A stretch of DNA of 64,000 nt from Nitzschia sp. DOCU1 (taxonomy: Eukaryota > Bacillariophyta > Bacillariophyceae > Bacillariales > Bacillariaceae). Under the pieces are notes generated by a model. It worked only from the letters and a program-made list of their open reading frames with translations. It was not told where the DNA came from and searched no databases. Below, one piece after another: positions 1 to 64,000 of the stretch; the stretch's first letter is position 1; each line of letters begins with the position of its first letter. Location of the stretch: positions 2,542,001-2,606,000 of the forward strand of contig OX595992.1 in the NCBI GenBank assembly GCA_951394045.1, written 5' to 3'. The position numbers were made by a program, and so were the translations under genes.

Positions 1-1228
1 GCTCTTTAATTCGGCGAACAATCGTCATAGCGATTTCCGTCTTGTCCTCCCGATCATGCATGCTCATGTAGGCCTCCGCATACTCAGCGGCAATAGCAGT
101 CAGTCTAGTGTTTCCGTGCCACGACTGAAAGGGCCACCCTCGTCCCATTAGCACATCTTGCGGTGAAGGGTAGGGGACTCTCGAAGTATTTAAATTTGCC
201 CTTTCTTTTCGCCGCCGATCTTCCATGTAAGCTTTAAAGTGTTCCTTGGTATAGATATCCTGACCCAGCTCAAAGCAATCTCGCAATCGAATACCAAACT
301 GCAAAAGTGCATATTTCAATTCCAACGACGATCCGCAATGAACTCGTTCTCGAACCCTCAGATCCTTCTTCATCATTCCATTCACACTACTAATAAATTG
401 ACCCAGAGATGACGACTGGTCACAAAGTACATGATATCCACGTATCCGAATGGGGCGGTCATTGAACACGTGTTGTGCTTTGGTCAGAAATTGAAGCATT
501 TGGCCGGCGTGAAAGTTCCACTTGCCACACACATTGGCCACTTCGACCATTCCTCGTTTCTGCAACTCTTCATCCTCCAGTGCCACCATCAGTTGGTACC
601 AGATATAGCGACACACGGACTTCCAATCACTCACATCTGTGAGGGCAGATATCATAAAGTAGATTGCGTTGAGTCCCTGGTCGTTTACGGTTAACATCTG
701 AAACGACCCTTCGCGCAAATGTTTTCGGTCGGATTCCGTCAAGTCGTCCAACGTTATTGTTTTGCCAAGCTTTTCTTCTCCAAACAGGTCAAGTTTGTGA
801 TCAAAGTATCGGCACATTTTCTCCGCGGCCCTTTCGTGATCGAATCGTTCTGCCCGGAGAAACATTAAATGGAGCTTGTCGTCATTGGCAATGCTCGGCT
901 TGAGAAAAATGGCTCGATCCAAAGCCGAGCGTCGCCGTTTGGCTACTTTGGCCAACATATCTTTCATTTGCAAGAGAGAGGACTCGACCAGCTCGGGTGT
1001 TTCATCGACGACATCATGAATTCCATGGATTTCTTCATATATCTTTTCCCGTTCCGAGACGGTCAAAGAATTCATATCTCGTGCCAAAATGCTCTTATTA
1101 TTTTCGTGGATTTTGTCCGCCCAAACTGCTTCTTGGGGTGATGTTACTATTATTTCATACTTTGATGATGACAAAATCATCGAAGACGACGTCGTCGGTT
1201 CCCTCGCTCTTTGGCAGCAGTTTGCCAT
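1..1228 (-). CDS. CRAL-TRIO/DUF6824-like family protein, cut off by window edge
   Basis: Reading the minus strand from an ATG at 1228 gives an open frame that runs off base 1, so the C-terminus is missing. The start was chosen because it yields a Cys-Cys N-terminus like that of the paralogues (MANCC here, MSRCC or MENCC elsewhere), with an in-frame stop just upstream at 1286-1288. It contains the family block LTVSEREKIYEEIHG, a CRAL-TRIO-N-like segment (LHLMFLRAERFD), a CRAL-TRIO-like core and the DUF6824-like signature PSPQDVLMGRGWPFQSWHGN. The order matches the four complete copies in this window. CRAL-TRIO domains bind lipids; the DVLMGRG domain has no function known to me. The role is therefore unknown, perhaps lipid-responsive regulation (inference). 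It points away from the plus-strand cluster. Confidence 0.85.
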   Translation of the reverse strand, partial: MANCCQRAREPTTSSSMILSSSKYEIIVTSPQEAVWADKIHENNKSILARDMNSLTVSEREKIYEEIHGIHDVVDETPELVESSLLQMKDMLAKVAKRRRSALDRAIFLKPSIANDDKLHLMFLRAERFDHERAAEKMCRYFDHKLDLFGEEKLGKTITLDDLTESDRKHLREGSFQMLTVNDQGLNAIYFMISALTDVSDWKSVCRYIWYQLMVALEDEELQKRGMVEVANVCGKWNFHAGQMLQFLTKAQHVFNDRPIRIRGYHVLCDQSSSLGQFISSVNGMMKKDLRVRERVHCGSSLELKYALLQFGIRLRDCFELGQDIYTKEHFKAYMEDRRRKERANLNTSRVPYPSPQDVLMGRGWPFQSWHGNTRLTAIAAEYAEAYMSMHDREDKTEIAMTIVRRIKE

Positions 1229-1989
1229 TTTGACGAGGGAAAGGCACTCTCTTGTGATGAACGTAAAAGGCAAAATGAGGTGTGGTCATGTAGTCTAACC
1301 AAAAGATCGCTTTTGGCGCCAAAGTCATTGGTGGGGCTGTAGTGGGTCACGAATCCCAGTGTCAACTATGCAAATAAATACCTTTTTACGGGGCGGCGGT
1401 TGGGATCGTGGGCCATACAAAGGCATAGGTACTCTCCTTTTTGGTCTTGCTCCACGAGTCGCTAGTTCAATGTGGAAATCGACCGACTCTAAATACCTTT
1501 GTTCTTGGCCTTCGCTATGCATTCTAATTTTTATATCGAAGGATTTCCTCATTATTAAAACGGACATTTCTGCAATCTGTGTGGGGTCAATAATATCCGC
1601 TACAAGACGACGTCACATGGACAAATTTGTTATATAAATTCAAAGAAGAACCTACCCAATGCAATCTCATTCGTTTGCCACGTAGAAGACATACCACATG
1701 AGTGTGTTCATTGGATCCAAAGCTCGTGCAAAAAACGAACCGTCAATGACCTTCTGCCACCAAAATCACTGACTTGTAGTGAGAGCCGGAAAGTTCGCCC
1801 TCGTGTGCCATGCGTGTGAACGGAGGGTTCTTTCACTTTTGGGCACGCCTCGATCGTCTTCCCATTTTCACTGCTGCCGCGTTGCTGCATATCTTGCATC
1901 TCCGTGGGCATGTATTGAACCACTTATCATCGGGTGGTATCATTGATTTGTTAACTCAGACCCCCCACCGACCTTGTTGTAAATCCACC
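1229..1989. other. Intergenic, divergent promoter region
   Basis: This stretch lies between the divergent starts of the minus-strand family gene (1228) and the Gln-rich gene (1990). The frame of the latter stays open upstream to 1810, but that extension reads like untranslated sequence. No other gene, repeat or RNA was recognised. Confidence 0.4.
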
Positions 1990-3372
1990 ATGGGCGACCA
2001 TAATAACCACATTCAGGAGGAGCAGGATGAAGCCATGGAGTGGATTACAGACTGGGATTACGAGCGTGTCTTGCCCCCAGAGGCGCATTCTCCTGACCCG
2101 GCACCCCCCGCTCATCACACGTCTTATTATCATCCGCATCACGATGCGCATCAGCAGCAGCAACAGCAGAGTGATGACGATGCTAGTATGGGCGACGTAG
2201 AAGACGATGATGAGGATGTTCATGACCCTTTGCCGTTGGATGCAGAAAATGACCCCCGCCACCACGAATCCTCTCAGGAAATTGCCATCTTTTGGACTCG
2301 AGCAACTGAAGAACTGACCGATGAAGAACTCAATGGCATGTTTGGGGACGCCAACGCCACTCATCCTTTGGTTAGCAGTCGCCGAAATTCCCGCGATTCA
2401 CTTGGCTTCCTGATGGAAGCCGAAGTATCCGCCCACCAACAGCCAGCAGCGGACGAAGATGAGGACTTGATCATGGGTCCACTTCAGGACAAGGAAGGTC
2501 TGCTGCCTCCCATGTCGGATTCGCAACTCTTTCATCAGGGCAATGCGCAATACGGTATGATTGAATCGCATGCGATCCATGCGAGTCCAGTTAAATCCAC
2601 CCCGGCTGCTACGGTGCAATTTCCCAGTGACTCCACGGGCACCCATACCACGGTGGATCTCATGGATGACACGGAAGATGACGAAGACGACGACGCAGAA
2701 CAAGAAGACGATGTAGCGCAACAAAATGGAGAATACGTGTCTGCTACGCCTGCTAATGATGCCAAGCAGCAGCAACACCCTGACGCCATTTTTGAACGTC
2801 AACAGCAACTGCTTCATGAAGTTCTGCAACAAGCTCCTTCGAGCGCGGCCAGGAGGTCCAGTTACGAGTTGCCCCGCCCGTCGGATCATCAACAGCGTTT
2901 GTTACAAGAAATGAAGGAACGTCCAGCCGCCAGTAATAAGAAGCGCCCTCCACAAAAAGAGGATCCCATTTTTGCTCGCCAGCAACAAATCTTTCAACAA
3001 TTGCGGGAGCATGAGGAAGAACAAAAACAACAGCAGCAGCAGCAACAACAATCGGTGGCGCACTACCATCCCTACAACAATTACAATGCCTTTTACTCCA
3101 ATTCTCCTGTCTCGGTCACCAAAACACTCACCCGAGCCGGCATGGACAGTGATGAATACCAAAAAGTGGTCACACGCCTCACGGAGAAGAATCTCATGGA
3201 ACGTCAACGGGCGATGCTTCAAGAGAGCATGAAGCGCAGTTTAGAAACACGCCAAGCATTGCACATCAAGCCAACCGCTTTGCCCGATTACAATCACGAC
3301 AAGCTGAGTCAAGTTCTCAAGGACATTGAGGTGTCGACCCGGAGCATTTCGGAAACCTATGGAAGGCGATAG
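1990..3372 (+). CDS. Glutamine-rich, acidic low-complexity protein
   Basis: A 460-residue protein of no recognised family. The ATG at 1990 sits in a strong context (ccaccATGG) and is preferred over in-frame upstream codons from 1810, whose translation looks like leader. The first 100 residues are His/Pro/Gln-rich, followed by two acidic runs (around residues 60-85 and 225-245). The C-terminal half contains a repeated unit: DAIFERQQQLLHEV near residue 264 and DPIFARQQQIFQQL near residue 323, then a run of eight Gln, and a final predicted helical part (MERQRAMLQESMKRSLETRQ). Such proteins are often nuclear co-regulators or RNA-granule components, but nothing here proves that. Base composition resembles the neighbours. 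The 3' end faces the metacaspase gene. Confidence 0.75.
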   Translation: MGDHNNHIQEEQDEAMEWITDWDYERVLPPEAHSPDPAPPAHHTSYYHPHHDAHQQQQQQSDDDASMGDVEDDDEDVHDPLPLDAENDPRHHESSQEIAIFWTRATEELTDEELNGMFGDANATHPLVSSRRNSRDSLGFLMEAEVSAHQQPAADEDEDLIMGPLQDKEGLLPPMSDSQLFHQGNAQYGMIESHAIHASPVKSTPAATVQFPSDSTGTHTTVDLMDDTEDDEDDDAEQEDDVAQQNGEYVSATPANDAKQQQHPDAIFERQQQLLHEVLQQAPSSAARRSSYELPRPSDHQQRLLQEMKERPAASNKKRPPQKEDPIFARQQQIFQQLREHEEEQKQQQQQQQQSVAHYHPYNNYNAFYSNSPVSVTKTLTRAGMDSDEYQKVVTRLTEKNLMERQRAMLQESMKRSLETRQALHIKPTALPDYNHDKLSQVLKDIEVSTRSISETYGRR

Positions 3373-4002
3373 TAATATGAAAAGCATGTTCTGGATGCCA
3401 CATATACACCAACGAATGAGACGGCCAAAAAAATCCACTTTTTTATTTCATTCTCTTGAAAATCCAAATGCACCGCTTAATTTTCTTTTTATAATATTCC
3501 ATAAAAATAGTACACTGTAAACTATTCAAATGAAAACAATAACGTTATGCCCCCACGCCAATCAGTGGTCTGCTCGCCCATTGACAATGCAGAGTCGATT
3601 ATTGCTGTGGCTGGGAAATAGTGCTTTGCTCAGAATTCCCAAGTCTTTCGTTTGCATATGCAGTTTTCTTGACTCTAGATACTCTAGCAGCCTATGCTCC
3701 TTCGGAGAGAACAAACAAACTTGCCCCAGGATTCAAAGCACTACATTCGATGAATGCCATACTGGAGTATTTCAATTTCATTTGTGGGAACAAGTCGGTC
3801 AACAAGTTTACATCCTTACTGTGCCAGTTCTACCAGAAAGCGCAGCCCCTCGTCCCACTACGACAAAATAGACAACTACCTGGAGTGCTACTAGCAAATG
3901 GTTGCAACATAACGCAGTGTCTTATCACATCCATTATACACAATCAAAGGCAACGCCTCTAATCTCTCCCACGACGGGCAAATTGTTGATGAACCTTCAA
4001 CC
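3373..4002. other. Intergenic between convergent genes
   Basis: AT-rich 3' flanks of the Gln-rich gene and the metacaspase gene. Two overlapping open frames occur here (3530-3871 and 3621-3962), but they lack any recognisable domain, and their composition does not look coding. I see no repeat or RNA gene. Confidence 0.4.
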
Positions 4003-5279
4003 CTATTTCTTCTTGCCGAACAGACCTTTGAGACCTTTCTTTTTCTTCTTCTCCTGAGGTTCAGGTTCGGGCTCGGGTTCCTCCTCGTCGTATTCTTCTT
4101 CCGGCTCTTCTTCCTCCTCCTCCGATACTTCTTCCTTTTTCTTTTTTTTGGGTTTCTTCTCTGCAGCCTTTTCTGCTTTCTTGGGTTTCTTTGCTGCGGC
4201 CGCCTTCTTTTTGGCTGGCGCCTTACTACTCTTCTTGGGCTTTAGATCGACTCCACTGGCAGGAATCTTCTTAAAGCCCTCATCTCGACGAATTTCAGTG
4301 TCACCTGGGTTGCATACAAAAGGAAGATCCATGGCGGTACCAGAGTGGCAACAGTCAATAATGCAAACAACATGAACACCGGCCCGAACCTTGGTCACAA
4401 ACTCTGAATAAATCCAGTCATCCATAATTTGGCCGCTTTCTTTGTAGTCACCAGGGATGAGAATCTGTGAAAAGGAGGGATATAGTAGATTGAGAAATTA
4501 GCAAAAGCCATAACTTTCCATTAGCGAGGTCTTCCATTCATCCCGACCCACCTCATCGTAACCGTCTTCCTCGTCTCCACTTTTATCTGCCATTTGGCCA
4601 CCGTGACCTGCACAAAGAAGAAGAAATATATTGTTGTCAGGGCTTCGGGGCCTCTCCTCAATAGTGCAGCAGAGATCTCTGTTCCGCGAAGCTTACCGGA
4701 AAACTGGAAAAATATAACATCTCCTGGTTCACTAATCTCCACGAGTCGAACCAAACCATCTTCAATGAGTTGCTTGGTCGGCTGATGGTGTTTTCCGTCA
4801 TCCATCAGAATGAGCATGTTCTCCCGTTCAAAGCCGCACACATTGATCAAAAATTCCTTGACGTTACGCGTATCCTTTTGACATCCGCTCAACGAGTTGG
4901 GTTCTCCTTCATAGTTAATACCCACCAGCAAAGCACGCCTGATACCTTCACAGTCTGGTGGAACAATATGCAATTCGGAATTCACATCAATCGGCCTTGA
5001 CGATGACAGCTGAGGTTGTTGATTGAGTCCAATCTCCTCGATTTTCTCTCTCATGAGCTCGAGTGTTTCCGCCCACGTGTATCGAATATCATCTTCATCT
5101 TCATCTCTGTAGAGAGTTTGAAGAAGTGCGGATGTGCAAGCACCGCCTGCCTTGCCAGCAGGATCCGGCAATTGAAAGGTACCCACATTCGACACTTCTG
5201 TCGATTGCTGACTGTCGCTAGCACCCGCAAACATGTAAATCTCGGCGGGAATTTCCCGGGCAATGGCGTCATCGTCCAT
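4003..5279 (-). CDS. Type III metacaspase (p10 domain ahead of p20), three exons
   Basis: A cysteine protease of clan CD cutting after Arg/Lys, 366 residues. Exons on the minus strand: 5279-4697, 4607-4552 and 4464-4003. The two introns (89 and 87 bp) begin GTAAGC and GTGGGT, end CAG, and restore the frame exactly. Residues about 13-95 form the p10-like part (YMFAGASDSQQSTEV, GGACTSALLQ, QQPQLSSS). The p20 part follows from residue 115 (RRALLVGINY), with catalytic His196 in SGHGGQ and Cys252 in DCCHSGT; the usual Ser before the catalytic Cys is Cys. The p10-before-p20 order defines type III metacaspases, known from algae with secondary plastids. The C-terminal 100 residues are Lys- and Glu-rich and end GLKGLFGKKK. 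Likely cytosolic and Ca-dependent, in stress or cell-death signalling (family knowledge). The ATG at 5279 gives the full p10. Confidence 0.92.
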
Positions 5280-6051
5280 TTTGTCGTCGTTGCAAAACAG
5301 CGCACACCAAGCTAGAGACCGATATATCTAAGAAGGCAAACCCCGCAACAGAAAGATTGATTCTGGGATCGTCCGAGAGATGGGTTTGAGAGGAACGTCT
5401 TGGGTTGTTGATGCCGCGGACCCGCGAGGTCATCTTTTTTTGGCAAGCAAGATCCAAATGACCTTCTCGGCGGTGGGAGATGTGGGCTGGTGGAGGCGGG
5501 CCAGCGCGCAAGGACTCGTTCGATCACGGGACATCTTTTAGCGAGCAGGACGAATCGGACGGACCCCAAAACCGCTACGACAGAATTCGCCATAGTTTAG
5601 TGTACTCGTAAATTGGCGGATACTGAAATATGCGCCCATTTTCAACAAAATGCTGTTTCCTTTTTTATCATGATATAAAATAACCCTGCACCGGGTTTTA
5701 ATTATGTTTCAAGAAAACAGAAGGACGCCTTGTTCTTCTATTCATTGGTGGCGTCAGAATTCGGCCGATGGGAGAACATACCAGTTCCAAACGCTTCCTT
5801 CCAATAACACACGCAAAGATTGAGAACATCGGGAAGCAGTTCATTAGTGATAACATGACTTCAACTTGAGGCCTCCGGGGTAACAATTTGAAGTCCGAAG
5901 AAACATAAAGTCCTCCTAACATTGCGCTATCACAAATCGGGGTTTTGGAGGGATGGACCACAGACCTGCGAACACTTATTTTGCAACAACACCTCAATCT
6001 CACAGAGAGGAAAAAAGGGTTTCCGACAACGTCTGAGCATAATACCCAACG
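5280..6051. other. Divergent promoter region, metacaspase / paralogue A
   Basis: Upstream regions of the metacaspase (minus) and family paralogue A (plus). An AT-rich stretch lies at 5640-5710. No gene or RNA was recognised; the small open frames on the minus strand have no domain and look random. Confidence 0.4.
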
Positions 6052-7578
6052 ATGTCACGATGTTGTGGTGTTGACTGTGGTAGAACCTCGTCCGAGGAAG
6101 ATGAGCTGCAGCCCGAGTATCTCTTCTCCAGTCGTCCTCGTCTTGAAACAAGGACAGCATCGCGATTTGTGGTCGATGAACCTTCGTTGGCACGAGAACT
6201 TAATGCCTTGACTGTCGAAGAACGAGAGAAGGTTTACGAGGAAATTCATGGAGTTGTCGATGTTGTCGAAGAGACGCCTGAGTTAGTGGCATATAGTCTT
6301 CAGCAGATGAGAGAAGAACTAGCCAAAGTCCCGAAACGGAAACGAGTCAGTTTCGATCGAGCCGGCTTCCTAAAGCCCAGCATTGCAACGGACGACAAAT
6401 TTCACTTGATGTTTCTTCGGGCAGAACGATTCGACCCAGAGAAGGCAGCTGTGAAAATGTACCGTTATTTTGATCATAAGCTTCAGTTGTTTGGTGACGA
6501 AAAGTTGGTCAAGCGAATCACTCTTGACGACCTTGGTGAGGCCGAGATGGAGTACATGTACGGAGGTTGGTTACAGCTTGTGAAAGTAAACGACAAGGGG
6601 CTATGGGCACTGTACGAGAGGATCTCCCACCTCACGAATGTAGATGACTGGAAGCCATTTGCGCGGTACACCTGGTATCATCTTTTGTCTGTCCTCGAAA
6701 ACGAGGAAGAAATGCAGAGGAGAGGGATTGTCGAGGTAGCCAACATGTGCATGCCTTGGCATGTCGGTGTGGGTTCATTGTTGAACGCCTTACGGAATTC
6801 CGGTCACATCTTGAATGATCGCCCAGTCCGAATCTGCGCCTATCATCTCCTCTACGACCAGCCCTCACTAGTTCCCTTCATCTCCGGCATGAATAGCATA
6901 ATGAAGAAAGAATTGAGACTTCGGAATAAGTTTCATTTCGGCTCTTCCCTGGAAAACAAGTATCACCTGATGTCATTTGGGATCACTGTCCCTGATGAAG
7001 TCTTCCAACTCGGTCATGGCGTACTTACTAAGGACAATATGGATGCCTATTTGGAAGAACGACGCCGAAAGGAAGCCGAGCTGGAGCGCCAGGATAATGA
7101 GAGTTTGTCTGATGGCTGTTGTCTCTTTCCTTCTCCCAAAGATGTGCTGATGGGCCGTGGTCGTCCGTTCCAATCATGGTACGGCAACGTTGCTTTGATG
7201 TCCATTGTTCAGGAGCATACACAGATTTACTACAAGCAAGTTGAACGTCAGGACAAGACTGAAGTAGCGTCCTCCATCGTCCGTCGGATCCAAGAAGAAG
7301 GCGGTCGGTTTCTCAAGCGTACAGATCATCATTGGGAGCCCGTGAAGGACATTGCTGCAAGACACAAAGTCAGTCAACTGATACGCGCAAATTGGAGGAG
7401 CCGCCAGTCTGGTGGCGACTCAAACTCCGAGGATGACGATGACCCGACACAAGATGTACTTCTACCACAGAAAGAAGATGAAGTGGAAGTTCTCTCCAAT
7501 GAACCAGGAGGTTATTCCTCAAACAAGCTAAGTTGTTCAACGGAACAGCCTTCCAGCAAGAGACATCGACTGTACTAG
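6052..7578 (+). CDS. CRAL-TRIO/DUF6824-like protein, paralogue A
   Basis: A 508-residue protein, first complete member of the tandem family. Layout: Cys-rich N-terminus (MSRCC, C9) with an acidic stretch; conserved helical block at residues 45-85 (LTVEEREKVYEEIHGVVDVV); CRAL-TRIO-N-like segment at 115-150 (FHLMFLRAERFDPEKAAVKM); CRAL-TRIO-like core at about 170-312 including RPVRICAYHLLYDQPS; DUF6824-like domain at 360-448 (FPSPKDVLMGRGRPFQSWYG, then IVRRIQEEGGRFL); acidic and basic tail ending SSKRHRLY. SEC14-type domains carry phosphoinositides or other lipids. The second domain is common in diatoms and of unknown function. No membrane segment or signal peptide is seen, and the tail KRHR may be nuclear (inference). 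The first 25 residues differ from B and C by small in-frame changes. Single exon. Confidence 0.88.
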   Translation: MSRCCGVDCGRTSSEEDELQPEYLFSSRPRLETRTASRFVVDEPSLARELNALTVEEREKVYEEIHGVVDVVEETPELVAYSLQQMREELAKVPKRKRVSFDRAGFLKPSIATDDKFHLMFLRAERFDPEKAAVKMYRYFDHKLQLFGDEKLVKRITLDDLGEAEMEYMYGGWLQLVKVNDKGLWALYERISHLTNVDDWKPFARYTWYHLLSVLENEEEMQRRGIVEVANMCMPWHVGVGSLLNALRNSGHILNDRPVRICAYHLLYDQPSLVPFISGMNSIMKKELRLRNKFHFGSSLENKYHLMSFGITVPDEVFQLGHGVLTKDNMDAYLEERRRKEAELERQDNESLSDGCCLFPSPKDVLMGRGRPFQSWYGNVALMSIVQEHTQIYYKQVERQDKTEVASSIVRRIQEEGGRFLKRTDHHWEPVKDIAARHKVSQLIRANWRSRQSGGDSNSEDDDDPTQDVLLPQKEDEVEVLSNEPGGYSSNKLSCSTEQPSSKRHRLY

Positions 7579-7818
7579 TTGCGGACTGGGTCACCAGTTA
7601 CTACTGTGGTGGTCTCACCGCGATGAATTCATCGTCCTCGTCCTCGTCCTCGTTCCATGATTCAAGAAGGTCGAAGAGTAGCCTCGCGGTGTCCAATCGA
7701 AAAGTGTACCTCGTTATCTGGCTCATCGACGGCACTGTGACATCCGAGGGCATGGTCTATTCTGTAGAGCGCTGTAGTTGTAGTGGCTCCTTGGTGGTAG
7801 TACATGGCAAAGTTTCTG

Positions 7819-8130
7819 TTGCAAAGTCAGTCAACTGCTGATACTACGCGCAAATTGGAGGAGCCGTCAGTATGGCGGGGAGTCAAACTCCGACGATGAA
7901 GATGACCCGACGAAACAAGTGGAATTGCTCTCCAGTGAACCAAGCAAGCCAGTTTCCTCCCCGCAAGAGCCATCCAGCAAGAGATATCGACTTTACCTAC
8001 TAAATGCTGATCGGAGGGTCCATGTCGCCGTGACTGTCGTGGTCTTAACGCGATGAGGAATTCATCGTCCTCGTTGTTCAAGACTTCAACAAGACGAACA
8101 TGAAGGTCAAATAGTAGCAGCTTCGCGGCG
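7819..8130 (+). pseudogene. Remnant of the 3' end of a family gene plus its 3' flank
   Basis: From about 7819 the sequence repeats the last 60 codons of paralogue A (KVSQL..RANWRSRQ.GG.SNSDD..., ending PSSKRYRLY) and then the 3' flank: the GCGATGA...ATTCATCGTCCTCG segment occurs near 7620 and again near 8050. Two 3-base insertions keep the frame open. The tail wording (SSEPSKPVSS) is closer to paralogue C than to A. There is no upstream family sequence, so this is a truncated duplicate and not a gene. It marks a past unequal exchange inside the cluster. Confidence 0.75.
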
Positions 8131-8565
8131 GTCGTTATCTTGCTAATGATGATACTGTAGTATCTGTAAAATGCTAGTTGTGAGGGCTGTGGGTATCGAT
8201 TCGTCTACACCCACAGGCGCCCCGTGGGCATTGTTACGATCCACACTATCTACCGACAGTACGTAGTATGCCGATAGGCGGAGGCCGGTCCGCGCGCTTG
8301 GATTTATTCGAGTACTCCCCCCGCATCCAAAACCGAGACTTCCCTCCGAGCCCACTGCGTCGAAGAAGTTCCCCGAACGTCCCGCGAATCCATTCACGAT
8401 GATGGCGCTATTGCTTCTTCGCTTGCACCCAGCGTAACTACTAGCTAGATCGTGCAGACAAACTACGAAAACGAAGTTAGTTCTCAATGGACATAAACTG
8501 ATGTTCTGGAAAAGAGTATAACCTGTCGTTTGTCTCTTTATCAAACTTCATCTAGAGAAATCACC
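8131..8565. promoter_or_regulatory. Upstream region of the PAF-acetylhydrolase-like gene
   Basis: About 430 bp between the gene remnant and the lipase start. No coding sequence, repeat or recognisable regulatory motif was found; the minus-strand open frame at 8143-8544 has no domain. Confidence 0.35.
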
Positions 8566-9942
8566 ATGGTCGGCATTCCTTCCAACGGCGGCAATATCCT
8601 GGATCCCAGCCTGCCAGTGGGTGTTCATTACTTTCCCGCCACGGACAGACATCCTCCTCTTCGCATATTTTATCCTGCATTAGCTTCGTTGCCCAAAGAT
8701 GGGAAGAAGGTCGGCTGGTTTCAAGAGACGGGCGTGGCGCCCTATTTGATGGGGTATCTTCACACCATTCGAGTTGTTACCGGGAATTCCCTAGTCAGTC
8801 GCTGGCTGGTCCAGCCCTGTGTGACTATCTTGACATGGATTCTACCCATGACATGGCTCAAACTACCTGGAGTGTATCAAGATGCTCTTCCTATCAACAC
8901 GAACGACAGCGCCAAATCATCGCGTCATGATCTTCCATTAATCATTTTTTCACATGGCTTGACGGGTACAGGGCAAGAAAATGCAGCCTTGTGCGCGGCA
9001 TGGGCTCAACAGGGGCGGGTCGTAGTGAGCGTTCATCATACCGACGGTAGTTCGTGTCGCGTTCCGCTAAAGGATGGGACGGTCTTGTATTATCAACACG
9101 GTCCCCCCATGACGGAATACGACGCGTCGTTTCGACCACGTCAGGTCCAAGTACGAGCCAAGGAAGTCTTTCAAGCAAGGAATTTCATGGTAACGGAAAA
9201 TGACGATGATGATACCACTTCTGCTTTATTGAATCAAATACGACAGCTCGTGGATCCACAACGAGTAGTGGCAGCTGGATATTCCTACGGAGCGGCGACT
9301 GTAGCTCAAGCGGTGGTCATGACTCTGAAACCTAGAACAAGTAGTAGCTCATTGGACGACGATAGCGACGAAGACGAACAAGAAGAAAAAAAGAGCGAGA
9401 CGTTTCCTCCAACAACACAACAAACACGACCTCTACCACCGTTTCAAGCTGCCATTTTTTTGGATGGATGGTTTCATATTGATGTTCAAGAAAGTGCCGG
9501 GATCGAATTTGAGTTGCCCCCTGAACCGTTTGAGTATTTGAAACATCACGATGAAACATGGCCCATACCATCGCTCTTTATCAATTCGCAGCAATTTCAG
9601 GGCTACACCAAACTTTACCAGGCTACCGAACGACTAGCCAGTGCTGCCGCCAATACCAGTACTACAACCGACAATGACAATGATAACACTCGTCCAGAAC
9701 GAGAAGAAAATATTACGGTTTTGCCAGAAACAGGGCATCAAAACTTTTGCGATGTGATTTTTTGGTTACCGCATGGACTCCTACGGAAAATGATGATGGG
9801 GGCGATTGGAACGACAGATCCTTTGCTTGCCTATCAGGAAATGGTGCAGCATAGTCAAGACTTTTTGCAGGTACACGTTGGGAATACGGCTAGTACTATT
9901 AGTAATACTGGTAATAACAGTCATCGTAGAAACGATGAGTAA
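8566..9942 (+). CDS. PAF-acetylhydrolase-like phospholipase A2 (alpha/beta hydrolase)
   Basis: A 458-residue serine hydrolase resembling plasma/cytosolic PAF-acetylhydrolase (isoform II), which removes short or oxidised sn-2 acyl groups from phospholipids. The oxyanion-side motif is LPLIIFSHGLTGTG (residues 123-136). The nucleophile elbow is GYSYG with Ser240, the acid is probably Asp300 (IFLDGWF), and His391 follows in PETGHQNF. This order and spacing match the family. Acidic low-complexity inserts (residues 211-218 and 261-275) and an Asn/Asp-rich loop (367-376) are unusual. ATG 8566 lies in a strong context (tcaccATGG) and is preferred over the in-frame codon 12 residues upstream. No clear signal peptide; hydrophobic residues 85-100 could touch a membrane. 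It sits between paralogues A and B, and a decayed copy of its 3' end follows B, so both genes were once duplicated as a unit. Confidence 0.88.
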   Translation: MVGIPSNGGNILDPSLPVGVHYFPATDRHPPLRIFYPALASLPKDGKKVGWFQETGVAPYLMGYLHTIRVVTGNSLVSRWLVQPCVTILTWILPMTWLKLPGVYQDALPINTNDSAKSSRHDLPLIIFSHGLTGTGQENAALCAAWAQQGRVVVSVHHTDGSSCRVPLKDGTVLYYQHGPPMTEYDASFRPRQVQVRAKEVFQARNFMVTENDDDDTTSALLNQIRQLVDPQRVVAAGYSYGAATVAQAVVMTLKPRTSSSSLDDDSDEDEQEEKKSETFPPTTQQTRPLPPFQAAIFLDGWFHIDVQESAGIEFELPPEPFEYLKHHDETWPIPSLFINSQQFQGYTKLYQATERLASAAANTSTTTDNDNDNTRPEREENITVLPETGHQNFCDVIFWLPHGLLRKMMMGAIGTTDPLLAYQEMVQHSQDFLQVHVGNTASTISNTGNNSHRRNDE

Positions 9943-10553
9943 GAACCGAATTTTGAATGATTGATAATCACACTACCCTTGATTTGCATTTGCTCGTTAC
10001 GACCTTCTTGATTACAGTAGGCAGTAATGGGTGGTAGAAGATAAGAGGGAGCGGAACTACCGGTAGTAGTACGGTAGCCACCGTTGTCACTTGGACGACA
10101 TGGTTCATCACTCCTGCTGCTCTCTACTACTCCAACTACTATCGTTGAAGCAGCTACTACTACCTCAGGTACAACTACCTCTATCTCGCAATGGGGTTTC
10201 TTGGCCTCGACTTCGCTCGTGCGCTCTCTCTACTCACCATTTCTCCAAAGATAATCCGCGTTTTCGACATAAAACCATTTAAAAGCCATAAGTAACTCGG
10301 TACTTCGCACTTCTCTAAAGAATTTCATAACCAAGAACTACAAGAAGAATTAGAAGACGCGGACAAGCTACTGTATGAGATGGAGATGCCGTTCGTCGCC
10401 GCCACCGTCCATCGCAGTTCGTTATTCGTGGAAGGCTGCTATTAGATGACCTCAACAGTTTCAAACGACCTCCGCACAACACGCACATACTAACAAATAT
10501 CCTTCATCCCTTTCCGCAATGAATGGATCTCGTTGAACCAGTACTATCCGAAG
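9943..10553. other. Intergenic, lipase 3' flank and paralogue B promoter
   Basis: The first part (about 9945-10060) is repeated in decayed form at 12335-12530. The last part (about 10405-10553, with CCCTTTCCGCAATGAATGG) is repeated upstream of paralogue C at 15675-15870. A palindromic ACTACCGGTAGT lies near 10058. No gene was recognised. Confidence 0.5.
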
Positions 10554-12065
10554 ATGTCGCGATGTTGTGTTGACTGTGGAACCTCGTCCGAAGATCAGGA
10601 GTTGCAGCCCGAGTATTTGTTCTCCAATCGTGTTGCAGCAAGGGCTTCATCGCGATTTGTGGTCGATGAACCTTCGTTGGCACGAGAACTTAATGCCTTG
10701 ACTGTCGAAGAACGAGAGAAGGTTTATGAGGAAATTCATGGAGTTGTCGATGTTGTCGAAGAGACTCCTGAATTAGTGGCAGATAGTCTTAAGAAGATGA
10801 GAGACGAACTAGCCAAAGTCTCCAAACGGAAACGGACCAATCTAGATCGAGCGATCTTCTTAAAGCCCAACATTGCAACGGACAACAAATTTCACTTGAT
10901 GTTTCTCCGGGCAGAACGGTTCGACCCAGAGAAGGCAGCTGTGAAAATGTACCGTTATTTTGATCACAAGCTTCAGTTGTTCGGTGACGAAAAGTTGGTC
11001 AAGCGAATCACTCTGGATGACCTTGGCGAGGCCGAGATGAAGTGCATGTACGAAGGATGGATGCAGGTGTTGAAAGTTAATGACAAGGGGCTCCGGGCGC
11101 TATACTCAAGAATTTCCGTCATCCCTGGTGTGGATGACTGGAAGTCCTTTACGCGATACATCTGGTATCAACTGATGTCTGCCCTCGAAGACGAAGAGAC
11201 GCAAAAGCGAGGCATTGTGGAGATAGCCAACATGTGCATGCCTTGGCATATCGGTGTGGGTTCATTGTTGAACGCTTTACGGAATTCTGGTCACATCTTG
11301 AATGATCGCCCAGTCCGAATCTGCGCCTATCATCTCCTCTACGACCAGCCCTCACTAGTTCCCTTCATCTCCGGCATGAATAGCATTATGAAGATTGACT
11401 TAAAACTTCGGAATAAGTTTCATTTTGGCTCTTCCCTGGAAATCAAGTATCACCTGATGTCATATGGGATCATTCTATCTGATGACGCCTTCCAACCTGG
11501 TCATGACATGCTTACTAAGGACAATATGGATGCCTATTTGGAAGAACGACGACGAAAGGAAGCCGAGCTGGAGCGCGTTGACAATCTGAGTTTGTCTGGT
11601 GGCTGTTGTCTCTTTCCTTCTCCCAAAGATGTGCTGATGGGCCGTGGTCGTCCGTTCCAATCATGGTACGGCAACGTTGCTTTGATATCCATTGTTCAGG
11701 AGTATACAAATATGTACTATATGCAAGTTGAGCGTCATGACAAGACTGAAGTAGCTTCTTTTATCGTCCGCCGGATCCAAGAAGGAGGCGGTCGGTTTCT
11801 CCAGCGTACGGATCGTCATTGGGAGCCCGTGAAGGACATTGCTGCAAGACACAAAGTCAGTCAATTGATACGCGCAAAATGGAGGAGCCGTCAGTCTGGC
11901 GGGGGGTCAAACTCCGACGATGACGATGACCCGACACAAGATGTACTTCTAGCACAGAAAGAAGATGAAGTGGAAGTTCTCTCCAATGAACCAGGAGGTT
12001 ACTCCTCAAACAAGCTGAGTTGGTCGACGGAACAGCCTTCCAGCAAGAGACATCGACTTTACTAG
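10554..12065 (+). CDS. CRAL-TRIO/DUF6824-like protein, paralogue B
   Basis: A 503-residue near-copy of A with the same order: Cys-rich N-terminus, conserved helical block, CRAL-TRIO-like part and DVLMGRG domain, ending SSKRHRLY. The start at the MSRCC methionine is preferred because it is shared by A, B and C. An in-frame ATG seven codons upstream (10533) lies in sequence that is also conserved before C (the MNQ codons), so a slightly longer protein is possible. Differences from A cluster in the region after LGEAEMK (residues about 160-215), where B agrees with C. Single exon. Function as for A: probable lipid-binding regulator, unproven. Confidence 0.88.
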   Translation: MSRCCVDCGTSSEDQELQPEYLFSNRVAARASSRFVVDEPSLARELNALTVEEREKVYEEIHGVVDVVEETPELVADSLKKMRDELAKVSKRKRTNLDRAIFLKPNIATDNKFHLMFLRAERFDPEKAAVKMYRYFDHKLQLFGDEKLVKRITLDDLGEAEMKCMYEGWMQVLKVNDKGLRALYSRISVIPGVDDWKSFTRYIWYQLMSALEDEETQKRGIVEIANMCMPWHIGVGSLLNALRNSGHILNDRPVRICAYHLLYDQPSLVPFISGMNSIMKIDLKLRNKFHFGSSLEIKYHLMSYGIILSDDAFQPGHDMLTKDNMDAYLEERRRKEAELERVDNLSLSGGCCLFPSPKDVLMGRGRPFQSWYGNVALISIVQEYTNMYYMQVERHDKTEVASFIVRRIQEGGGRFLQRTDRHWEPVKDIAARHKVSQLIRAKWRSRQSGGGSNSDDDDDPTQDVLLAQKEDEVEVLSNEPGGYSSNKLSWSTEQPSSKRHRLY

Positions 12066-12135
12066 TTGCGGACTGGTGGGTCACCATTTACTTTGGGGTA
12101 TCGACGGCACAGTGACATCCGATGGCATTGTCTAT

Positions 12136-12345
12136 TCTGTGCGATGCTACGGAAAATAATGATCATAGGGACAATGGATCCCTTACATCATGCCTATCGG
12201 GAAATGGCGCGGCATTGTCAAGACTTTTTGAGGCTTGGGCACAAGTTGGAATACGCTGCTTTAATAGATGTCGTAGAACTACTATTAAAGCAGCAACTAG
12301 CAGTAGTTGTCGTGGTGCAGAAGATGATCAATAGCTGAATTTTGA
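12136..12345 (+). pseudogene. Remnant of the 3' end of a PAF-acetylhydrolase-like gene
   Basis: The translation LLRKMMMGAIGTTDPLLAYQ of the intact lipase (9778 onwards) is echoed here as MLRKIMIIGTMDPLHHAYRE, and then SQDFLQ as CQDFLR. Flanking DNA after the stop (GAATTTTGAATG) also matches the intact gene at 9947. All upstream lipase sequence with the catalytic residues is gone. It lies about 70 bp after paralogue B, the position expected if a family-gene/lipase pair was duplicated and the second lipase was later lost. Confidence 0.75.
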
Positions 12346-12699
12346 ATGTTTGCTACTATTTGTTGCTGTTTTATTAGAGTATTCTTCAGCAAACGCATGC
12401 TTATTCTTTTCCTTTGCTCGTCGTTCTGAGAACCTTCCTGATTGCAGCAGTAGGCAGCACCACCAGCCATCGGTGGTAGTACTAGTGCCATGATCGGTGG
12501 TACTACTAGAAGAGCGAACGGAACTATTAGGACGCTAGAGGACGACTGGGGTTACTCCTGCTACCCTCCACTGCTGCAAACACTAACTACCGGTACTAAC
12601 TTTCGATTTAACAACCATCCCATCCATCTCGCCTCGCCGTTCGCGCTCAGACTACGGGTGCCTACCGAGAGAGAGTGCGCGCCTAGTTTAGTACTATTT
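12346..12699. other. Decayed duplicate of lipase 3' flank, before the LINE 3' end
   Basis: Contains degenerate copies of sequence found at 9990-10150 (for example GATTGCAGCAGTAGGCAG against GATTACAGTAGGCAG). No gene. The exact 3' boundary of the adjoining retrotransposon is not visible because there is no poly(A)/poly(T) run. Confidence 0.45.
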
Positions 12700-15363
12700 G
12701 TCCGGCCTGCGTTTTCGTGTGAGTGTGCTCGCTTTCGGCGGGAAATGGGTTCCCTCCGTCTTTTAGCGAATTTTGAACGGTTTGTAAGATCCAGATGCCA
12801 ATCCGAGGCTCGATTCGACGCGGGAGGCCCACTCTTGGTGGTTTCTCGCGATGGGGATCCATTTTTGCAGTGCGTCGTCCAAGTTCAGCCCTTCGTTTAA
12901 GGTGTGAGCATATGAGTGCCGCACGGTTTGGCGGGGCTTTCCAAGGGTTCGCGGGTTTGGCATCCAGGCAACAGTAATCTTTCGGGGGTTTCGGGTCTCG
13001 GGCATGTTTGCTATTTTTTCCAGCCATCGGGATCGGCGGAGTTCCATATGCTGCACGAGAGTGTAGCTGCCGAGTTCTTCTCTGATTTGTTCATTTTGGA
13101 TGTGGAATTCTTTCACGTCATAAATATTCAGGTTCAACATCCATCGGAGGAAGCGGTGGTGGCATGCTTCGAGTTTGCGTCGGTCGCACTGTTTAAGTGC
13201 CCAGCTTTCGCAGCCGAAGAGAAGGATATTTAATACCGTGGCCTCGTATGCTCGGAGCCGAAGTTTGTGGGGGAGCTTCGGGTCTTTGAGAAGTTTGGCC
13301 ATGGCGGCAAATGCTCCGGTTGCTTTCTGGATTCTTTTATTTACATCGGTGCTGTCTTCAAGGGAGCTTGTGAAGATAGTGCCGAGGTATTTAAAAGCAT
13401 CGCAGAATCCGAAAAATTCGTGTTCGTTCAGCATGACATCGGCTGTGTCTTCTGGTCGTGTTTCATGCCCTGCTGCAGGGATGAACATGACTTCGGTCTT
13501 CGAGGCATCATTGTTTCTTTTGTCACCGCAATGGACTGTGAGTCCGAATCGGCGGAAGTGGGAGACAATAAGTTTTGAGGCAGCAATCAGTTCAGCTCGG
13601 GTTTGGAGGATGAAGGCAGCATCATCCACATAGTACGAGTTTGTGATGGAGAACTTTTTACCAGCTGTTCGAGAGCTGGTTCCTTTGCTTAGTTTGGGGT
13701 TGGATCTTCGGTCTATTGTTCCATCTTCATTCATTCCGTGCCAGCGGAAGTCTGGTTTTGCAAAGGTCCATTTCTTGTTGAGTGATTGCGCCACTGCGTT
13801 GATGAGAATTATAAATAGAATTGGCCCAAGGTTATCGCCTTGTTTCACTCCTACTGTGCCGGCAATTTTTGAAATCTTTGCTCCCACTTTAATTTGGTAT
13901 GTCACATTTTGATGAAGCTTCTTGATGACATCAATGGTTCTGCTTGGTATTCCGTAAATTGCTAACACTTTCCAAAGTAATTCTCGGTTGGCCGAGTCAA
14001 ATGCTTTGACGAGGTCTACAAACAGGACGTATGCTGACAGGTTGTGCTCCTTCATCGTTTGGAGTGCTGTTTTCAGAGAGAAGGTTGCATCAGTGCTTCC
14101 TTTTCCGAGTAAGCAGCCACACTGTTCATCGATTCCAAAGGTGTTGAGGTGGATTGTCAGTCTCCGTGCTAGAATGGATGCGGTCGTTTTTGCCGCGATG
14201 TCTCCCACTGCGATTCCTCGCCACTTGTTGGGGTTGGTGAGGTCGCCTGTTTTGGGGAGGACTTTTAGCTTGATTTGCGTCCATTCCTTGGGAAGAAACT
14301 CGGGATCGTTCCAGAATTTCAAGATGAGATTCTGGAGTGCCGTGAATCCTTCTCCAGTGAGGTTTTTGAAGGCCTCAGTGGGGATTTCATTGGGCCCCGG
14401 TGCCTTGTCGTATTGCATTTTGGCAAGGGCCTTTCTGATCTCTGCTGCGCTTGGTGGGGTGCCTAGGTTAGCATCTTCAGGGATCGGGTCGAGTTCTTCG
14501 AGCACTGTGGGGTCATAGCTGGTGGCTTCCGTCCTGTTGTAAAGGTCACCGAAGTGTTCTGCGAACACTTGTGCATTTTCGGTGTCGTTTGTGGCCAGGT
14601 TTCCTTCACTTTTTCGCATTTTCATTAGAGTGGCTTGTTGGTGGTGTCCATAAAGTCCTGCTGCGAGTTCTTTGATTGCTCGCCAGGCATTTTTTGGGTC
14701 GCTGTCCATTGTACCGAGTTCATCTAATTTTTTGCTGAGCCATGACTGCTTGGCGTTTTCTTTCGCGGTCCTGAGTTTCTGTCGCGCTTCCCGGAGGGTT
14801 TGTTTTGATCTCTGATCTCGCTTGCTCTTCATGTAATTACGGAGAGCTATATTGCGTTCTTTGATCCTCTCGAGGATGTCGTGTTTTGGGACAGGGTCGG
14901 TGTCGAACCATGCTGGTCTTTTGCGGGTCTCCGTCTCAATAGTGCTGGTTGCCGCACTATGGATCGCACTTGCAAGTTTGGAGTAGTCTTCGCCGCATTC
15001 TGGGGATTCTTCGAGGATCCGAGCAAGTTCAGCGTTGAACTTGTCTCTTGGTTCCTTCATCTTCAGGTCGCTCCAGTTGATTCTTCGGGGTCTGTCTCGC
15101 CTGTTTTTTGTTGGTAGGCTGCCAGGGTTCTCAGGTTTTTTTTCCTTCGGTTGTTTTTTCTTTGGGATGAAATGTGCGATCCGGACTGTGGCTTTGATGG
15201 CCAAGTGGTCGCTCATGACTCCTGCTTCATCTTCGGTGTTACAGTTTGTAATTCTCTTCCTGTCGGCGTGTCGAACCATGATGTGGTCTATTTGCCTTGG
15301 GTGTTCACCGTTGGCTTGGAAGGACCAGGTGTCGTGGTTGGGCTTGTCGAAGTAAGTAGCACA
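12700..15363 (-). mobile_element. 5'-truncated non-LTR (LINE) retrotransposon
   Basis: The element is on the minus strand. It keeps a full reverse transcriptase but only the last few dozen residues of the apurinic-type endonuclease (PRQIDHIMVRH..., SDHLAIK), after which homology stops near 15360. Truncation at the 5' end is typical of target-primed reverse transcription. No poly(A) tail or target-site duplication could be found, so both outer borders are approximate. It separates paralogue B and the lipase remnant from paralogue C. Confidence 0.8.
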
Positions 15364-15372
15364 TGAGGATAG
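12763..15372 (-). CDS. LINE ORF2-type polyprotein: endonuclease tail and reverse transcriptase, partial
   Basis: The frame is open from 15372 to the stop at 12763, with the first ATG at 15279 (838 residues from there). The codons before this ATG still encode endonuclease sequence (FDKPNHDTWSFQANG), so 15279 is not the true start. Numbering from it: endonuclease end (SDHLAIK, 23-29), a Lys-rich linker, then reverse transcriptase at about 285-600 with KAPGPNEIP, the first catalytic Asp in FVDLVKAFDS (422), GVKQGDNLGPILF (477-489) and the YVDD box (550-553). The C-terminal part (RRKLEACHHRFLRWML) is the usual LINE thumb/connection region. No RNase H domain is evident. The reverse transcriptase frame has no stops or shifts, suggesting recent insertion, but the endonuclease truncation makes the copy non-autonomous. 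Confidence 0.88.
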   Translation of the reverse strand, partial: LSSCATYFDKPNHDTWSFQANGEHPRQIDHIMVRHADRKRITNCNTEDEAGVMSDHLAIKATVRIAHFIPKKKQPKEKKPENPGSLPTKNRRDRPRRINWSDLKMKEPRDKFNAELARILEESPECGEDYSKLASAIHSAATSTIETETRKRPAWFDTDPVPKHDILERIKERNIALRNYMKSKRDQRSKQTLREARQKLRTAKENAKQSWLSKKLDELGTMDSDPKNAWRAIKELAAGLYGHHQQATLMKMRKSEGNLATNDTENAQVFAEHFGDLYNRTEATSYDPTVLEELDPIPEDANLGTPPSAAEIRKALAKMQYDKAPGPNEIPTEAFKNLTGEGFTALQNLILKFWNDPEFLPKEWTQIKLKVLPKTGDLTNPNKWRGIAVGDIAAKTTASILARRLTIHLNTFGIDEQCGCLLGKGSTDATFSLKTALQTMKEHNLSAYVLFVDLVKAFDSANRELLWKVLAIYGIPSRTIDVIKKLHQNVTYQIKVGAKISKIAGTVGVKQGDNLGPILFIILINAVAQSLNKKWTFAKPDFRWHGMNEDGTIDRRSNPKLSKGTSSRTAGKKFSITNSYYVDDAAFILQTRAELIAASKLIVSHFRRFGLTVHCGDKRNNDASKTEVMFIPAAGHETRPEDTADVMLNEHEFFGFCDAFKYLGTIFTSSLEDSTDVNKRIQKATGAFAAMAKLLKDPKLPHKLRLRAYEATVLNILLFGCESWALKQCDRRKLEACHHRFLRWMLNLNIYDVKEFHIQNEQIREELGSYTLVQHMELRRSRWLEKIANMPETRNPRKITVAWMPNPRTLGKPRQTVRHSYAHTLNEGLNLDDALQKWIPIARNHQEWASRVESSLGLASGSYKPFKIR

Positions 15373-15870
15373 CTACCGGTAATCCTATTATTATCCCCAA
15401 TCAAAAAACACTATTGTGAGTTAATCCGATTTTTCCCATCCATAATTCGAATGTTTAGAGGTCGCCGCCATGTGACGAATGGTCGTCTTAATTAAAAATC
15501 ATTAATAAGAATGAACGATGATAACCCGGCACTTCGATTCCACGGAGATATTTCATCGTGCGAAGAAAGTTCAACCAAGAACATCGGGAAGAATGTGTAA
15601 TAAGTAACAGAAAACGATTCTGTAGGTCTTCGAGAATTGGAAAAGGCAGGGCATATGATATCAGTCTAAAGATCCCATGCCGTTCGTCGCCACCCCACCG
15701 TCGATCGGTTCGCGGCGTCCAGTCGATATCATCTTCAGTTTCGAACAACGCTTACTACTATCGTTAATAGTGTAGTAGGCAGTGATGACATAAAAGAGCA
15801 AATCCGCTCAGACACAATTTTCGTCATCCCTTTCCGTAATGAATGGATCTCGTTGAACCAGCAACCGAAG
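15373..15870. promoter_or_regulatory. Upstream region of paralogue C
   Basis: About 500 bp after the LINE truncation point. The last 200 bp match the region before paralogue B (ATGCCGTTCGTCGCC near 15676, CATCCCTTTCCG..AATGAATGGATC near 15824), so the promoter was copied with the gene. No other feature was seen. Confidence 0.5.
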
Positions 15871-17349
15871 ATGTCGCGATGTTGTGTTGACTGTGGAACC
15901 TCATCCGAAGATCAGGAGTTGCAGCCCGAGTATTTGTTCTCCAATCCTGTTGGAGCAAGGGCTTCATCGCGATTTGTGGTCGATGAACCTTCGTTGGCAC
16001 GAGAACTTAATGCCTTGACTGTCGAAGAACGAGAGAAGGTTTACGAGGAAATTCATGGGGTTGTCGATGTTGTCGAAGAAACGCCTGAGTTAGTGGCAGA
16101 TAGTCTTCAGAAGATGAGAGACGAACTAGCCAAAGTCTCCAAACGGAAACGGACCAATCTAGATCGAGCGATCTTCTTAAAGCCCAGCATTGCAACGGAC
16201 GACAAATTCCACTTGATGTTTCTCCGGGCAGAACGGTTCGACCCAGAGAAGGCAGCTGTGAAAATGTACCGTTATTTTGATCACAAGCTTCAGTTGTTTG
16301 GTGACGAAAAGTTGGTCAAGCGAATCACTCTGGATGACCTTGGCGATGCCGAGATGAAGAGCATGTACCAAGGATGGATGCAGGTGTTGCAAGTTAATGA
16401 CAAGGGGCTCAGGGCGCTATACTCAAGTCTTTCCGTCATCCCTGGTGTGGATGACTGGAAATCCTTTACGCGATACATCTGGTATCAACTGATGTCAGCC
16501 CTCGAAGACGAAGAGACGCAAAAGCGGGGAATTGTGGAGATAGCCAACATGTGCACGCCTTGGCAAATCAGCGCGGGCTCATTTTTGAACACTTTACGGA
16601 AATCCGGTCACATCTTAAATGATCGCCCAGTCCGAATCTGTGCCTATCATCTCCTCTACGACCAGCCTTCAATAGTCCCCTTCATCACTGGCATGAATAG
16701 CATGATGAAAAAGGACCTCCGGCTTCGGAATAAGTTTCATTTTGGCTCTTCCCTGGAAATCAAGTATCACCTATTGACATTTGGGATCACTCTTTCTGAT
16801 GACTTTTTCCAGTCAGGTCAAGGAATATTTGCTACTGACCATGCCGAGGCCTATTTGCAAGAACGACGACGAAAGGAAGCCGAGCTGGAGCGCGTTGACA
16901 ATCTGAGTTTGTCTGGTGGCTGTTGTCTCTTTCCTTCTCCCAAAGATGTGCTGATGGGCCGTGGACGTCCATTCCAGTCATGGTACGGCAATATTGCTTT
17001 GATGTCCATTGTTCAGGAGTATACAACAATTTACTATATGCAAGTGGATCGTCATGACAAGACTGAAATAGCTTCGTCTATCGTCCGCCGGATCCAAGAA
17101 GGAGGCGGTCGGTTTCTCCAACGTACGGATCGCCATTGGGAGGCTGTGGAGGACATAGTTGCGAGAAACAAAGTCAGCCAAGTTATGCGCGCAATCTTGA
17201 GGAGCCGCCAGTCTGGTGGCGACACGATTTTCTACGAGGACCCGGCACCAGAAGAGGAGTCCTCGATGGAACGCGACGCCGGCAACTCCTCAAAAAAGCT
17301 AGTTTCCTCCACGGGAGAGCCATCAAGCAAGCGGCATCGACTTTACTAA
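15871..17349 (+). CDS. CRAL-TRIO/DUF6824-like protein, paralogue C
   Basis: A 492-residue member very close to B through residue 215. It differs more in the second half (QISAGSFLNTLRKSGHIL and the ATDHAEAYLQ region) and has a shorter acidic tail (PAPEEESSMERDAGNSSKK). Domains in order: Cys-rich N-terminus, conserved helical block, CRAL-TRIO-like part, FPSPKDVLMGRG domain, tail ending SSKRHRLY. An in-frame ATG lies six codons upstream (15853); the MSRCC start is preferred by alignment. B and C share their 5' flank, so one derives from the other by a duplication that included the promoter. Single exon; function not established. Confidence 0.88.
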   Translation: MSRCCVDCGTSSEDQELQPEYLFSNPVGARASSRFVVDEPSLARELNALTVEEREKVYEEIHGVVDVVEETPELVADSLQKMRDELAKVSKRKRTNLDRAIFLKPSIATDDKFHLMFLRAERFDPEKAAVKMYRYFDHKLQLFGDEKLVKRITLDDLGDAEMKSMYQGWMQVLQVNDKGLRALYSSLSVIPGVDDWKSFTRYIWYQLMSALEDEETQKRGIVEIANMCTPWQISAGSFLNTLRKSGHILNDRPVRICAYHLLYDQPSIVPFITGMNSMMKKDLRLRNKFHFGSSLEIKYHLLTFGITLSDDFFQSGQGIFATDHAEAYLQERRRKEAELERVDNLSLSGGCCLFPSPKDVLMGRGRPFQSWYGNIALMSIVQEYTTIYYMQVDRHDKTEIASSIVRRIQEGGGRFLQRTDRHWEAVEDIVARNKVSQVMRAILRSRQSGGDTIFYEDPAPEEESSMERDAGNSSKKLVSSTGEPSSKRHRLY

Positions 17350-17676
17350 TTTAGGATGAAGCGCCTGGGGCGGTCTTCACTGTGCGATATTCCTTGTCGC
17401 CGTGGCTGTCAATCGAAACGTGTCATCTTGCTATCTGGCTGATGATGGCACGGGACGTTCCAGTGGTTTGCATTTTAGATTCCGTAAAAGTGTTATTGCC
17501 TTCGCGCATGAGTTTCTGCAATGGATTCGTCTTCACCCTTACGTATCCCATGTTGCCTGTTTCGAGCACTAAATTGAGTTTGATGGTCCGATTGTGAAAA
17601 CAGACTCGATGGAATAGCAATACAATAGACTGCATTTTCTCTATCATTACCCCCGAGCTCCTCGTTCCCCGAAACC
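17350..17676. other. Intergenic between convergent genes
   Basis: 3' flanks of paralogue C and of the I29-domain gene. Nothing recognisable was found. Confidence 0.35.
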
Positions 17677-20600
17677 TTAGTCTTTCTCGTTTCGCTCGCC
17701 GCTGTTCTTCTTTTTTCGGTTGGCATTCCATTTTTGCTCCTTGCGTTGTTTCTTGCTAATTTCAGGTGGATTGATCTTCGGAGAGGACTTGGTTCTTTCT
17801 GCTTCGACTTCGGCCTCCGGCTTAAGTTTTGCATCGATTCCTGCTTTGAGACTCTGGTCGGGCTCGACGTCTGGCTGCTCCACTTTGGCATCGTTGCCGC
17901 TTCTGCTGAAAGGAGGAGGAGTTGACAAGAGTGCGTCTGCCTCAGCAGATTTTGCTTTCAGCTCCTTTGCAGCCTCCATTTCAGCCTTCAAAATATCTTC
18001 AATTGAACCAACACCGAGGGGGGCCGAAGCAGCTATGGGAGCTTGTATGGAATTACCACCCGTCTCGGACGTCATAGCTTGCATGGATTTCGCCGCTTCC
18101 ATTTCAGCCTTGAGAACTTCTTCAACCGAGGGCACGGACTTGCTGGGTGGTTGACTATCGACCGCAAATGGATCGTAGTAAGGAACCGATGGAGCATGCT
18201 GTCGTGTTTGTACTTGGACCTTGCCTTCAAAGACTGCTTCGACCTGCTGCCGGCGTTTCTCATCAACGAAAATTGGGTTAGACTCCCACGCGGCAGCATT
18301 GAAATCGGCTTTCAGTGCATCTTCAATTTCTTTTTGACGTGCGGCTGCATCATCGGCCGATCCACCTTGGGATGCTCCTCCGGATTTTTCGGCGGCGACC
18401 ACTGTTTTGGGTTTCGTTGTCTCGGATATGCGTTCCTTGATTGGTACAGCAGCGCGCGTTTTCGTCATGGGAGTTAGGGAACCTAATTGGTAGAATAGCT
18501 CAAGATCATGATCATGCTCAGCTTCGGGAATGGCTGGGGGAGTCAGTGAACCCAGCTCGTAGAGAATATCAAGATCAGGATCAGCTTCGGGACCGTCGAA
18601 AGGATCCGCCGCTGGACTTGGTGGGGAGGAAACCGCAGCCTCTGTCGGCATATCGTTCGGAGTCTCAGTCTCGGTTACAGAAACCGGATCGACACTCTCA
18701 ACCTCTGACGATGCCAGTTCTTTCCGCTGTGCCGCCTCTTGCTCCAATTTTCTGACAAAGGCCGCAGCCTTTTGGAAGGTTTGGGCCGCTTTTTCCACTT
18801 GATATCGTTTCTCGAGAAGGGTTCGTTGAAACAATTCCTTGGCCCGTGCGGCTTCCTTCGCTTCTTCCTGGGCTGCCTGCGTCTCTTCCGCTTTGAGACG
18901 AGCCGCTTCGAGGGCCTTTGCGCGCTCTTCCTGAACGAGACGGGCCGCGTCTTCGATATCCATGCCGGCCTTCCATAACTTCTGACTTCGCTCAGTCATA
19001 GCCTTCTCGGGATCGACGTTTTCCGACGGAGTCACTTTGGGAACACTGGCACTCGGTCGTTCGACCTTCTCCACCTTTTTGGATGCTTCTTTTGCTGGCT
19101 CAGTCTTGCTAGTGGGTTTGTCGGCCGCCTTTCCTTCCACCGCGGCAGTTGCAACGTCGACCGTAGGCGTCTTGATTTCTTTCCCGGCCTTCGCTGACTG
19201 TTCCTTTGATGTCACTGGCGCGCTTAGGGTATCCTTGGCCCTTGGTGGCTCCGATTTCGCTTCTGCCACTGACTTCATCGTTGCGGAAGGGGTCGCCTTG
19301 GTTGCCGCTTGCCCTGCCTTGGCGGTACTTGAAACTTTGGCATTGGTGGAATCATCTACCTTCGTCGGCTCGGTCTTTTTGGCCGATACTTCCTTGGTAG
19401 TAGGAGCCACAGGTTGGGCTTGGGATTTCTGCCAATTTTTCATACGAGCATTCGCGTCGGAATCCGCAATCGTTGGTTTGGAGGATTTGGTCGGCGCAAC
19501 GTTCTCCGAAGCCTTGGGGTTCGGTTTGGAGGATTCTACTACTGGCGCCTTTGGTTGCACTGGCGGTTTTGTCTTTGCGACCGGTCGTTTCGTGGGCGTC
19601 GTCGCCGCCGCCTTAGGTTTGATGGTTTCAGGCAACGAGTCGGGACGAGGAGGCAGACCGTCGCCCATGGGCGGTGGCTTGAAGCTGGTCGAAGGTGGTT
19701 GCGGTGGTTTTGCCACCGCTCCCTTGGCAGCGGCCGGTAGAGCACTTGGCGTCTCTGGTTTGACCTCAGTATTCATGTTTGGTAGTGATGGTGGTGGCAG
19801 AGACGTATTTTCCTGTCGTTGCCTACTCGCAAACGAAAACAAGGCCGACCGTCCTCCTGCCTGATCAGGCCTCAAAACGCGAGGAGGCGGCTCTACCGCT
19901 TTCGTGGCATCTGCAACCGGCTGTTGTGATACTGCTGGAGGCGACGTACTGCTAGGTGGCGGTGGTGGCGAAGAAACATTTTGTGCCGGTGCTCGTTTCG
20001 CAAAGGACGTGGTTGGGTCCGGGAAGATGCCACGTAAATCCGCTCGGACGGGCGTCGACACTGGCTTTGGTAATTGACTGGCCGTACCAACGCCTTTGAA
20101 TTGAGGTGGGGGCTTGGTGTTAACACCATCGGGAGTGAGCGGTTTGAAAGATACTGTTGCTGCTGCTCCTGCTCCTTTTTTTGCCCCCAACTGATCCGTG
20201 GCCTTTTTCAAATCTTCCAGTTGATCCTGCAGAGGTTTTACGTTCTTTTCTTTGGATGCATCCGGAGAAATAGACTCGTTCTTTTGACTAGGATCCCCAC
20301 CGACAGCGCTCGGAGTAGTAGGAGGAGGTGGAGCACTATGAGCTGGGGTTCGTGCCGGAAACATGGTGGCCGTTTTATCCGTTTCCCATCCTCGATTATC
20401 CGGTCGAATATACTTGACCGCCGGTCGGGGAGCCACCTTGGCTTGACTGGCCGTTCCAACTCCAATAAACTGCTTTGGTTTCTTATCTAAAAGTCGTTCC
20501 TCGTTGGACATTATACCAGCAGGCTTGGTCCGTGTTGCTGGTGGTTTGGGAGGCTCGACTTCTTTTTTGTCGGGAGCTGTCGCCGACGCCACTGTTGGTG

Positions 20601-21681
20601 CCTTTGGTGGGGCCCTTTCAGCCTTTGGCCTTGGTTCTTGCAGCTTCTCCTTCGGTACTGTTTGATTATCTGGCAAAATCGTATTGGTAGGTGGTTCCTG
20701 GAGAGGAGGAGCCGAAGAAGAAGAAGCATTCGAGGCAGGCCCAATGACTTGAGCCGGTCCGATTCCTTGATGCCGATATACTGGCTTGATGGGGGGAGTT
20801 TTCGCCTTGGCAGCAGCAGCAGCTGCTGCAGCTTGTGCTTGTTGGGAAGCCGGAGGTCCTCGAATATCTGGCCTCAAACTATTACTATTCACCTCACTAG
20901 CCATGCCCACTCCCAAAAATTGAGGCGGCTTTTTCTTGGGCGTTTCCTCGTCCTCGGTCGGAACCGATGCAGAAGGAGGTGGCCTCGTCTCCTGATTCTT
21001 TGGCGGTTCCTTGGACATGGCGGGGGGTTTCGCAGCCCCAGCCGCTGCCTTTTTGGGAGTCTCTGCCTTTTTCTTTTCTGCAGGTTTCGTTTCTGCAACA
21101 GGAGCCGAAGCAACAGGCGTTTCGTCCTTTGCTTTTGCCACTTCCTTGGTATCTTTCTCCTCGTTTTCTTCTGGAACTTCTTTTCTTGGTTCCATCAACT
21201 TTTTCTGCTCCAAAGCTTTGAGTTGATCGTATTCGTCCCGGGTACAATCCGCATAGGCATTCAATTCAATACTGGGGGGCTTGCGGGCCGTAAAACTCTG
21301 AGAGGCTGTAGGTCCTTCCTCTTGGAGTTTGGTTCGTGTGAGCTGTGCTTGCAAGGCACGTTGCGAAACAAAGTAGTTTTGCTTAAAAATAGCATAACGC
21401 TTTTCATCAAAGTCTCCACGTCCATATTTCTCACGCCATTGATCATAGATTTTGCGGACCATGGTATCTTGAAACTGGACATTCAGAGGATTTACTCCCA
21501 TGCCGCGTCGATTATTCATGGCCGTGGTAGACATGTCATCACTCCACATGGGAGAATCGGGTGAGACAAACAATGCCGTCTTACTGCTAGCCATTTGAGT
21601 ATTCAAAGACCAGCAAGACACCTGGGGCATGGTCATGGCCATGGCCAGAAATGCCGCGACGGCAGATGACTTGACAATCAT
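17677..21681 (-). CDS. Secreted low-complexity protein with an I29 cathepsin-propeptide domain
   Basis: A 1334-residue single-exon protein. Residues 1-23 form a signal peptide ending at VSC followed by Trp; an aromatic residue just after the cleavage site is also the diatom plastid-import pattern, so ER export or plastid targeting are both possible. Residues 75-155 match the I29 propeptide inhibitor of papain-like proteases: YDQWREKYGRGDFDEKRYAI, then IELNAYADCTRDEYDQL, equivalent to the ERFNIN-type helix and the N-x-FAD stretch. No protease domain follows. The rest is Pro/Ala/Lys/Glu-rich with repeats: QFxGVGxAS...RxDxRG at least three times, DLDILYELGSLTP against DLELFYQLGSLTP, and EEVLKAEMEAAK against EDILKAEMEAAK. 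A long charged coiled-coil-like stretch (EERAKALEAARLKAEE) precedes them, and the end is strongly basic. It could be a free-standing protease inhibitor fused to a structural protein; that is inference. Confidence 0.8.
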   Translation of the reverse strand: MIVKSSAVAAFLAMAMTMPQVSCWSLNTQMASSKTALFVSPDSPMWSDDMSTTAMNNRRGMGVNPLNVQFQDTMVRKIYDQWREKYGRGDFDEKRYAIFKQNYFVSQRALQAQLTRTKLQEEGPTASQSFTARKPPSIELNAYADCTRDEYDQLKALEQKKLMEPRKEVPEENEEKDTKEVAKAKDETPVASAPVAETKPAEKKKAETPKKAAAGAAKPPAMSKEPPKNQETRPPPSASVPTEDEETPKKKPPQFLGVGMASEVNSNSLRPDIRGPPASQQAQAAAAAAAAKAKTPPIKPVYRHQGIGPAQVIGPASNASSSSAPPLQEPPTNTILPDNQTVPKEKLQEPRPKAERAPPKAPTVASATAPDKKEVEPPKPPATRTKPAGIMSNEERLLDKKPKQFIGVGTASQAKVAPRPAVKYIRPDNRGWETDKTATMFPARTPAHSAPPPPTTPSAVGGDPSQKNESISPDASKEKNVKPLQDQLEDLKKATDQLGAKKGAGAAATVSFKPLTPDGVNTKPPPQFKGVGTASQLPKPVSTPVRADLRGIFPDPTTSFAKRAPAQNVSSPPPPPSSTSPPAVSQQPVADATKAVEPPPRVLRPDQAGGRSALFSFASRQRQENTSLPPPSLPNMNTEVKPETPSALPAAAKGAVAKPPQPPSTSFKPPPMGDGLPPRPDSLPETIKPKAAATTPTKRPVAKTKPPVQPKAPVVESSKPNPKASENVAPTKSSKPTIADSDANARMKNWQKSQAQPVAPTTKEVSAKKTEPTKVDDSTNAKVSSTAKAGQAATKATPSATMKSVAEAKSEPPRAKDTLSAPVTSKEQSAKAGKEIKTPTVDVATAAVEGKAADKPTSKTEPAKEASKKVEKVERPSASVPKVTPSENVDPEKAMTERSQKLWKAGMDIEDAARLVQEERAKALEAARLKAEETQAAQEEAKEAARAKELFQRTLLEKRYQVEKAAQTFQKAAAFVRKLEQEAAQRKELASSEVESVDPVSVTETETPNDMPTEAAVSSPPSPAADPFDGPEADPDLDILYELGSLTPPAIPEAEHDHDLELFYQLGSLTPMTKTRAAVPIKERISETTKPKTVVAAEKSGGASQGGSADDAAARQKEIEDALKADFNAAAWESNPIFVDEKRRQQVEAVFEGKVQVQTRQHAPSVPYYDPFAVDSQPPSKSVPSVEEVLKAEMEAAKSMQAMTSETGGNSIQAPIAASAPLGVGSIEDILKAEMEAAKELKAKSAEADALLSTPPPFSRSGNDAKVEQPDVEPDQSLKAGIDAKLKPEAEVEAERTKSSPKINPPEISKKQRKEQKWNANRKKKNSGERNEKD

Positions 21682-22343
21682 GTTAATGATCTAGGGTTCA
21701 GGGCAATGAGAATTCTCACTAATAGGAGCCCTCGTTATAAACTAACACTGGGGTGCCTCGAATAATAGCAACAATGACAACTACTGAAATGCTTGTCGAG
21801 GTCGGAAAGCACAGCAGCTTCGAAAGATCGGCGTTTCCTTCTCAATCTTCCAATCAAGATGGGTTCTGGCGAGGATGCGGAGATGTCACATCTCATTCAA
21901 ACAACGCGGCACGCCCGGGCCATCAGGTCATCAAAAAGCTCTCCCATCGCATCGTTGAAGAAACCCCAAGATATGTGTGTGTGTCTCACCGTGACAAATC
22001 TGGGCCAATCCGAGAATGGACAGTGACGTCCTTTTAGGCTGACGTACGCGTTATGGGGGGACACACCGTCCGTCCGTCACGCGTTTCTGGCTCGCATCGA
22101 TCCGTAGTCGTAGCAATCAATCGACAACTTGTAGATAGTAGTAGCCAAAGCTTTTGCGGAAGACGCACTATGAAACTGAGTCAAAAGGTAATAAGTTATA
22201 TTCAATAGGAATAATACGCTAGAATAGTTGTGTATCAACAACGCTGCCATTAGGAGTATCCGACTGATTATGCTGCTGCGTACCATGACAGGATGTGGTA
22301 TTCCATCGGAAACGGACCCTCGTCAAATAGTAGACTAGTATTA
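21682..22343. other. Intergenic, promoter of the I29 protein and 3' flank of the acetyltransferase
   Basis: About 660 bp containing the upstream region of the 21681 gene (minus) and the 3' flank of the serine acetyltransferase gene (minus). No gene was recognised; open frames here have no domain. Confidence 0.35.
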
Positions 22344-23969
22344 TTATCCAACTGTCAGACTTCGTCGACTGGTGGGACATTCATATTGACGTTCCAGATA
22401 GGCGACCACGAAATCGATTCGTTCGGGTGTCAACCGCGTATTGTTCGCCAGACTTTTCGCCAAGCACCTTTTGGCAACCTTCCAATGCACATGGCCAACG
22501 TTACGGGTGTCCAATTCAAAAAAGGTAGATCCAATTTCATCAGGAGTACAACCTTCTAAAAGCAAAGCTTTCTTCAGGCCAACAATGGTCAAGGTTCCTG
22601 CGGGCGCCATAAATGACATGCGCACGTACTCGCGAAAGGGATTACAACAGTCTTCGTTGTTGCCTTCCCCGTTTCGTCTAGTAGAAGAAGAATGATGATG
22701 TCGATGTCGAAGTGTCTTGTCCTGCAGCGGTTTCACTGGGGAGAGGAATGGATCTGTGCTGGGCTCTTCTTCCTTTATCTTTGGGGCGGTCTCTTCCGCT
22801 GCTGTTTCATTTCCCAATTTTGACGCGGTCGCCACCGCTGCTGCTAAGAATTCTTCTTCGGTAGAAGATCCCTCTTCATCATCATTGTTATCTTGATGAG
22901 TTTTGGAGGAAGAATCGCTCCCAATACTGCTGGGCTGCCTGGTAGTGGCCGTACTCACAGTGCTAGCACTTTTGTGCAAGAATTTGACATTATCCAAATT
23001 TTCATCTCGGTCTCGTGCCGGATCGGCTTCCAATGCCCGTCCAATGATTTTTGCGGGGGCTCCCACTGCTGTTGCTCCGGCGGGAATACTTTGGAGGACA
23101 ATAGATCCAGCTCCAATTTTCGCTCCCGCGCCCACGTGGATATTGCCCAAAATTTTGGCACCCGCTCCAATCAAAACCCGGGGTCCAATCTTGGGATGAC
23201 GATCCCCGTGATCTTTACCCGTACCCCCCAAGGTAACTTCATGCAATAACGTACAACCATCTCCAACACGAGCCGTTTCTCCAATGACAATACCTGTACC
23301 ATGATCCAACAAGATACCCGCACCAATCGTCGCGGCAGGATGAATATCGACGCCAAAGACGGCCGAGGCTAAACTCTGTAAAAACAAGGCCGTCAAACTT
23401 CGACTCTTGCCTCTCGCCAAAGCTTGGATCCATTTTTGACGTGCCGCACGATGGCATACCAGCGCCGCAAATCCCTTCATAAACAAAACCACTTCCAACA
23501 AGGTATCACAGGCTGGATCCCGATCCAATACGGCCATGACATCTTTTCGAACGGCATCCGACATGCAATGATCCAATTCTTTATCGTTGGGATTCAAGAG
23601 GGCCGTTTTGAAAATATCAAATAGAGAGTTTGGGCAAAATACGGGTGCTTGTTGTGGTTGTGGCGGTTTGTTATTACATGGCGTTTGTAACAATCGAAAG
23701 CAAACCGTCATGGCCACGGCTTCTTCAAAGGAGGATACACCTGGTGCCAATACTGTCCGATTCAACAACATTCGTAGTTCGGGCTCGTCTTCCAAACCCT
23801 CGAGTGCTTCGGCATGTAAGCGTTCCCATAGCCGCTGCGATGAGTGGGGGTCGTCAGGGAGTTCTTGTTCGTCTTCGGCTGATGATGGCGTTGTTCTGCC
23901 CTGTACGGACGACGATAAAGGAGTCGAAACGTTAATGGTGGTGGGAATAGGCGATTGGACTTCTGGCAT
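22344..23969 (-). CDS. Serine O-acetyltransferase with a C-terminal extension
   Basis: Transfers acetyl from acetyl-CoA to L-serine, the committed step of cysteine synthesis. From ATG 23969 (context gaaccATGCC) the protein has 541 residues. An alternative in-frame ATG at 24092 would add 41 residues, which might form a targeting peptide, so the start is uncertain. An N-terminal helical SATase region leads into the left-handed beta-helix, with VDIHPAATIGAGILLDHGTG, GETARVGD, HEVTLGGTGKDHGDRHPKIG (active-site His, Asp and His) and IGAGAKILGNIHVGAGAKIG; bacterial CysE is nearly identical here. After AVGAPAKIIG an acidic linker and about 80 extra residues follow. These include FFELDTRNVGHVHW, which resembles a degenerate EF-hand loop without the final acid. 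Bacterial and plant enzymes usually end shortly after the helix, often with Ile for binding the sulfhydrylase, so this extension is notable. Confidence 0.9.
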   Translation of the reverse strand: MPEVQSPIPTTINVSTPLSSSVQGRTTPSSAEDEQELPDDPHSSQRLWERLHAEALEGLEDEPELRMLLNRTVLAPGVSSFEEAVAMTVCFRLLQTPCNNKPPQPQQAPVFCPNSLFDIFKTALLNPNDKELDHCMSDAVRKDVMAVLDRDPACDTLLEVVLFMKGFAALVCHRAARQKWIQALARGKSRSLTALFLQSLASAVFGVDIHPAATIGAGILLDHGTGIVIGETARVGDGCTLLHEVTLGGTGKDHGDRHPKIGPRVLIGAGAKILGNIHVGAGAKIGAGSIVLQSIPAGATAVGAPAKIIGRALEADPARDRDENLDNVKFLHKSASTVSTATTRQPSSIGSDSSSKTHQDNNDDEEGSSTEEEFLAAAVATASKLGNETAAEETAPKIKEEEPSTDPFLSPVKPLQDKTLRHRHHHSSSTRRNGEGNNEDCCNPFREYVRMSFMAPAGTLTIVGLKKALLLEGCTPDEIGSTFFELDTRNVGHVHWKVAKRCLAKSLANNTRLTPERIDFVVAYLERQYECPTSRRSLTVG

Positions 23970-24092
23970 GGTTCTCAGACGAGTTGTAGGGGTAACAGTA
24001 GAAGCTGTTATGTTCTTGTTGCTTTGTTGTTGAAAGGGTATGAGAATATCTAATGCAGAATGCTTTTTTGTTCGACAAAAGAGGCAAACCAT

Positions 24093-24762
24093 GACCCGCC
24101 AAATCTTGATGGGCGTCGTTCTCGGAAGGGCTCGTGGGTTCGTCGAAGTTCGTGTGTGTGTTGGATCCCCGCCAAGCTTTCGCGGGCCGGTCGGAGGAGG
24201 GACGATGAGAATTCGAGTGAGTCTAACGTTTCTGTGCAAACGAAAGAAGCGAAGGCCACGCCAGTACCAGCGGAGTGGACCCTTAAATAGCTTAAATAAA
24301 TAAGGTGGTGCAGAATCCAATCAATTGAGAGAATGCGAACGCTTGGTTATCGCTGGATATTTCCAATTCCGTTTAGTTGCACAGTATAATATGCTTATGC
24401 AGTCATCACAGTCATCCAACTCCACGATAGCCTTCGGTGGAACAAGTGCCTCAACTACAGAGACACTTTTTAGGTCCCGTACTAATCATACGAAAAGTCA
24501 TGAGGGGCAATTCAATAGTTTCGCTGGATTCAATATGACGAGTTTTTATTTGCAAAGCGTCTATCGCACCATCATCCGTTTTATTGCTTAGCTTCTACCA
24601 TCCACACCACAATTGTCACGACGGCCGAAAACGGACAGAAAACCCTCTCTCTCTTCCGACCTCCCTACCCATATCATACATGCCATAGCGATTGAATACA
24701 TCCACCACTGCAACAATCGCAACAAACCCAAGGAACTGATTAGATTACCAATTTATTATTAT
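24093..24762. promoter_or_regulatory. Divergent promoter region, acetyltransferase / Ser-Arg-rich gene
   Basis: Lies between the upstream start option of the serine acetyltransferase (minus, 24092) and the Ser/Arg-rich gene (plus, 24763). Open frames continue into it from both genes but without convincing coding sequence. No specific motif was recognised. Confidence 0.35.
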
Positions 24763-27234
24763 ATGACTGTCATCATGTCTTCCAGTCTAAGGTCAGGAGA
24801 GACCACAGTTCCCCTAGCCGGTGATGAAGATGCCCCGGTTCGATCTCATGAATTTGATCCGCGATATATTGGAAGTCGTTTGGATTCCCTCGATGAAGCC
24901 TTGATGTTACAAAAGATGCATTCGTCGTCCAGTCTTCCTTCTGATATAAGTGAGGACGAAGACGACGAAGAAGATATTCGACGTGCCATTCGGGTGTCCA
25001 TTTCCAAGAAAGCGACTGCTGCTTATGCTTTCGACAAGAACCATCGAAGCGACACGTTGAATGAGAGCAATCGTACTTCTGGTGGGTCAAAGAATCTATC
25101 ACGAGATGAAGCCAATGTACTCAATGGGAGTGACGGCAGCCTCTTTTGTGATGATAGTCCCATCAAGAAGGGCGGCAGAGCTCAACGGCGTATATCCTAC
25201 AACGACCATGGTGCTTTGGAAATGTTATTTGCAAAGGTTACCAAGCCTGACGTGGCCGCCCCCGTCACAAAGGACAAACCAGCAGCGGAACGACCCTGTC
25301 ATCATGATTTAGTCCGCATCAATGTTGTGGACAAGGAACCAGTCAAGACCAGTATTGTGACAAAGCAGTCGATTGAAGGATCTGCACGAGGAGTGGGATT
25401 GACGGCTACTATTAGTAGCAACAGTAAGGATTTCAGTCATTCACCAAAGGTTCGATCCTTGTCCCGGGAACGACGTCCCAAGGATACATCTGGATTGAGT
25501 TCCAGCAATCACAACAATACCAGTTTTAGTAGTCGAGATCCATTGGGGTCTTCGAGTCATTCTACGGGCCGAGCACGTCGCGGCCGCAAGAATAGTTTAT
25601 TGACGGGAGGATCTGCCCCCGAAGGAGGAAGCTTGTCACCTGTCCCAAGTGCCCCGACCTCTCTCAGAGGGGGGCTGTCTACCAGCCTTCACGGTGCTGT
25701 GGAACCACCTTCACAAGCCAAACTCCGCGGTATCTCACCCGTGGCCATGCGTCGCAAAGTGAGAAACCAAAGTTTGGATGGAAGCAGCATGGACAACAAC
25801 AACAACAAAAGTTTTTCGGGTATTCCCCGACAAAGCAGTCTGGATAGTGGTACTAGTGGCAATGCCGCGGATCGCCGAAAGCAGCTCATGGTAGACATTA
25901 CCGACAGTTCGTTCGATTTGTTTGGAGACCTCCGTACAGCGGCTTCGAGTCGTGGTGATGACATGAATTTGTCGGGCCATTTCAGTACTGGTACTGGAAC
26001 AGGGCGGCGTATGTCTTCGGGTGGAGGCGCGAGCCAACGACGACGCTTGAAACGTGGCGATGGTGCTGGAGACCCATTGGGTTCTTCCAGCTGTCATGGC
26101 CTACCACAACCAACATCATCGGAAAGTCAAGGAGCCCCACGTCGGGCGCGTTCGAGTGAACGTCGTCGCCGCAAGTCCAATGAGAGTGAAAGTAACGTAG
26201 ACGACGATGAGGCGCGCTTCTCCAACACAAGTGGTCCGGAGGACCACGAGGACGACAACGAAAAGTCCAATCAGCAAAACACGCGCAGTCACTCGATAGA
26301 TGGTAGCCGTCGTCGTCGAGTGGCATCTCGAGAACGACGAACTCAGGTTACCCGTCGCAATTCTGGAGATCATCGCTCGGCGCCCCATCGTTCTAATTCC
26401 ATGGATGGTGCCGTTCGCCGACGCCAAACTCGATCAGCGGGAGGACGAGCCGACGTTGTTGTTGATGTCGCTCGCACATTGTATCAACAAGATACTACAA
26501 CAACCGCAAACCCAGCCGACGTGGATGGTAATACCAGGGACGAGGAGGAGAACAACAAGAGCAAGACGGATCTTCCACCCCCTCCGCCTCCTACAGACGA
26601 ACGTTCACCCAAAAACGCAGATGCGGCACCTCGCCGTTCTCGCCGTCATTCGGTTGAGATGCTGGCCCGCCAAGATTCATCGGCTCGTGAACGTTCCGCT
26701 TCGAGAAATCGTCGTCCCCGCAACAAGAGTCACATGGCGACTACTGCTACTAGCGGAAATTCATCTCCCGACGAGCATGAATCCTCTCGCCACGAAAATT
26801 ACCATCATCACTCGCATCATGGTGACCGTAGCCGTTCTCCCAGGCGTCATTCGAGCGGTACGGATGCTGGTCATCAGCACCCCGAAAATCAACAACAACA
26901 CTCGACTCGCGGTACTGAACGTAGCCGCTCTCCCAGGCGTCATTCAAGTGGTCAGGACTCTCACCATCAGCATCACTCCTCATCGACTCATGGAGGGGAC
27001 CGTAGCCGTTCTCCCAAACGCCCCGAAGCGGAAACTGGTATTAGATATAAGGTCCGCCGCAGCAACTCCCAGGATGCTGGACGTCGCCGTGCTCTGGATT
27101 CATCACAACGCACTGGAAGTCGTCGTCAACTCAAGGAAAAGTCGATGTCAAGCAGCAGCTTTCACTATACGGCGGATGATGATAATTGGGATGAAGGAGG
27201 TGCCGCGGATTGGATTAAGTTTGATGGACAGTAA
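24763..27234 (+). CDS. Ser/Arg-rich disordered protein
   Basis: An 823-residue protein (ATG 24763; a second ATG four codons on is equally possible; upstream in-frame codons to 24613 look like leader). No known domain. It is rich in Ser, Arg, Asp and Asn, with many short R-R-x-S/R-x-x-S sites (RRISYNDHG, RRHSVEM, HRSNSMDG, RRNSGD) that fit basophilic-kinase phosphorylation. Near the C-terminus there is an RS-type repeat: RSRSPRRHSSG twice and RSRSPKRPEA once, spaced by His/Gln-rich linkers (DNA about 26820-27025). The last 40 residues are more ordered-looking (FHYTADDDNWDEGGAADWIK). It may be an RNA-processing or scaffold protein, but composition alone cannot establish this. Confidence 0.7.
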   Translation: MTVIMSSSLRSGETTVPLAGDEDAPVRSHEFDPRYIGSRLDSLDEALMLQKMHSSSSLPSDISEDEDDEEDIRRAIRVSISKKATAAYAFDKNHRSDTLNESNRTSGGSKNLSRDEANVLNGSDGSLFCDDSPIKKGGRAQRRISYNDHGALEMLFAKVTKPDVAAPVTKDKPAAERPCHHDLVRINVVDKEPVKTSIVTKQSIEGSARGVGLTATISSNSKDFSHSPKVRSLSRERRPKDTSGLSSSNHNNTSFSSRDPLGSSSHSTGRARRGRKNSLLTGGSAPEGGSLSPVPSAPTSLRGGLSTSLHGAVEPPSQAKLRGISPVAMRRKVRNQSLDGSSMDNNNNKSFSGIPRQSSLDSGTSGNAADRRKQLMVDITDSSFDLFGDLRTAASSRGDDMNLSGHFSTGTGTGRRMSSGGGASQRRRLKRGDGAGDPLGSSSCHGLPQPTSSESQGAPRRARSSERRRRKSNESESNVDDDEARFSNTSGPEDHEDDNEKSNQQNTRSHSIDGSRRRRVASRERRTQVTRRNSGDHRSAPHRSNSMDGAVRRRQTRSAGGRADVVVDVARTLYQQDTTTTANPADVDGNTRDEEENNKSKTDLPPPPPPTDERSPKNADAAPRRSRRHSVEMLARQDSSARERSASRNRRPRNKSHMATTATSGNSSPDEHESSRHENYHHHSHHGDRSRSPRRHSSGTDAGHQHPENQQQHSTRGTERSRSPRRHSSGQDSHHQHHSSSTHGGDRSRSPKRPEAETGIRYKVRRSNSQDAGRRRALDSSQRTGSRRQLKEKSMSSSSFHYTADDDNWDEGGAADWIKFDGQ

Positions 27235-27465
27235 GAACAATATGACCATCCATAATTATATTAGAGGATATCATACCTTATTAACTATCAAAGCAGCGAA
27301 GAGTGCGCGCTATCTTGTGCGAAGCGATTCCTTGACGAAGGAGAGAACGATCTCGCTCAAGTACCTGGCCGGTGCTTGCAGGGCTATAGTAGGAAAAGTT
27401 CAGTTTCAAGCAAAGATACAAAGTTCAAAATTGCCTAGTAGTACATAAGGCGCCGTCAAATAGAG

Positions 27466-27993
27466 TTAACACTTGAGGGGTTTCATCAGCTTGTGCATGA
27501 CCCTGGTGGCCAGTGACTTTGGTTGTTGTTCCGCTGGTAACCCTGAAAGTTTTCGTTTTCGTTCCTTCTCGGCTTGTTTCAGTTCCTGGGACGTGTACCC
27601 AAAAGATGCCAGGATTCGTTTTCTTCGTTCACAACCCACCTTGCTCAACTTGGGTGGCCCCGATGGAACGTTCATGCGCAATTTGTATTTCATGGTGGCC
27701 GGCATGGCATCCCATTGCTTTTGCAAGGCTTGATCGATTTTGACTTGTTGTAGTTTTTCAAATTCTTCGAGCGGCATGGCTTGGAGCTGGGCGAATTCCC
27801 ATCCAATCGCCAAAGCGTTGCTAACGTCTAAGAATTCTTCACCAACAACGCGGTTGTATTCTCGCACTTGGATAGTACCGAAGGATATGGAGGAAGAACG
27901 AGATGTGGTTGTGCATGAAGAACGGTTGGAAAGATCTTCACTCAGCATAGCCGTAGTGGCATCGGATGGTCGGTGAGACACTTTGCAAGTCAT
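27466..27993 (-). CDS. Small REYNR-motif protein
   Basis: A 175-residue protein with the motif SISFGTIQVREYNRVVG (residues about 35-51), a dozen residues, then ALAIGWEF. From memory, diatom genomes hold many proteins with this S-x-SF-x-x-(V/I)-x-(V/I)REY-x-R-x-(V/L)G...GW signature, whose function I do not know. The C-terminal half is helical and basic (KYKLRMNV, KRILASFGYTSQELKQAEKE). ATG 27993 is the only reasonable start. It is convergent with the Ser/Arg-rich gene (230 bp between stops) and divergent from the secreted PD-(D/E)XK-like gene. Confidence 0.7.
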   Translation of the reverse strand: MTCKVSHRPSDATTAMLSEDLSNRSSCTTTSRSSSISFGTIQVREYNRVVGEEFLDVSNALAIGWEFAQLQAMPLEEFEKLQQVKIDQALQKQWDAMPATMKYKLRMNVPSGPPKLSKVGCERRKRILASFGYTSQELKQAEKERKRKLSGLPAEQQPKSLATRVMHKLMKPLKC

Positions 27994-28557
27994 GGTGAAT
28001 GAATGAATATAAGATGGAGTGGGTGGATTTTATGAAAACGTTTGTTTACGATGAGACAAAATCAAATTCTGTACGATCGCAACTACTATCAACTTTTCGC
28101 AATCCCTCGAAGGGACGACGTTTTGGAAAGATTGCGTTTCGTCGTGCCAAAACCGCGCGCTACAGTAGTTTTGGGCAAAGGCGGAAAAAGGGGATTGCTC
28201 GTTCGCTTTACGATCAATTCACGTGCAATTTGTACTGACGCACTTTGGTAGACAATCCCCAAAATGCCGAGTGAAGGAGCGGAACTTCGACGAAGATACG
28301 GCAATGGGTCCAAACTTTACTAGTGAACTGTACTTCTCGAAGGCCTATGGAACGGCAACGATGTTCCGCAGAATGTGTACCTTTTGGGGCTTACGTCTAT
28401 TCATACCTACCTATCGATAGTACAACCTAACCCATTGCATGAAAAAGGGCGCGAAGTTAGATATGCGATAGGATCTCGTTGGTTGGCACGAAAGATCTTT
28501 GTATGCAGGAAGTGCTTTATCCCATCCGACCATAATGGCATCAGACAGGACGATGAT
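27994..28557. promoter_or_regulatory. Divergent promoter region
   Basis: About 560 bp between the REYNR-motif gene (minus) and the secreted PD-(D/E)XK-like gene (plus). Nothing recognisable; the small open frames do not look coding. Confidence 0.35.
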
Positions 28558-30339
28558 ATGCAACGACTCTGCAACCTATTATTTCTTCTACTAAAGACAC
28601 TTTCCGGGCGGGTGGTCGTCGTTCGCGTCGTCCCGCTACTTTTGTTCTTGTTGCTGCAGCTGGTCGTGCTCTTGCCCCACCCAGCGAACTCCGCCATTAT
28701 CATTCGTCCCAGGATTCAACGAGGTCGACGACATGCTCTCTTTTGGATAACCGAAGGTAGCTATCGTCGACGCCGAATGGGACTGTATCACCATCATTAT
28801 CCTGATCAACTGCAAAAGAATCCACATCAGCATTTGCATTATTGCCGGAAACGTTTCGTCTCGTCGGCTACGACTTGTGGAATGACTTCATTATCAATGG
28901 GCCAAGATCAAAATTATGATGACCTGCCGCTGCCGACTACTACCAACAATAACGATGGGATCAATGACCAAGATTCCCGCCTCGAGCGGTATCTTTTGGA
29001 TTGTAAGGAGTCAGCATCATCCTCGCAAGGCTACACGACCGTGACCGAAAAGGATCGCAAGACCATGGTGCGGACCTTGCTGGGAAAAGGCAAGTGGACC
29101 AAGTCGGAATTCAAAGCGAAACTTCAAATGTTTTGTACGGACTGGCAGTGGAAACAAACCAACGATTTTATATCCAAACATTGGGACGAATTGAATCAAA
29201 TCGGGCAAGAAATAGCTGCAAGAAACACCGACGACATTGCAAACGCAGCAACAACATCGCCTTCGTTTCTCGATGCACTTGACAAATACAATCGTACGGA
29301 ATACTATCAAGGCCAATCTCCTCGCAAACTATTTTCGGCCATGGCACGAGGACGGATCTATCAGGGAAAGTTTGAACGTTTGTTGGAGGATTTTGAAAAG
29401 TTGGAATGGAAATATTGGTACGAACGCCACATACGAAACGACCCGGACGAGCTATCATTGATAGAATCGTTCGCGGAGGACTATTTGCGAGTAGCATCAC
29501 AGGAGGACGAGGATATTGGTAGTAGCAATGATTGGAGAATGGTGGAGTTGGATTCGATTTCAACCATGCGACTAGTCCGGAGAGCCCTGAAACAAGAGTT
29601 TCCACAAGCGCCTCGTCAACCAGCCGACGGCGGTAAAGCGAGTGGCATACAAGGGGAATTGAACCTCCTGACGTACTTGCAAGAGTTTGTTGTACCAGCA
29701 TTGCAAACAACCAAACCTGGAGCTGAGTTTCGTATACTGGCGCCCGTTATGCTCATGAATCAACGCAAGGGCCGAAATCTCAATACCAAGAAAACACCTT
29801 TTACTTTGGAATTGCCACCAGACGTTGATTTGTCGGGCAAAACGACCGAATTGGATGCCATGATTGTAGAGTTGATGAATGGTGATGATGATCCCAAGAA
29901 AATTCGAGTGCGGCAAGTTTGGGAAGCCAAGGCGACACTTCATCCCATGACCATTGGAGATGCATTGCGGAAAAAGGGACAAACGCTCCAGTACTTTACA
30001 AGGAATAATAGTACCAAGGCGGATCATGTCATGTTCAATATTGAGGGTAAGGCCTACTCGATGGACACGGAAAACCATGACTCTGATCCAGCGTTGTTTG
30101 GTATCTTTGGTAAAACAATCTTGGGTCCCAAGTCTTCCGTTGCTCGTTTGGAATGCGCTTTGGGGGAATCCTTGCTAGAGAAATGTGTCGACGCGGTGAA
30201 CAAAGCATTGGATACGGGAAGAGTATCGGTGTCCGCCGACAATGTTTTGGAAGAATTTGATCGTCTCTTGGCCTTGATGCGGCAATTGCGAGCCACAATG
30301 GTCATTCGATCGGAGCTGAACAAACCCACCAGCTCCTAG
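28558..30339 (+). CDS. Secreted or organellar protein with PD-(D/E)XK-like C-terminal domain
   Basis: A 593-residue protein. ATG 28558 is chosen because it directly precedes a strongly hydrophobic leader (residues 5-45, LLFLLL...LLLFLLLQLVVLL) ending in PANSA, followed by a basic segment. This suggests ER entry and perhaps an organelle; the in-frame upstream extension has no such logic. The middle is helical and charged. Residues about 430-520 contain GELNLLTYLQEF, then TTELDAMIVEL, then VRQVWEAKATL: an E...D...ExK arrangement typical of PD-(D/E)XK nuclease folds (GE, ELDxxxV, WExKA). The assignment is by pattern only, and the protein could be a non-catalytic relative. No neighbour hints at a pathway. 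Single exon. Confidence 0.65.
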   Translation: MQRLCNLLFLLLKTLSGRVVVVRVVPLLLFLLLQLVVLLPHPANSAIIIRPRIQRGRRHALFWITEGSYRRRRMGLYHHHYPDQLQKNPHQHLHYCRKRFVSSATTCGMTSLSMGQDQNYDDLPLPTTTNNNDGINDQDSRLERYLLDCKESASSSQGYTTVTEKDRKTMVRTLLGKGKWTKSEFKAKLQMFCTDWQWKQTNDFISKHWDELNQIGQEIAARNTDDIANAATTSPSFLDALDKYNRTEYYQGQSPRKLFSAMARGRIYQGKFERLLEDFEKLEWKYWYERHIRNDPDELSLIESFAEDYLRVASQEDEDIGSSNDWRMVELDSISTMRLVRRALKQEFPQAPRQPADGGKASGIQGELNLLTYLQEFVVPALQTTKPGAEFRILAPVMLMNQRKGRNLNTKKTPFTLELPPDVDLSGKTTELDAMIVELMNGDDDPKKIRVRQVWEAKATLHPMTIGDALRKKGQTLQYFTRNNSTKADHVMFNIEGKAYSMDTENHDSDPALFGIFGKTILGPKSSVARLECALGESLLEKCVDAVNKALDTGRVSVSADNVLEEFDRLLALMRQLRATMVIRSELNKPTSS

Positions 30340-30647
30340 CAAGCAGCAAGGCGCATGCCGTCTAGTAGTAGACATTTCTACTAGGCCGGAAAGCAGAACA
30401 TTTTTATCGAGGAGGACAGTCTTAATACCAATGGATACAATGGTGTGATCGTGCAGGGGAACAGTCAGAATGACGCTCCTAATGATGGCTGCGGTGACCA
30501 AATTGGCAGCTACTGTACCTCTCGGAGGGACAATTCCCTCCATTGATGCACTACTAATTGACTTAGTCTCTAAGTAGGAAATAAACAAATCCCGGAGGGA
30601 GGACGAGTGGTGAATGCCGTGTGTGCCGTTTCTTACAAGAACATTGT
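30340..30647. other. Short intergenic between convergent genes
   Basis: Just over 300 bp between the stops of the PD-(D/E)XK-like gene and paralogue D. No feature was recognised. Confidence 0.35.
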
Positions 30648-32123
30648 TCATTGAGCGCGGTGACGTTTCGATGGGCCCTGCAAGAGATCCAACTTTTGCG
30701 CCTTGGATTCTGCGGCGGGGACTTCACGGCCGTCACTTCCCTCCTCCTCGACACTATCGACCACGGGATCTGATCGATTCTTGAACTCAGCACGCAATAG
30801 CATGATAACCTTGTGTTTTGCAACACATTCGTCTACTGCCTCCCATCCGGTGAGAGTGCGCTGTAGAAATCTGCCCCCGTCTTTCTCCTGTATCTGCTTG
30901 ACGATATCAGCAGCAACGGTGTTCTTATCGTAGCCTCTTTCATTGCTCTTCAAATGTTGTTCACTGCTCTTGGAGACAAGTTCCGACAGTCGCAGGTTTC
31001 CATGCCATGTAAACGCAAAGCGACCACGGCCCATCAAGACATCGTGTGGCCTAGGGTAGAGGGCGCAATCGGATGTGCCGACTGTTGTGCTCTCTCCCCA
31101 ATAACCCAAATGAGGATCTTCCCTTAACTTGGCCTCTTTTATTCTGCGTTGTGTCAAGTAAGTCTCGACCTGATCCTTGTTAAAAATTCCCTCGCCCGGT
31201 GTGAGGAAGTCAAGTGGTATTCTGATACCGAATGACAGGAGGTCGTACTTTAGCTCTAGCAATGATCCCGAATGAAGCCTTTTCCGGAGCCTCAAGTCCT
31301 TCTTCATAAGTCCATTTGATGCGCTGATAAAGGAACCCAGCGATGAAGAATGGTCACATAGAATATGAAAACCACAAATACGAACAGGTCGATCATTCAA
31401 AATGTGCTGGGACTGTCGAATAGAATTCAAGAATTCACCAACGCCGAACTTCCACGTTCCACACAGATTGGCCACTTCCACAACGCCTCGCTTTTGAACC
31501 TCTTCGTCTTCCAGGGCCGCCATAAGTTGATACCAAATATATCGGGTTCGTGTCTTCCAGTCCAGAACACGACCCATTGCCGAGAATTTGCAATAAAGTG
31601 CACAAAGTCCCTGATCGTTAACCTTCAAAACCTGTGTCGACGACTCGCGAATACATCTCATCTCAGAGTCAGCCAAATCATCCAGAGTGATTTTCTTGAC
31701 TAACTTTTCTTCTCCAAATAATTCGATCTTGTGTTCAAAGTACCGGCTCATTTTCTTGGCTGCCTTTTCGGGGTTGAAACGTTCCGCCCGCAGAAACATT
31801 AAGTGAAACTTGTCGTCAGACGCTATGCTGGGTTTCAAGAATACGGCCCGGTCGAGAGCGGCACGTTTTCCTTGCGGAATGTTGGCCAATTCATGTCTCA
31901 TGCGCCGTAAGCTCGACGCCACAAACTCGGGCGTTTCCTCAATCACGTCAGCGACGCCATGGATTTCGTCGTAGACTTGTTCCCTTTCGTGAAACGTCAA
32001 AGCATTCATTTCGTGAACAAAATTTGGAATCGAAGCGAAGGAGGAATCGACATCCCGTGTCGTTGACATGGTCGACGATAGCGGTTGTTTTGCTATCCTC
32101 TCTCGCCTGCAGCAATTTTCCAT
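30648..32123 (-). CDS. CRAL-TRIO/DUF6824-like protein, paralogue D
   Basis: A 491-residue divergent member of the family. It opens MENCCRRERIAKQ, has the conserved block LTFHEREQVYDEIHGVADVI, the CRAL-TRIO-N-like LRAERFNPEKAAKKMSRYFE, a CRAL-TRIO-like core with RPVRICGFHILCDHSS, and the second domain with YPRPHDVLMGRGRFAFTWHG followed by VKQIQEKDGGRFLQ. It ends PSKRHRAQ. It is closer to the truncated gene at 1-1228 (shared HILCD/HVLCD-QSSSLG and helical-block wording) than to A-C, so the window holds two sub-groups. It lies on the minus strand 13 kb from the tandem cluster, indicating a dispersed older copy. ATG 32123 is supported by the family-like CC start. Confidence 0.87.
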   Translation of the reverse strand: MENCCRRERIAKQPLSSTMSTTRDVDSSFASIPNFVHEMNALTFHEREQVYDEIHGVADVIEETPEFVASSLRRMRHELANIPQGKRAALDRAVFLKPSIASDDKFHLMFLRAERFNPEKAAKKMSRYFEHKIELFGEEKLVKKITLDDLADSEMRCIRESSTQVLKVNDQGLCALYCKFSAMGRVLDWKTRTRYIWYQLMAALEDEEVQKRGVVEVANLCGTWKFGVGEFLNSIRQSQHILNDRPVRICGFHILCDHSSSLGSFISASNGLMKKDLRLRKRLHSGSLLELKYDLLSFGIRIPLDFLTPGEGIFNKDQVETYLTQRRIKEAKLREDPHLGYWGESTTVGTSDCALYPRPHDVLMGRGRFAFTWHGNLRLSELVSKSSEQHLKSNERGYDKNTVAADIVKQIQEKDGGRFLQRTLTGWEAVDECVAKHKVIMLLRAEFKNRSDPVVDSVEEEGSDGREVPAAESKAQKLDLLQGPSKRHRAQ

Positions 32124-33081
32124 GACGCGGTCTTCGTGATTGGGGTCAGAAATAATGAGAAACTCTACACCATGATCGAAAGTTTGTTTGGCTCTTTTTC
32201 ATTTAGTGGCGTGAAAGTGATGACGCAGAAGGATACCTAAGCCCCGATGAGAAACGTTCGGACATGCGTCATTGGTTCGAGCGGGGAGTCATTTTTAGGC
32301 AATCCGCGAGCACCTTGCTGCTTGCTGTACCGCATATTGAATTCAGTATCATCTTGAACTAAGCTGGTCCCGTTCGTTCAGAATAGCAGAACGAGAACCC
32401 AAAGAAGTTCAACTCGCGAGTGAGGCAATAGCTTCCCAGTAATATGTACCCACTATGAACGGAATAACCTTTTCGATGGGAATAGCCTGACACATAGGGA
32501 CAAACTACCAGCGTCTCACATGTTTGGTCGTAAAAAACGGGAAGCGTAGTACTACCGGTACTCTGCTACCGGTAGCTGGCTCTAGTTGCTACTATCATAG
32601 TAGCTACCCGCATATTTGATTACTGGTAGCAGCGGAGACCGTTTCCTAGAGAGAGCAAAGCAGGAGGTGGCGTGTTCTCCCACTCTGCTTCCTTTCTTGT
32701 TGCTTGTGGTCATGCGAGGACGAGGAGGATGGATTTCGTCTCTGTTGCTGTTGTGGTGTAGGAAGCATCTGTTTCGTCAACGTAAGAAGAAAAAGCTTGC
32801 AGCAGGAAACTCAGACGCTTCCCACCAAGAACTTTGTTAGTAGACTCCCAGTAAGAAGTTTGTATCCATGCTGGTGCTCGTACGCGTGCTTCAACATTGC
32901 TAGTAGGAGGGCAGACCTGACGATATCCACCACCGCCGTGAAGATCCTCTAATACTATCTCTACGGGTGCTCTAGTACGGAAGGCACCATGCAAGTCTAC
33001 CAATAGATACTACTAGTTATTAGAACTAATATCCGAATGGTCCTGTGGAAGCGATGATATAGCACTCCTTCTTGTTCGACG
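32124..33081. other. Intergenic, paralogue D promoter and ankyrin-like gene 3' flank
   Basis: About 960 bp. TACCGGTA palindromes occur close together near 32555 and 32572. The open frames at 32616-33003 lack any domain. No RNA gene was seen. Confidence 0.35.
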
Positions 33082-35514
33082 TTACAATACTACCCGTCGA
33101 CGTTTCTTGGCCGGAAGCGATCGTTGGCTCGTCCTGGCTCTGGACGTTGGCGCCGCCGTCAAGTCTTTTTGTGCTGCTGGAGACGCAGGGGCTGCTGGGT
33201 CTTGTTCCATAGTAGACGATTTGGTGGTGCCACGCTTTTTGTTCCGCAGGGGCGATGCTTTCCCCGCAGCCTTTTTGGTGCTGCTAGTAGGAGTAGCCGA
33301 TTTTTTCACGGCAAGCGTTCGTTTCTTGAGTGGCATCGTTTTCGATGATTCTGGCGTTGTCGCGTTATTTGTATCTGGTAATTGCAGAGTATCCTCCTCC
33401 AGTTGTCCGGTTTCTTCTGCCGATGCTGCTTCCAACTGTCGTTTCTTGGGACTTCTACTGCTTCGAGTCCTTTTCGACACTTTAGAAACCTCAGAAGGAG
33501 CACTGCCGACATTTGTCGTTGCCTCGTCATGCTGCTGCTCATGGATTGCCACTGCTTCTTCTGCCGCTATTTTGACTTTGGCCTTTTTCGTCTTTAATTG
33601 CCGATTCGTTTCTTCCAACTCTTTGCATTGCGCTTGTAATTCCTCGATTTCTTGTTCTAATTTTGCAGCTTGGCATTGTCGATGTTTCCATCGGCGGTGC
33701 AATTGTTTTTCGTACAAACTCCACATGGCATTGTCGGGTACATTCCGCGTCGCCAAGTACAATACTTGTGGCCTTGCTTTGAGTAGTGTATACGTCAAAG
33801 ATGTCACACACAAGTCAAAGATACCATCCACTGCTGTATTTTTGCTTTTGTGTTGTTCATGGTTCAAGATCCGACGAAGCTCCTTTTCTTCCTCATCCAA
33901 ATCCACAGGATTATCTCGCACTAAAATACCATCTCCGTGATCTTGGGGCGGCGGCGCAGGAACTGGTGCGGCGGCTGCTGCAGGTACTACAGGAACCACC
34001 GCGACATTGTTGTTGTTACCTGTCACAATGGTTGGCTCGTTTTTGAGTGGTTTGTCGACGTCTTGGAATGGCTCTGTTCGAGACCATCGCGCGAGGGCGG
34101 GTACAATGGCCGCCACACAATGTAATTGTGGATCCACATATCGAATTGATTCCGGATAAAGCTGCAAAAGCAATTCCACATCTTGATGGATAAACTTCCA
34201 ATCCTCTCTATTGTTTTTGGAATAGCAAGAGAATGTTGCAAGTGTTGCAAGTCTTTCTTGTTCATTCCAGATATGATCGCGTTGAAAATCCAACAAACTC
34301 AACAAATAGGAATGAAGTGGTAAACGACCTTGAGGACAATGATATCGTACCGCATTGGGATACAAGGTCGTCAAGAGAGGAACACAAGTAGCATGTCCAA
34401 ACAATTCCACCAGTTTTTGGAATTCTTTGGCGTCGGCTGGTTTGTTTGGTTCTGCTGTGCCTCTGTCGTTTGGGTCGTCTTTGGTGCTATTCGCCAGCGG
34501 AACTGCCGTCTCGGATTGCTTTTGTTGTTGTTGCTGTTGTTGTGCTGACTTGTCCTTGGCTGCAGGTTTCGAATCGTCCTCCTCGTCGTCGCCACGGCTC
34601 GGACGTCGTCTTGTTCTTCTGCGACTAATACTAAACGACGACGACGACGTAAATGTCGAATCCGTGTCTGTATCGTTGTCGTCCGTTCCCAAGGCATACA
34701 GTTTGGTCATGCTGGTATCCATTTTCTTTTTCTTCTTTTGGCCTTCAAAATCAATACATGGTGTGGCCTTGTGCCATTGCGTCCATTCATGGGCACTTAG
34801 ATTGGCATAATGCAACGGTAAATTCCCCCACGCATCTCGTTGCTCTAGTTGTTGTGGATACACAAGAGCGGCCACTGCCACAATCACAGGAGGAACTTGA
34901 TTGTACACCAAAAAATGCAAGAGCGGCATGGTAGGATCCGTACTGACTTGAAATTGCGAACTTCTTGTACGAGTGACTTTTTTGCTTTCCTCCAATCGCC
35001 AAGGCAGAGCTTGCATGGGCCGGGGTACTTGACGAATCAAAGTCGCAGTCTTTTCCAGTGCTTCCACGACCTGGTCCAAATTTGGAACTTGTATTAGACT
35101 GTCTTCTTCTTCTTCTTCTTGACGCAGTGGTCCCTGACGTAGTTGACAAAACAAGGTTCGCCATTCCTCCAAAAGTGGAAAACGAACATCGTCTGCTGTA
35201 TAATCCCACGCTCTATACAAGACAAATTGTTCATGATGTTTCGAACCAGTCAGTAGTCGCGTCCAAATCTGCGACACCAAGTCTGCCAAATACGAAGGCG
35301 GAGGTGGTTGATAGCCTGTAACAGTTGATTTTTGAGGAGCGTGGTGTTGCAGCAGGTATTGTACCACACCTACAGGACAATCGGTCCGGGGAATCATTCT
35401 CACAAGGTATTGATGAATATGAGACGAACTCTTGAGACGACGGGCCACTTTACAAATGGGATTCCATTCTTCAATTGTGGATTTGCGCAAAGCTTGATCT
35501 AATTTGAGGGACAT
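33082..35514 (-). CDS. Ankyrin-like diatom family protein 1, with coiled coil and basic tail
   Basis: An 810-residue protein; ATG 35514 (MSLKLDQALRK) matches the start of its relatives, and upstream codons look like leader. It shares the layout of four other genes here: an N-terminal helical region (SDWxxVxxLxR-type; here EEWNPICKVARRL), a short P-V/L-D-x-V-x-Y/F block (CPVGVVQYLLQHH), ankyrin-like units (RDAWGNLPLHYAN, PQGRLPLHSYLLS) and the C-terminal signature SLTYTLLKARPQVLYL. It then adds a coiled coil (AKLEQEIEELQAQCKELEET) and a 150-residue Lys/Ser/Ala-rich tail (KKRTLAVKKSATP, ending PAKKRRRVVL), which suggests a nuclear location. Ser/Asp low-complexity and a Gln run sit in the middle. 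Ankyrin-like repeats bind proteins; the partner is unknown. Divergent from family member 2. Confidence 0.72.
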   Translation of the reverse strand: MSLKLDQALRKSTIEEWNPICKVARRLKSSSHIHQYLVRMIPRTDCPVGVVQYLLQHHAPQKSTVTGYQPPPPSYLADLVSQIWTRLLTGSKHHEQFVLYRAWDYTADDVRFPLLEEWRTLFCQLRQGPLRQEEEEEDSLIQVPNLDQVVEALEKTATLIRQVPRPMQALPWRLEESKKVTRTRSSQFQVSTDPTMPLLHFLVYNQVPPVIVAVAALVYPQQLEQRDAWGNLPLHYANLSAHEWTQWHKATPCIDFEGQKKKKKMDTSMTKLYALGTDDNDTDTDSTFTSSSSFSISRRRTRRRPSRGDDEEDDSKPAAKDKSAQQQQQQQKQSETAVPLANSTKDDPNDRGTAEPNKPADAKEFQKLVELFGHATCVPLLTTLYPNAVRYHCPQGRLPLHSYLLSLLDFQRDHIWNEQERLATLATFSCYSKNNREDWKFIHQDVELLLQLYPESIRYVDPQLHCVAAIVPALARWSRTEPFQDVDKPLKNEPTIVTGNNNNVAVVPVVPAAAAAPVPAPPPQDHGDGILVRDNPVDLDEEEKELRRILNHEQHKSKNTAVDGIFDLCVTSLTYTLLKARPQVLYLATRNVPDNAMWSLYEKQLHRRWKHRQCQAAKLEQEIEELQAQCKELEETNRQLKTKKAKVKIAAEEAVAIHEQQHDEATTNVGSAPSEVSKVSKRTRSSRSPKKRQLEAASAEETGQLEEDTLQLPDTNNATTPESSKTMPLKKRTLAVKKSATPTSSTKKAAGKASPLRNKKRGTTKSSTMEQDPAAPASPAAQKDLTAAPTSRARTSQRSLPAKKRRRVVL

Positions 35515-35957
35515 GATTCCAATGATTGCATTATTATTTGTTTGCTTGCTTGCTTGCTTGTTTGCCTGACAATGAAAATATGGGAATGATGCTCTGTCAA
35601 TGGAACGCAGGGAACAACGGCGGCGGGGGGGATCCCGCCAAAACGTCAACCGCCGCGCCGTCATGGTCGGTCATCGTGCGTGACTAAAAACCGACTCCTT
35701 GGAGTCACTGGGTGTCATCGACAGACCAGCAGACGAACGATGTGCCCCTCAAATGTCAATGGGGCAATAATCTTTCAAATACGTCATTGCGTGCCGCCGA
35801 CGACGACGCGCATCGCAAAAAGTTCGAAATTCTGTTGGATGACGACACGAGACAGAAAATGGCTTCATCTTTTTCTCCTCTTTCACACCTTTGTGGCAAA
35901 CGTCGTCATGCCACTCTTGACACACCCCACACAATTACACTTGCTTCTTCTCCAACC
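35515..35957. promoter_or_regulatory. Shared promoter between two paralogous ankyrin-like genes
   Basis: About 440 bp between divergent members 1 and 2 of the same family, an arrangement that fits inverted duplication. In-frame upstream codons of both genes extend into it (to 35664 and from 35712), so the true 5' ends are uncertain. A short GCTT-rich repeat (TTTGCTTGCTTGC) lies near 35540. Confidence 0.4.
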
Positions 35958-37127
35958 ATGGACCGCATTTGTTTTTATCTCTATCAATCTCCACCGGCAT
36001 GGTTGGAATTGCGTGAACTGTTGCAAGATACTCGCGTGGGCATGGCCAGTGCCGCCCTCTTGTGTTATCCCACCGTGTTATTTTCCCAGCAAGTGCCACT
36101 GGATATTTTTGAGCAGGTCATGCGTCATACCATTCGATGTCATGCACCTCTCGAAATTCGACAAGATTGTTGGCAGTGTTGGAATCAAGTACTACTATTG
36201 GGTACTAATACTAATGTTGTTGTTGGAACAACTGGTACACGGGTGGATCTTACTCCACAAGCCACACAAGAAATTTGGAATTGGACGACGACGACGACGA
36301 CGACGACAAAGAACGAGTTACCACAGCACCTGGTTGTGGCCATTCAAAAGACACTACGGTTATTGAAGATTCGTATGACACAATGTCAAATAGGAGACAA
36401 CTATTTGCATGTCTTGATTCGCGATGGATATCCTTCCTTTTTGATTTGGTGGGTGGCACGACTCTTTCCGGACTTGTTACAAACACCAAATGCTCGTGGA
36501 GAATTGCCCTTGCATGTGGCGTGTCAACAACAAAATGTTGACAATACGAGTATGACAAGAATGCAAGTCCATCTATACAATGACAATATGGATACTATGG
36601 ATACTATGGAGATGGACCACCACAGTCTCCTTGGACAACGACAAGATGCAACTACTACCTTGACCCGAAACGAGTGGATATCCTTATTGAATCGATCCTC
36701 GCCGATTCCATTGCTTTGTTACTTGTATCCTGCCGCTGCTTCTCAGGCTGCGGGTAGTAGTACGACGACGACGATGCGAGGTTCACTGGCACTCGAAGTC
36801 TTTCTACAACGACACACCGTCATCCAGCAGGCAGGTCGTTCGTATCATCATGACCAAGAAGTGTTGTTGCAAGATTTACATTGTCTTTGGAGGTCCGAAC
36901 CTCGTGCTCTAGACACTCGAAATCCCCACGGCGGATGCTGGTTGCCCTTTTGCATTCCCCTTTTGACGAATCACGACGAAACAACAATTTGCAATAATGG
37001 CAATAACGACAATGACGACGACGAAAGATTATGGCAGCAAGAACAACAATCATGTTTCCGGTTAACCATGTCGTATACGTTGTTACGAGAAAATCCAATG
37101 GTCTTGCAACGTTATGTAAAGGCCTAA
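35958..37127 (+). CDS. Ankyrin-like diatom family protein 2
   Basis: A 389-residue family member. ATG 35958 (context caaccATGG) aligns with the family start; an ATG at 35859 in the same frame (aaaATGG) would add 33 residues. N-terminal helical region (WLELRELLQDTRVG), the block QQVPLDIFEQVMRHT, an ankyrin-like unit (ARGELPLHVACQQ), Met/Asp repeats (DNMDTMDTMEMD) and the family end LTMSYTLLRENPMVLQRYVK. It lacks the coiled coil and basic tail of member 1. The WNWTTTTTTTTK stretch comes from an ACG microsatellite at about 36280-36310, which may vary in length between alleles. Divergent from member 1. Function unknown. Confidence 0.72.
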   Translation: MDRICFYLYQSPPAWLELRELLQDTRVGMASAALLCYPTVLFSQQVPLDIFEQVMRHTIRCHAPLEIRQDCWQCWNQVLLLGTNTNVVVGTTGTRVDLTPQATQEIWNWTTTTTTTTKNELPQHLVVAIQKTLRLLKIRMTQCQIGDNYLHVLIRDGYPSFLIWWVARLFPDLLQTPNARGELPLHVACQQQNVDNTSMTRMQVHLYNDNMDTMDTMEMDHHSLLGQRQDATTTLTRNEWISLLNRSSPIPLLCYLYPAAASQAAGSSTTTTMRGSLALEVFLQRHTVIQQAGRSYHHDQEVLLQDLHCLWRSEPRALDTRNPHGGCWLPFCIPLLTNHDETTICNNGNNDNDDDERLWQQEQQSCFRLTMSYTLLRENPMVLQRYVKA

Positions 37128-37903
37128 TGCGCAAGAGAAAATCTCAAGAATCCCCGCTGCGTTGACAGTCGGAAGGATTGACAAAAGTATCATGCCATGT
37201 GGTGGTGGAAAGCCGACACGACCAGGTGGCCAAGAACAAAAAGCCAAGAGTCCTTTCGAAAGTCGGGGCCATCCGCTCGAGACATGACAAGACAGAGTTT
37301 GCGAGGAAATAATGTGGCGTCCAACAAGGCTAAACTCCTACTACTACGCGCGGTAGTACTAGCCGCCATGTCGGATCCACCAAAACAGAAATGCATGAAA
37401 TGCTTGATTGGAGACATGACGATAGTCTGGAGTAAGACTACACAGGCAAAGATCAAGCAGTGGCCTAGTAGACGGACCCGACGAGGAATCCCGGCCACCC
37501 CCGCCAGAACGCTTCGTCTAGTAGTGTAAGTTGGATGATGATGATGATGTGACCCGACTCCTTGAGTAGTAGTGGTAGTTGTAAGTGACCGAACTGATTC
37601 ACACTCTGTAACTACAAATGCTTACATGTTACTAGCTATGTGTGTGGTTACACGTTAGTAGTAGCTATGTGTGTGGAGAGCTGTTGCACACAGTCTGGTA
37701 TGGTGGAAGAGGCTCACTCTCTTGCCCTTCCAAACACATTTAAGCCCTCCTCCCAAACATGCATAATAACGGCATGAATTATGACGGCGAGATGACGTGT
37801 TTGAAAGAAAAATGGGTGGCAATCTCAGTGGACGCAAAAACTATGACGTGATGGCGCAGCAAGTTGCTGGGAACAGACGAGAAAATTGCCGAAGGTTTCT
37901 CCG
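37128..37903. other. Intergenic, contains one copy of a dispersed repeat
   Basis: About 775 bp before the AAA_16 ATPase gene. Around 37565-37650 it carries GTGGTAGTTGTAAGTGACCG...TGTAACTACAAA, which recurs at 41660-41765 upstream of another gene. TAGCTATGTGTGTGG occurs twice close together (37635 and 37665). No coding feature was seen. Confidence 0.5.
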
Positions 37904-40900
37904 ATGATGCCTGCTGCTGTGGTTTTACCGAAGGTACAACAATCATTTGATTTCATGTCGTTTTCGACTGGAAAAGGTTCACTAGGAAGCTCGGCCGATG
38001 ATGGGGTTTCCTCATTGGATCGAGACGATAACAAATCATCGTTTTTGTCGCTCGCCGACGGCGGCAGCGGTGATTTTCAACTCTTCGGCGAAAGTACCGG
38101 TAGTCGTATTGGGTCGACCGCTCCAAGATCATCGTTTTATGCCTTGCAACCCCAGAAACGAAAAGTCAATGATTTGTCAGGCTTGACAATCGATAAGTTG
38201 GCATTTGATTCTCTCGGAATACACGGAAGGGATCGAGAGATCGCGGTCCTGAAGAAACACTTCGATTCACTACTTGAAGCGACGTCACAGCGAAGTTTAA
38301 TACTCATTTCTGGGGTAAGCGGGAGTGGAAAATCCAAACTGGCAGAAACGCTCCGTCAGCGGACTGTCCAACACAATGGAATTTTTGTACGGGGTAAATT
38401 CGGTTTGAACATGAGAGGTGAGCCCTATTCAGGGATTGCAAATGCTTGCGCCGAGATTTTTGGGGCCATCTTCAAATTTAGAGAAAGCGATCCCAAAAGG
38501 TTCCAAACGCTGTGCAAGGAAATAGCGACCACGCTAGGATCCGAAGCCTCGTTGCTGGCTCAAGTCATCCCCGCCATTGAGGAGGTGGTTGATATTAGTG
38601 TGACTAGTGGCACATCGTCGCCACAGTCATCGTCTGGTGACGCCAAAAATCGGATTCAATTCGCTTTCGTACGGTTCATGCGCGTTATATCAACACAATT
38701 CTTCCCACTACTCATCGTTCTGGACGATCTTCAATGGGCTGATAGCTCCTCCTTGGATCTATTGGAGGTTCTGATGTTAGATAGGAAGAATCCCAAATTC
38801 ATGGTGGTCGGTATTTATCGATCCGATGAGGTAGACGAGACCCATATCGTCTACAGGTGCCTACGGGAGCTTGAGGCCAAAAGCCAGGATGGAGATTTTA
38901 TTCTGAGTCGTCTGGCAATCAATGATTTGGACATTGAGGCTGTCCATGAAATCATCCAAGATGTAATCCGCTGTCAGGCGGAGTCGCGGACCCTAGTTCT
39001 GGCGCAGATATGTCTCGACAAGACTAACGGAAACCCGTTTTTCCTTATCCACTATCTGGCCATGCTATACAGCAAGAATCTCTTGCAATTTAGCTTTGGT
39101 ACCTTGTCCTGGGTCTGGAACGAGGAGGAAATCCAGTCGTGCACTCAAGCAAGTGACAATGTTGTCGATCTGCTGAAAAGAAAAATGTTTGGTCTCCCCG
39201 CCGATCTTTTGAAGCTGCTCAAACTAGCTTCCTGCCTGGGCTCTACGTTTGAGGTTGAGACTCTGCGATTGTTGTGGGTCAAGTTTAATTTTGATGAGTC
39301 ATCAATTCACGATTCGTTGTTTTGTGCATGTTTAGTACACCTCGAAGAGGAAGGTCTAATTGCCAAGGGATCCGAATCGCCCCCTCGTCGTAGATGGACC
39401 CACGACAAGATTCACGAAGCTGCCATCGAGCTGTTCCCAGAAGATGAGCAGGGTGCTTGGAAACAACGGATAGGAGAAATTCTTGTATCTGAGCTCAGCG
39501 AGGAGAAGTTGGATTCTGCAATATTCGTTGTGGTAAACCTGCTTAACGAGGCGCCTCTTGAATCAAGCAACGCTGAATCAAAGTTGAATCTTGCTCGGCT
39601 GAACCTCGAAGCCAGCCAGAAGGCCATCAAAGTCTCGGCGTTTGAGAGCGCCGCCAAGTACGCGGGGAAAGGGATAGAGTTGCTACCGGATAACCACTGG
39701 AAGGAACACTACGACCTAAGCTTGAAGCTGTATTCGACAGGGGCCAAGGCGGAGGGATTTTTGGGCAATGTCGAGAAGATAGAGCGTTATTGCAGATCCG
39801 TTTTATCGCAAGAAGACTATCCTCTCGAGGACAAATTGGACGTTTATTACACTTGGATCGACAGCGTTTTCAATCTTGGCAATGTGCAAGAGGCTGCTGA
39901 CTTAGCCTTGGAAGTCCTGGCAAAGTTCAAATGTCGGTTTCCGAAAAATTCAGTGATCGTGACATTGGGAGTAGTGAGGAATATCATTGGCATCAAGGCT
40001 ACATTGAAGTCTCGTGATCCGGTTAAGCTTCCCCGCACGACCGATAAAACAAGGGTCAAGCTAATGAAGTTGCTTGATAAGCTTGCAGGCTGCTTCTACA
40101 TGCTGAAGGATCCTCGCTTGCCCTTGGTTGTCTTTCGAACCCTTAATTGGACCATGAAGTACGGTGTCTGTGAATACTCTGCTGCGGCATTCGCCACAAC
40201 TGGAATAATGTTGACTGGCATATTAGATGATATACAAGGAGGCGCAATCTACGGACAACACGCACTTGATCTCATGACGGGCTCTGGCTCCAAAATGACG
40301 GCACCACGGGTAATGTTTTGTGTACACTCGTTTCTCCTTTCATGGACCCAGCCGTTTAGGAGCCAAAGAAAGCCTCTACTGCACGCATACGATATGGGGC
40401 TACAAACAGGGTACGTTGACCTTTGACGCGGCTTCTTGCGCTTCGATTTAGTTTTCGCTGCTTGGTTGTGACTGACGCTCTGCCTCATTGTCAGTGACAC
40501 CGAAAGTGCCTGTTGGGCCATTTTCCACTTCATTTTACTGCAATTCTATTCTGGAATTCCGTTGCAGATGTTGGAAGCTGATATGTTCTTGTATTCTAAG
40601 CAAATGAAGGATTTGAAGCGGGAGCAGGTGAACAAAGCAGCCAACTTGAATCGCCAACTATTTTTGAATTTGATGGGTCTTGACAATGGGGAGGATCCTA
40701 CACAGTTTGTGGGCCGTGCATTCAGCAAAGAAGATCTCGAGTGGTCACGCGGAGACGAATTTTTGAATGCCGGGGTCATTATGTATCAAGGAGTCTTATG
40801 CACATACTTCGGTGAACATGCTCGGCAGGCTGATTGTATGATCAAGTTCGGGCACGATTATGAAGCGAAAAGCCATGTGGCCTCTCCACAAATCATATTT

Positions 40901-41368
40901 GATACATATCTGAAAGGTGTGTCATGTTTTGCAGCCGCCCGAACTACGGGAAAGAAGAAGTATGCCAGGCTGGCGCAGATCTGCAGAGGGAAGCTCAGGA
41001 GGTGGCAGGAGAAGGGCAATCCGAACGTCAAGCACCACGAAACCCTGCTGAAAGCCGAATTTCTCGCCCTCAACAGGCGTAATTATCTAGCGATCAAGCA
41101 GTATGAAATTGCGATTCTTCTCGCGGCGAGAGGGGGCTACCAACACGATGCTGCTCTTGCCAGCGAGCGACTGGCTGAATTTCAGATCGAGGTTATGAAA
41201 GATCTCGAGGAGGGCAAGTACCGAATTCGCGAAGCCATGAAATACTACAGCAGCTGGGGAGCCAACGCCAAAGTCGAGCACTTGGAGAAGAAATATCCCG
41301 AGATTCTAACGCGGCAACAGCCCTTCGAAATCGTTGCTGTCAACCCAGGAAAATTACATACACAATGA
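37904..41368 (+). CDS. AAA_16/MalT-like signalling ATPase with TPR-like C-terminus, two exons
   Basis: An 1126-residue protein. Exons 37904-40410 and 40495-41368; the 84-bp intron begins GTACGT and ends CAG, and joining gives ...MGLQTG|DTESACW... in frame. After an 85-residue Ser-rich leader, GIHGRDREIAVLKKHF opens an AAA_16-type NTPase. The Walker A motif is SGVSGSGKS (about residues 136-144); Walker B is LLIVLDDLQWAD (about 269-280). KTNGNPFFLIHYL and RRKWTHDKIHEAAIELF-like sequence follow, as in PknK/MalT and AAA-linked histidine kinases. The remainder is helical TPR-like sequence (SAFESAAKYAGKGIELLP, YLAIKQYEIAILLAARGG). In the related architecture I know, such ATPases carry a kinase, cyclase or histidine kinase; none is visible here, so the protein may act as an NTP-dependent scaffold or switch. 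Start at the paired ATGs at 37904. Confidence 0.85.
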
Positions 41369-41965
41369 TGCGCGCCGGACGTCTGAGGTCGACCTTCACC
41401 TTCGCCTGCACCATCCAGCATTCTTCAATTTCTTTCGATTTTTGTTCTGGAGAAGAGGGGATGGAAGAGTAGGCAGGTGGCGTGCTCTACAATAGGCATC
41501 TTCTTGTGGGGCATGGAGGGTATTAGGAACGAGTAACGATGTCGAATCGGAGTTAGATGCCTTTAAAAGGTCGGCTTGAATAGTGCAGTCTGCAACGTCC
41601 AAGAAGGAGGAAGACATCGCAACCGAGAGCTCCTGCCTTTGTCGCCGTCACTTCTACGTAGCTAGTGGTAGTTCTAAGTGACCGAACCAATACTAGAACT
41701 CCTGTACGTATGATTCGCACCCTGTAACTACAAAGTCTTACACGATACTAGAGGTAGGTGTCGGATAGCACTTTGTCTGCGCGGCGTCTCGCGTCCAAGA
41801 GAAACTATGTCAGCACCTTAGAAGTGCGTGCGGTGCGTGCGTGCGCGCAGCGTTGCGCGCTCACTGCTACGCGTTTTCCCGCCAATTTTTTTGGGAAGCG
41901 GAAGGGAAGGAAAAGCTTCGTTCGACCCAAGCAAGCAAGGTGATCGACCTTTCAGTGCTGCAACG
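41369..41965. other. Intergenic, contains second copy of a dispersed repeat
   Basis: Around 41660-41765: CTAGTGGTAGTTCTAAGTGACCG...CCTGTAACTACAAAG, matching 37565-37650 with an extra insertion of about 20 bp. The frame of the following gene stays open upstream to 41828, but the encoded Arg-rich leader is not family-like. Confidence 0.5.
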
Positions 41966-43123
41966 ATGATGTTTCGCATTACTCGCATTCCACAAGTGGA
42001 TGCTGTTTTGGGTCGCGATGGTCCTATGGAAGACTGGGAGGCCGTCCGACGTTTCGTTCGGAGAAGCAACGAACAGCACGTCGAAGGCGCGATACGCTAC
42101 CTGTTTTGTCGAATGCTCGGCTTTCCCGATGTCCCTCTCGATTTGTGCCAGGAAACGCTAGAAAAGCTCCAGAACGAAACGTCTAGTCTTCAAAGATATG
42201 ACCTCTCCTGTGTCGGCTTGTACCCCTGGTGTGATGCAATGGGACGTCGCCAACAGACCCGAGATACGAGCAGAAGCCAATCACGCCGGGGACTCGATCG
42301 GCGGAGGGAGCGTAAACTGCTATCAATCCAATCATGGGACGATCTGATAGGAGATGAGCTTTTTCACAAAGCAGTACGAAAAACCCAGATGACTTTGGAA
42401 CTATTGAGCAATGTCGAGCCTCCAACGTCCTTTCTTCACAAACTATTGATCGTTGGACTCCCCAATTTTGTGGTGTATTTAGCCGCTCGGCTATTTCCGG
42501 AACAATTGCGAGCGCGAGACTCTGCGGGACGGCTTCCGATCCATATAGTTGCCGAACGAGCCACGGAATACTTGGTTTATAGGAACAACGTGTGGTACTT
42601 TCATGAAGATCTTCAGGACGATGGCGCCGCCGGTCGTCAAGATGGAATTGTGGACCTACTCAACAAACCAACGCCTCTTCAGCTTTTGTGCCACTTATAT
42701 CCTGACGCCGGCCACCAAACGGATTATTCGTCTCCAACAAGCATCATCTCGTCAGCCCCAAATAGAAGAGAGTTCCTGTCTCCTCGTGGATACACTCCCT
42801 TGGAAAGCTTTCTCTACACAATCGGACGCCATGATGCTTTGAGCATCGGAACTTCTCGCCTGGCAAATAGCCGAATGGCAGAAATGCTCCAAGACTTGGA
42901 GGCATTGATTTGTATTGCCCCGCAGGTTCTAGAGACGCGCCACCCGCAGTCTATGTTGTTTCCTTTCATGGTCCCAGCGCAGTTCTACGACTTTGAGTTT
43001 GGGGTGCCACCCTGTGGAGACGAATCTCGTGCCTCCCAACTTTTGCTTTTGAGTATGTCATACGCCTTACTAAGGGCCAATCCGAACGTACTGGTGCTGT
43101 TGCGTAACCAAGACGACTTTTGA
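41966..43123 (+). CDS. Ankyrin-like diatom family protein 3
   Basis: A 385-residue member starting at paired ATGs (41966). It follows the family plan: EDWEAVRRFVRRSNEQ, then VPLDLCQETLEKL, the ankyrin-like unit SAGRLPIHIVAE, PLQLLCHLYPDAG, RGYTPLESFLYTIG, APQVLETRHPQSMLFPFMVP and LLSMSYALLRANPNVLVLL. The LETRHP and GYTPLE blocks are shared with members 4 and 5, forming a closer sub-group. No coiled coil follows. The stop lies only 18 bp from the stop of the opposite-strand gene at 43142. Function unknown. Confidence 0.75.
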   Translation: MMFRITRIPQVDAVLGRDGPMEDWEAVRRFVRRSNEQHVEGAIRYLFCRMLGFPDVPLDLCQETLEKLQNETSSLQRYDLSCVGLYPWCDAMGRRQQTRDTSRSQSRRGLDRRRERKLLSIQSWDDLIGDELFHKAVRKTQMTLELLSNVEPPTSFLHKLLIVGLPNFVVYLAARLFPEQLRARDSAGRLPIHIVAERATEYLVYRNNVWYFHEDLQDDGAAGRQDGIVDLLNKPTPLQLLCHLYPDAGHQTDYSSPTSIISSAPNRREFLSPRGYTPLESFLYTIGRHDALSIGTSRLANSRMAEMLQDLEALICIAPQVLETRHPQSMLFPFMVPAQFYDFEFGVPPCGDESRASQLLLLSMSYALLRANPNVLVLLRNQDDF

Positions 43124-43141
43124 TGAACTATACGGCAATTA

Positions 43142-44215
43142 CTATGCAGATGGATTAGCAACCACGGATGTGGTGCAGGTACTTTGCTCCCCTCCATAGC
43201 GAGAAAGGTCAAAGATACCAGCACTCACAGCCTTGTTCATTTTCAACAGTGGTCCATCTGAAGCGTATGAGGGTGCCTGCAACTGCTCGGTGAAATATAG
43301 CTCAGTGTGCTCTTCTGTGCCCTCAACATCGTGCAGAACATTATCGACATGATCCCACCATGATCGCGAGAATGGGGACAAAGATTTGCTTTCATTCGAA
43401 ATAGGATAATCTTCCACTCTCTTCTTGGGGGATGTAATATCGGGGCTATAGCGGTGTCCTCGCTGGGATCTTGTTCTGGCTGCAGAAAATTTGGCTTTTG
43501 GTGCTACAAGAGTCGGTGACATCCTGGGCTCGCTCTTGTTGATCAACCTTTCCGGTTGTCCGGGTTCTACTGAGGATTTCCGCACTACTCTTTTTGGAGC
43601 ATGCTGAAAAGCGAGATACCGATTTCCGCCCTCCGTGACTGGTCTTTCCGGACGTCCGGATTCTGCTGAAGATTGCTGCCATACTCTTTCATACTGCATA
43701 ACTATATGCCGATGTTGGTCCGCCTCCTCGACCGGCCAGGAAGACCATCGCCGTGGTGGCGATTCGGTAGCGCTGTCAACACCCCCCACATCCCTTGTGA
43801 GATGCTTTCGGAGATCATTGATGCATGGGCTTAACTTTCGAGTTACAAGTGGAAGCCCCGCACTAACGTTGTTGATGCCTGGTGGCGAGACTTCCTGAGG
43901 AGACCATCGGCACTGGGCCTCAAATGATGTCACCGTCTTCGGGCTAGTCGCTGCAGACGAAGCGAAGAAGACTCGCTTCCGGCGATTCCGATTGGAGAGG
44001 TTATCCGACTGAGTACGCAAAACGCTTCGAGAGCTCCTACTTGTAGCAGGGCTTGTCGTGGTGGCCCCAGCACAGCTCCTACCGGTAGTAGTAGGGCGGC
44101 GCTTGTGACATACTCTGGCTGTATCGCAAATGAGAACAAATTCCTTTTTCTTGCGACCTTCCTCGCCTTGGCCTTTTCGAAGACGATCAAAGTAAATCTC
44201 TAGAGCCGAGTCCAT
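43142..44215 (-). CDS. Hypothetical disordered protein
   Basis: A 357-residue protein from ATG 44215 (MDSALEIYFDRLRKGQGEEG). No family was recognised. It is Arg/Ser/Pro-rich with a repeated element: QQSSAESGRPERPVTEGG and RKSSVEPGQPERLINKSE, each after similar spacing. The C-terminal 80 residues look more ordered (SRSWWDHVDNVLHDVEGTEE, then GIFDLSRYGG). The stop overlaps the 3' region of ankyrin-like member 3. The long uninterrupted frame supports it as a real gene; function cannot be stated. Confidence 0.6.
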   Translation of the reverse strand: MDSALEIYFDRLRKGQGEEGRKKKEFVLICDTARVCHKRRPTTTGRSCAGATTTSPATSRSSRSVLRTQSDNLSNRNRRKRVFFASSAATSPKTVTSFEAQCRWSPQEVSPPGINNVSAGLPLVTRKLSPCINDLRKHLTRDVGGVDSATESPPRRWSSWPVEEADQHRHIVMQYERVWQQSSAESGRPERPVTEGGNRYLAFQHAPKRVVRKSSVEPGQPERLINKSEPRMSPTLVAPKAKFSAARTRSQRGHRYSPDITSPKKRVEDYPISNESKSLSPFSRSWWDHVDNVLHDVEGTEEHTELYFTEQLQAPSYASDGPLLKMNKAVSAGIFDLSRYGGEQSTCTTSVVANPSA

Positions 44216-45257
44216 GGTGAAGATTGTAATGCTCGACTAGGTAATAATGACCACTAGTAAAAGAGCGGCAAGCTTCTGTGGACATGAGAAGCTGCTATTT
44301 TGTACAGAACATAGCCATGGGGCTTTATTTCTCCGGAATTGTTCCGCTTCCATGTATCGTACGGGGTCCGCTATTCGTTTTGTGAGGCGAAATCATTCCT
44401 GACGTACATTGGCCACGTGTCTTTGCCAGGTAAACCATTAAATGTGTGATTGGGCTTCGGATTCCCCAGGGAAAGGGCATATCAAGGATTTTCTCCCATC
44501 TTTAAAAAAGTCACAAAAGGTCGTCCCATGAATTAGAATATCGCCACCAATGAATGTGCTTGGGAATGGTTGTACGATGAGAATTGAAGCAAGATTGGCC
44601 GAGCAAAACGTGCAGTCACCATCCACCAACGGGTAACATGGTGGTATCTGACGATACGCGCTAATACATCCGTTGTCCAACTACCGGTACCAATTGCAGG
44701 CACAATGTACTAGTCATTTTGGGGATGTTTCCCAGGACGATCATAGTGAAAATTGTCATGACACAAAGTCTAATTGAACCAAGAATGCCAGCTGCTGTTA
44801 CAGATTAGTCTACAGTTGCTTCAAGCAGAGGTGAAAATGAATACCACGTTCGCAAGGCTTCCTGGACGGCCCTTTGGGAGACCCGAAACTATGGGTCACC
44901 TTGTTCGGGAGACCCCGAATAAATGAAGAACAAATGTTCGCCGGGATAACAAGTCTTTTAAACGTGGCTTATGTTACACCTATGCCCTTCAGATATGCCC
45001 ATCGCAGGTTCTCTCTGGGAATGAATATTAGCGTATGCCACGTCCGATTAGCGCGATATTATTAGCGCACGACTCGAAATCCCTCCTCTCTCCACCACCA
45101 CACCCGTCATCCTTTTTGTCGTTTTGTGCGCATCTCTTGATTCCGGATCCATGATCCCCTCTCGAATCGATGAGGTGGTGGCAATGCGACGACCAAGGAT
45201 TGCTATTATTAGGCTACCACCTAGCTGTTCAATAGCTAGCAGTAGTAGTAAAACAAA
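44216..45257. other. Intergenic, about 1 kb
   Basis: Between the unknown gene (minus) and the split methyltransferase (plus). The open frames at 44438-44680 (minus) and 44874-45065 (plus) have no domain. Nothing else was recognised. Confidence 0.35.
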
Positions 45258-45831
45258 ATGCCCAAGAAGACTCCCGAGCATCATGCTCCCTTGCCCCTAA
45301 AAGAGCTTGAAACTTGGGTATTGCCCCAGACGTTCCAATGGCTTCAGCAGGGAGATGCCAAGGCGGCTGCTTTTCAAGACGAATTGGATGCCAATGGTGC
45401 CGATCAAATTGCCGACTTGTTTGCCAGTAATAACAATGATGACAGTGATAACGATAGTGACCGATCCGATGCCGATTTTGAAGGTCATCATGGAAGAATC
45501 CGAGTTTGGACAAGTTCTTCGAGCAATCTGGATGGAGTCGGAGGCAGATACGACGGTCCTCCATCCTCCAATGATGACAATGACGAAATTCAAGATCCAT
45601 ATGCACATCGCATAGTTTATATTATTTCGGAAAGCTGGGAAGGCTATGGTGATTTATTATGGGCGTCCTCACGTCATTTGGGAAATCAATTTGCACATGC
45701 CGATAAATGTCGACAACTCTTGGGTGGAATTGTCGACGACGACGACGACAAGGATCAACACCCGCTCACCAATCTTCGTGTCCTCGAGTTGGGTGCGGGA
45801 TGTGGAATACCCAGTCTCATGGCCATGAACT
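45258..45831 (+). pseudogene. Lysine-methyltransferase-like gene, 5' part, broken by insertion
   Basis: The N-terminal part of a SAM-dependent methyltransferase of the Methyltransf_16 (METTL21/lysine methyltransferase) type. From ATG 45258: helical start (LETWVLPQTFQWLQQGD), acidic Asp/Asn-rich linker, SESWEGYGDLLWASSRHL, and SAM-binding motif I, LRVLELGAGCGIPSLMAMN. Straight after this the frame enters unrelated DNA and ends at a stop in the insertion (45933-45935), giving a useless 34-residue tail. The sequence continues logically at 52701 (CGARVVCTDLDN). Removing 45832-52700 joins the halves in frame into a 362-residue enzyme, so the break is an insertion, not an intron: neither edge has GT...AG. 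Confidence 0.85.
45809..45831. repeat. Left copy of the 23-bp direct repeat flanking the insertion
   Basis: The repeat starts ACCCAGTCTC and ends GGCCATGAACT, inside methyltransferase codons PSLMAMN. The right copy is at 52678-52700 and differs at one position (C here, A there). Interpreted as a target-site duplication. Confidence 0.8.
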
Positions 45832-45849
45832 TATATAGAGAAAGATATG

Positions 45850-46115
45850 TCACACATTTCCAATCAATGTTCCCTTTGACGTACCGAGGTCACCTGTGTC
45901 AGGTCCAAGCGTGGTTTCCAGCTTGTGGACAATGACAGGCATAGCTTTCAAGCAATCCATCGCGAATCTCGCCATTACAACTGCATGGTCCTTTAGAGGA
46001 ATAGGAACACCGGCCGAGGCAACGTAGCAATCACTAATATGCAACGGAACCGATGAGCCAGGATTGCGATCAACGAGACGCACGAGACCAAACGACGAGA
46101 CTTTTTTCGAGCAAC
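45850..46115 (-). pseudogene. Fragment of an adenylate/guanylate cyclase exon
   Basis: On the minus strand the frame reads DCYVASAGVPIPLKDHAVVM, then ARFAMDCLKAMPVIVHKLET, then TLGPDTGDL. This corresponds to the middle of a class III nucleotide cyclase domain (the GDCY(V/M)A motif and following helix). It ends in a good 5' splice site (GACCTCG|GTACGT near 45891), and upstream near 46106 there is a possible 3' splice site (TTGACAG). The next cyclase element (a GLHSG-type motif) and all earlier metal-binding parts are missing, and the residues before DCYVA do not fit the family. It is an isolated exon carried in the inserted DNA, not a gene. Confidence 0.7.
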
Positions 46116-46122
46116 CTGTCAA

Positions 46123-46510
46123 TGTAGGTACGATATGATAAGTAAAATAATATCACACATTTGCGATCTCTTCTGCGACAGAGTAGACGAACGGGTCACG
46201 GGTTCAAGACACGAATTCAAGGTGCGAGGTCGACCTTTTGAAGGACCGACAAACGAATGAGGAGTTGAGAACTCTCGCGCGCGCGGAAAAATCCTGGCGC
46301 GAGCTCACTTTTTGGATCAAGTCGTCTCCCACAATCGTCAAACGACAAAAAAAACACACGGTTCACATTTTCCTCTTGCACTATTGTCGAGTGGCAAGCA
46401 AGTACTTGCTGACTTCTTTCCAGTATTTTCTTTAGATTATCGACTGTACCAGGTAAGGAGAGATGCATTCGCAAAGACTCTAGTCTTTCAGATGTACTGG
46501 CGCGTTTTGT
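46123..46510. other. Non-coding stretch in the insertion
   Basis: Between the cyclase fragment and the tandem repeat. Short open frames on both strands have no domain. A CG-rich run (CGCGCGCGCGG) lies near 46278. Confidence 0.35.
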
Positions 46511-46891
46511 TTGCTCTTGCTAGCGTCAATTCCTTGCGCCATGGACGCTTTCTTGCCGACGCAAGAACGACCATGGCGATGTCTACTCTTTCGTTTCTCG
46601 TTGAATCCGTTCATGCATCGTCTGTTCATGCATCGTTTGCATGACTCGCTATTCGGATTTCGGCGGCTTGTTGTTGTTTGCAATGTGTGATTTGCTCGTG
46701 CAAGCGTCAATTCCTTGCGCCATGGACGCTTTCTTGCCGACGCAAGAACGACCATGGCGATGTCTACTCTTTCGTTTCTCGTTGAATCCGTTCATGCATC
46801 GTCTGTTCATGCATCGTTTGCATGACTCGCTATTCGGATTTCGGCGGCTTGTTGTTGTTTGCAATGTGGGATTTGCTCGTGCAAGCGTCAT
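46511..46891 (+). repeat. 181-bp tandem repeat, two copies plus a partial third
   Basis: The unit running from GCGTCAATTCCTTGCGCCATGG recurs at a spacing of 181 bp (46523, 46704), and a third partial start is at 46885. The two full copies are almost identical. 181 is not a multiple of 3, so the repeat changes reading frame between copies, and any in-frame upstream extension of the HNH gene through it is probably not coding. It lies 60-430 bp before the HNH gene start and may contain its promoter. Confidence 0.8.
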
Positions 46892-46949
46892 TGTTTTTGC
46901 TTGTCGACTTCTATGTACAACTGACACATTATTCTATTCTCTTGACAGA

Positions 46950-49531
46950 ATGAAAGTCTACAACGTTGATCCTTCTCTCGATCAATCACCTAACGATGCT
47001 CGTTTGTTCGAAACGAACTTGCCGCTTGTTCTCGTCGAGCACTTTCAGTCATGGTTTCGCCATCGCGATGATGGTCGTCTATTTTTGATCGACTTCTTGA
47101 TCCTGGACTTTCTCGAGACGTGTAGGTTCCTGTTGAATCTCCAGAAACTACATCAAGTCTTGTTGAGAGCCAATGACCCGGATGATGACTTCTCGTTATC
47201 GTCATGCGTCAAGGAGGGAATCTACGGCATTCTGTCTATGTACATCTCATGTCAAATAGATCCCGATGATCCACCAAAAGACCCCAATGATCCAAACTGG
47301 GTTCACAATGTTGAAGGACACCACGTCGTGCCAAAAGGAGTTGGTGGAGCCCTGTATTCGGTCTGGAACATGATCTACGTCTCGTGCGCCGATCATTTCT
47401 TTTTACACATGGCACTTGATGCAGTATTCTTCGATCACGGTTTTGTCCTAGCACATTCAGTGACAATGATGTCGTACGGTCCAGGATCGAATCGTAACTG
47501 GGATCGGGACACTGCCGAACAGTTCATGCGAGATCGCAGTAAGTGTGTGGTCTGACTTGTAACTTTTCATCTATTTTGTGAATTCATCAAAGCTTTCTCT
47601 CTGCTCTTGCTACAGACGTCCCGGAATCTTTGATAAAGAGAATCGGAAAGGCTAGAGCTGCTGCGTTTGCAGCGGTCTCTGACAGGATGAGCCTTCTTCC
47701 ACCAGAAGAACGTAGCAAACTGGTTTGGCTTGATGAGATGTACTCTGGAAATAGGTTCCAGAAATGGTCGACAATTGCTTCCAAGTTTCACTCAGGATTC
47801 ACTCAAGATTATCTCTACCAACATATTACCAACATCAAAGCCACTGGTACTATCAATCGTTTTCGAGGTAAATTTGATCCACCTCTGGACCTCCGAGACG
47901 ATGAAAATTTCCAAGGCAAAGAACCTTGGACTGGTTTAGACCACCTTCTTATGGGGCCTCCCGTCATCATTGAACCTCGACCTTTTGCATTTGCCAACGA
48001 CCCATCCTTTATTTATCCGTTGGCCTGTTTCATTGGTAGGAATTTGGAGGTGTTTACCGTCGAGACGCCCTCCATAATGTCAGGTGTTGGAATGATAAAA
48101 AGGGGCAGAGTTGGCTTGCGTTGTTGCCATTGTCTTCGTCCTCTATTTTCTGGATCAATCAAGCAGCTGTCAGTGCGGATGGGTGCGTTTGCGAACGAGC
48201 ATTTCAAAAAGTGTCAGAAGCTTCCAAGTGATCTCAAGTCTGAATACGAGCGATTGTGGGCAAATCGTGATCGCAACAAATCCGGCAGGACGACGACATA
48301 TTGGAGTGAGACTGCGAAGGGTCTTGGGATGGTCGACACTGACAACGGTATTCGATTTGGTGTGGATAACACTCATCTTACCGTTCTTATGCAAGCGTCC
48401 GACAGTGCTGCAGAAAAAGAAGCCGCTGTGCTGAAACGTCTGGTTAGACCGGAAGACCGTTCTTGCACCTCTGATTTCTTGTATCAGTTGTTTTCTCAAG
48501 TACGAGTCGTTGCTTTCACAGAAAAAGACGCTCAACCGCACACGGGAGAACGTAAGCCGATTGGATTTCCTGGATTCGCTTGTATCCACTGCTACGAGAA
48601 GAGAAGTAATGCAAGTCGATTCTTCTACTCCGAAAAAGTTTTCACAAAGCAATGGATCCGTGCCTTGCGGACGGTCCGCGACCATCTGCTACGTTGCGAA
48701 GAATTCAAATCACAAGCAGGACTGTTGGACTCATTGCTTGAAGCCCAAAAATGTCATGACGTGCAGCTGGCTGAAATGAAAGCAAGGATGGTTTATCAAA
48801 ATACCTTCTTTCAACGACTTTGGAAGAACATGTGCGGGACGGAATCTCTTCAAGACGCTCTTGTCGATGCCAAGAAGAAGAAAATGTATGGCTCTATGTG
48901 GAGACGAGCGGAGATGTCAGTCGAGTCGCCTATCGACACCAAGATGCCATCTCTGGATACCAAGTTGCCGCCTCCGGACACCAAGATGCCACCCGTCGCA
49001 ACCACAAGCTCCACCAACTTGCCATCGATTGTGACTGTTGATCCTGGTGATGTTCCTCTCGTTGCGAAGATGCCTGTCATCACGTCTTCCGTTGCAGCTA
49101 AGCCTAATGCTCTTACTCATTTAATGAGGAACGAGCAGAAGCGTTCGATTGACGCTAAGATCAAGTCTACCATTGACAAACGCAAGTCAGCCAGTCGATC
49201 TACGCAGAATCCTGGCGTTCCTACGCAGGCCAAACGTCACAAGAACGTCCTCGAAACTGCCTCTCTTTTGACGAACAAGGACAGCACAGCGACGAAGTCC
49301 TTGAAGCAACAGACCTTGTGTTTTCCAAACAAGACACTCGTTTCAGCACCACTGCCTTCTCCTTTGCGTCATGGGCGTACTCACCGATCAATTCTTGATA
49401 TGTCGGAAAGGGAACAAGTACAGCTGGCGATTCGGAATAGTTTGGAGACTGTGGAAGACATTTCGTCTGATGATGACGTCGATGATGAATGGGCATATTC
49501 GTCTGACAGTGACGACAGTTACACCGACTAG
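46950..49531 (+). CDS. HNH-nuclease motif fused to two C2HC zinc modules, two exons
   Basis: An 834-residue protein. Exons 46950-47538 and 47616-49531; the 77-bp intron (GTAAGT...ACAG) joins MRDR|NVPESL in frame. Residues 120-155 read NVEGHHVVPKGVGG, then SVWNMIYVSCADHFFLH: His124, His125, Asn140, His149 and His153, spaced as in HNH nucleases of the HHxxP-x-GG...N...H...H group that includes homing enzymes. Then come a W-S-x-IASKF helical region (about 246-270) and two zinc modules: VGLRCCHC...NEHFKKC (366-396) and FACIHC...RDHLLRC (518-557), each C-x2-C...H-x3-C. The first is followed by TTTYWSETAKGLGMVDTD, a sequence type recalled from many diatom hypothetical proteins. The C-terminus is Ser/Thr/Lys-rich, then acidic. 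Probable nuclear DNA-binding nuclease (inference). ATG 46950 follows a TTGACAG that could be a splice acceptor, so an upstream exon is possible. Confidence 0.75.
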
Positions 49532-50224
49532 TCACATCGCCGACTAGTTGGGTGCCGTCGATCGTTGGCATCACTCCGACTCTGACTGTGTCGGTTTTTT
49601 GAGAAACAACGATAACGACACGAGGACTACGATGACGACGACGCTGTACCCATCCAATCTCGACCAAGATTGGAGACTACGAATTACTACTGGATTCTAT
49701 TAGCGTGTAAGAATAATGACGACGAATCGTCGCACCCGGGGTGCATTCTTCACCATACCTGCACAGTAGTAAAATTTATTAGTGTGTCGTAATGTCAAAT
49801 CTTTCTAGTTAGATCAATAATAGATCACCGGCCCACTTACCGAAAACACCATAGCTTGGTATAATGTGACGAACATAGGGCCGGCCGACGCTGGAAAAGA
49901 TGTGTGATTGTAGCTATTATGGAGGAGAGAAGGACGCCCGGCGCCTTGAACGTAAAGTTATTTAAAGTCGTAGCTGATGGAAGAATGACCGGCATTTGAA
50001 CGGATACGTGATTGTAGGAATCAGGAATCTACGTTTCCTTGGATTTACATAACTACGTCATTGAATCATTCGACTGGCCATCCATTCTCCTAATTCCCGA
50101 AGAGCGTTACAGGCGTCAGCAAAAACCTGCTTTCCTCAGCGTGCTTTTTTCCCACACAAACGGGACATTATTAAATCAACGAAAACGCAGACTTTATCTG
50201 CGAAGCAACACTACATACAAGACG
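49532..50224. other. Spacer inside the insertion
   Basis: About 690 bp between the HNH gene and the SET gene. The SET frame is open upstream to 50039 but reads like leader. No repeat or RNA was seen. Confidence 0.35.
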
Positions 50225-51175
50225 ATGGATGAAACCCAACAACCCGCACCTGTCATTGCACCTGCCTTGGAGAGTCTGACCGAAGCGGCGGTTGTGGCAA
50301 TGCTGGAACTCGGCCAGGTGGAAAAGAAGAAAGGAAAGGTGGTGCTTACGAGAGAGGAACTGCAGCACAAGCGCGAGGCTAACAGATTGCGAACGGCAAA
50401 GTCTCGGCTGAAGTATAAAAAACCAGCGCCAGTCAGAGTGGCGATCCAGCCGAAAACAGACGATGAAGGACGCCCCGTGATTCTGACGGAAATCGGAAAA
50501 TTCGTTAATGGTCTTTTGAAATGTGACCTTCGTGAGTGGAAAGACAAAATCGACCAACGGGTCGAGGTATGTTTGGTTCTAGAGAAAGCACTGGCGAAGA
50601 ACATCATGCAAGAAAAGAGCAGACGAGGCGAGGATGTGGTGGTGAAGGCGGACGAGGAGAGAACACGCTGGTGGTCAATCTACTGGATTGGCGACGACGG
50701 GGAACGCACCAAACTATTTGAAGTTAAAAAGTCGACAATTCTCAATGCCGGATACGGCCTCTTTGCGGCGCAGGATTACGCTGTTACAGAGGTACTTGGG
50801 GTATTTTATGGTGATAAGATTGTGGAGGCAAAAAAAGGAAACGACAATGCACCCAACGAGTACGCCATGTTCGTAACGTGGCCGCCTAAAGCCAAATCGA
50901 GGACGGCCAAAGGCAAAGCCAAGAAGAAGGCATCTACAGTGAAGCAAAATCGATTCTACGTGATCCCAAAAGGTGGACCAGCCAGTGACCTGAAAGATAC
51001 TGGTCTGTCTTTCTTCGGCTTCCACATGGCAAATGACCCTTCGTTTGGCCTCCCCAAAAGAAGACTCCATCCGAATTTCAACATTGCCGTACTGCCTAAC
51101 CTGACTGTAATTGCCTTGACCAATATCAAGGCTGGAGAAGAACTCTTCTTAGACTACAATATTGGCGACAACTAA
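50225..51175 (+). CDS. SET-domain protein with bZIP-like basic segment
   Basis: A 316-residue protein; ATG 50225. Residues 48-66 (HKREANRLRTAKSRLKYK) match the N-x7-R basic region of bZIP factors, but no leucine zipper follows. The SET domain covers about 168-312: STILNAGYGLFAAQDY, VLGVFYGD, FGFHMANDPSFG, NFNIAVLPNLTVIALTNIKA and EELFLDYN with the catalytic-type Tyr311. The canonical N-H-S-C is replaced by HMAND, and there is no post-SET Cys cluster. A Lys/Ala insert (226-237) splits the domain. SET proteins methylate lysines with SAM. The changed NHSC motif leaves activity uncertain. Its place in inserted DNA suggests cargo acting on chromatin at or near the element (inference). Confidence 0.78.
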   Translation: MDETQQPAPVIAPALESLTEAAVVAMLELGQVEKKKGKVVLTREELQHKREANRLRTAKSRLKYKKPAPVRVAIQPKTDDEGRPVILTEIGKFVNGLLKCDLREWKDKIDQRVEVCLVLEKALAKNIMQEKSRRGEDVVVKADEERTRWWSIYWIGDDGERTKLFEVKKSTILNAGYGLFAAQDYAVTEVLGVFYGDKIVEAKKGNDNAPNEYAMFVTWPPKAKSRTAKGKAKKKASTVKQNRFYVIPKGGPASDLKDTGLSFFGFHMANDPSFGLPKRRLHPNFNIAVLPNLTVIALTNIKAGEELFLDYNIGDN

Positions 51176-51294
51176 CAATACATACTAGTTCACAATAACT
51201 TCTAGTCTATTATTTGTGTATGTATTTGTTCTAAATTAGTTAAAGTAGATCGCAATCTAGAGAATATCTGGATTGTCTAAAATAATTTGAATAG

Positions 51295-51942
51295 TTAGTA
51301 TTCGATAGTGACGTAGGGTAGATCATCTGTATAGATGATACAACCGCCTACTCCGTAGAGCATGAACCGAGGAACAGCAGACCAGGTCGGAAATTGCCAA
51401 CGAAGGATGGCACCCATACGCAAATTCCAGAGTCCATGGGACTCTGGCACAGTCGCACGGATTTGCAGTGTCTTGATCGTTCCATCTCTATCTTTGCAGA
51501 GAAAGTCTGGATAGCGATGGTGAGGGAGCCTAAACATAACCCGAACCACCAACTCGCCACACTCAAAAGGGAGCCCGTCTAGAGCCTTCAGTTGGACCCA
51601 AGTGAGTGGAAGTAACGGCGGCCACTCCGAAATAGCCTCGCAAGTACTAAGGCGGCGGTGGGCTTGAAAACAACGACGAGAACAAAAGCCCGTTTTGCAC
51701 TCGTGGCAACAACGAAGACGCACGCCACTAACTCTCTCACAGTGTTGACAAGTGAAATAGTCGACACCATGGGGGTCGACCGGCGGCGATGCGGTGATGG
51801 ATTCGACAATCATCCGCGCTTCGGGTGAACTGAACGAAGTAAGAGTCTGGTCAGGGAAGAAAGAAGGCCAAGCCTGCACGACGATGACACGATCAAGTAT
51901 CTCGTCGCGGTTTCTTCCCTGGTAGACGATTGGTCCTTCCAT
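51295..51942 (-). CDS. MYND-like zinc-finger protein
   Basis: A 215-residue protein starting at ATG 51942 (MEGPIVYQGRNRDEIL). Residues 65-101 hold CQHC...CHECKTGFCSRRC, then H95 and C101: eight putative zinc ligands (C65, C68, C79, C82, C87, C91, H95, C101). The first six are spaced as in MYND fingers. The last part is shorter than usual, with His four residues after C91 rather than eight. The C-terminal 110 residues have alternating hydrophobic segments (FECGELVVRVMFRLP, MGAILRWQFPTW) with no family I know. MYND domains mediate protein contacts and often accompany SET domains in SMYD enzymes, so finding one next to a separate SET gene is suggestive. Convergent with the SET gene, 119 bp between stops. 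Confidence 0.62.
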   Translation of the reverse strand: MEGPIVYQGRNRDEILDRVIVVQAWPSFFPDQTLTSFSSPEARMIVESITASPPVDPHGVDYFTCQHCERVSGVRLRCCHECKTGFCSRRCFQAHRRLSTCEAISEWPPLLPLTWVQLKALDGLPFECGELVVRVMFRLPHHRYPDFLCKDRDGTIKTLQIRATVPESHGLWNLRMGAILRWQFPTWSAVPRFMLYGVGGCIIYTDDLPYVTIEY

Positions 51943-52677
51943 GGTGATTCGAAGACAACTAGAGCGTTGAGGGACGACGACGATGTTTGACAACAAAACG
52001 AAATGAAATGAGACTTCGAGACAGGCTACAAACGACTAATTGTACACTGAAGATATCGACTCCCAGGGGACGGTGGGACTCAGAAGACCAACTATAAGTA
52101 GTTCGTTAGTAGCGTAATGTCGATCCAAGGTCGTTCCAAGATCGAAACAATGCGCATGCTACAACGCCGATATGTAAATTTATCGACAAGCGAATCGCGC
52201 GGTGGCTTGAAACCGATTAATCGTGATTCGGTACCTCGCCCGACTCGGCCGGGCATATCAACACTGCCACAGTAACCCGGAAAGACCGAATATTCAAAGC
52301 AGGTAGAACATCTCGCGTCAAAAGTCGCGAGCTTCATTCTTCGAGAGAAACTGGGTCTCAATTTTTATCAAACGTGGTATAAATATATTCATGACAGAGA
52401 TGTAGTTAAAGAATAGATAGGACCTAATTATGCCGAAAATCACTCTATAGTGGTTAAAGAAAAGTCGCCTTCCACGAGGTCTGAATCGCAAACACCGACG
52501 AAACTTGATAGCAAATTCATCGAACCACGCGCACTCAAAAGTCGACGATACCGACTTTTGCTCGTTTTCGTTCTCAACAGCGCCCACCCACCCCCGCCCT
52601 CCTACAAACAGTAAGATGACCGACGACATCAGTTCGGATGACGACCCTATATTTGCCTCGATCACAAAGGGATAGGA
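51943..52677. other. Right end of the insertion, no clear gene
   Basis: Contains a short hairpin at 52536-52560 with 9-bp arms (CAAAAGTCG / CGACTTTTG). An ATG at 52615 opens a 19-codon frame ending in TAG just before the right repeat; it is acidic (MTDDISSDDDPIF) and could be the first codons of a lost gene. No other coding signal was seen. Confidence 0.4.
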
Positions 52678-52700
52678 ACCCAGTCTAATGGCCATGAACT
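52678..52700. repeat. Right copy of the 23-bp direct repeat flanking the insertion
   Basis: Starts ACCCAGTCTA and ends GGCCATGAACT; it differs from the copy at 45809-45831 at a single base. It is directly followed by the methyltransferase codons for CGARVVCTD. Confidence 0.8.
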
Positions 52701-53215
52701 GTGGGGCACGTGTGGTATGTACCGATTTGGACAATCCCAATCGGATACGTAGTTTGGCAGAAGCCATGCAACGAAACTACGAGGAGTTATTACTGTCGGT
52801 GGTGGACGCGAAAACTACCATTCCGAACGTAGTACGAAGGAATGCACCCATGGCCAAAACATGTCCATTTCGTTGGGGAACCTCATCGGAAGCCGTCGCC
52901 AAATGCTTAAATGAAAATGGAACCGAACGATTTGATGTCATTTGTGCGACCGATTGTTTATTCATGCCATGGCTACACTACGAATTGCTCCAGGGTATCG
53001 ACGAATTGTTAGACCTGAAAGGTGTGGCAATCATGGCATTTGCGATTCATGAAGCGTATTCTAAAGACGAACAAGTATGGCCATTTTGTGACAAGGCCAA
53101 GGAAAAAGGATTTGATGTGGAAATTTTAGATGCCGTTCAATTGACGCCACCCCGAAAAGGTATGGATCCCAAGCAAGGTTTGATTCATGTACTGAGATTA
53201 ACCAGACGACAATAA
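52701..53215 (+). pseudogene. Lysine-methyltransferase-like gene, 3' part, displaced by insertion
   Basis: The C-terminal half of the methyltransferase begun at 45258. It starts with CGARVVCTDLDNP (strand beta-2 with the acidic residue that binds the SAM ribose) and continues with RFDVICATDCLFMPWLHYEL (motif IV region), GVAIMAFAIHEAYSKDEQ and GLIHVLRLTRRQ before the stop. A short frame with ATG at 52688 (inside the direct repeat) could still be translated, but it would lack motif I and so could not bind SAM normally. No stops or shifts have accumulated in either half, so the insertion is probably recent, or an intact allele exists. Confidence 0.85.
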
Positions 53216-53343
53216 CAACGAATTAACAAGAGCGAGATCCGTTGCTGCTACAAAACAGTCTAGGAGCGCTTTAGTTCATCCTTCAGCTCGAACTACTATA
53301 CAAGAACTAGCTAGTCAGCATCTTTCACCGGCGGTCTATATCA

Positions 53344-54912
53344 TTATCCCGACAAGATCCCTACGCCTTCTAGTTCGACTTTACCTGCGGCAATCGTCGG
53401 CAATGTCAGATTCCGATACTTGTCTGGCAAATGAGCATAGGATGGACTCAAATCGTTGGAGGTCAAAGCATGCACATGGACCGGGCAGACATAGGATGTA
53501 GTACTATTGTCACCCGTCCCACTCTTGTTTTGCATTTCTTCTTGACGATGACAGTATTCGAGGCATTGATCGACTTGATATTTTCGAGAAAATGTTCGGA
53601 GGGTTTCTTCGGCATTGGGATCCAAATAGCCCGCTTGAATGGCACCCCACAAAAGTTGACAAAATGGCGAACCATGTTGACTATGCTTGGCGAGTGTCAC
53701 GTGTTGATAGGTAAAATCCAAAAATCGATGAATTTGGCTGGGCTGAGCAAAAGCATAGATAGCCAAGGAATGAACTTGTAGGTCTCCATAGCGTTGTCGA
53801 TAGATGAATCCCCTTTGATCAATTTCTCGTTTCAAGAAGGCTTGCACGGGTTTGGATTGAAAAAAGTCGAGGCGTGCCACAAAAAAGTTGTTATAGACTC
53901 CACACAAGTCCGATGAAAGTGGCCATCGTTTGGCTTTGTGTTGCATACTGGAATGCCATCGTTCAAACCAATGCAGCATGAACTTGTAATGGTGATTCAA
54001 TTCATAACTACAAAGTCGAAACCCATAGACGTAATCGTGTTGTCGCATATAATCAAATACATTGTACGAAATGTCAGATAAAACCAAGGAATCTTCATCC
54101 AAACGCCAAATATAGTCGTAGGGAGTATGAGAGAAAGCGGATATCTGTGCTTGTTGCGTATTCAGCTGTTGAAAGAAATCCCAAATTTGAATGGCAAAGA
54201 ATCGACACATGTGACGGTAACCGACGGAAAAGAGATTTGCCACATGCCATTGAGAAGAATTGTTATGCCGTAGATTATGGGGAAGTCGCCAATAAGGCGT
54301 TTGATCCAAGTTGACCAATTTCACCAAACCCGAGTGCTTATGCTGGTCCGTAGTAGTAGCATTCAACAAGATGGATTCGATGCGTTGCACGTCTTCCATA
54401 TAAAAGTCACCCGTATGAAATAGAAAAATATCAACATTGTCCAAATTTTCGGGTTGTTGCATCAGATAATGATCCCGAAGCAATTGAAGAGTTTGTAGCA
54501 ACATGCCATGGCTATCTCGTCCTTCGTATGACGAATGCTTCTTTTGGACCAGCATGACAATCGCGTTGGATCGCAACCGACGGGGTGCCAAGCTTTGAAT
54601 GGACAATTTACCAAGACTCTTTGGATTTAAAGGGTTTGCAAAGGTCAAATTGAAGGAATAATACAAAGGATGCGATGCTGGTGCCACAGCCAGATTTGGC
54701 TCGTGATGGAGTCGAGGCTCGTCCAAAGAATACCCATTTGTCGCCACCACCAAGGATCCCCCGTCATCGTTGGTCCTCGTGGTCCATCCGAACTGACCGT
54801 AAAGTGCCATCAACAAACAAGCCAGAAAGTACAGACGAAGACGTGCCGTGTTGGAACCAAACGCCGAACGCAGTCGGGATACCATGATCCGATTGCCACT
54901 AGTGTTCCCCAT
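53344..54912 (-). CDS. Golgi alpha-mannosyltransferase-like protein (GT15 type)
   Basis: A 522-residue type II membrane protein; ATG 54912 (MGNTSGNRIM) is the first ATG in frame. Short cytosolic tail, one membrane anchor at about residues 25-41 (LRLYFLACLLMALYGQF), then a lumenal catalytic domain. SNAIVMLVQKK opens the fold. FSVGYRHMCRFFA (229-240) and YIWRLDEDSLVLSDISYNVF (267-286, with D272-E-D274) match the GT15 KRE2/MNT1 alpha-1,2-mannosyltransferases, where the same GYRHMCRF and YYWR stretches occur. Those enzymes add mannose from GDP-mannose to N- and O-glycans in the Golgi. KFMLHWFERW and the NLDQTPYWRLP segment also fit lumenal parts. Cys residues near the C-terminus (CQLLW, CLEYC) may form disulfides. 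Single exon; 3' end faces the methyltransferase remnant. Confidence 0.82.
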   Translation of the reverse strand: MGNTSGNRIMVSRLRSAFGSNTARLRLYFLACLLMALYGQFGWTTRTNDDGGSLVVATNGYSLDEPRLHHEPNLAVAPASHPLYYSFNLTFANPLNPKSLGKLSIQSLAPRRLRSNAIVMLVQKKHSSYEGRDSHGMLLQTLQLLRDHYLMQQPENLDNVDIFLFHTGDFYMEDVQRIESILLNATTTDQHKHSGLVKLVNLDQTPYWRLPHNLRHNNSSQWHVANLFSVGYRHMCRFFAIQIWDFFQQLNTQQAQISAFSHTPYDYIWRLDEDSLVLSDISYNVFDYMRQHDYVYGFRLCSYELNHHYKFMLHWFERWHSSMQHKAKRWPLSSDLCGVYNNFFVARLDFFQSKPVQAFLKREIDQRGFIYRQRYGDLQVHSLAIYAFAQPSQIHRFLDFTYQHVTLAKHSQHGSPFCQLLWGAIQAGYLDPNAEETLRTFSRKYQVDQCLEYCHRQEEMQNKSGTGDNSTTSYVCPVHVHALTSNDLSPSYAHLPDKYRNLTLPTIAAGKVELEGVGILSG

Positions 54913-55311
54913 GAACGAAGCGGCAACTGGGGAAGAAAATCCTTCCTTTCTCTTCACCTCGTACTCTATCGTCGCATCATCAAACCGTGTGCTAGCACTC
55001 TGCTACCATCGTTGTCGTTCCAACTACTATCCTGTCATGACAGTTCATAGTCACGACAAAAGCATCAAAATGGGCCGAGGGCGAGAGGCCGTCCTTGGCG
55101 ATGGGTGTATCGAAAAACGACCGGCCTTGCTCGTGGCGTCGCGCGGAATCGTCTTTCCCGCCTTTTTTGGATTAGGTCCCGAGTTCGGTCCCAAATAGAA
55201 GCGATTGATGCTACCCCCTATCTATCCGAACTATGGGTCGCTATACAAACTTGAACAATAGATGGTAGGGCATAATGTCGACCCCACTCGCTGGGTCGTT
55301 CTACTATGATA
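54913..55311. other. Intergenic, about 400 bp
   Basis: Promoter of the mannosyltransferase-like gene (minus) and 3' flank of ankyrin-like member 4 (minus). No feature was recognised. Confidence 0.35.
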
Positions 55312-56715
55312 CTATGCAACATTATCAAGTGTTGAACATGGTTCCAGGAGTGGCTCGAGTCGCGAAAGTTTCTGTTTCAATCTAGCTCGCTTCTCTTGGA
55401 GGAGTTGCATCTCTCGTTCCACCTGAGCAAGTTCCCTGTGAAGACGGTTATATTCACCTCGATACGAGCCATCATAACAACGCAATAGTACGGCAGGATT
55501 GGCCCTCAAGAGTCGAAAACTCAGTGTGAGCAACATAGTTTGGCTTTCTCGTCGTTCTCGAAAATGGTCATATTTGTTCCAAAAAGTCATGGGGATCAAA
55601 AACGCCCACAAACGACTCTTGGGATGCCGTGTTTCCAAGGCTTGTGGGGCAGTCGACACGACACATAACATATCTTGCAGGGCTCGCTCGACATTGCGGT
55701 CTCCACAATCATAGGTACCCGTTCCATCAAAATTCAGTAACCCCAGTCCGTAGAGAAAGTTTTCCAATGGAGTAAAGCCTCTGGTTTGATGATGATCGTC
55801 TATTGGTGCAGAATCATCATGCTGATCATCAGGAACCTCTCGTCGATTATTCGTTGTCGTGGATCCTCGAAACCAATCTTCGTCCTGACAACCCATGTCT
55901 TTATAACACCACAGACTCAGGGGCAGTTTCGAAGACGCCTTGCAGGCAAGATTGTGACCCACCAAGCATAATATCGGAACAAAAGACATGTCATTCATGG
56001 CGTCCAATATCATTTGGTGTTCTTTTTTGGGAGAGTGTTGCGAGAAACAAATTCTGTGATAATAGGCAGATGCTCGGCTAGCACCTCGAAAGATGGAGGA
56101 GGCTTCACTGGCAATTTGGAGTGGATTGGCATAATTGTAGGTAGTGTTGGTAATAGTACCCACCAACACGTTTGGGTCAGCCCTGTAGGCCAGTAACAAC
56201 AAAAAGGGCTGCGCTGCTTCGTTCGCCACAATATAGTTTATGAGAGGTTCTCGGAGGGGAGCATTCGACTGTCCTCCATTGGCGTACTGAAACAAGAGTT
56301 TGGTCTTGGTCCACGCCGTATCAAAGATTCGATTCGAGGCCAAATCATGGGGTGTTTGAATATTCAAGAGTTCTTGCTCGTATTCCTTATGAGCGACGAG
56401 TTTTTCATGTCGCCACGGTCCCCGAAAGGCATGATAGGCAATTTCCTCACGATCGACCAAGACGCGTCTCCAAATATTTCTCACAAGTGTCTCGAGACGC
56501 ACCACGAGTGCCGCAGTCAATTCACTGGCACAATACTCGACAATATCCAGAGGCATGTCGGGTTCTTCCACCAAACGTTCGAGGAATTTCCCGAGTCGGC
56601 TGTCGTGGCTGGAAAGCTCTTGGGATTCCGACTCGTTTCTTACCAAATGACGGACCGCATGCCAATCCGATTGCGCTAATGCTTCTTCGAGTGACTCCAT
56701 ATTGAGTGACTCCAT
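55312..56715 (-). CDS. Ankyrin-like diatom family protein 4
   Basis: A 467-residue member; ATG 56715 (MESLNMESLEEALAQ), with a second in-frame ATG at 56700 that equally fits the family. It has SDWHAVRHLVRNE, RLVEEPDMPLDIVEYCASEL, RNIWRRVLVDREEIAYHAF, LLAYRADPNVL and NPLQIASEAS in the ankyrin-like place, VPILCLVGHN, RGFTPLENFLYGLG, APQALETRHPKSRLWAFLIP and LTLSFRLLRANPAVLLRC. It then has a coiled coil (EREMQLLQEKRARLKQKL). Closest to member 5 at 60611: the LVEEP...LD/ELxEY and RNxWRRVLVDR blocks are shared. The two lie 4 kb apart with the hydrolase and a glycosyltransferase between them. Function unknown. Confidence 0.75.
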   Translation of the reverse strand: MESLNMESLEEALAQSDWHAVRHLVRNESESQELSSHDSRLGKFLERLVEEPDMPLDIVEYCASELTAALVVRLETLVRNIWRRVLVDREEIAYHAFRGPWRHEKLVAHKEYEQELLNIQTPHDLASNRIFDTAWTKTKLLFQYANGGQSNAPLREPLINYIVANEAAQPFLLLLAYRADPNVLVGTITNTTYNYANPLQIASEASSIFRGASRASAYYHRICFSQHSPKKEHQMILDAMNDMSFVPILCLVGHNLACKASSKLPLSLWCYKDMGCQDEDWFRGSTTTNNRREVPDDQHDDSAPIDDHHQTRGFTPLENFLYGLGLLNFDGTGTYDCGDRNVERALQDMLCVVSTAPQALETRHPKSRLWAFLIPMTFWNKYDHFRERRESQTMLLTLSFRLLRANPAVLLRCYDGSYRGEYNRLHRELAQVEREMQLLQEKRARLKQKLSRLEPLLEPCSTLDNVA

Positions 56716-57614
56716 GATACATTCAATGATTATGCCGTTGGATGGATAATGCGAAGATGGTGACGAGGAGGATGCGGGTGGCGATGGTGTCAATCCGGTG
56801 GCGTGTCCGATTCGTTGGAACGACGAATCTTTCTCTGAAACTGTAGGAAAGGTTGATTTTGATGGCTGTCAATATAGAAAGTGCAGTATACACAAGTACC
56901 TTCTACCAGTAGTGACAGTCCGACAAGCTCTAACCTCGTGGCACCACCAGCACCTTGTCAACGAGGCGTCATCATCGTCGAGTAACAGCAGATAGATAGG
57001 CGGCGCGTCGGGAAAGTTGCCTATATGGCGGAGCGGGAATTCGACTCATCTGAACAAAATGGTCCGGAGCAAAGGCATTCGCGCACACGTACAAAGCGAC
57101 AAATCGGGCCGACAGCTTTGCCACCCAAAGCAAACCACCAGCTATGGCGACAATGTCATTAACACCTTCGTCGCTGCCTTGGATGCGATGCGATTACCTT
57201 GGCGGTCCTACATTCCGAAGAAGAACACCATCGTGTAGATCGATGTTGGTCGGCTCGAGAGTATCGGCGATGGCGGCAGATCCACTGAGCGACAGGACGA
57301 ATGAGCTATATAAATATCCATTCGTTTATACTTTTGAATGTAATCTGCTTCGTGTGACATGCAACAAATAGGATCGATAAGTATTTTATTAGTGCCCTTA
57401 TTTCGCAATGCGCGAGCGCCTATCTTATTCAGCGATCAGATTCGCGCGGGAAACTAATGCTGCCGCGCAAATGTACGATAGCGTGACAAGATTCGCTAGA
57501 TTGTGCATCCAAGGGTGCCAAAATGATGATGCCAAACAAACACCATTAAGTTGCGTCCCTTTGCTTCCATCTCTCCCTTTTACTAGATTTTGGTCTCGTT
57601 TCGCTAGTTGTATC
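56716..57614. other. Intergenic, about 900 bp
   Basis: Divergent region between ankyrin-like member 4 (minus) and the ABHD17-like gene (plus). In-frame upstream codons of the hydrolase extend to 57408 but look like leader. The open frame at 57017-57238 has no domain. Confidence 0.35.
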
Positions 57615-58831
57615 ATGGGGGCACTAGTATCTGCCTTGGCGTTTCCGGTACCCAATCGTTCCTACAGTGAACCACTCTTGAAACGACAAGGGGATCGCTT
57701 GGTGTGGCTCACCACCAAGTCCAGGGCGCGAATCAAAGTCCCCGCCTTGTATATTCGTTATCATCGAGATCAACGACCGGCTAACTTTACCATCTTGTAC
57801 TCGCATGGAAATGCCGAAGATGTCGGAATTAATATTCCGTATCTAGAACAACTTTCTGCGACGTTGCAAGCCGATGTCATGGCATATGAATATCCAGTGA
57901 GTTCTCGCCCCATCGCTTTGTGTTTTGTTCCCTTGTTGCAATGAATACAAACTAATCTATCTTTCCCGTCTCTACTTCCTCTGTTACCCAATAGGGCTAT
58001 TCTATTGCAGAGGGTGACGAACCATCGGAAGAGCTATGTTATCATGCCATTCGGGCGGCCTATGATTATCTCGTCTTGACGCGAAAGGTCGACCCGACCA
58101 CCATTGTCTTGTTGGGACGATCTTTGGGCACTGGTCCCACGGTCGAATTAGCATCTCAAGTGACGGATATTGCTGGTACAATCCTTCAATCGCCTTTGGA
58201 ATCGGGTATTCGTTGCGTTTTGGGAACTTGCGGCAGTATTGTCTTGAATCCTATTGATATCTTCAAAAGTTATGCCAAGGTGGAACAAATCACAGGCCCT
58301 GTCTTTATTATGCATGGAGAAGAAGATCGGGTCGTGCCTTGTCGTAATGGCATGGCACTTGCAGAATTGTTGGAACAACGTCCGCATCATGCTCAAGTCG
58401 CCTATGAACCAGTTTGGATTCCGAGTCGAGGTCACAATGACATGCCTGCCGAATATTGTATGATGTTATTTCAACGATTCTTGTATTATTTACCATTTTA
58501 TCAACGAAAATTACGAGAACAAATTGCTGCCAGAGGTCCGGGAGGCGAAGAACGACAACCTGAAGAAAGTACAAATCATGAGGCATCGCCAGCGGCATCG
58601 TCGTCGGACGACCTACCAACGACTCAATCGGAAGAGGAACGACGAGCCGAACAAGAACGAAAACAAAAGGAAGAACAAGTCTTCAAACCACCTACTCAAG
58701 TACGAGCCTTGACGCCTGTGCCACAAGAGACCGAGTTCACGAATATCATGACCGACAATAACAACAAAACCGAGCCCTTATTGCAGTCGTCGTCGAGGGA
58801 ACGTGCCAGGACGCCTACCATGCTGGTTTGA
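57615..58831 (+). CDS. ABHD17-like alpha/beta hydrolase (putative protein depalmitoylase), two exons
   Basis: A 372-residue serine hydrolase. Exons 57615-57896 and 57995-58831; the 98-bp intron (GTGAGT...ATAG) joins YEYP|GYSIAEG, which is the unbroken family sequence. The start at 57615 gives MGALVSAL, a good N-myristoylation signal (Gly2, Ser6), so the protein probably sits at a membrane; animal ABHD17 instead uses an N-terminal Cys cluster. Motifs: ILYSHGNAEDVG (oxyanion region), nucleophile Ser137 in LGRSLGTGP, Asp205 in HGEEDRVVP and His241 in SRGHNDM, a complete triad. ABHD17 enzymes remove palmitate from proteins such as Ras and PSD-95. The last 90 residues are charged and disordered (EEERRAEQERKQKEEQ) with TP sites. 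Confidence 0.88.
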
Positions 58832-59079
58832 TAGTGGAGGGCAATGAAGGAGGATGTGTGAATGCACCACATGTTGTATCAGACAATGAAGAAATATTGT
58901 AAACTAGACTTTGTAGTTCATGATTCCTGACAAGACATGTGGTCTTGCCAGATCGTCTAATTGCATTGGCAATAGTTAGCTATAATACAACACATGACAA
59001 GCCCAACCTGCCCCATTCCTTGTATGGTGTTGTCCTTTGTCGAGTCGCACGACAAGGGCCAGTACTCTAGAGAGTTTTT

Positions 59080-60225
59080 TCAAAAGGTTTCGGTATGATC
59101 GTCAGCCGCCGAAAAGTAGGTGGTATTGCCCATCAAATACACAAAGTACGCATGTTGAACATGTTGGGGTATCCGTTTGGCTTGATAGGTATTGGTATTA
59201 TGAACAATGGTTCGGGAAACTTTGAGTCGCATGTCTTTGCGAGACGGATACAATCGATGTTGATCGGGCAATTGATAAAAGTGACATGTCCGTGAAGCTT
59301 TCATGACGGAAAGATAACGTTGATCGTATTTGACATAGGTAGCACCTTGAGCAAACAACGATTGCCATTCCGCGAGGCATCCTCGACTATATCGAAAGTG
59401 CAACACAAAAACGCCACCATTCAAATTAAAATTGTGTCGTGCACACTTGGGACAATCCGAAAAGTGACTTTGAAAGGAAAACGTAGTGTTGGATGTTGAG
59501 GACTCGACAGTCGTTGTGTTGATATCGCCGTACATGTTTACAAAGACATCTTGAGCGACCATTTGTTCTAAATAGTCTTGGAGCAAACCCACAATGGGAC
59601 GTGTCACGACGATTTCCACATCCAAATACAATACATGCTGATAGGGTGGCGGTGGCAATGCATTCTTGGAACCATTCCAGGGTAGTTCATAGTGATAATA
59701 GTCATCCAAATAGTCCAAAATCAACGTTTTGAAACGTTTATAACGTTGGGCGTCCGTGATAAACTGCAAAGGCTGACCCGTTTTGGCGTCAATGGGATGT
59801 AAATGTTCCGGTTTGGCTTGAAGAACAATGATTCGGTCCATATAATATAGCTGATTTTGAAACATGGCTTGTAGGCGTCGTTGATAGTCCAAAGCTTGAT
59901 CTGTCAAGACGAAAATCATGCCTTGCCACTGACCACTTTTCCGCAAGGAATACACTAGTCGTTCCAATAATTTGGTGGATGTGGCATTTCCCATGGAAAT
60001 CGTCACAATGACACTTTGAGTTTGCCAATTATCCAAAAAGGAAACGGGGGGCGGTAGAGTCGTGTCATGAAAAGAAGAAGCCGCTGTCTTGCCAAATAAC
60101 GGCACAAAAGTCACGTCGCCATTTTGGCATGCCGACGACGATAAAACACTGGCCGATCGTCCGAGCTGATAGGATATCGACACTGCCGCTAGCACAAACG
60201 CGTAGACTAGCACCTTTCGAAACAT
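59080..60225 (-). CDS. Type II membrane glycosyltransferase-like protein (GT-A fold)
   Basis: A 381-residue protein from ATG 60225 (MFRKVLVYAF). An N-terminal anchor at residues 4-20 is followed by a lumenal domain. SVIVTISMGN and LERLVYSLRKSG resemble the start of GT8/GT-A enzymes. YKRFKTLILDYL precedes HVLYLDVEIVVTRP, in which D202-V-E204 stands for the metal-binding DxD; NFNLNGGVFVLHF then matches the acceptor-side Asn-Gly-Gly element. Cys residues in FSDCPKCARHNF could form a disulfide. Donor and product cannot be deduced. It is next to, but divergent from, ankyrin-like member 5. Together with the mannosyltransferase-like gene at 53344 it suggests a region with secretory-pathway glycosylation genes, though there is no co-transcription. 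Confidence 0.75.
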   Translation of the reverse strand: MFRKVLVYAFVLAAVSISYQLGRSASVLSSSACQNGDVTFVPLFGKTAASSFHDTTLPPPVSFLDNWQTQSVIVTISMGNATSTKLLERLVYSLRKSGQWQGMIFVLTDQALDYQRRLQAMFQNQLYYMDRIIVLQAKPEHLHPIDAKTGQPLQFITDAQRYKRFKTLILDYLDDYYHYELPWNGSKNALPPPPYQHVLYLDVEIVVTRPIVGLLQDYLEQMVAQDVFVNMYGDINTTTVESSTSNTTFSFQSHFSDCPKCARHNFNLNGGVFVLHFRYSRGCLAEWQSLFAQGATYVKYDQRYLSVMKASRTCHFYQLPDQHRLYPSRKDMRLKVSRTIVHNTNTYQAKRIPQHVQHAYFVYLMGNTTYFSAADDHTETF

Positions 60226-60610
60226 TTTGTGTTTAGAGGGCCATGACGGAATAACGAACAAGGAATGTAGAGGGACGACTTTGTTTCATGATTGTAGCAA
60301 GGAAAATGAAAGTGTCCTGCTTTTTTTGACAAGTTGTTTTGTGAAGAAAGAAAAGTCTTTTACCTCCGGGATCTGGGTCATTGTCACAAAAGTCCCATCA
60401 ATGGCCTCCACGTGGAAAGAATCGGTGCCCAGGCAGGAGGATATAGTCAAACCAGTCCAAAAATTGGCGGGAACGACAATGGTGGAGGGAGCCGCAAGAA
60501 GGAAAATGGAAGCCATCATCCATTCAAACTGTTCTTTTGCCATTTCACTCTTTCATTGAACTATACCACACAACAGAAGCAGCACCCTGAACACAAAACA
60601 AAACACTAGT
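60226..60610. promoter_or_regulatory. Divergent promoter region
   Basis: About 385 bp between the glycosyltransferase-like gene (minus) and ankyrin-like member 5 (plus). Nothing recognisable; small open frames on both strands overlap and look random. Confidence 0.35.
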
Positions 60611-62086
60611 ATGCAAGCTACAGCTATTGATCGAGCCTTGTGGCAAATGGGCGAGAATCCTCGCCCGATTGATTGGACTCTGGTCAAACGCATTCTGCGA
60701 CGTCAAAATTCACCTCATACTCTACAGACAAGTCTAGAGCGTTTAGTGGAAGAACCCGCCTTGCCTATGGAGTTACTAGAGTATGCAGTGCAACGCATCG
60801 CAGGAGAAAGTCCACATGTCTTTCAACGGTGTATTCGCAATGTCTGGAGACGAGTCTTGGTCGATCGTCATACCATTGCCTTTCATGCGTTTGGCGCCGG
60901 AGGATTTATTGACAATGAATTCTTGACTGCCACTATCGAATACGAAACCGAATTGTTGGAAATTCAAAACCATCAAGACTTGCAAAACAAACCTATATTT
61001 CAAAATGCCTTGCATAAAACACGTCTCTTGTTGCAAGCCATGCAACAATTTACGAGTGCAGCCAATGAACCCTTTGTACATGCCGTGGCAAGACATGGAT
61101 TGTCACCCTTTTTGGTATGGTTAGCTTTTAAGGATGATCCTTCGGTATTATTGCAAGCCAATTCCGAAGGTTTATTGCCACTGCATATTGCGTCGGATGC
61201 GGAAAAATTGTGTCGCGCTCATTCGGAAATTCATCGAGTTTGTTTTTCTTCTGGGAGCCGAGAAAACAATCCACACTCTCCTCAAGATCAGCACTTGTTG
61301 AATTTGTTCAATCGCGAATCACTCGTGCCTTTACTGTGTCATCTGTGTCCCCAAGCGGGGACACGAGCATCCTTTCGACTCTTGGACGATCCACCCACGG
61401 CTAGTATTTCGGTGTATCATGGGGGCACTACATGGGCCACTACGAAGCTACCTAGGCGTGGGTATACGCCACTGGAATATTTTTTGTATTCTCTCCAACA
61501 CATGGCAGAAGCACCCGTCTGGATTGCCAATTGGGCGACTCGGGGTCCTCGTATTTTACAAATTTTACGACAAGTTCTCAAAGTGGCACCCTTGGCATTG
61601 GAAACCCGGCATCCCCAAACACGCATGTGGCCCTTTTTAGTGCCCATGGCACATTGGGAATCCTTTGCGGCTAATAGTACGGGCAACAACAACCATCGAT
61701 ATCGGGATTCGGGGACAGTAGTGTTGGACTCGGATACGAGTGCAGGACAAAAATTCTTGTTGACTCTCAGCTATGAACTATTGAGAGCCAATCCGATTGT
61801 ACTGTCGAGATGTTACAATGCGCATCAAGTGGAAATTCGACCATGCTCGAAATACGAAGGCTTGTTGAAGGAACGTTTAGCAAACGAAGAACAACGAATC
61901 ACACAACTAAAACGTACCAAGGAACAATTGTTGCGACAACGTGCTCAATTGCAAGAAGCGAACCAAACGCTGCTCCAAGAAAATCAAGCATTGCGACAAC
62001 AATTTGAAATGGCACACAAGGCCACAGCAACAACACCTGGTGCCAGTGTCACCAACAGTCCCTCCAAGCGACGTCGAAAAGACTAG
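60611..62086 (+). CDS. Ankyrin-like diatom family protein 5, with C-terminal coiled coil
   Basis: A 491-residue member starting at ATG 60611 (MQATAIDRALWQMGEN). Family blocks in order: IDWTLVKRILRRQ, RLVEEPALPMELLEYAVQRI, RNVWRRVLVDRHTIAFHAF, FLVWLAFKDDPSVLLQ, the ankyrin-like unit SEGLLPLHIASDAE, VPLLCHLCPQAG, RGYTPLEYFLYSLQ, APLALETRHPQTRMWPFLVP and LTLSYELLRANPIVLSRC. It then has a long coiled coil (EEQRITQLKRTKEQLLRQRA, then LLQENQALRQQFE) and a basic end (PSKRRRKD), a likely nuclear signal. The best-preserved member; it defines the family signature well. Function unknown; the coiled coil suggests dimerisation. Confidence 0.77.
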   Translation: MQATAIDRALWQMGENPRPIDWTLVKRILRRQNSPHTLQTSLERLVEEPALPMELLEYAVQRIAGESPHVFQRCIRNVWRRVLVDRHTIAFHAFGAGGFIDNEFLTATIEYETELLEIQNHQDLQNKPIFQNALHKTRLLLQAMQQFTSAANEPFVHAVARHGLSPFLVWLAFKDDPSVLLQANSEGLLPLHIASDAEKLCRAHSEIHRVCFSSGSRENNPHSPQDQHLLNLFNRESLVPLLCHLCPQAGTRASFRLLDDPPTASISVYHGGTTWATTKLPRRGYTPLEYFLYSLQHMAEAPVWIANWATRGPRILQILRQVLKVAPLALETRHPQTRMWPFLVPMAHWESFAANSTGNNNHRYRDSGTVVLDSDTSAGQKFLLTLSYELLRANPIVLSRCYNAHQVEIRPCSKYEGLLKERLANEEQRITQLKRTKEQLLRQRAQLQEANQTLLQENQALRQQFEMAHKATATTPGASVTNSPSKRRRKD

Positions 62087-62978
62087 GGAGCTGCTGAAAA
62101 CATTGCATGTCCTGTGCTATTGCCACACAAAAAGCAAGCTGGAAAAGCTTTCGACAAGAGACAGAGAAGCTGAGAAAAGTACCGCTGGTGATCAAGCGGT
62201 ACATGAGAGGCGCAATACCATAGACACCTGCAGCTGATGTCCAACCAAGGCCCGGCGTTCCAAACTTCGTCGAGTAGGCTAGCCACGGAAAATATTGTCC
62301 ACTTCATATCCAAAGTGAGCCTTCTTGTGCCTCTAGCAGTTGCCACATAACTATTCTATTACCTCCTTTCCAATGCCCCCGAATTCTATGAATCTAACAT
62401 AGACTATAGACGTAAGTAGAATACCAACGATTAGTATAGGGAGAGCCACCACTTGTAGTTGAGAAACTCTACTCTAGCTAGGAGACGCAACGGCTCGCTC
62501 GCTCGCGCTCATTCTCCCACGCCTGGTAAGTCCGTAGGTGACGTCATTGCCAACTTCCTTATCGTCATTCGGAAGTTTGGTTCCAAAAGTGCCGGAAGCA
62601 ATCACCTTGTCGTCCGCGGAACACTCCTAGCGCGCCGGGCGGGTCGGATCGGCTCAAAATATCCTCGCAATCGCAACACCCGGAGCGGCCACGGAGTGGA
62701 GTCCATACACGGTTTCCCAACGAAACACGATTCGCGCTCCGCCAGATGATAAAGTAAATAGAGGTAGCATCCTGTCGGTCCAGCCACGTCATCTTACATT
62801 ATATCGTTGCTTTCCGTTAAGTACTTCATCAATTGTCTTTAATCGTTGCTCAGCGAATTCGGTATTGAAGGAAGTTGAGAGTATTTAATGGCTTTGTTCT
62901 TTGATCCACGCTCGATGATCGTTTGAGAGAGCAGAAAATCGGGCAGGTGAAAGCTCGCGCAAGACAACTCTTCAAAAC
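62087..62978. other. Intergenic, no gene seen
   Basis: About 890 bp. Several short open frames on both strands lack domains and overlap each other. Nothing recognised. Confidence 0.35.
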
Positions 62979-63002
62979 GGAATCTCTACTTTCACGATTA
63001 CC

Positions 63003-63037
63003 TTCGTCAACCGCCGAAGTTTTCGGCGGTTGACGAA
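63003..63037. repeat. Perfect hairpin, 16-bp arms
   Basis: TTCGTCAACCGCCGAA, a 3-base loop (GTT), then its exact reverse complement. A second, imperfect version follows at 63041-63074. Confidence 0.85.
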
Positions 63038-63469
63038 ACTTTCGTCAACGGCCGAAGTTTTCGGCGGTGGACGACGGATACGACGACGGGTATCCCAGAT
63101 TCCGGATTCCCCCAATGCCTCGCTTTCCTTTGTAGCGTGCGTATCTTGGCCTTCATTGTGTTCGTTGTGGATGGAAATGAAGATCTCATAGTCATCATGA
63201 ATTCTACTGCTAGGACGGCTACCGTCGTCGTCGTCTCTCATCTTCGTCGCACGGCGGACGACATTGTGAACAGCACTTTGCCGCCCAGTTCTGCTGAAGA
63301 CAACAATGCTAATCACACAGACCCCAAGGTCTTTTGGTCGAGTCGACCCAACTGACAAAACAATGGTCTGTCTGTGGCTCCTTTGTCGTGTCTCTCATCG
63401 GAAACGGCACGGAATCCAACATCCGGTACTGACTTCGTCAACCGCCGAAAGTTTCGTCATCCGCCGAAG

Positions 63470-63501
63470 TTTTCGGCAACCGCCGCGGCGGTTGCCGAAA
63501 A
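63470..63501. repeat. Perfect 32-bp palindrome
   Basis: Begins TTTTCGGCAACCGCCG and is its own reverse complement with no loop. It is built from the same CCGCCGAA-type units as the left hairpin. Confidence 0.85.
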
Positions 63502-63535
63502 CGTCGGCGGTGGTCGCCAGTAACAGAGAGATTCC

Positions 63536-64000
63536 CTTCGCTTCTAATGAAGAGTCTGCGAGCTCTTTCTTCACCGTTCATCTGGGGCCGCTTGTACCCT
63601 CAGTCGTGCCCAAACACTTTCACTTTGTTGAAGTTCTCTAAATATATGAAAGCTTCTGAGAAAATAGGGATTCTTTATTTTATTAATCAATGATTTCAAA
63701 AGACTTAATGAATCTTAAACGTATATGCCTCGAGGTTTCGGTCCATCAATCAAGGAGTTTTATCATCAGAAGGACCTCGAATGTGGTTCTGACCACTGCC
63801 AGGTGAAACGTGATGACCGCGTTCGCTCCCGATGCGGTGAACTCCATTCCTTGTCATCGAAAGTGGGAAGGCTGGGACTCAAGATCTACCCAAAACAACT
63901 TCTCCGCTTCTAGCTAGAGCTGCCGGAAAGACAAGTCGTGGTCGAGCTGATAAAAAGATGGTTACAATTAGTATGCCATGGGGTTGCCATACGGCTGCAT
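63536..64000. other. Window end, no gene identified
   Basis: AT-rich at 63640-63720. A plus-strand frame at 63725-63913 begins ATGCCTCGAGG and encodes 62 residues with two Cys-containing stretches (CGSDHCQ, RCGEL), but no family was recognised. It may be part of a gene extending past the window. Confidence 0.3.

Follow-up and report, generated by a model that had tools for sequence, protein, structure and literature searches.

Pack-MULEs and Helitrons both carry host gene fragments; the former have terminal inverted repeats and make short target duplications of fixed length, and Helitrons have none of these. One Pack-MULE with 10-bp target duplications is mentioned in a study of transposed genes in Arabidopsis (Woodhouse, Pedersen and Freeling, 2010; PMC2869330), and the transposed genes themselves are flanked there by direct repeats (34–550 bp in Table 4 of that paper), many of which match a single, often genic, sequence at the orthologous target site. 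The patch-mediated double-strand-break insertions of rice (Vaughn and Bennetzen, 2014), as summarised in PMC7407515 and PMC8355091, measure 10–1000 bp, consist of sequence from ectopic donors, often from several places, and are explained by staggered nicks with subsequent end joining. Gap-patching gene movement, in which a break is mended by a gene-bearing foreign fragment, has been described in grasses (Wicker, Buchmann and Keller, 2010).

The window analysed here, a 64-kb stretch of diatom DNA, contains a PF10294-type methyltransferase gene interrupted by a 6.8-kb insertion (Table 1). Searches covered the assembly to which it belongs (52 Mb, 63 contigs; a single haplotype of one strain), in which C4, C7, C9, C15 and C16 are labels of contigs. 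The insert is flanked by a 23-bp direct repeat whose copies agree at 22 of 23 bases, the one difference being synonymous; as a pattern with up to three mismatches the repeat occurs twice in the window and in none of 100 shuffles. As in break repair, the repeat is target-derived, being methyltransferase coding sequence that is single in the aligned homologues. When 45831 is joined to 52701 (or 45808 to 52678), the result is an open frame of 1089 bases, that is, 362 codons and a stop. The joined product has 46 homologues, 44 of them with a precomputed PF10294 assignment, and all nine that were aligned (57–68% identity) span the junction; uninterrupted homologues include two from named diatoms, and one homologue is called calmodulin-lysine N-methyltransferase by its source. 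Invariant columns of the nine-homologue alignment cross the break (P185 S186 L187, A189, G193 A194, V196 to D202), and the separate halves score 20.7 and 11.6 bits against the PF10294 profile (Pfam cutoff 21). The preliminary description had proposed a methyltransferase gene split in two by an insertion with a target duplication, and a continuous frame of 362 residues upon deletion of 45832–52700; all of this is borne out.

Table 1. Features of the interrupted methyltransferase gene and its insert (window coordinates).
Feature	Position	Strand	Basis
PF10294-type lysine methyltransferase gene, 5' part	45258–45831	+	profile just below Pfam cutoff, joined frame, homologues
23-bp target duplication, left copy	45809–45831	+	repeat search, pattern count
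Insert, 6846 bp	45832–52677		repeat borders, joined frame; partial copies elsewhere in assembly
Class III nucleotide cyclase gene fragment	45836–46101	-	95% identical to C4:401140-401408; common to C15
181-bp unit, two tandem copies, upstream of gene A	46510–46871	+	repeat search
Gene A, 834 aa, one GT-AG intron (47539–47615)	46950–49531	+	sequence comparison
SET-domain gene, 316 aa	50225–51175	+	profile match, comparison
Gene with MYND-like cysteine pattern, 233-aa ORF from TTG	51295–51996	-	ORF, comparison
Stretch 97% identical to right end of C16 copy	52435–52571	+	DNA comparison
First codons, possibly, of another cluster gene close to right edge	52616–52675	+	weak, by eye
23-bp target duplication, right copy	52678–52700	+	repeat search, pattern count
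Methyltransferase gene, 3' part	52701–53215	+	ORF, joined frame, alignment, protein search

The frame of the left methyltransferase half meets a stop after 34 codons of insert sequence, and the right half has an ATG at 52688 and is open to 53215; it is plausible that the insertion is recent or heterozygous. No second copy was found in the assembly, where the right half searched as protein gave one match, itself, and both flanks searched as DNA matched themselves only, all other matches falling within the insert. The sole copy found in the assembly is thus broken by the inserted segment. A spliced-over intron was rejected as an account of the insert, since use of the GT and AG within the repeats would remove one base from the frame.

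The core of the insert is a cluster made up of gene A with its intron, the SET gene and the MYND-like gene, and three further long copies of this cluster occur in the genome, on C15, C9 and C16 (four with the window insert). Their DNA identity to the window cluster is 93–96%, 84–94% and 86–97%, respectively, the matches take in intergenic and intron sequence, as copying during break repair would, and the 181-bp unit is repeated likewise in all three; the C9 copy has a different SET gene and the C16 copy holds merely part of gene A. Of three 7-kb control segments taken from the window, two lack copies longer than 100 bp, and in the third a single multi-copy gene (AAA_16, 77–83% identical) is all that recurs. 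The C15 copy sits at the 3' end of an MscS gene and is flanked by target duplications of 216 bp (215/216 identical), which correspond to the 3' end of that gene's ORF, and the C9 copy is located within an UNC-93/MFS gene. The C16 copy probably lies within a CRAL-TRIO gene; for the N-terminal piece assigned to that gene Pfam gave DUF3813 alone, below cutoff, and because Pfam missed this piece the split is read from open reading frames only. The edges of the C9 copy have no shared stretch of at least 8 bp and those of the C16 copy none over 8 bp, so that a target duplication is present in two of the four copies only. The exact edges of the C9 and C16 copies are uncertain; in wider windows one 12-mer and two 11-mers are shared, lying at a distance from the edges of the C16 copy.

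The left and right ends differ in all four long copies, and the window insert and C15 both carry a piece of the cyclase gene at a chimeric left end. In C15 this piece spans about 375 bp and has 94% identity with the cyclase gene on C4, and a further 617 bp correspond, with 615 identical bases, to an open oxygenase ORF on C7. The C4 gene has PF00211 exons and is a fuller copy than the pieces in the window insert and C15; the cyclase and oxygenase pieces are the only ones with fuller copies found in the assembly, on C4 and C7 respectively. Read by eye, the window fragment is cut within an apparent intron. At the right-hand end of the insert, 52572–52677 has no match elsewhere in the assembly, and the junction there is therefore unreadable. 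Four junctions, three in C15 and one at the window insert, were read by eye with no test against chance. About 2 shared bases are seen at the C7/MscS junction of C15, at its C7/C4 junction (after some 30 rearranged bases) and at its right edge, and the window insert has about 3–4 additional bases at its left edge. Microhomology or filler is thus present at each of the four, 2 shared bases being weak microhomology.

The proposal that the borders of the insert define a mobile unit found no support. The long copies in the genome have ends that are all different: the segments on C15, C16 and C9 start and stop elsewhere, the left edge in the window lies inside a captured cyclase fragment that extends further left in C15 and C4, and the sister copy on C15 has a target duplication of 216 bp, not 23 bp. 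The lack of ends common to its relatives leaves the view of the insert as a transposon unsupported. The accompanying remark that it matches no recognisable transposon class stands. Pfam gave no match to transposase, integrase or recombinase families for the cluster genes of the window insert and C9, and NCBIfam gave none for the submitted cluster genes.

We favour, with a probability of about 0.7, duplicative transposition of genes as DNA, in which end joining or template switching acts on staggered breaks. A staggered break within the methyltransferase gene would have been repaired with a copy of a chimeric segment (the cyclase fragment plus the gene A-SET-MYND-like cluster), fill-in of the stagger would have duplicated 23 bp of the target, and end joining or template switching would have ligated the foreign segment. 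The window and C15 copies would derive from a common chimeric donor; no donor of the cluster, such a chimera included, was found in the assembly. According to this reading, the segment probably moved without ends or an enzyme of its own, such as a transposon has. At four sites or more, the same segment recurs beyond what unselective patching predicts, which counts against break repair.

So read, the event is of a kind described in plants, and its unusual part is the recurrence of one multi-gene segment. Like the transposed genes of Arabidopsis (PMC2869330), it combines duplicative movement at the DNA level, retention of non-coding sequence and flanking direct repeats; unlike the cases presented there, which are single genes recognised by comparison of sister species, it involves a multi-gene segment with chimeric ends at four loci of one genome. 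It shares with the rice insertions, as summarised in PMC7407515 and PMC8355091, a tandem target duplication and insert sequence from ectopic donors, but at 6.8 kb with three open genes it differs from inserts of 10–1000 bp. The repair of a break by a gene-bearing foreign fragment recalls the gap patching described by Wicker, Buchmann and Keller (2010), whose cases are from grasses. A host gene fragment is carried, as in Pack-MULEs and Helitrons, but target duplications of 23 and 216 bp fit neither. Among the papers listed by a literature search, none has a title or opening of an abstract that describes such a case in diatoms, which does not prove absence.

Several other accounts were weighed. 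The recurrence of one cluster with ragged ends and two target duplications would also be expected if the cluster were amplified extrachromosomally, as circular or linear DNA, and re-entered at breaks as a semi-autonomous mobile multi-gene unit, and insertion of circles has been proposed for transposed Arabidopsis genes (Woodhouse et al., 2010; PMC2869330). However, as we read the alignments, the parts of the window insert and of C15 are not arranged as circular permutations of one sequence, and left of the cyclase piece C15 continues with more cyclase and then oxygenase, not with the sequence that closes the window insert on the right; we consider this account unlikely. A DNA transposon of unrecognised type, making target duplications of long and variable size and now present in truncated copies, would explain a target duplication together with a family of copies, and would suit the finger-type pattern of gene A, part of which is fast-changing. 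It is improbable in view of four long copies without a common terminus, duplications of 23 versus 216 bp, the lack of transposase family matches and the fact that none of 18 inverted pairs listed (14 nt or longer) joins the two edges of the insert.

Origin from an RNA copy is disfavoured because gene A has kept its intron and the cyclase piece appears to retain one. This weighs on the possibility that LINE machinery acted in trans, nicking the target in a staggered manner and adding the copied segment through target-primed reverse transcription. Target duplications of such a length range occur with LINEs, and the window has a reverse-transcriptase ORF at 12763–15279; the retained intron, genes on both strands and the absence by eye of a poly-A tract at either insert edge make this origin very improbable. 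LINE-made nicks followed by end joining are possible as the source of the break. An assembly artefact at one or both edges is scarcely credible: a 23-bp duplication with one synonymous difference is unlike the expected product of a misjoin, the internal chimeric junction is found again at C15, and the window sits inside a 2.8-Mb contig.

Under the break-repair reading the locus provides a worked case of a multi-gene segment copied into diatom genes, one whose junctions can be read and whose captured pieces also exist in fuller form. Should recurrence of the cluster prove general, it would raise the question whether certain gene clusters can spread without a transposase. A bolder conjecture, which we hold to be speculative and rather unlikely, is that the finger, SET and MYND-like genes form a mobile multi-gene unit without fixed ends that spreads in successive copies through the diatom genome, enters genes at staggered breaks and gathers host gene fragments, while purifying selection preserves some of its genes, perhaps through an action on chromatin or breaks by which they favour their own spread.

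As to the cluster proteins, the cysteine pattern of the MYND-like product is one that we take to resemble the MYND motif, a Pfam search of this protein giving no match to MYND; for this and the SET protein no solved structures were found at E 0.01. The only NCBIfam hits were weak ones of the SET region, all to a single bacterial SET-domain family (scores of 19.9 and 22.9 bits against a cutoff of 550), and kinship with that family was not accepted at these scores. A viral origin of the cluster was likewise set aside: the viral contigs scanned gave no relative of gene A or the MYND-like protein, and their one short SET match (29 residues, 50%) is not read as viral evidence. Gene A may conceal an enzyme; a protein search with its exon 2, in which 7995 candidates were scored, gave one distant match (30%, covering 20% of the query), and a Cx2C...H...C pattern of finger type is common to the gene A-type proteins.

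Re-examination of the window sequence bore out the direct repeat, the insert and the restored reading frame of the preliminary description. The repeat copies are distinguished by a single base (CTC vs CTA, leucine in either case), and homologues of the rejoined protein of 362 residues match across the break point (46 found, nine of them aligned, including P0014 from Nitzschia sp. and P0015 from Odontella aurita). A search of the same assembly (52,080,636 bases, 63 contigs) found no further copy of the methyltransferase gene.

Features of the insert and right ends of its copies, as window positions; C4, C15 and C16 are other contigs of the assembly
Feature	Position	Strand	Remarks
Insert	45832-52677		6846 bp, splits PF10294-type methyltransferase gene
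23-bp direct repeats	45809-45831, 52678-52700
Class III cyclase gene piece	45836-46101		left end of insert; fuller copy on C4, PF00211
Gene A	46950-49531	+	834 aa, single GT-AG intron (47539-47615), read from sequence
SET gene	50225-51175	+	downstream of gene A; PF00856 match
MYND-like gene	51295-51996	-	strand opposite to SET gene; cysteine pattern only
Right end, window copy	52677
Right end, C15 copy	52121		equivalent position
Right end, C16 copy	52571

The insert carries a cluster of three genes. Gene A receives no name from Pfam or NCBIfam; a Cx2C...H...C pattern is invariant in seven aligned proteins of its type, and its exon 2 as query gives 30 matches in the assembly, the window itself included and multiple pieces of one locus counted separately. 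The third gene shows a cysteine pattern that we take to be MYND-like, and its protein does not match MYND in Pfam.

A genome search with the insert returned 24 matches including the window, with long stretches at four loci (the window and contigs C15, C9 and C16) and shorter ones comprising about 1 kb of gene A on C13, the cyclase piece on C4, small fragments towards one end of C9 (SET gene and gene A 3' region, at 107-200 kb; stretches L022-L025, L027 and L030) and a few others. The C15 copy is 93-96% identical to the window and contains two nested insertions, one of about 8.4 kb and one of about 8.6 kb, at the equivalents of 47639-47644 and 51210-51213; its gene A is interrupted by an insertion and apparently also disrupted by a frame change. 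The first nested insertion looks like an LTR retrotransposon by its ORFs. Within it lies a 487-bp perfect inverted repeat (C15 784714-785200 and 787653-788139; L032), which may reflect an internally inverted LTR-type element. In the C9 copy, gene A and the MYND-like gene are present alongside a different SET gene, with a best match of 20 residues at 45%, and C16 holds only part of gene A because the equivalent of 48861-52434 is missing. As a control for recurrence, three 7-kb window segments, a small number, were searched: two had no copies longer than 100 bp, and the third contained one multi-copy gene with 12 further places of more than 1 kb (77-83% identity, eight of them on C11). This is an AAA_16 gene at 37886-40426, with matches spanning about 2 kb.

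Other insertions sharing the ends of the window insert, a search for which had been proposed, did not emerge: the four long copies show no common end, since their left and right limits differ. The left edge of the window insert falls within the cyclase piece; C15 goes further left, through more of the cyclase sequence (about 375 bp, 94% to C4) and on into 617 bp, of which 615 match an oxygenase ORF on contig C7. C9 and C16 have in common another left part, beyond which the C9 sequence up to the UNC-93 frame is unlike the C16 edge except for a few bases. The match of C9 to the window stops at 52389, yet its insertion runs on to UNC-93 sequence. The window and C15 have the same internal joint where the cyclase piece meets the cluster, suggesting that both derive from one chimeric ancestor. 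Neither was simply copied from the other: on one side the window extends beyond C15, and on the other side C15 extends beyond the window. Differences in the cyclase piece (agreement of 256/262 aligned bases for window vs C15, 250/259 for window vs C4 and 244/259 for C15 vs C4) are too few to decide the order.

The other copies also lie (C16 probably) in or at genes, which in a gene-dense genome is not by itself a sign of strong bias. C15 is placed at the 3' end of an MscS gene (PF00924), flanked by 216-bp duplicates identical at 215 positions, the sole difference being three bases from the edge; this gene may still be whole, because the right duplicate retains its last codons and stop. C9 is located in an UNC-93/MFS gene, whose left piece is matched by all 120 homologues listed (of 373 found) and whose right piece is also matched by 70 of these 120; the two pieces adjoin in the 14 homologue alignments examined, 3-36 residues apart. 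C16 probably sits within a CRAL-TRIO gene: the domain is found on one side, and a candidate N-terminal piece read from ORFs on the other side has no Pfam support.

Selection was assessed by dN/dS with Fisher p values; the counts behind them are rounded, and multiple testing is not corrected for. Window vs C15 gave 0.20 for gene A exon 1 (p 0.0002), 0.26 for the SET gene (p 0.0007), 0.45 for the MYND-like gene (p 0.06) and, for gene A exon 2 (ORF codons 4-340), 1.51, indistinguishable from 1 (p 0.36). In gene A, window vs C9 gave 0.25 for exon 1 (p 0.00007) and 0.63 (p 0.004) and 0.38 (p 0.005) for the first and last parts of exon 2; C9 vs C16 gave 0.59 for exon 1 (p 0.18) and 0.69 for part of exon 2 (p 0.24). 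By these values the cluster was in part constrained after the copies separated, while part of gene A evolves fast.

Ragged ends, captured fragments, the kept intron, target duplications of unlike lengths and junctions with shared or extra bases fit staggered breaks at which end joining or template switching inserts a copied segment. Woodhouse et al. (2010; PMC2869330) describe flanking direct repeats at transposed genes of Arabidopsis, of at least 15 bp in 11 of the 25 genes whose parental site could be identified, and favor circle insertion; a comparable study in rice (Vaughn and Bennetzen, 2014) is represented by citing passages (PMC7407515, PMC8355091). The window insert probably belongs with these events, from which it differs in the unusual recurrence of one multi-gene segment.

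The window has other repeats. Three DUF6824 (PF20710) genes (6040-7602, 10542-12092 and 15816-17219) are 84-92% identical mutually and 67-69% to an inverted one (31223-32012), and a stretch at 330-1087 is related to them at 67-70%. Two of these genes flank a minus-strand ORF of 838 aa (12763-15279) that contains an RVT_1 reverse transcriptase domain and is possibly a LINE-type element.
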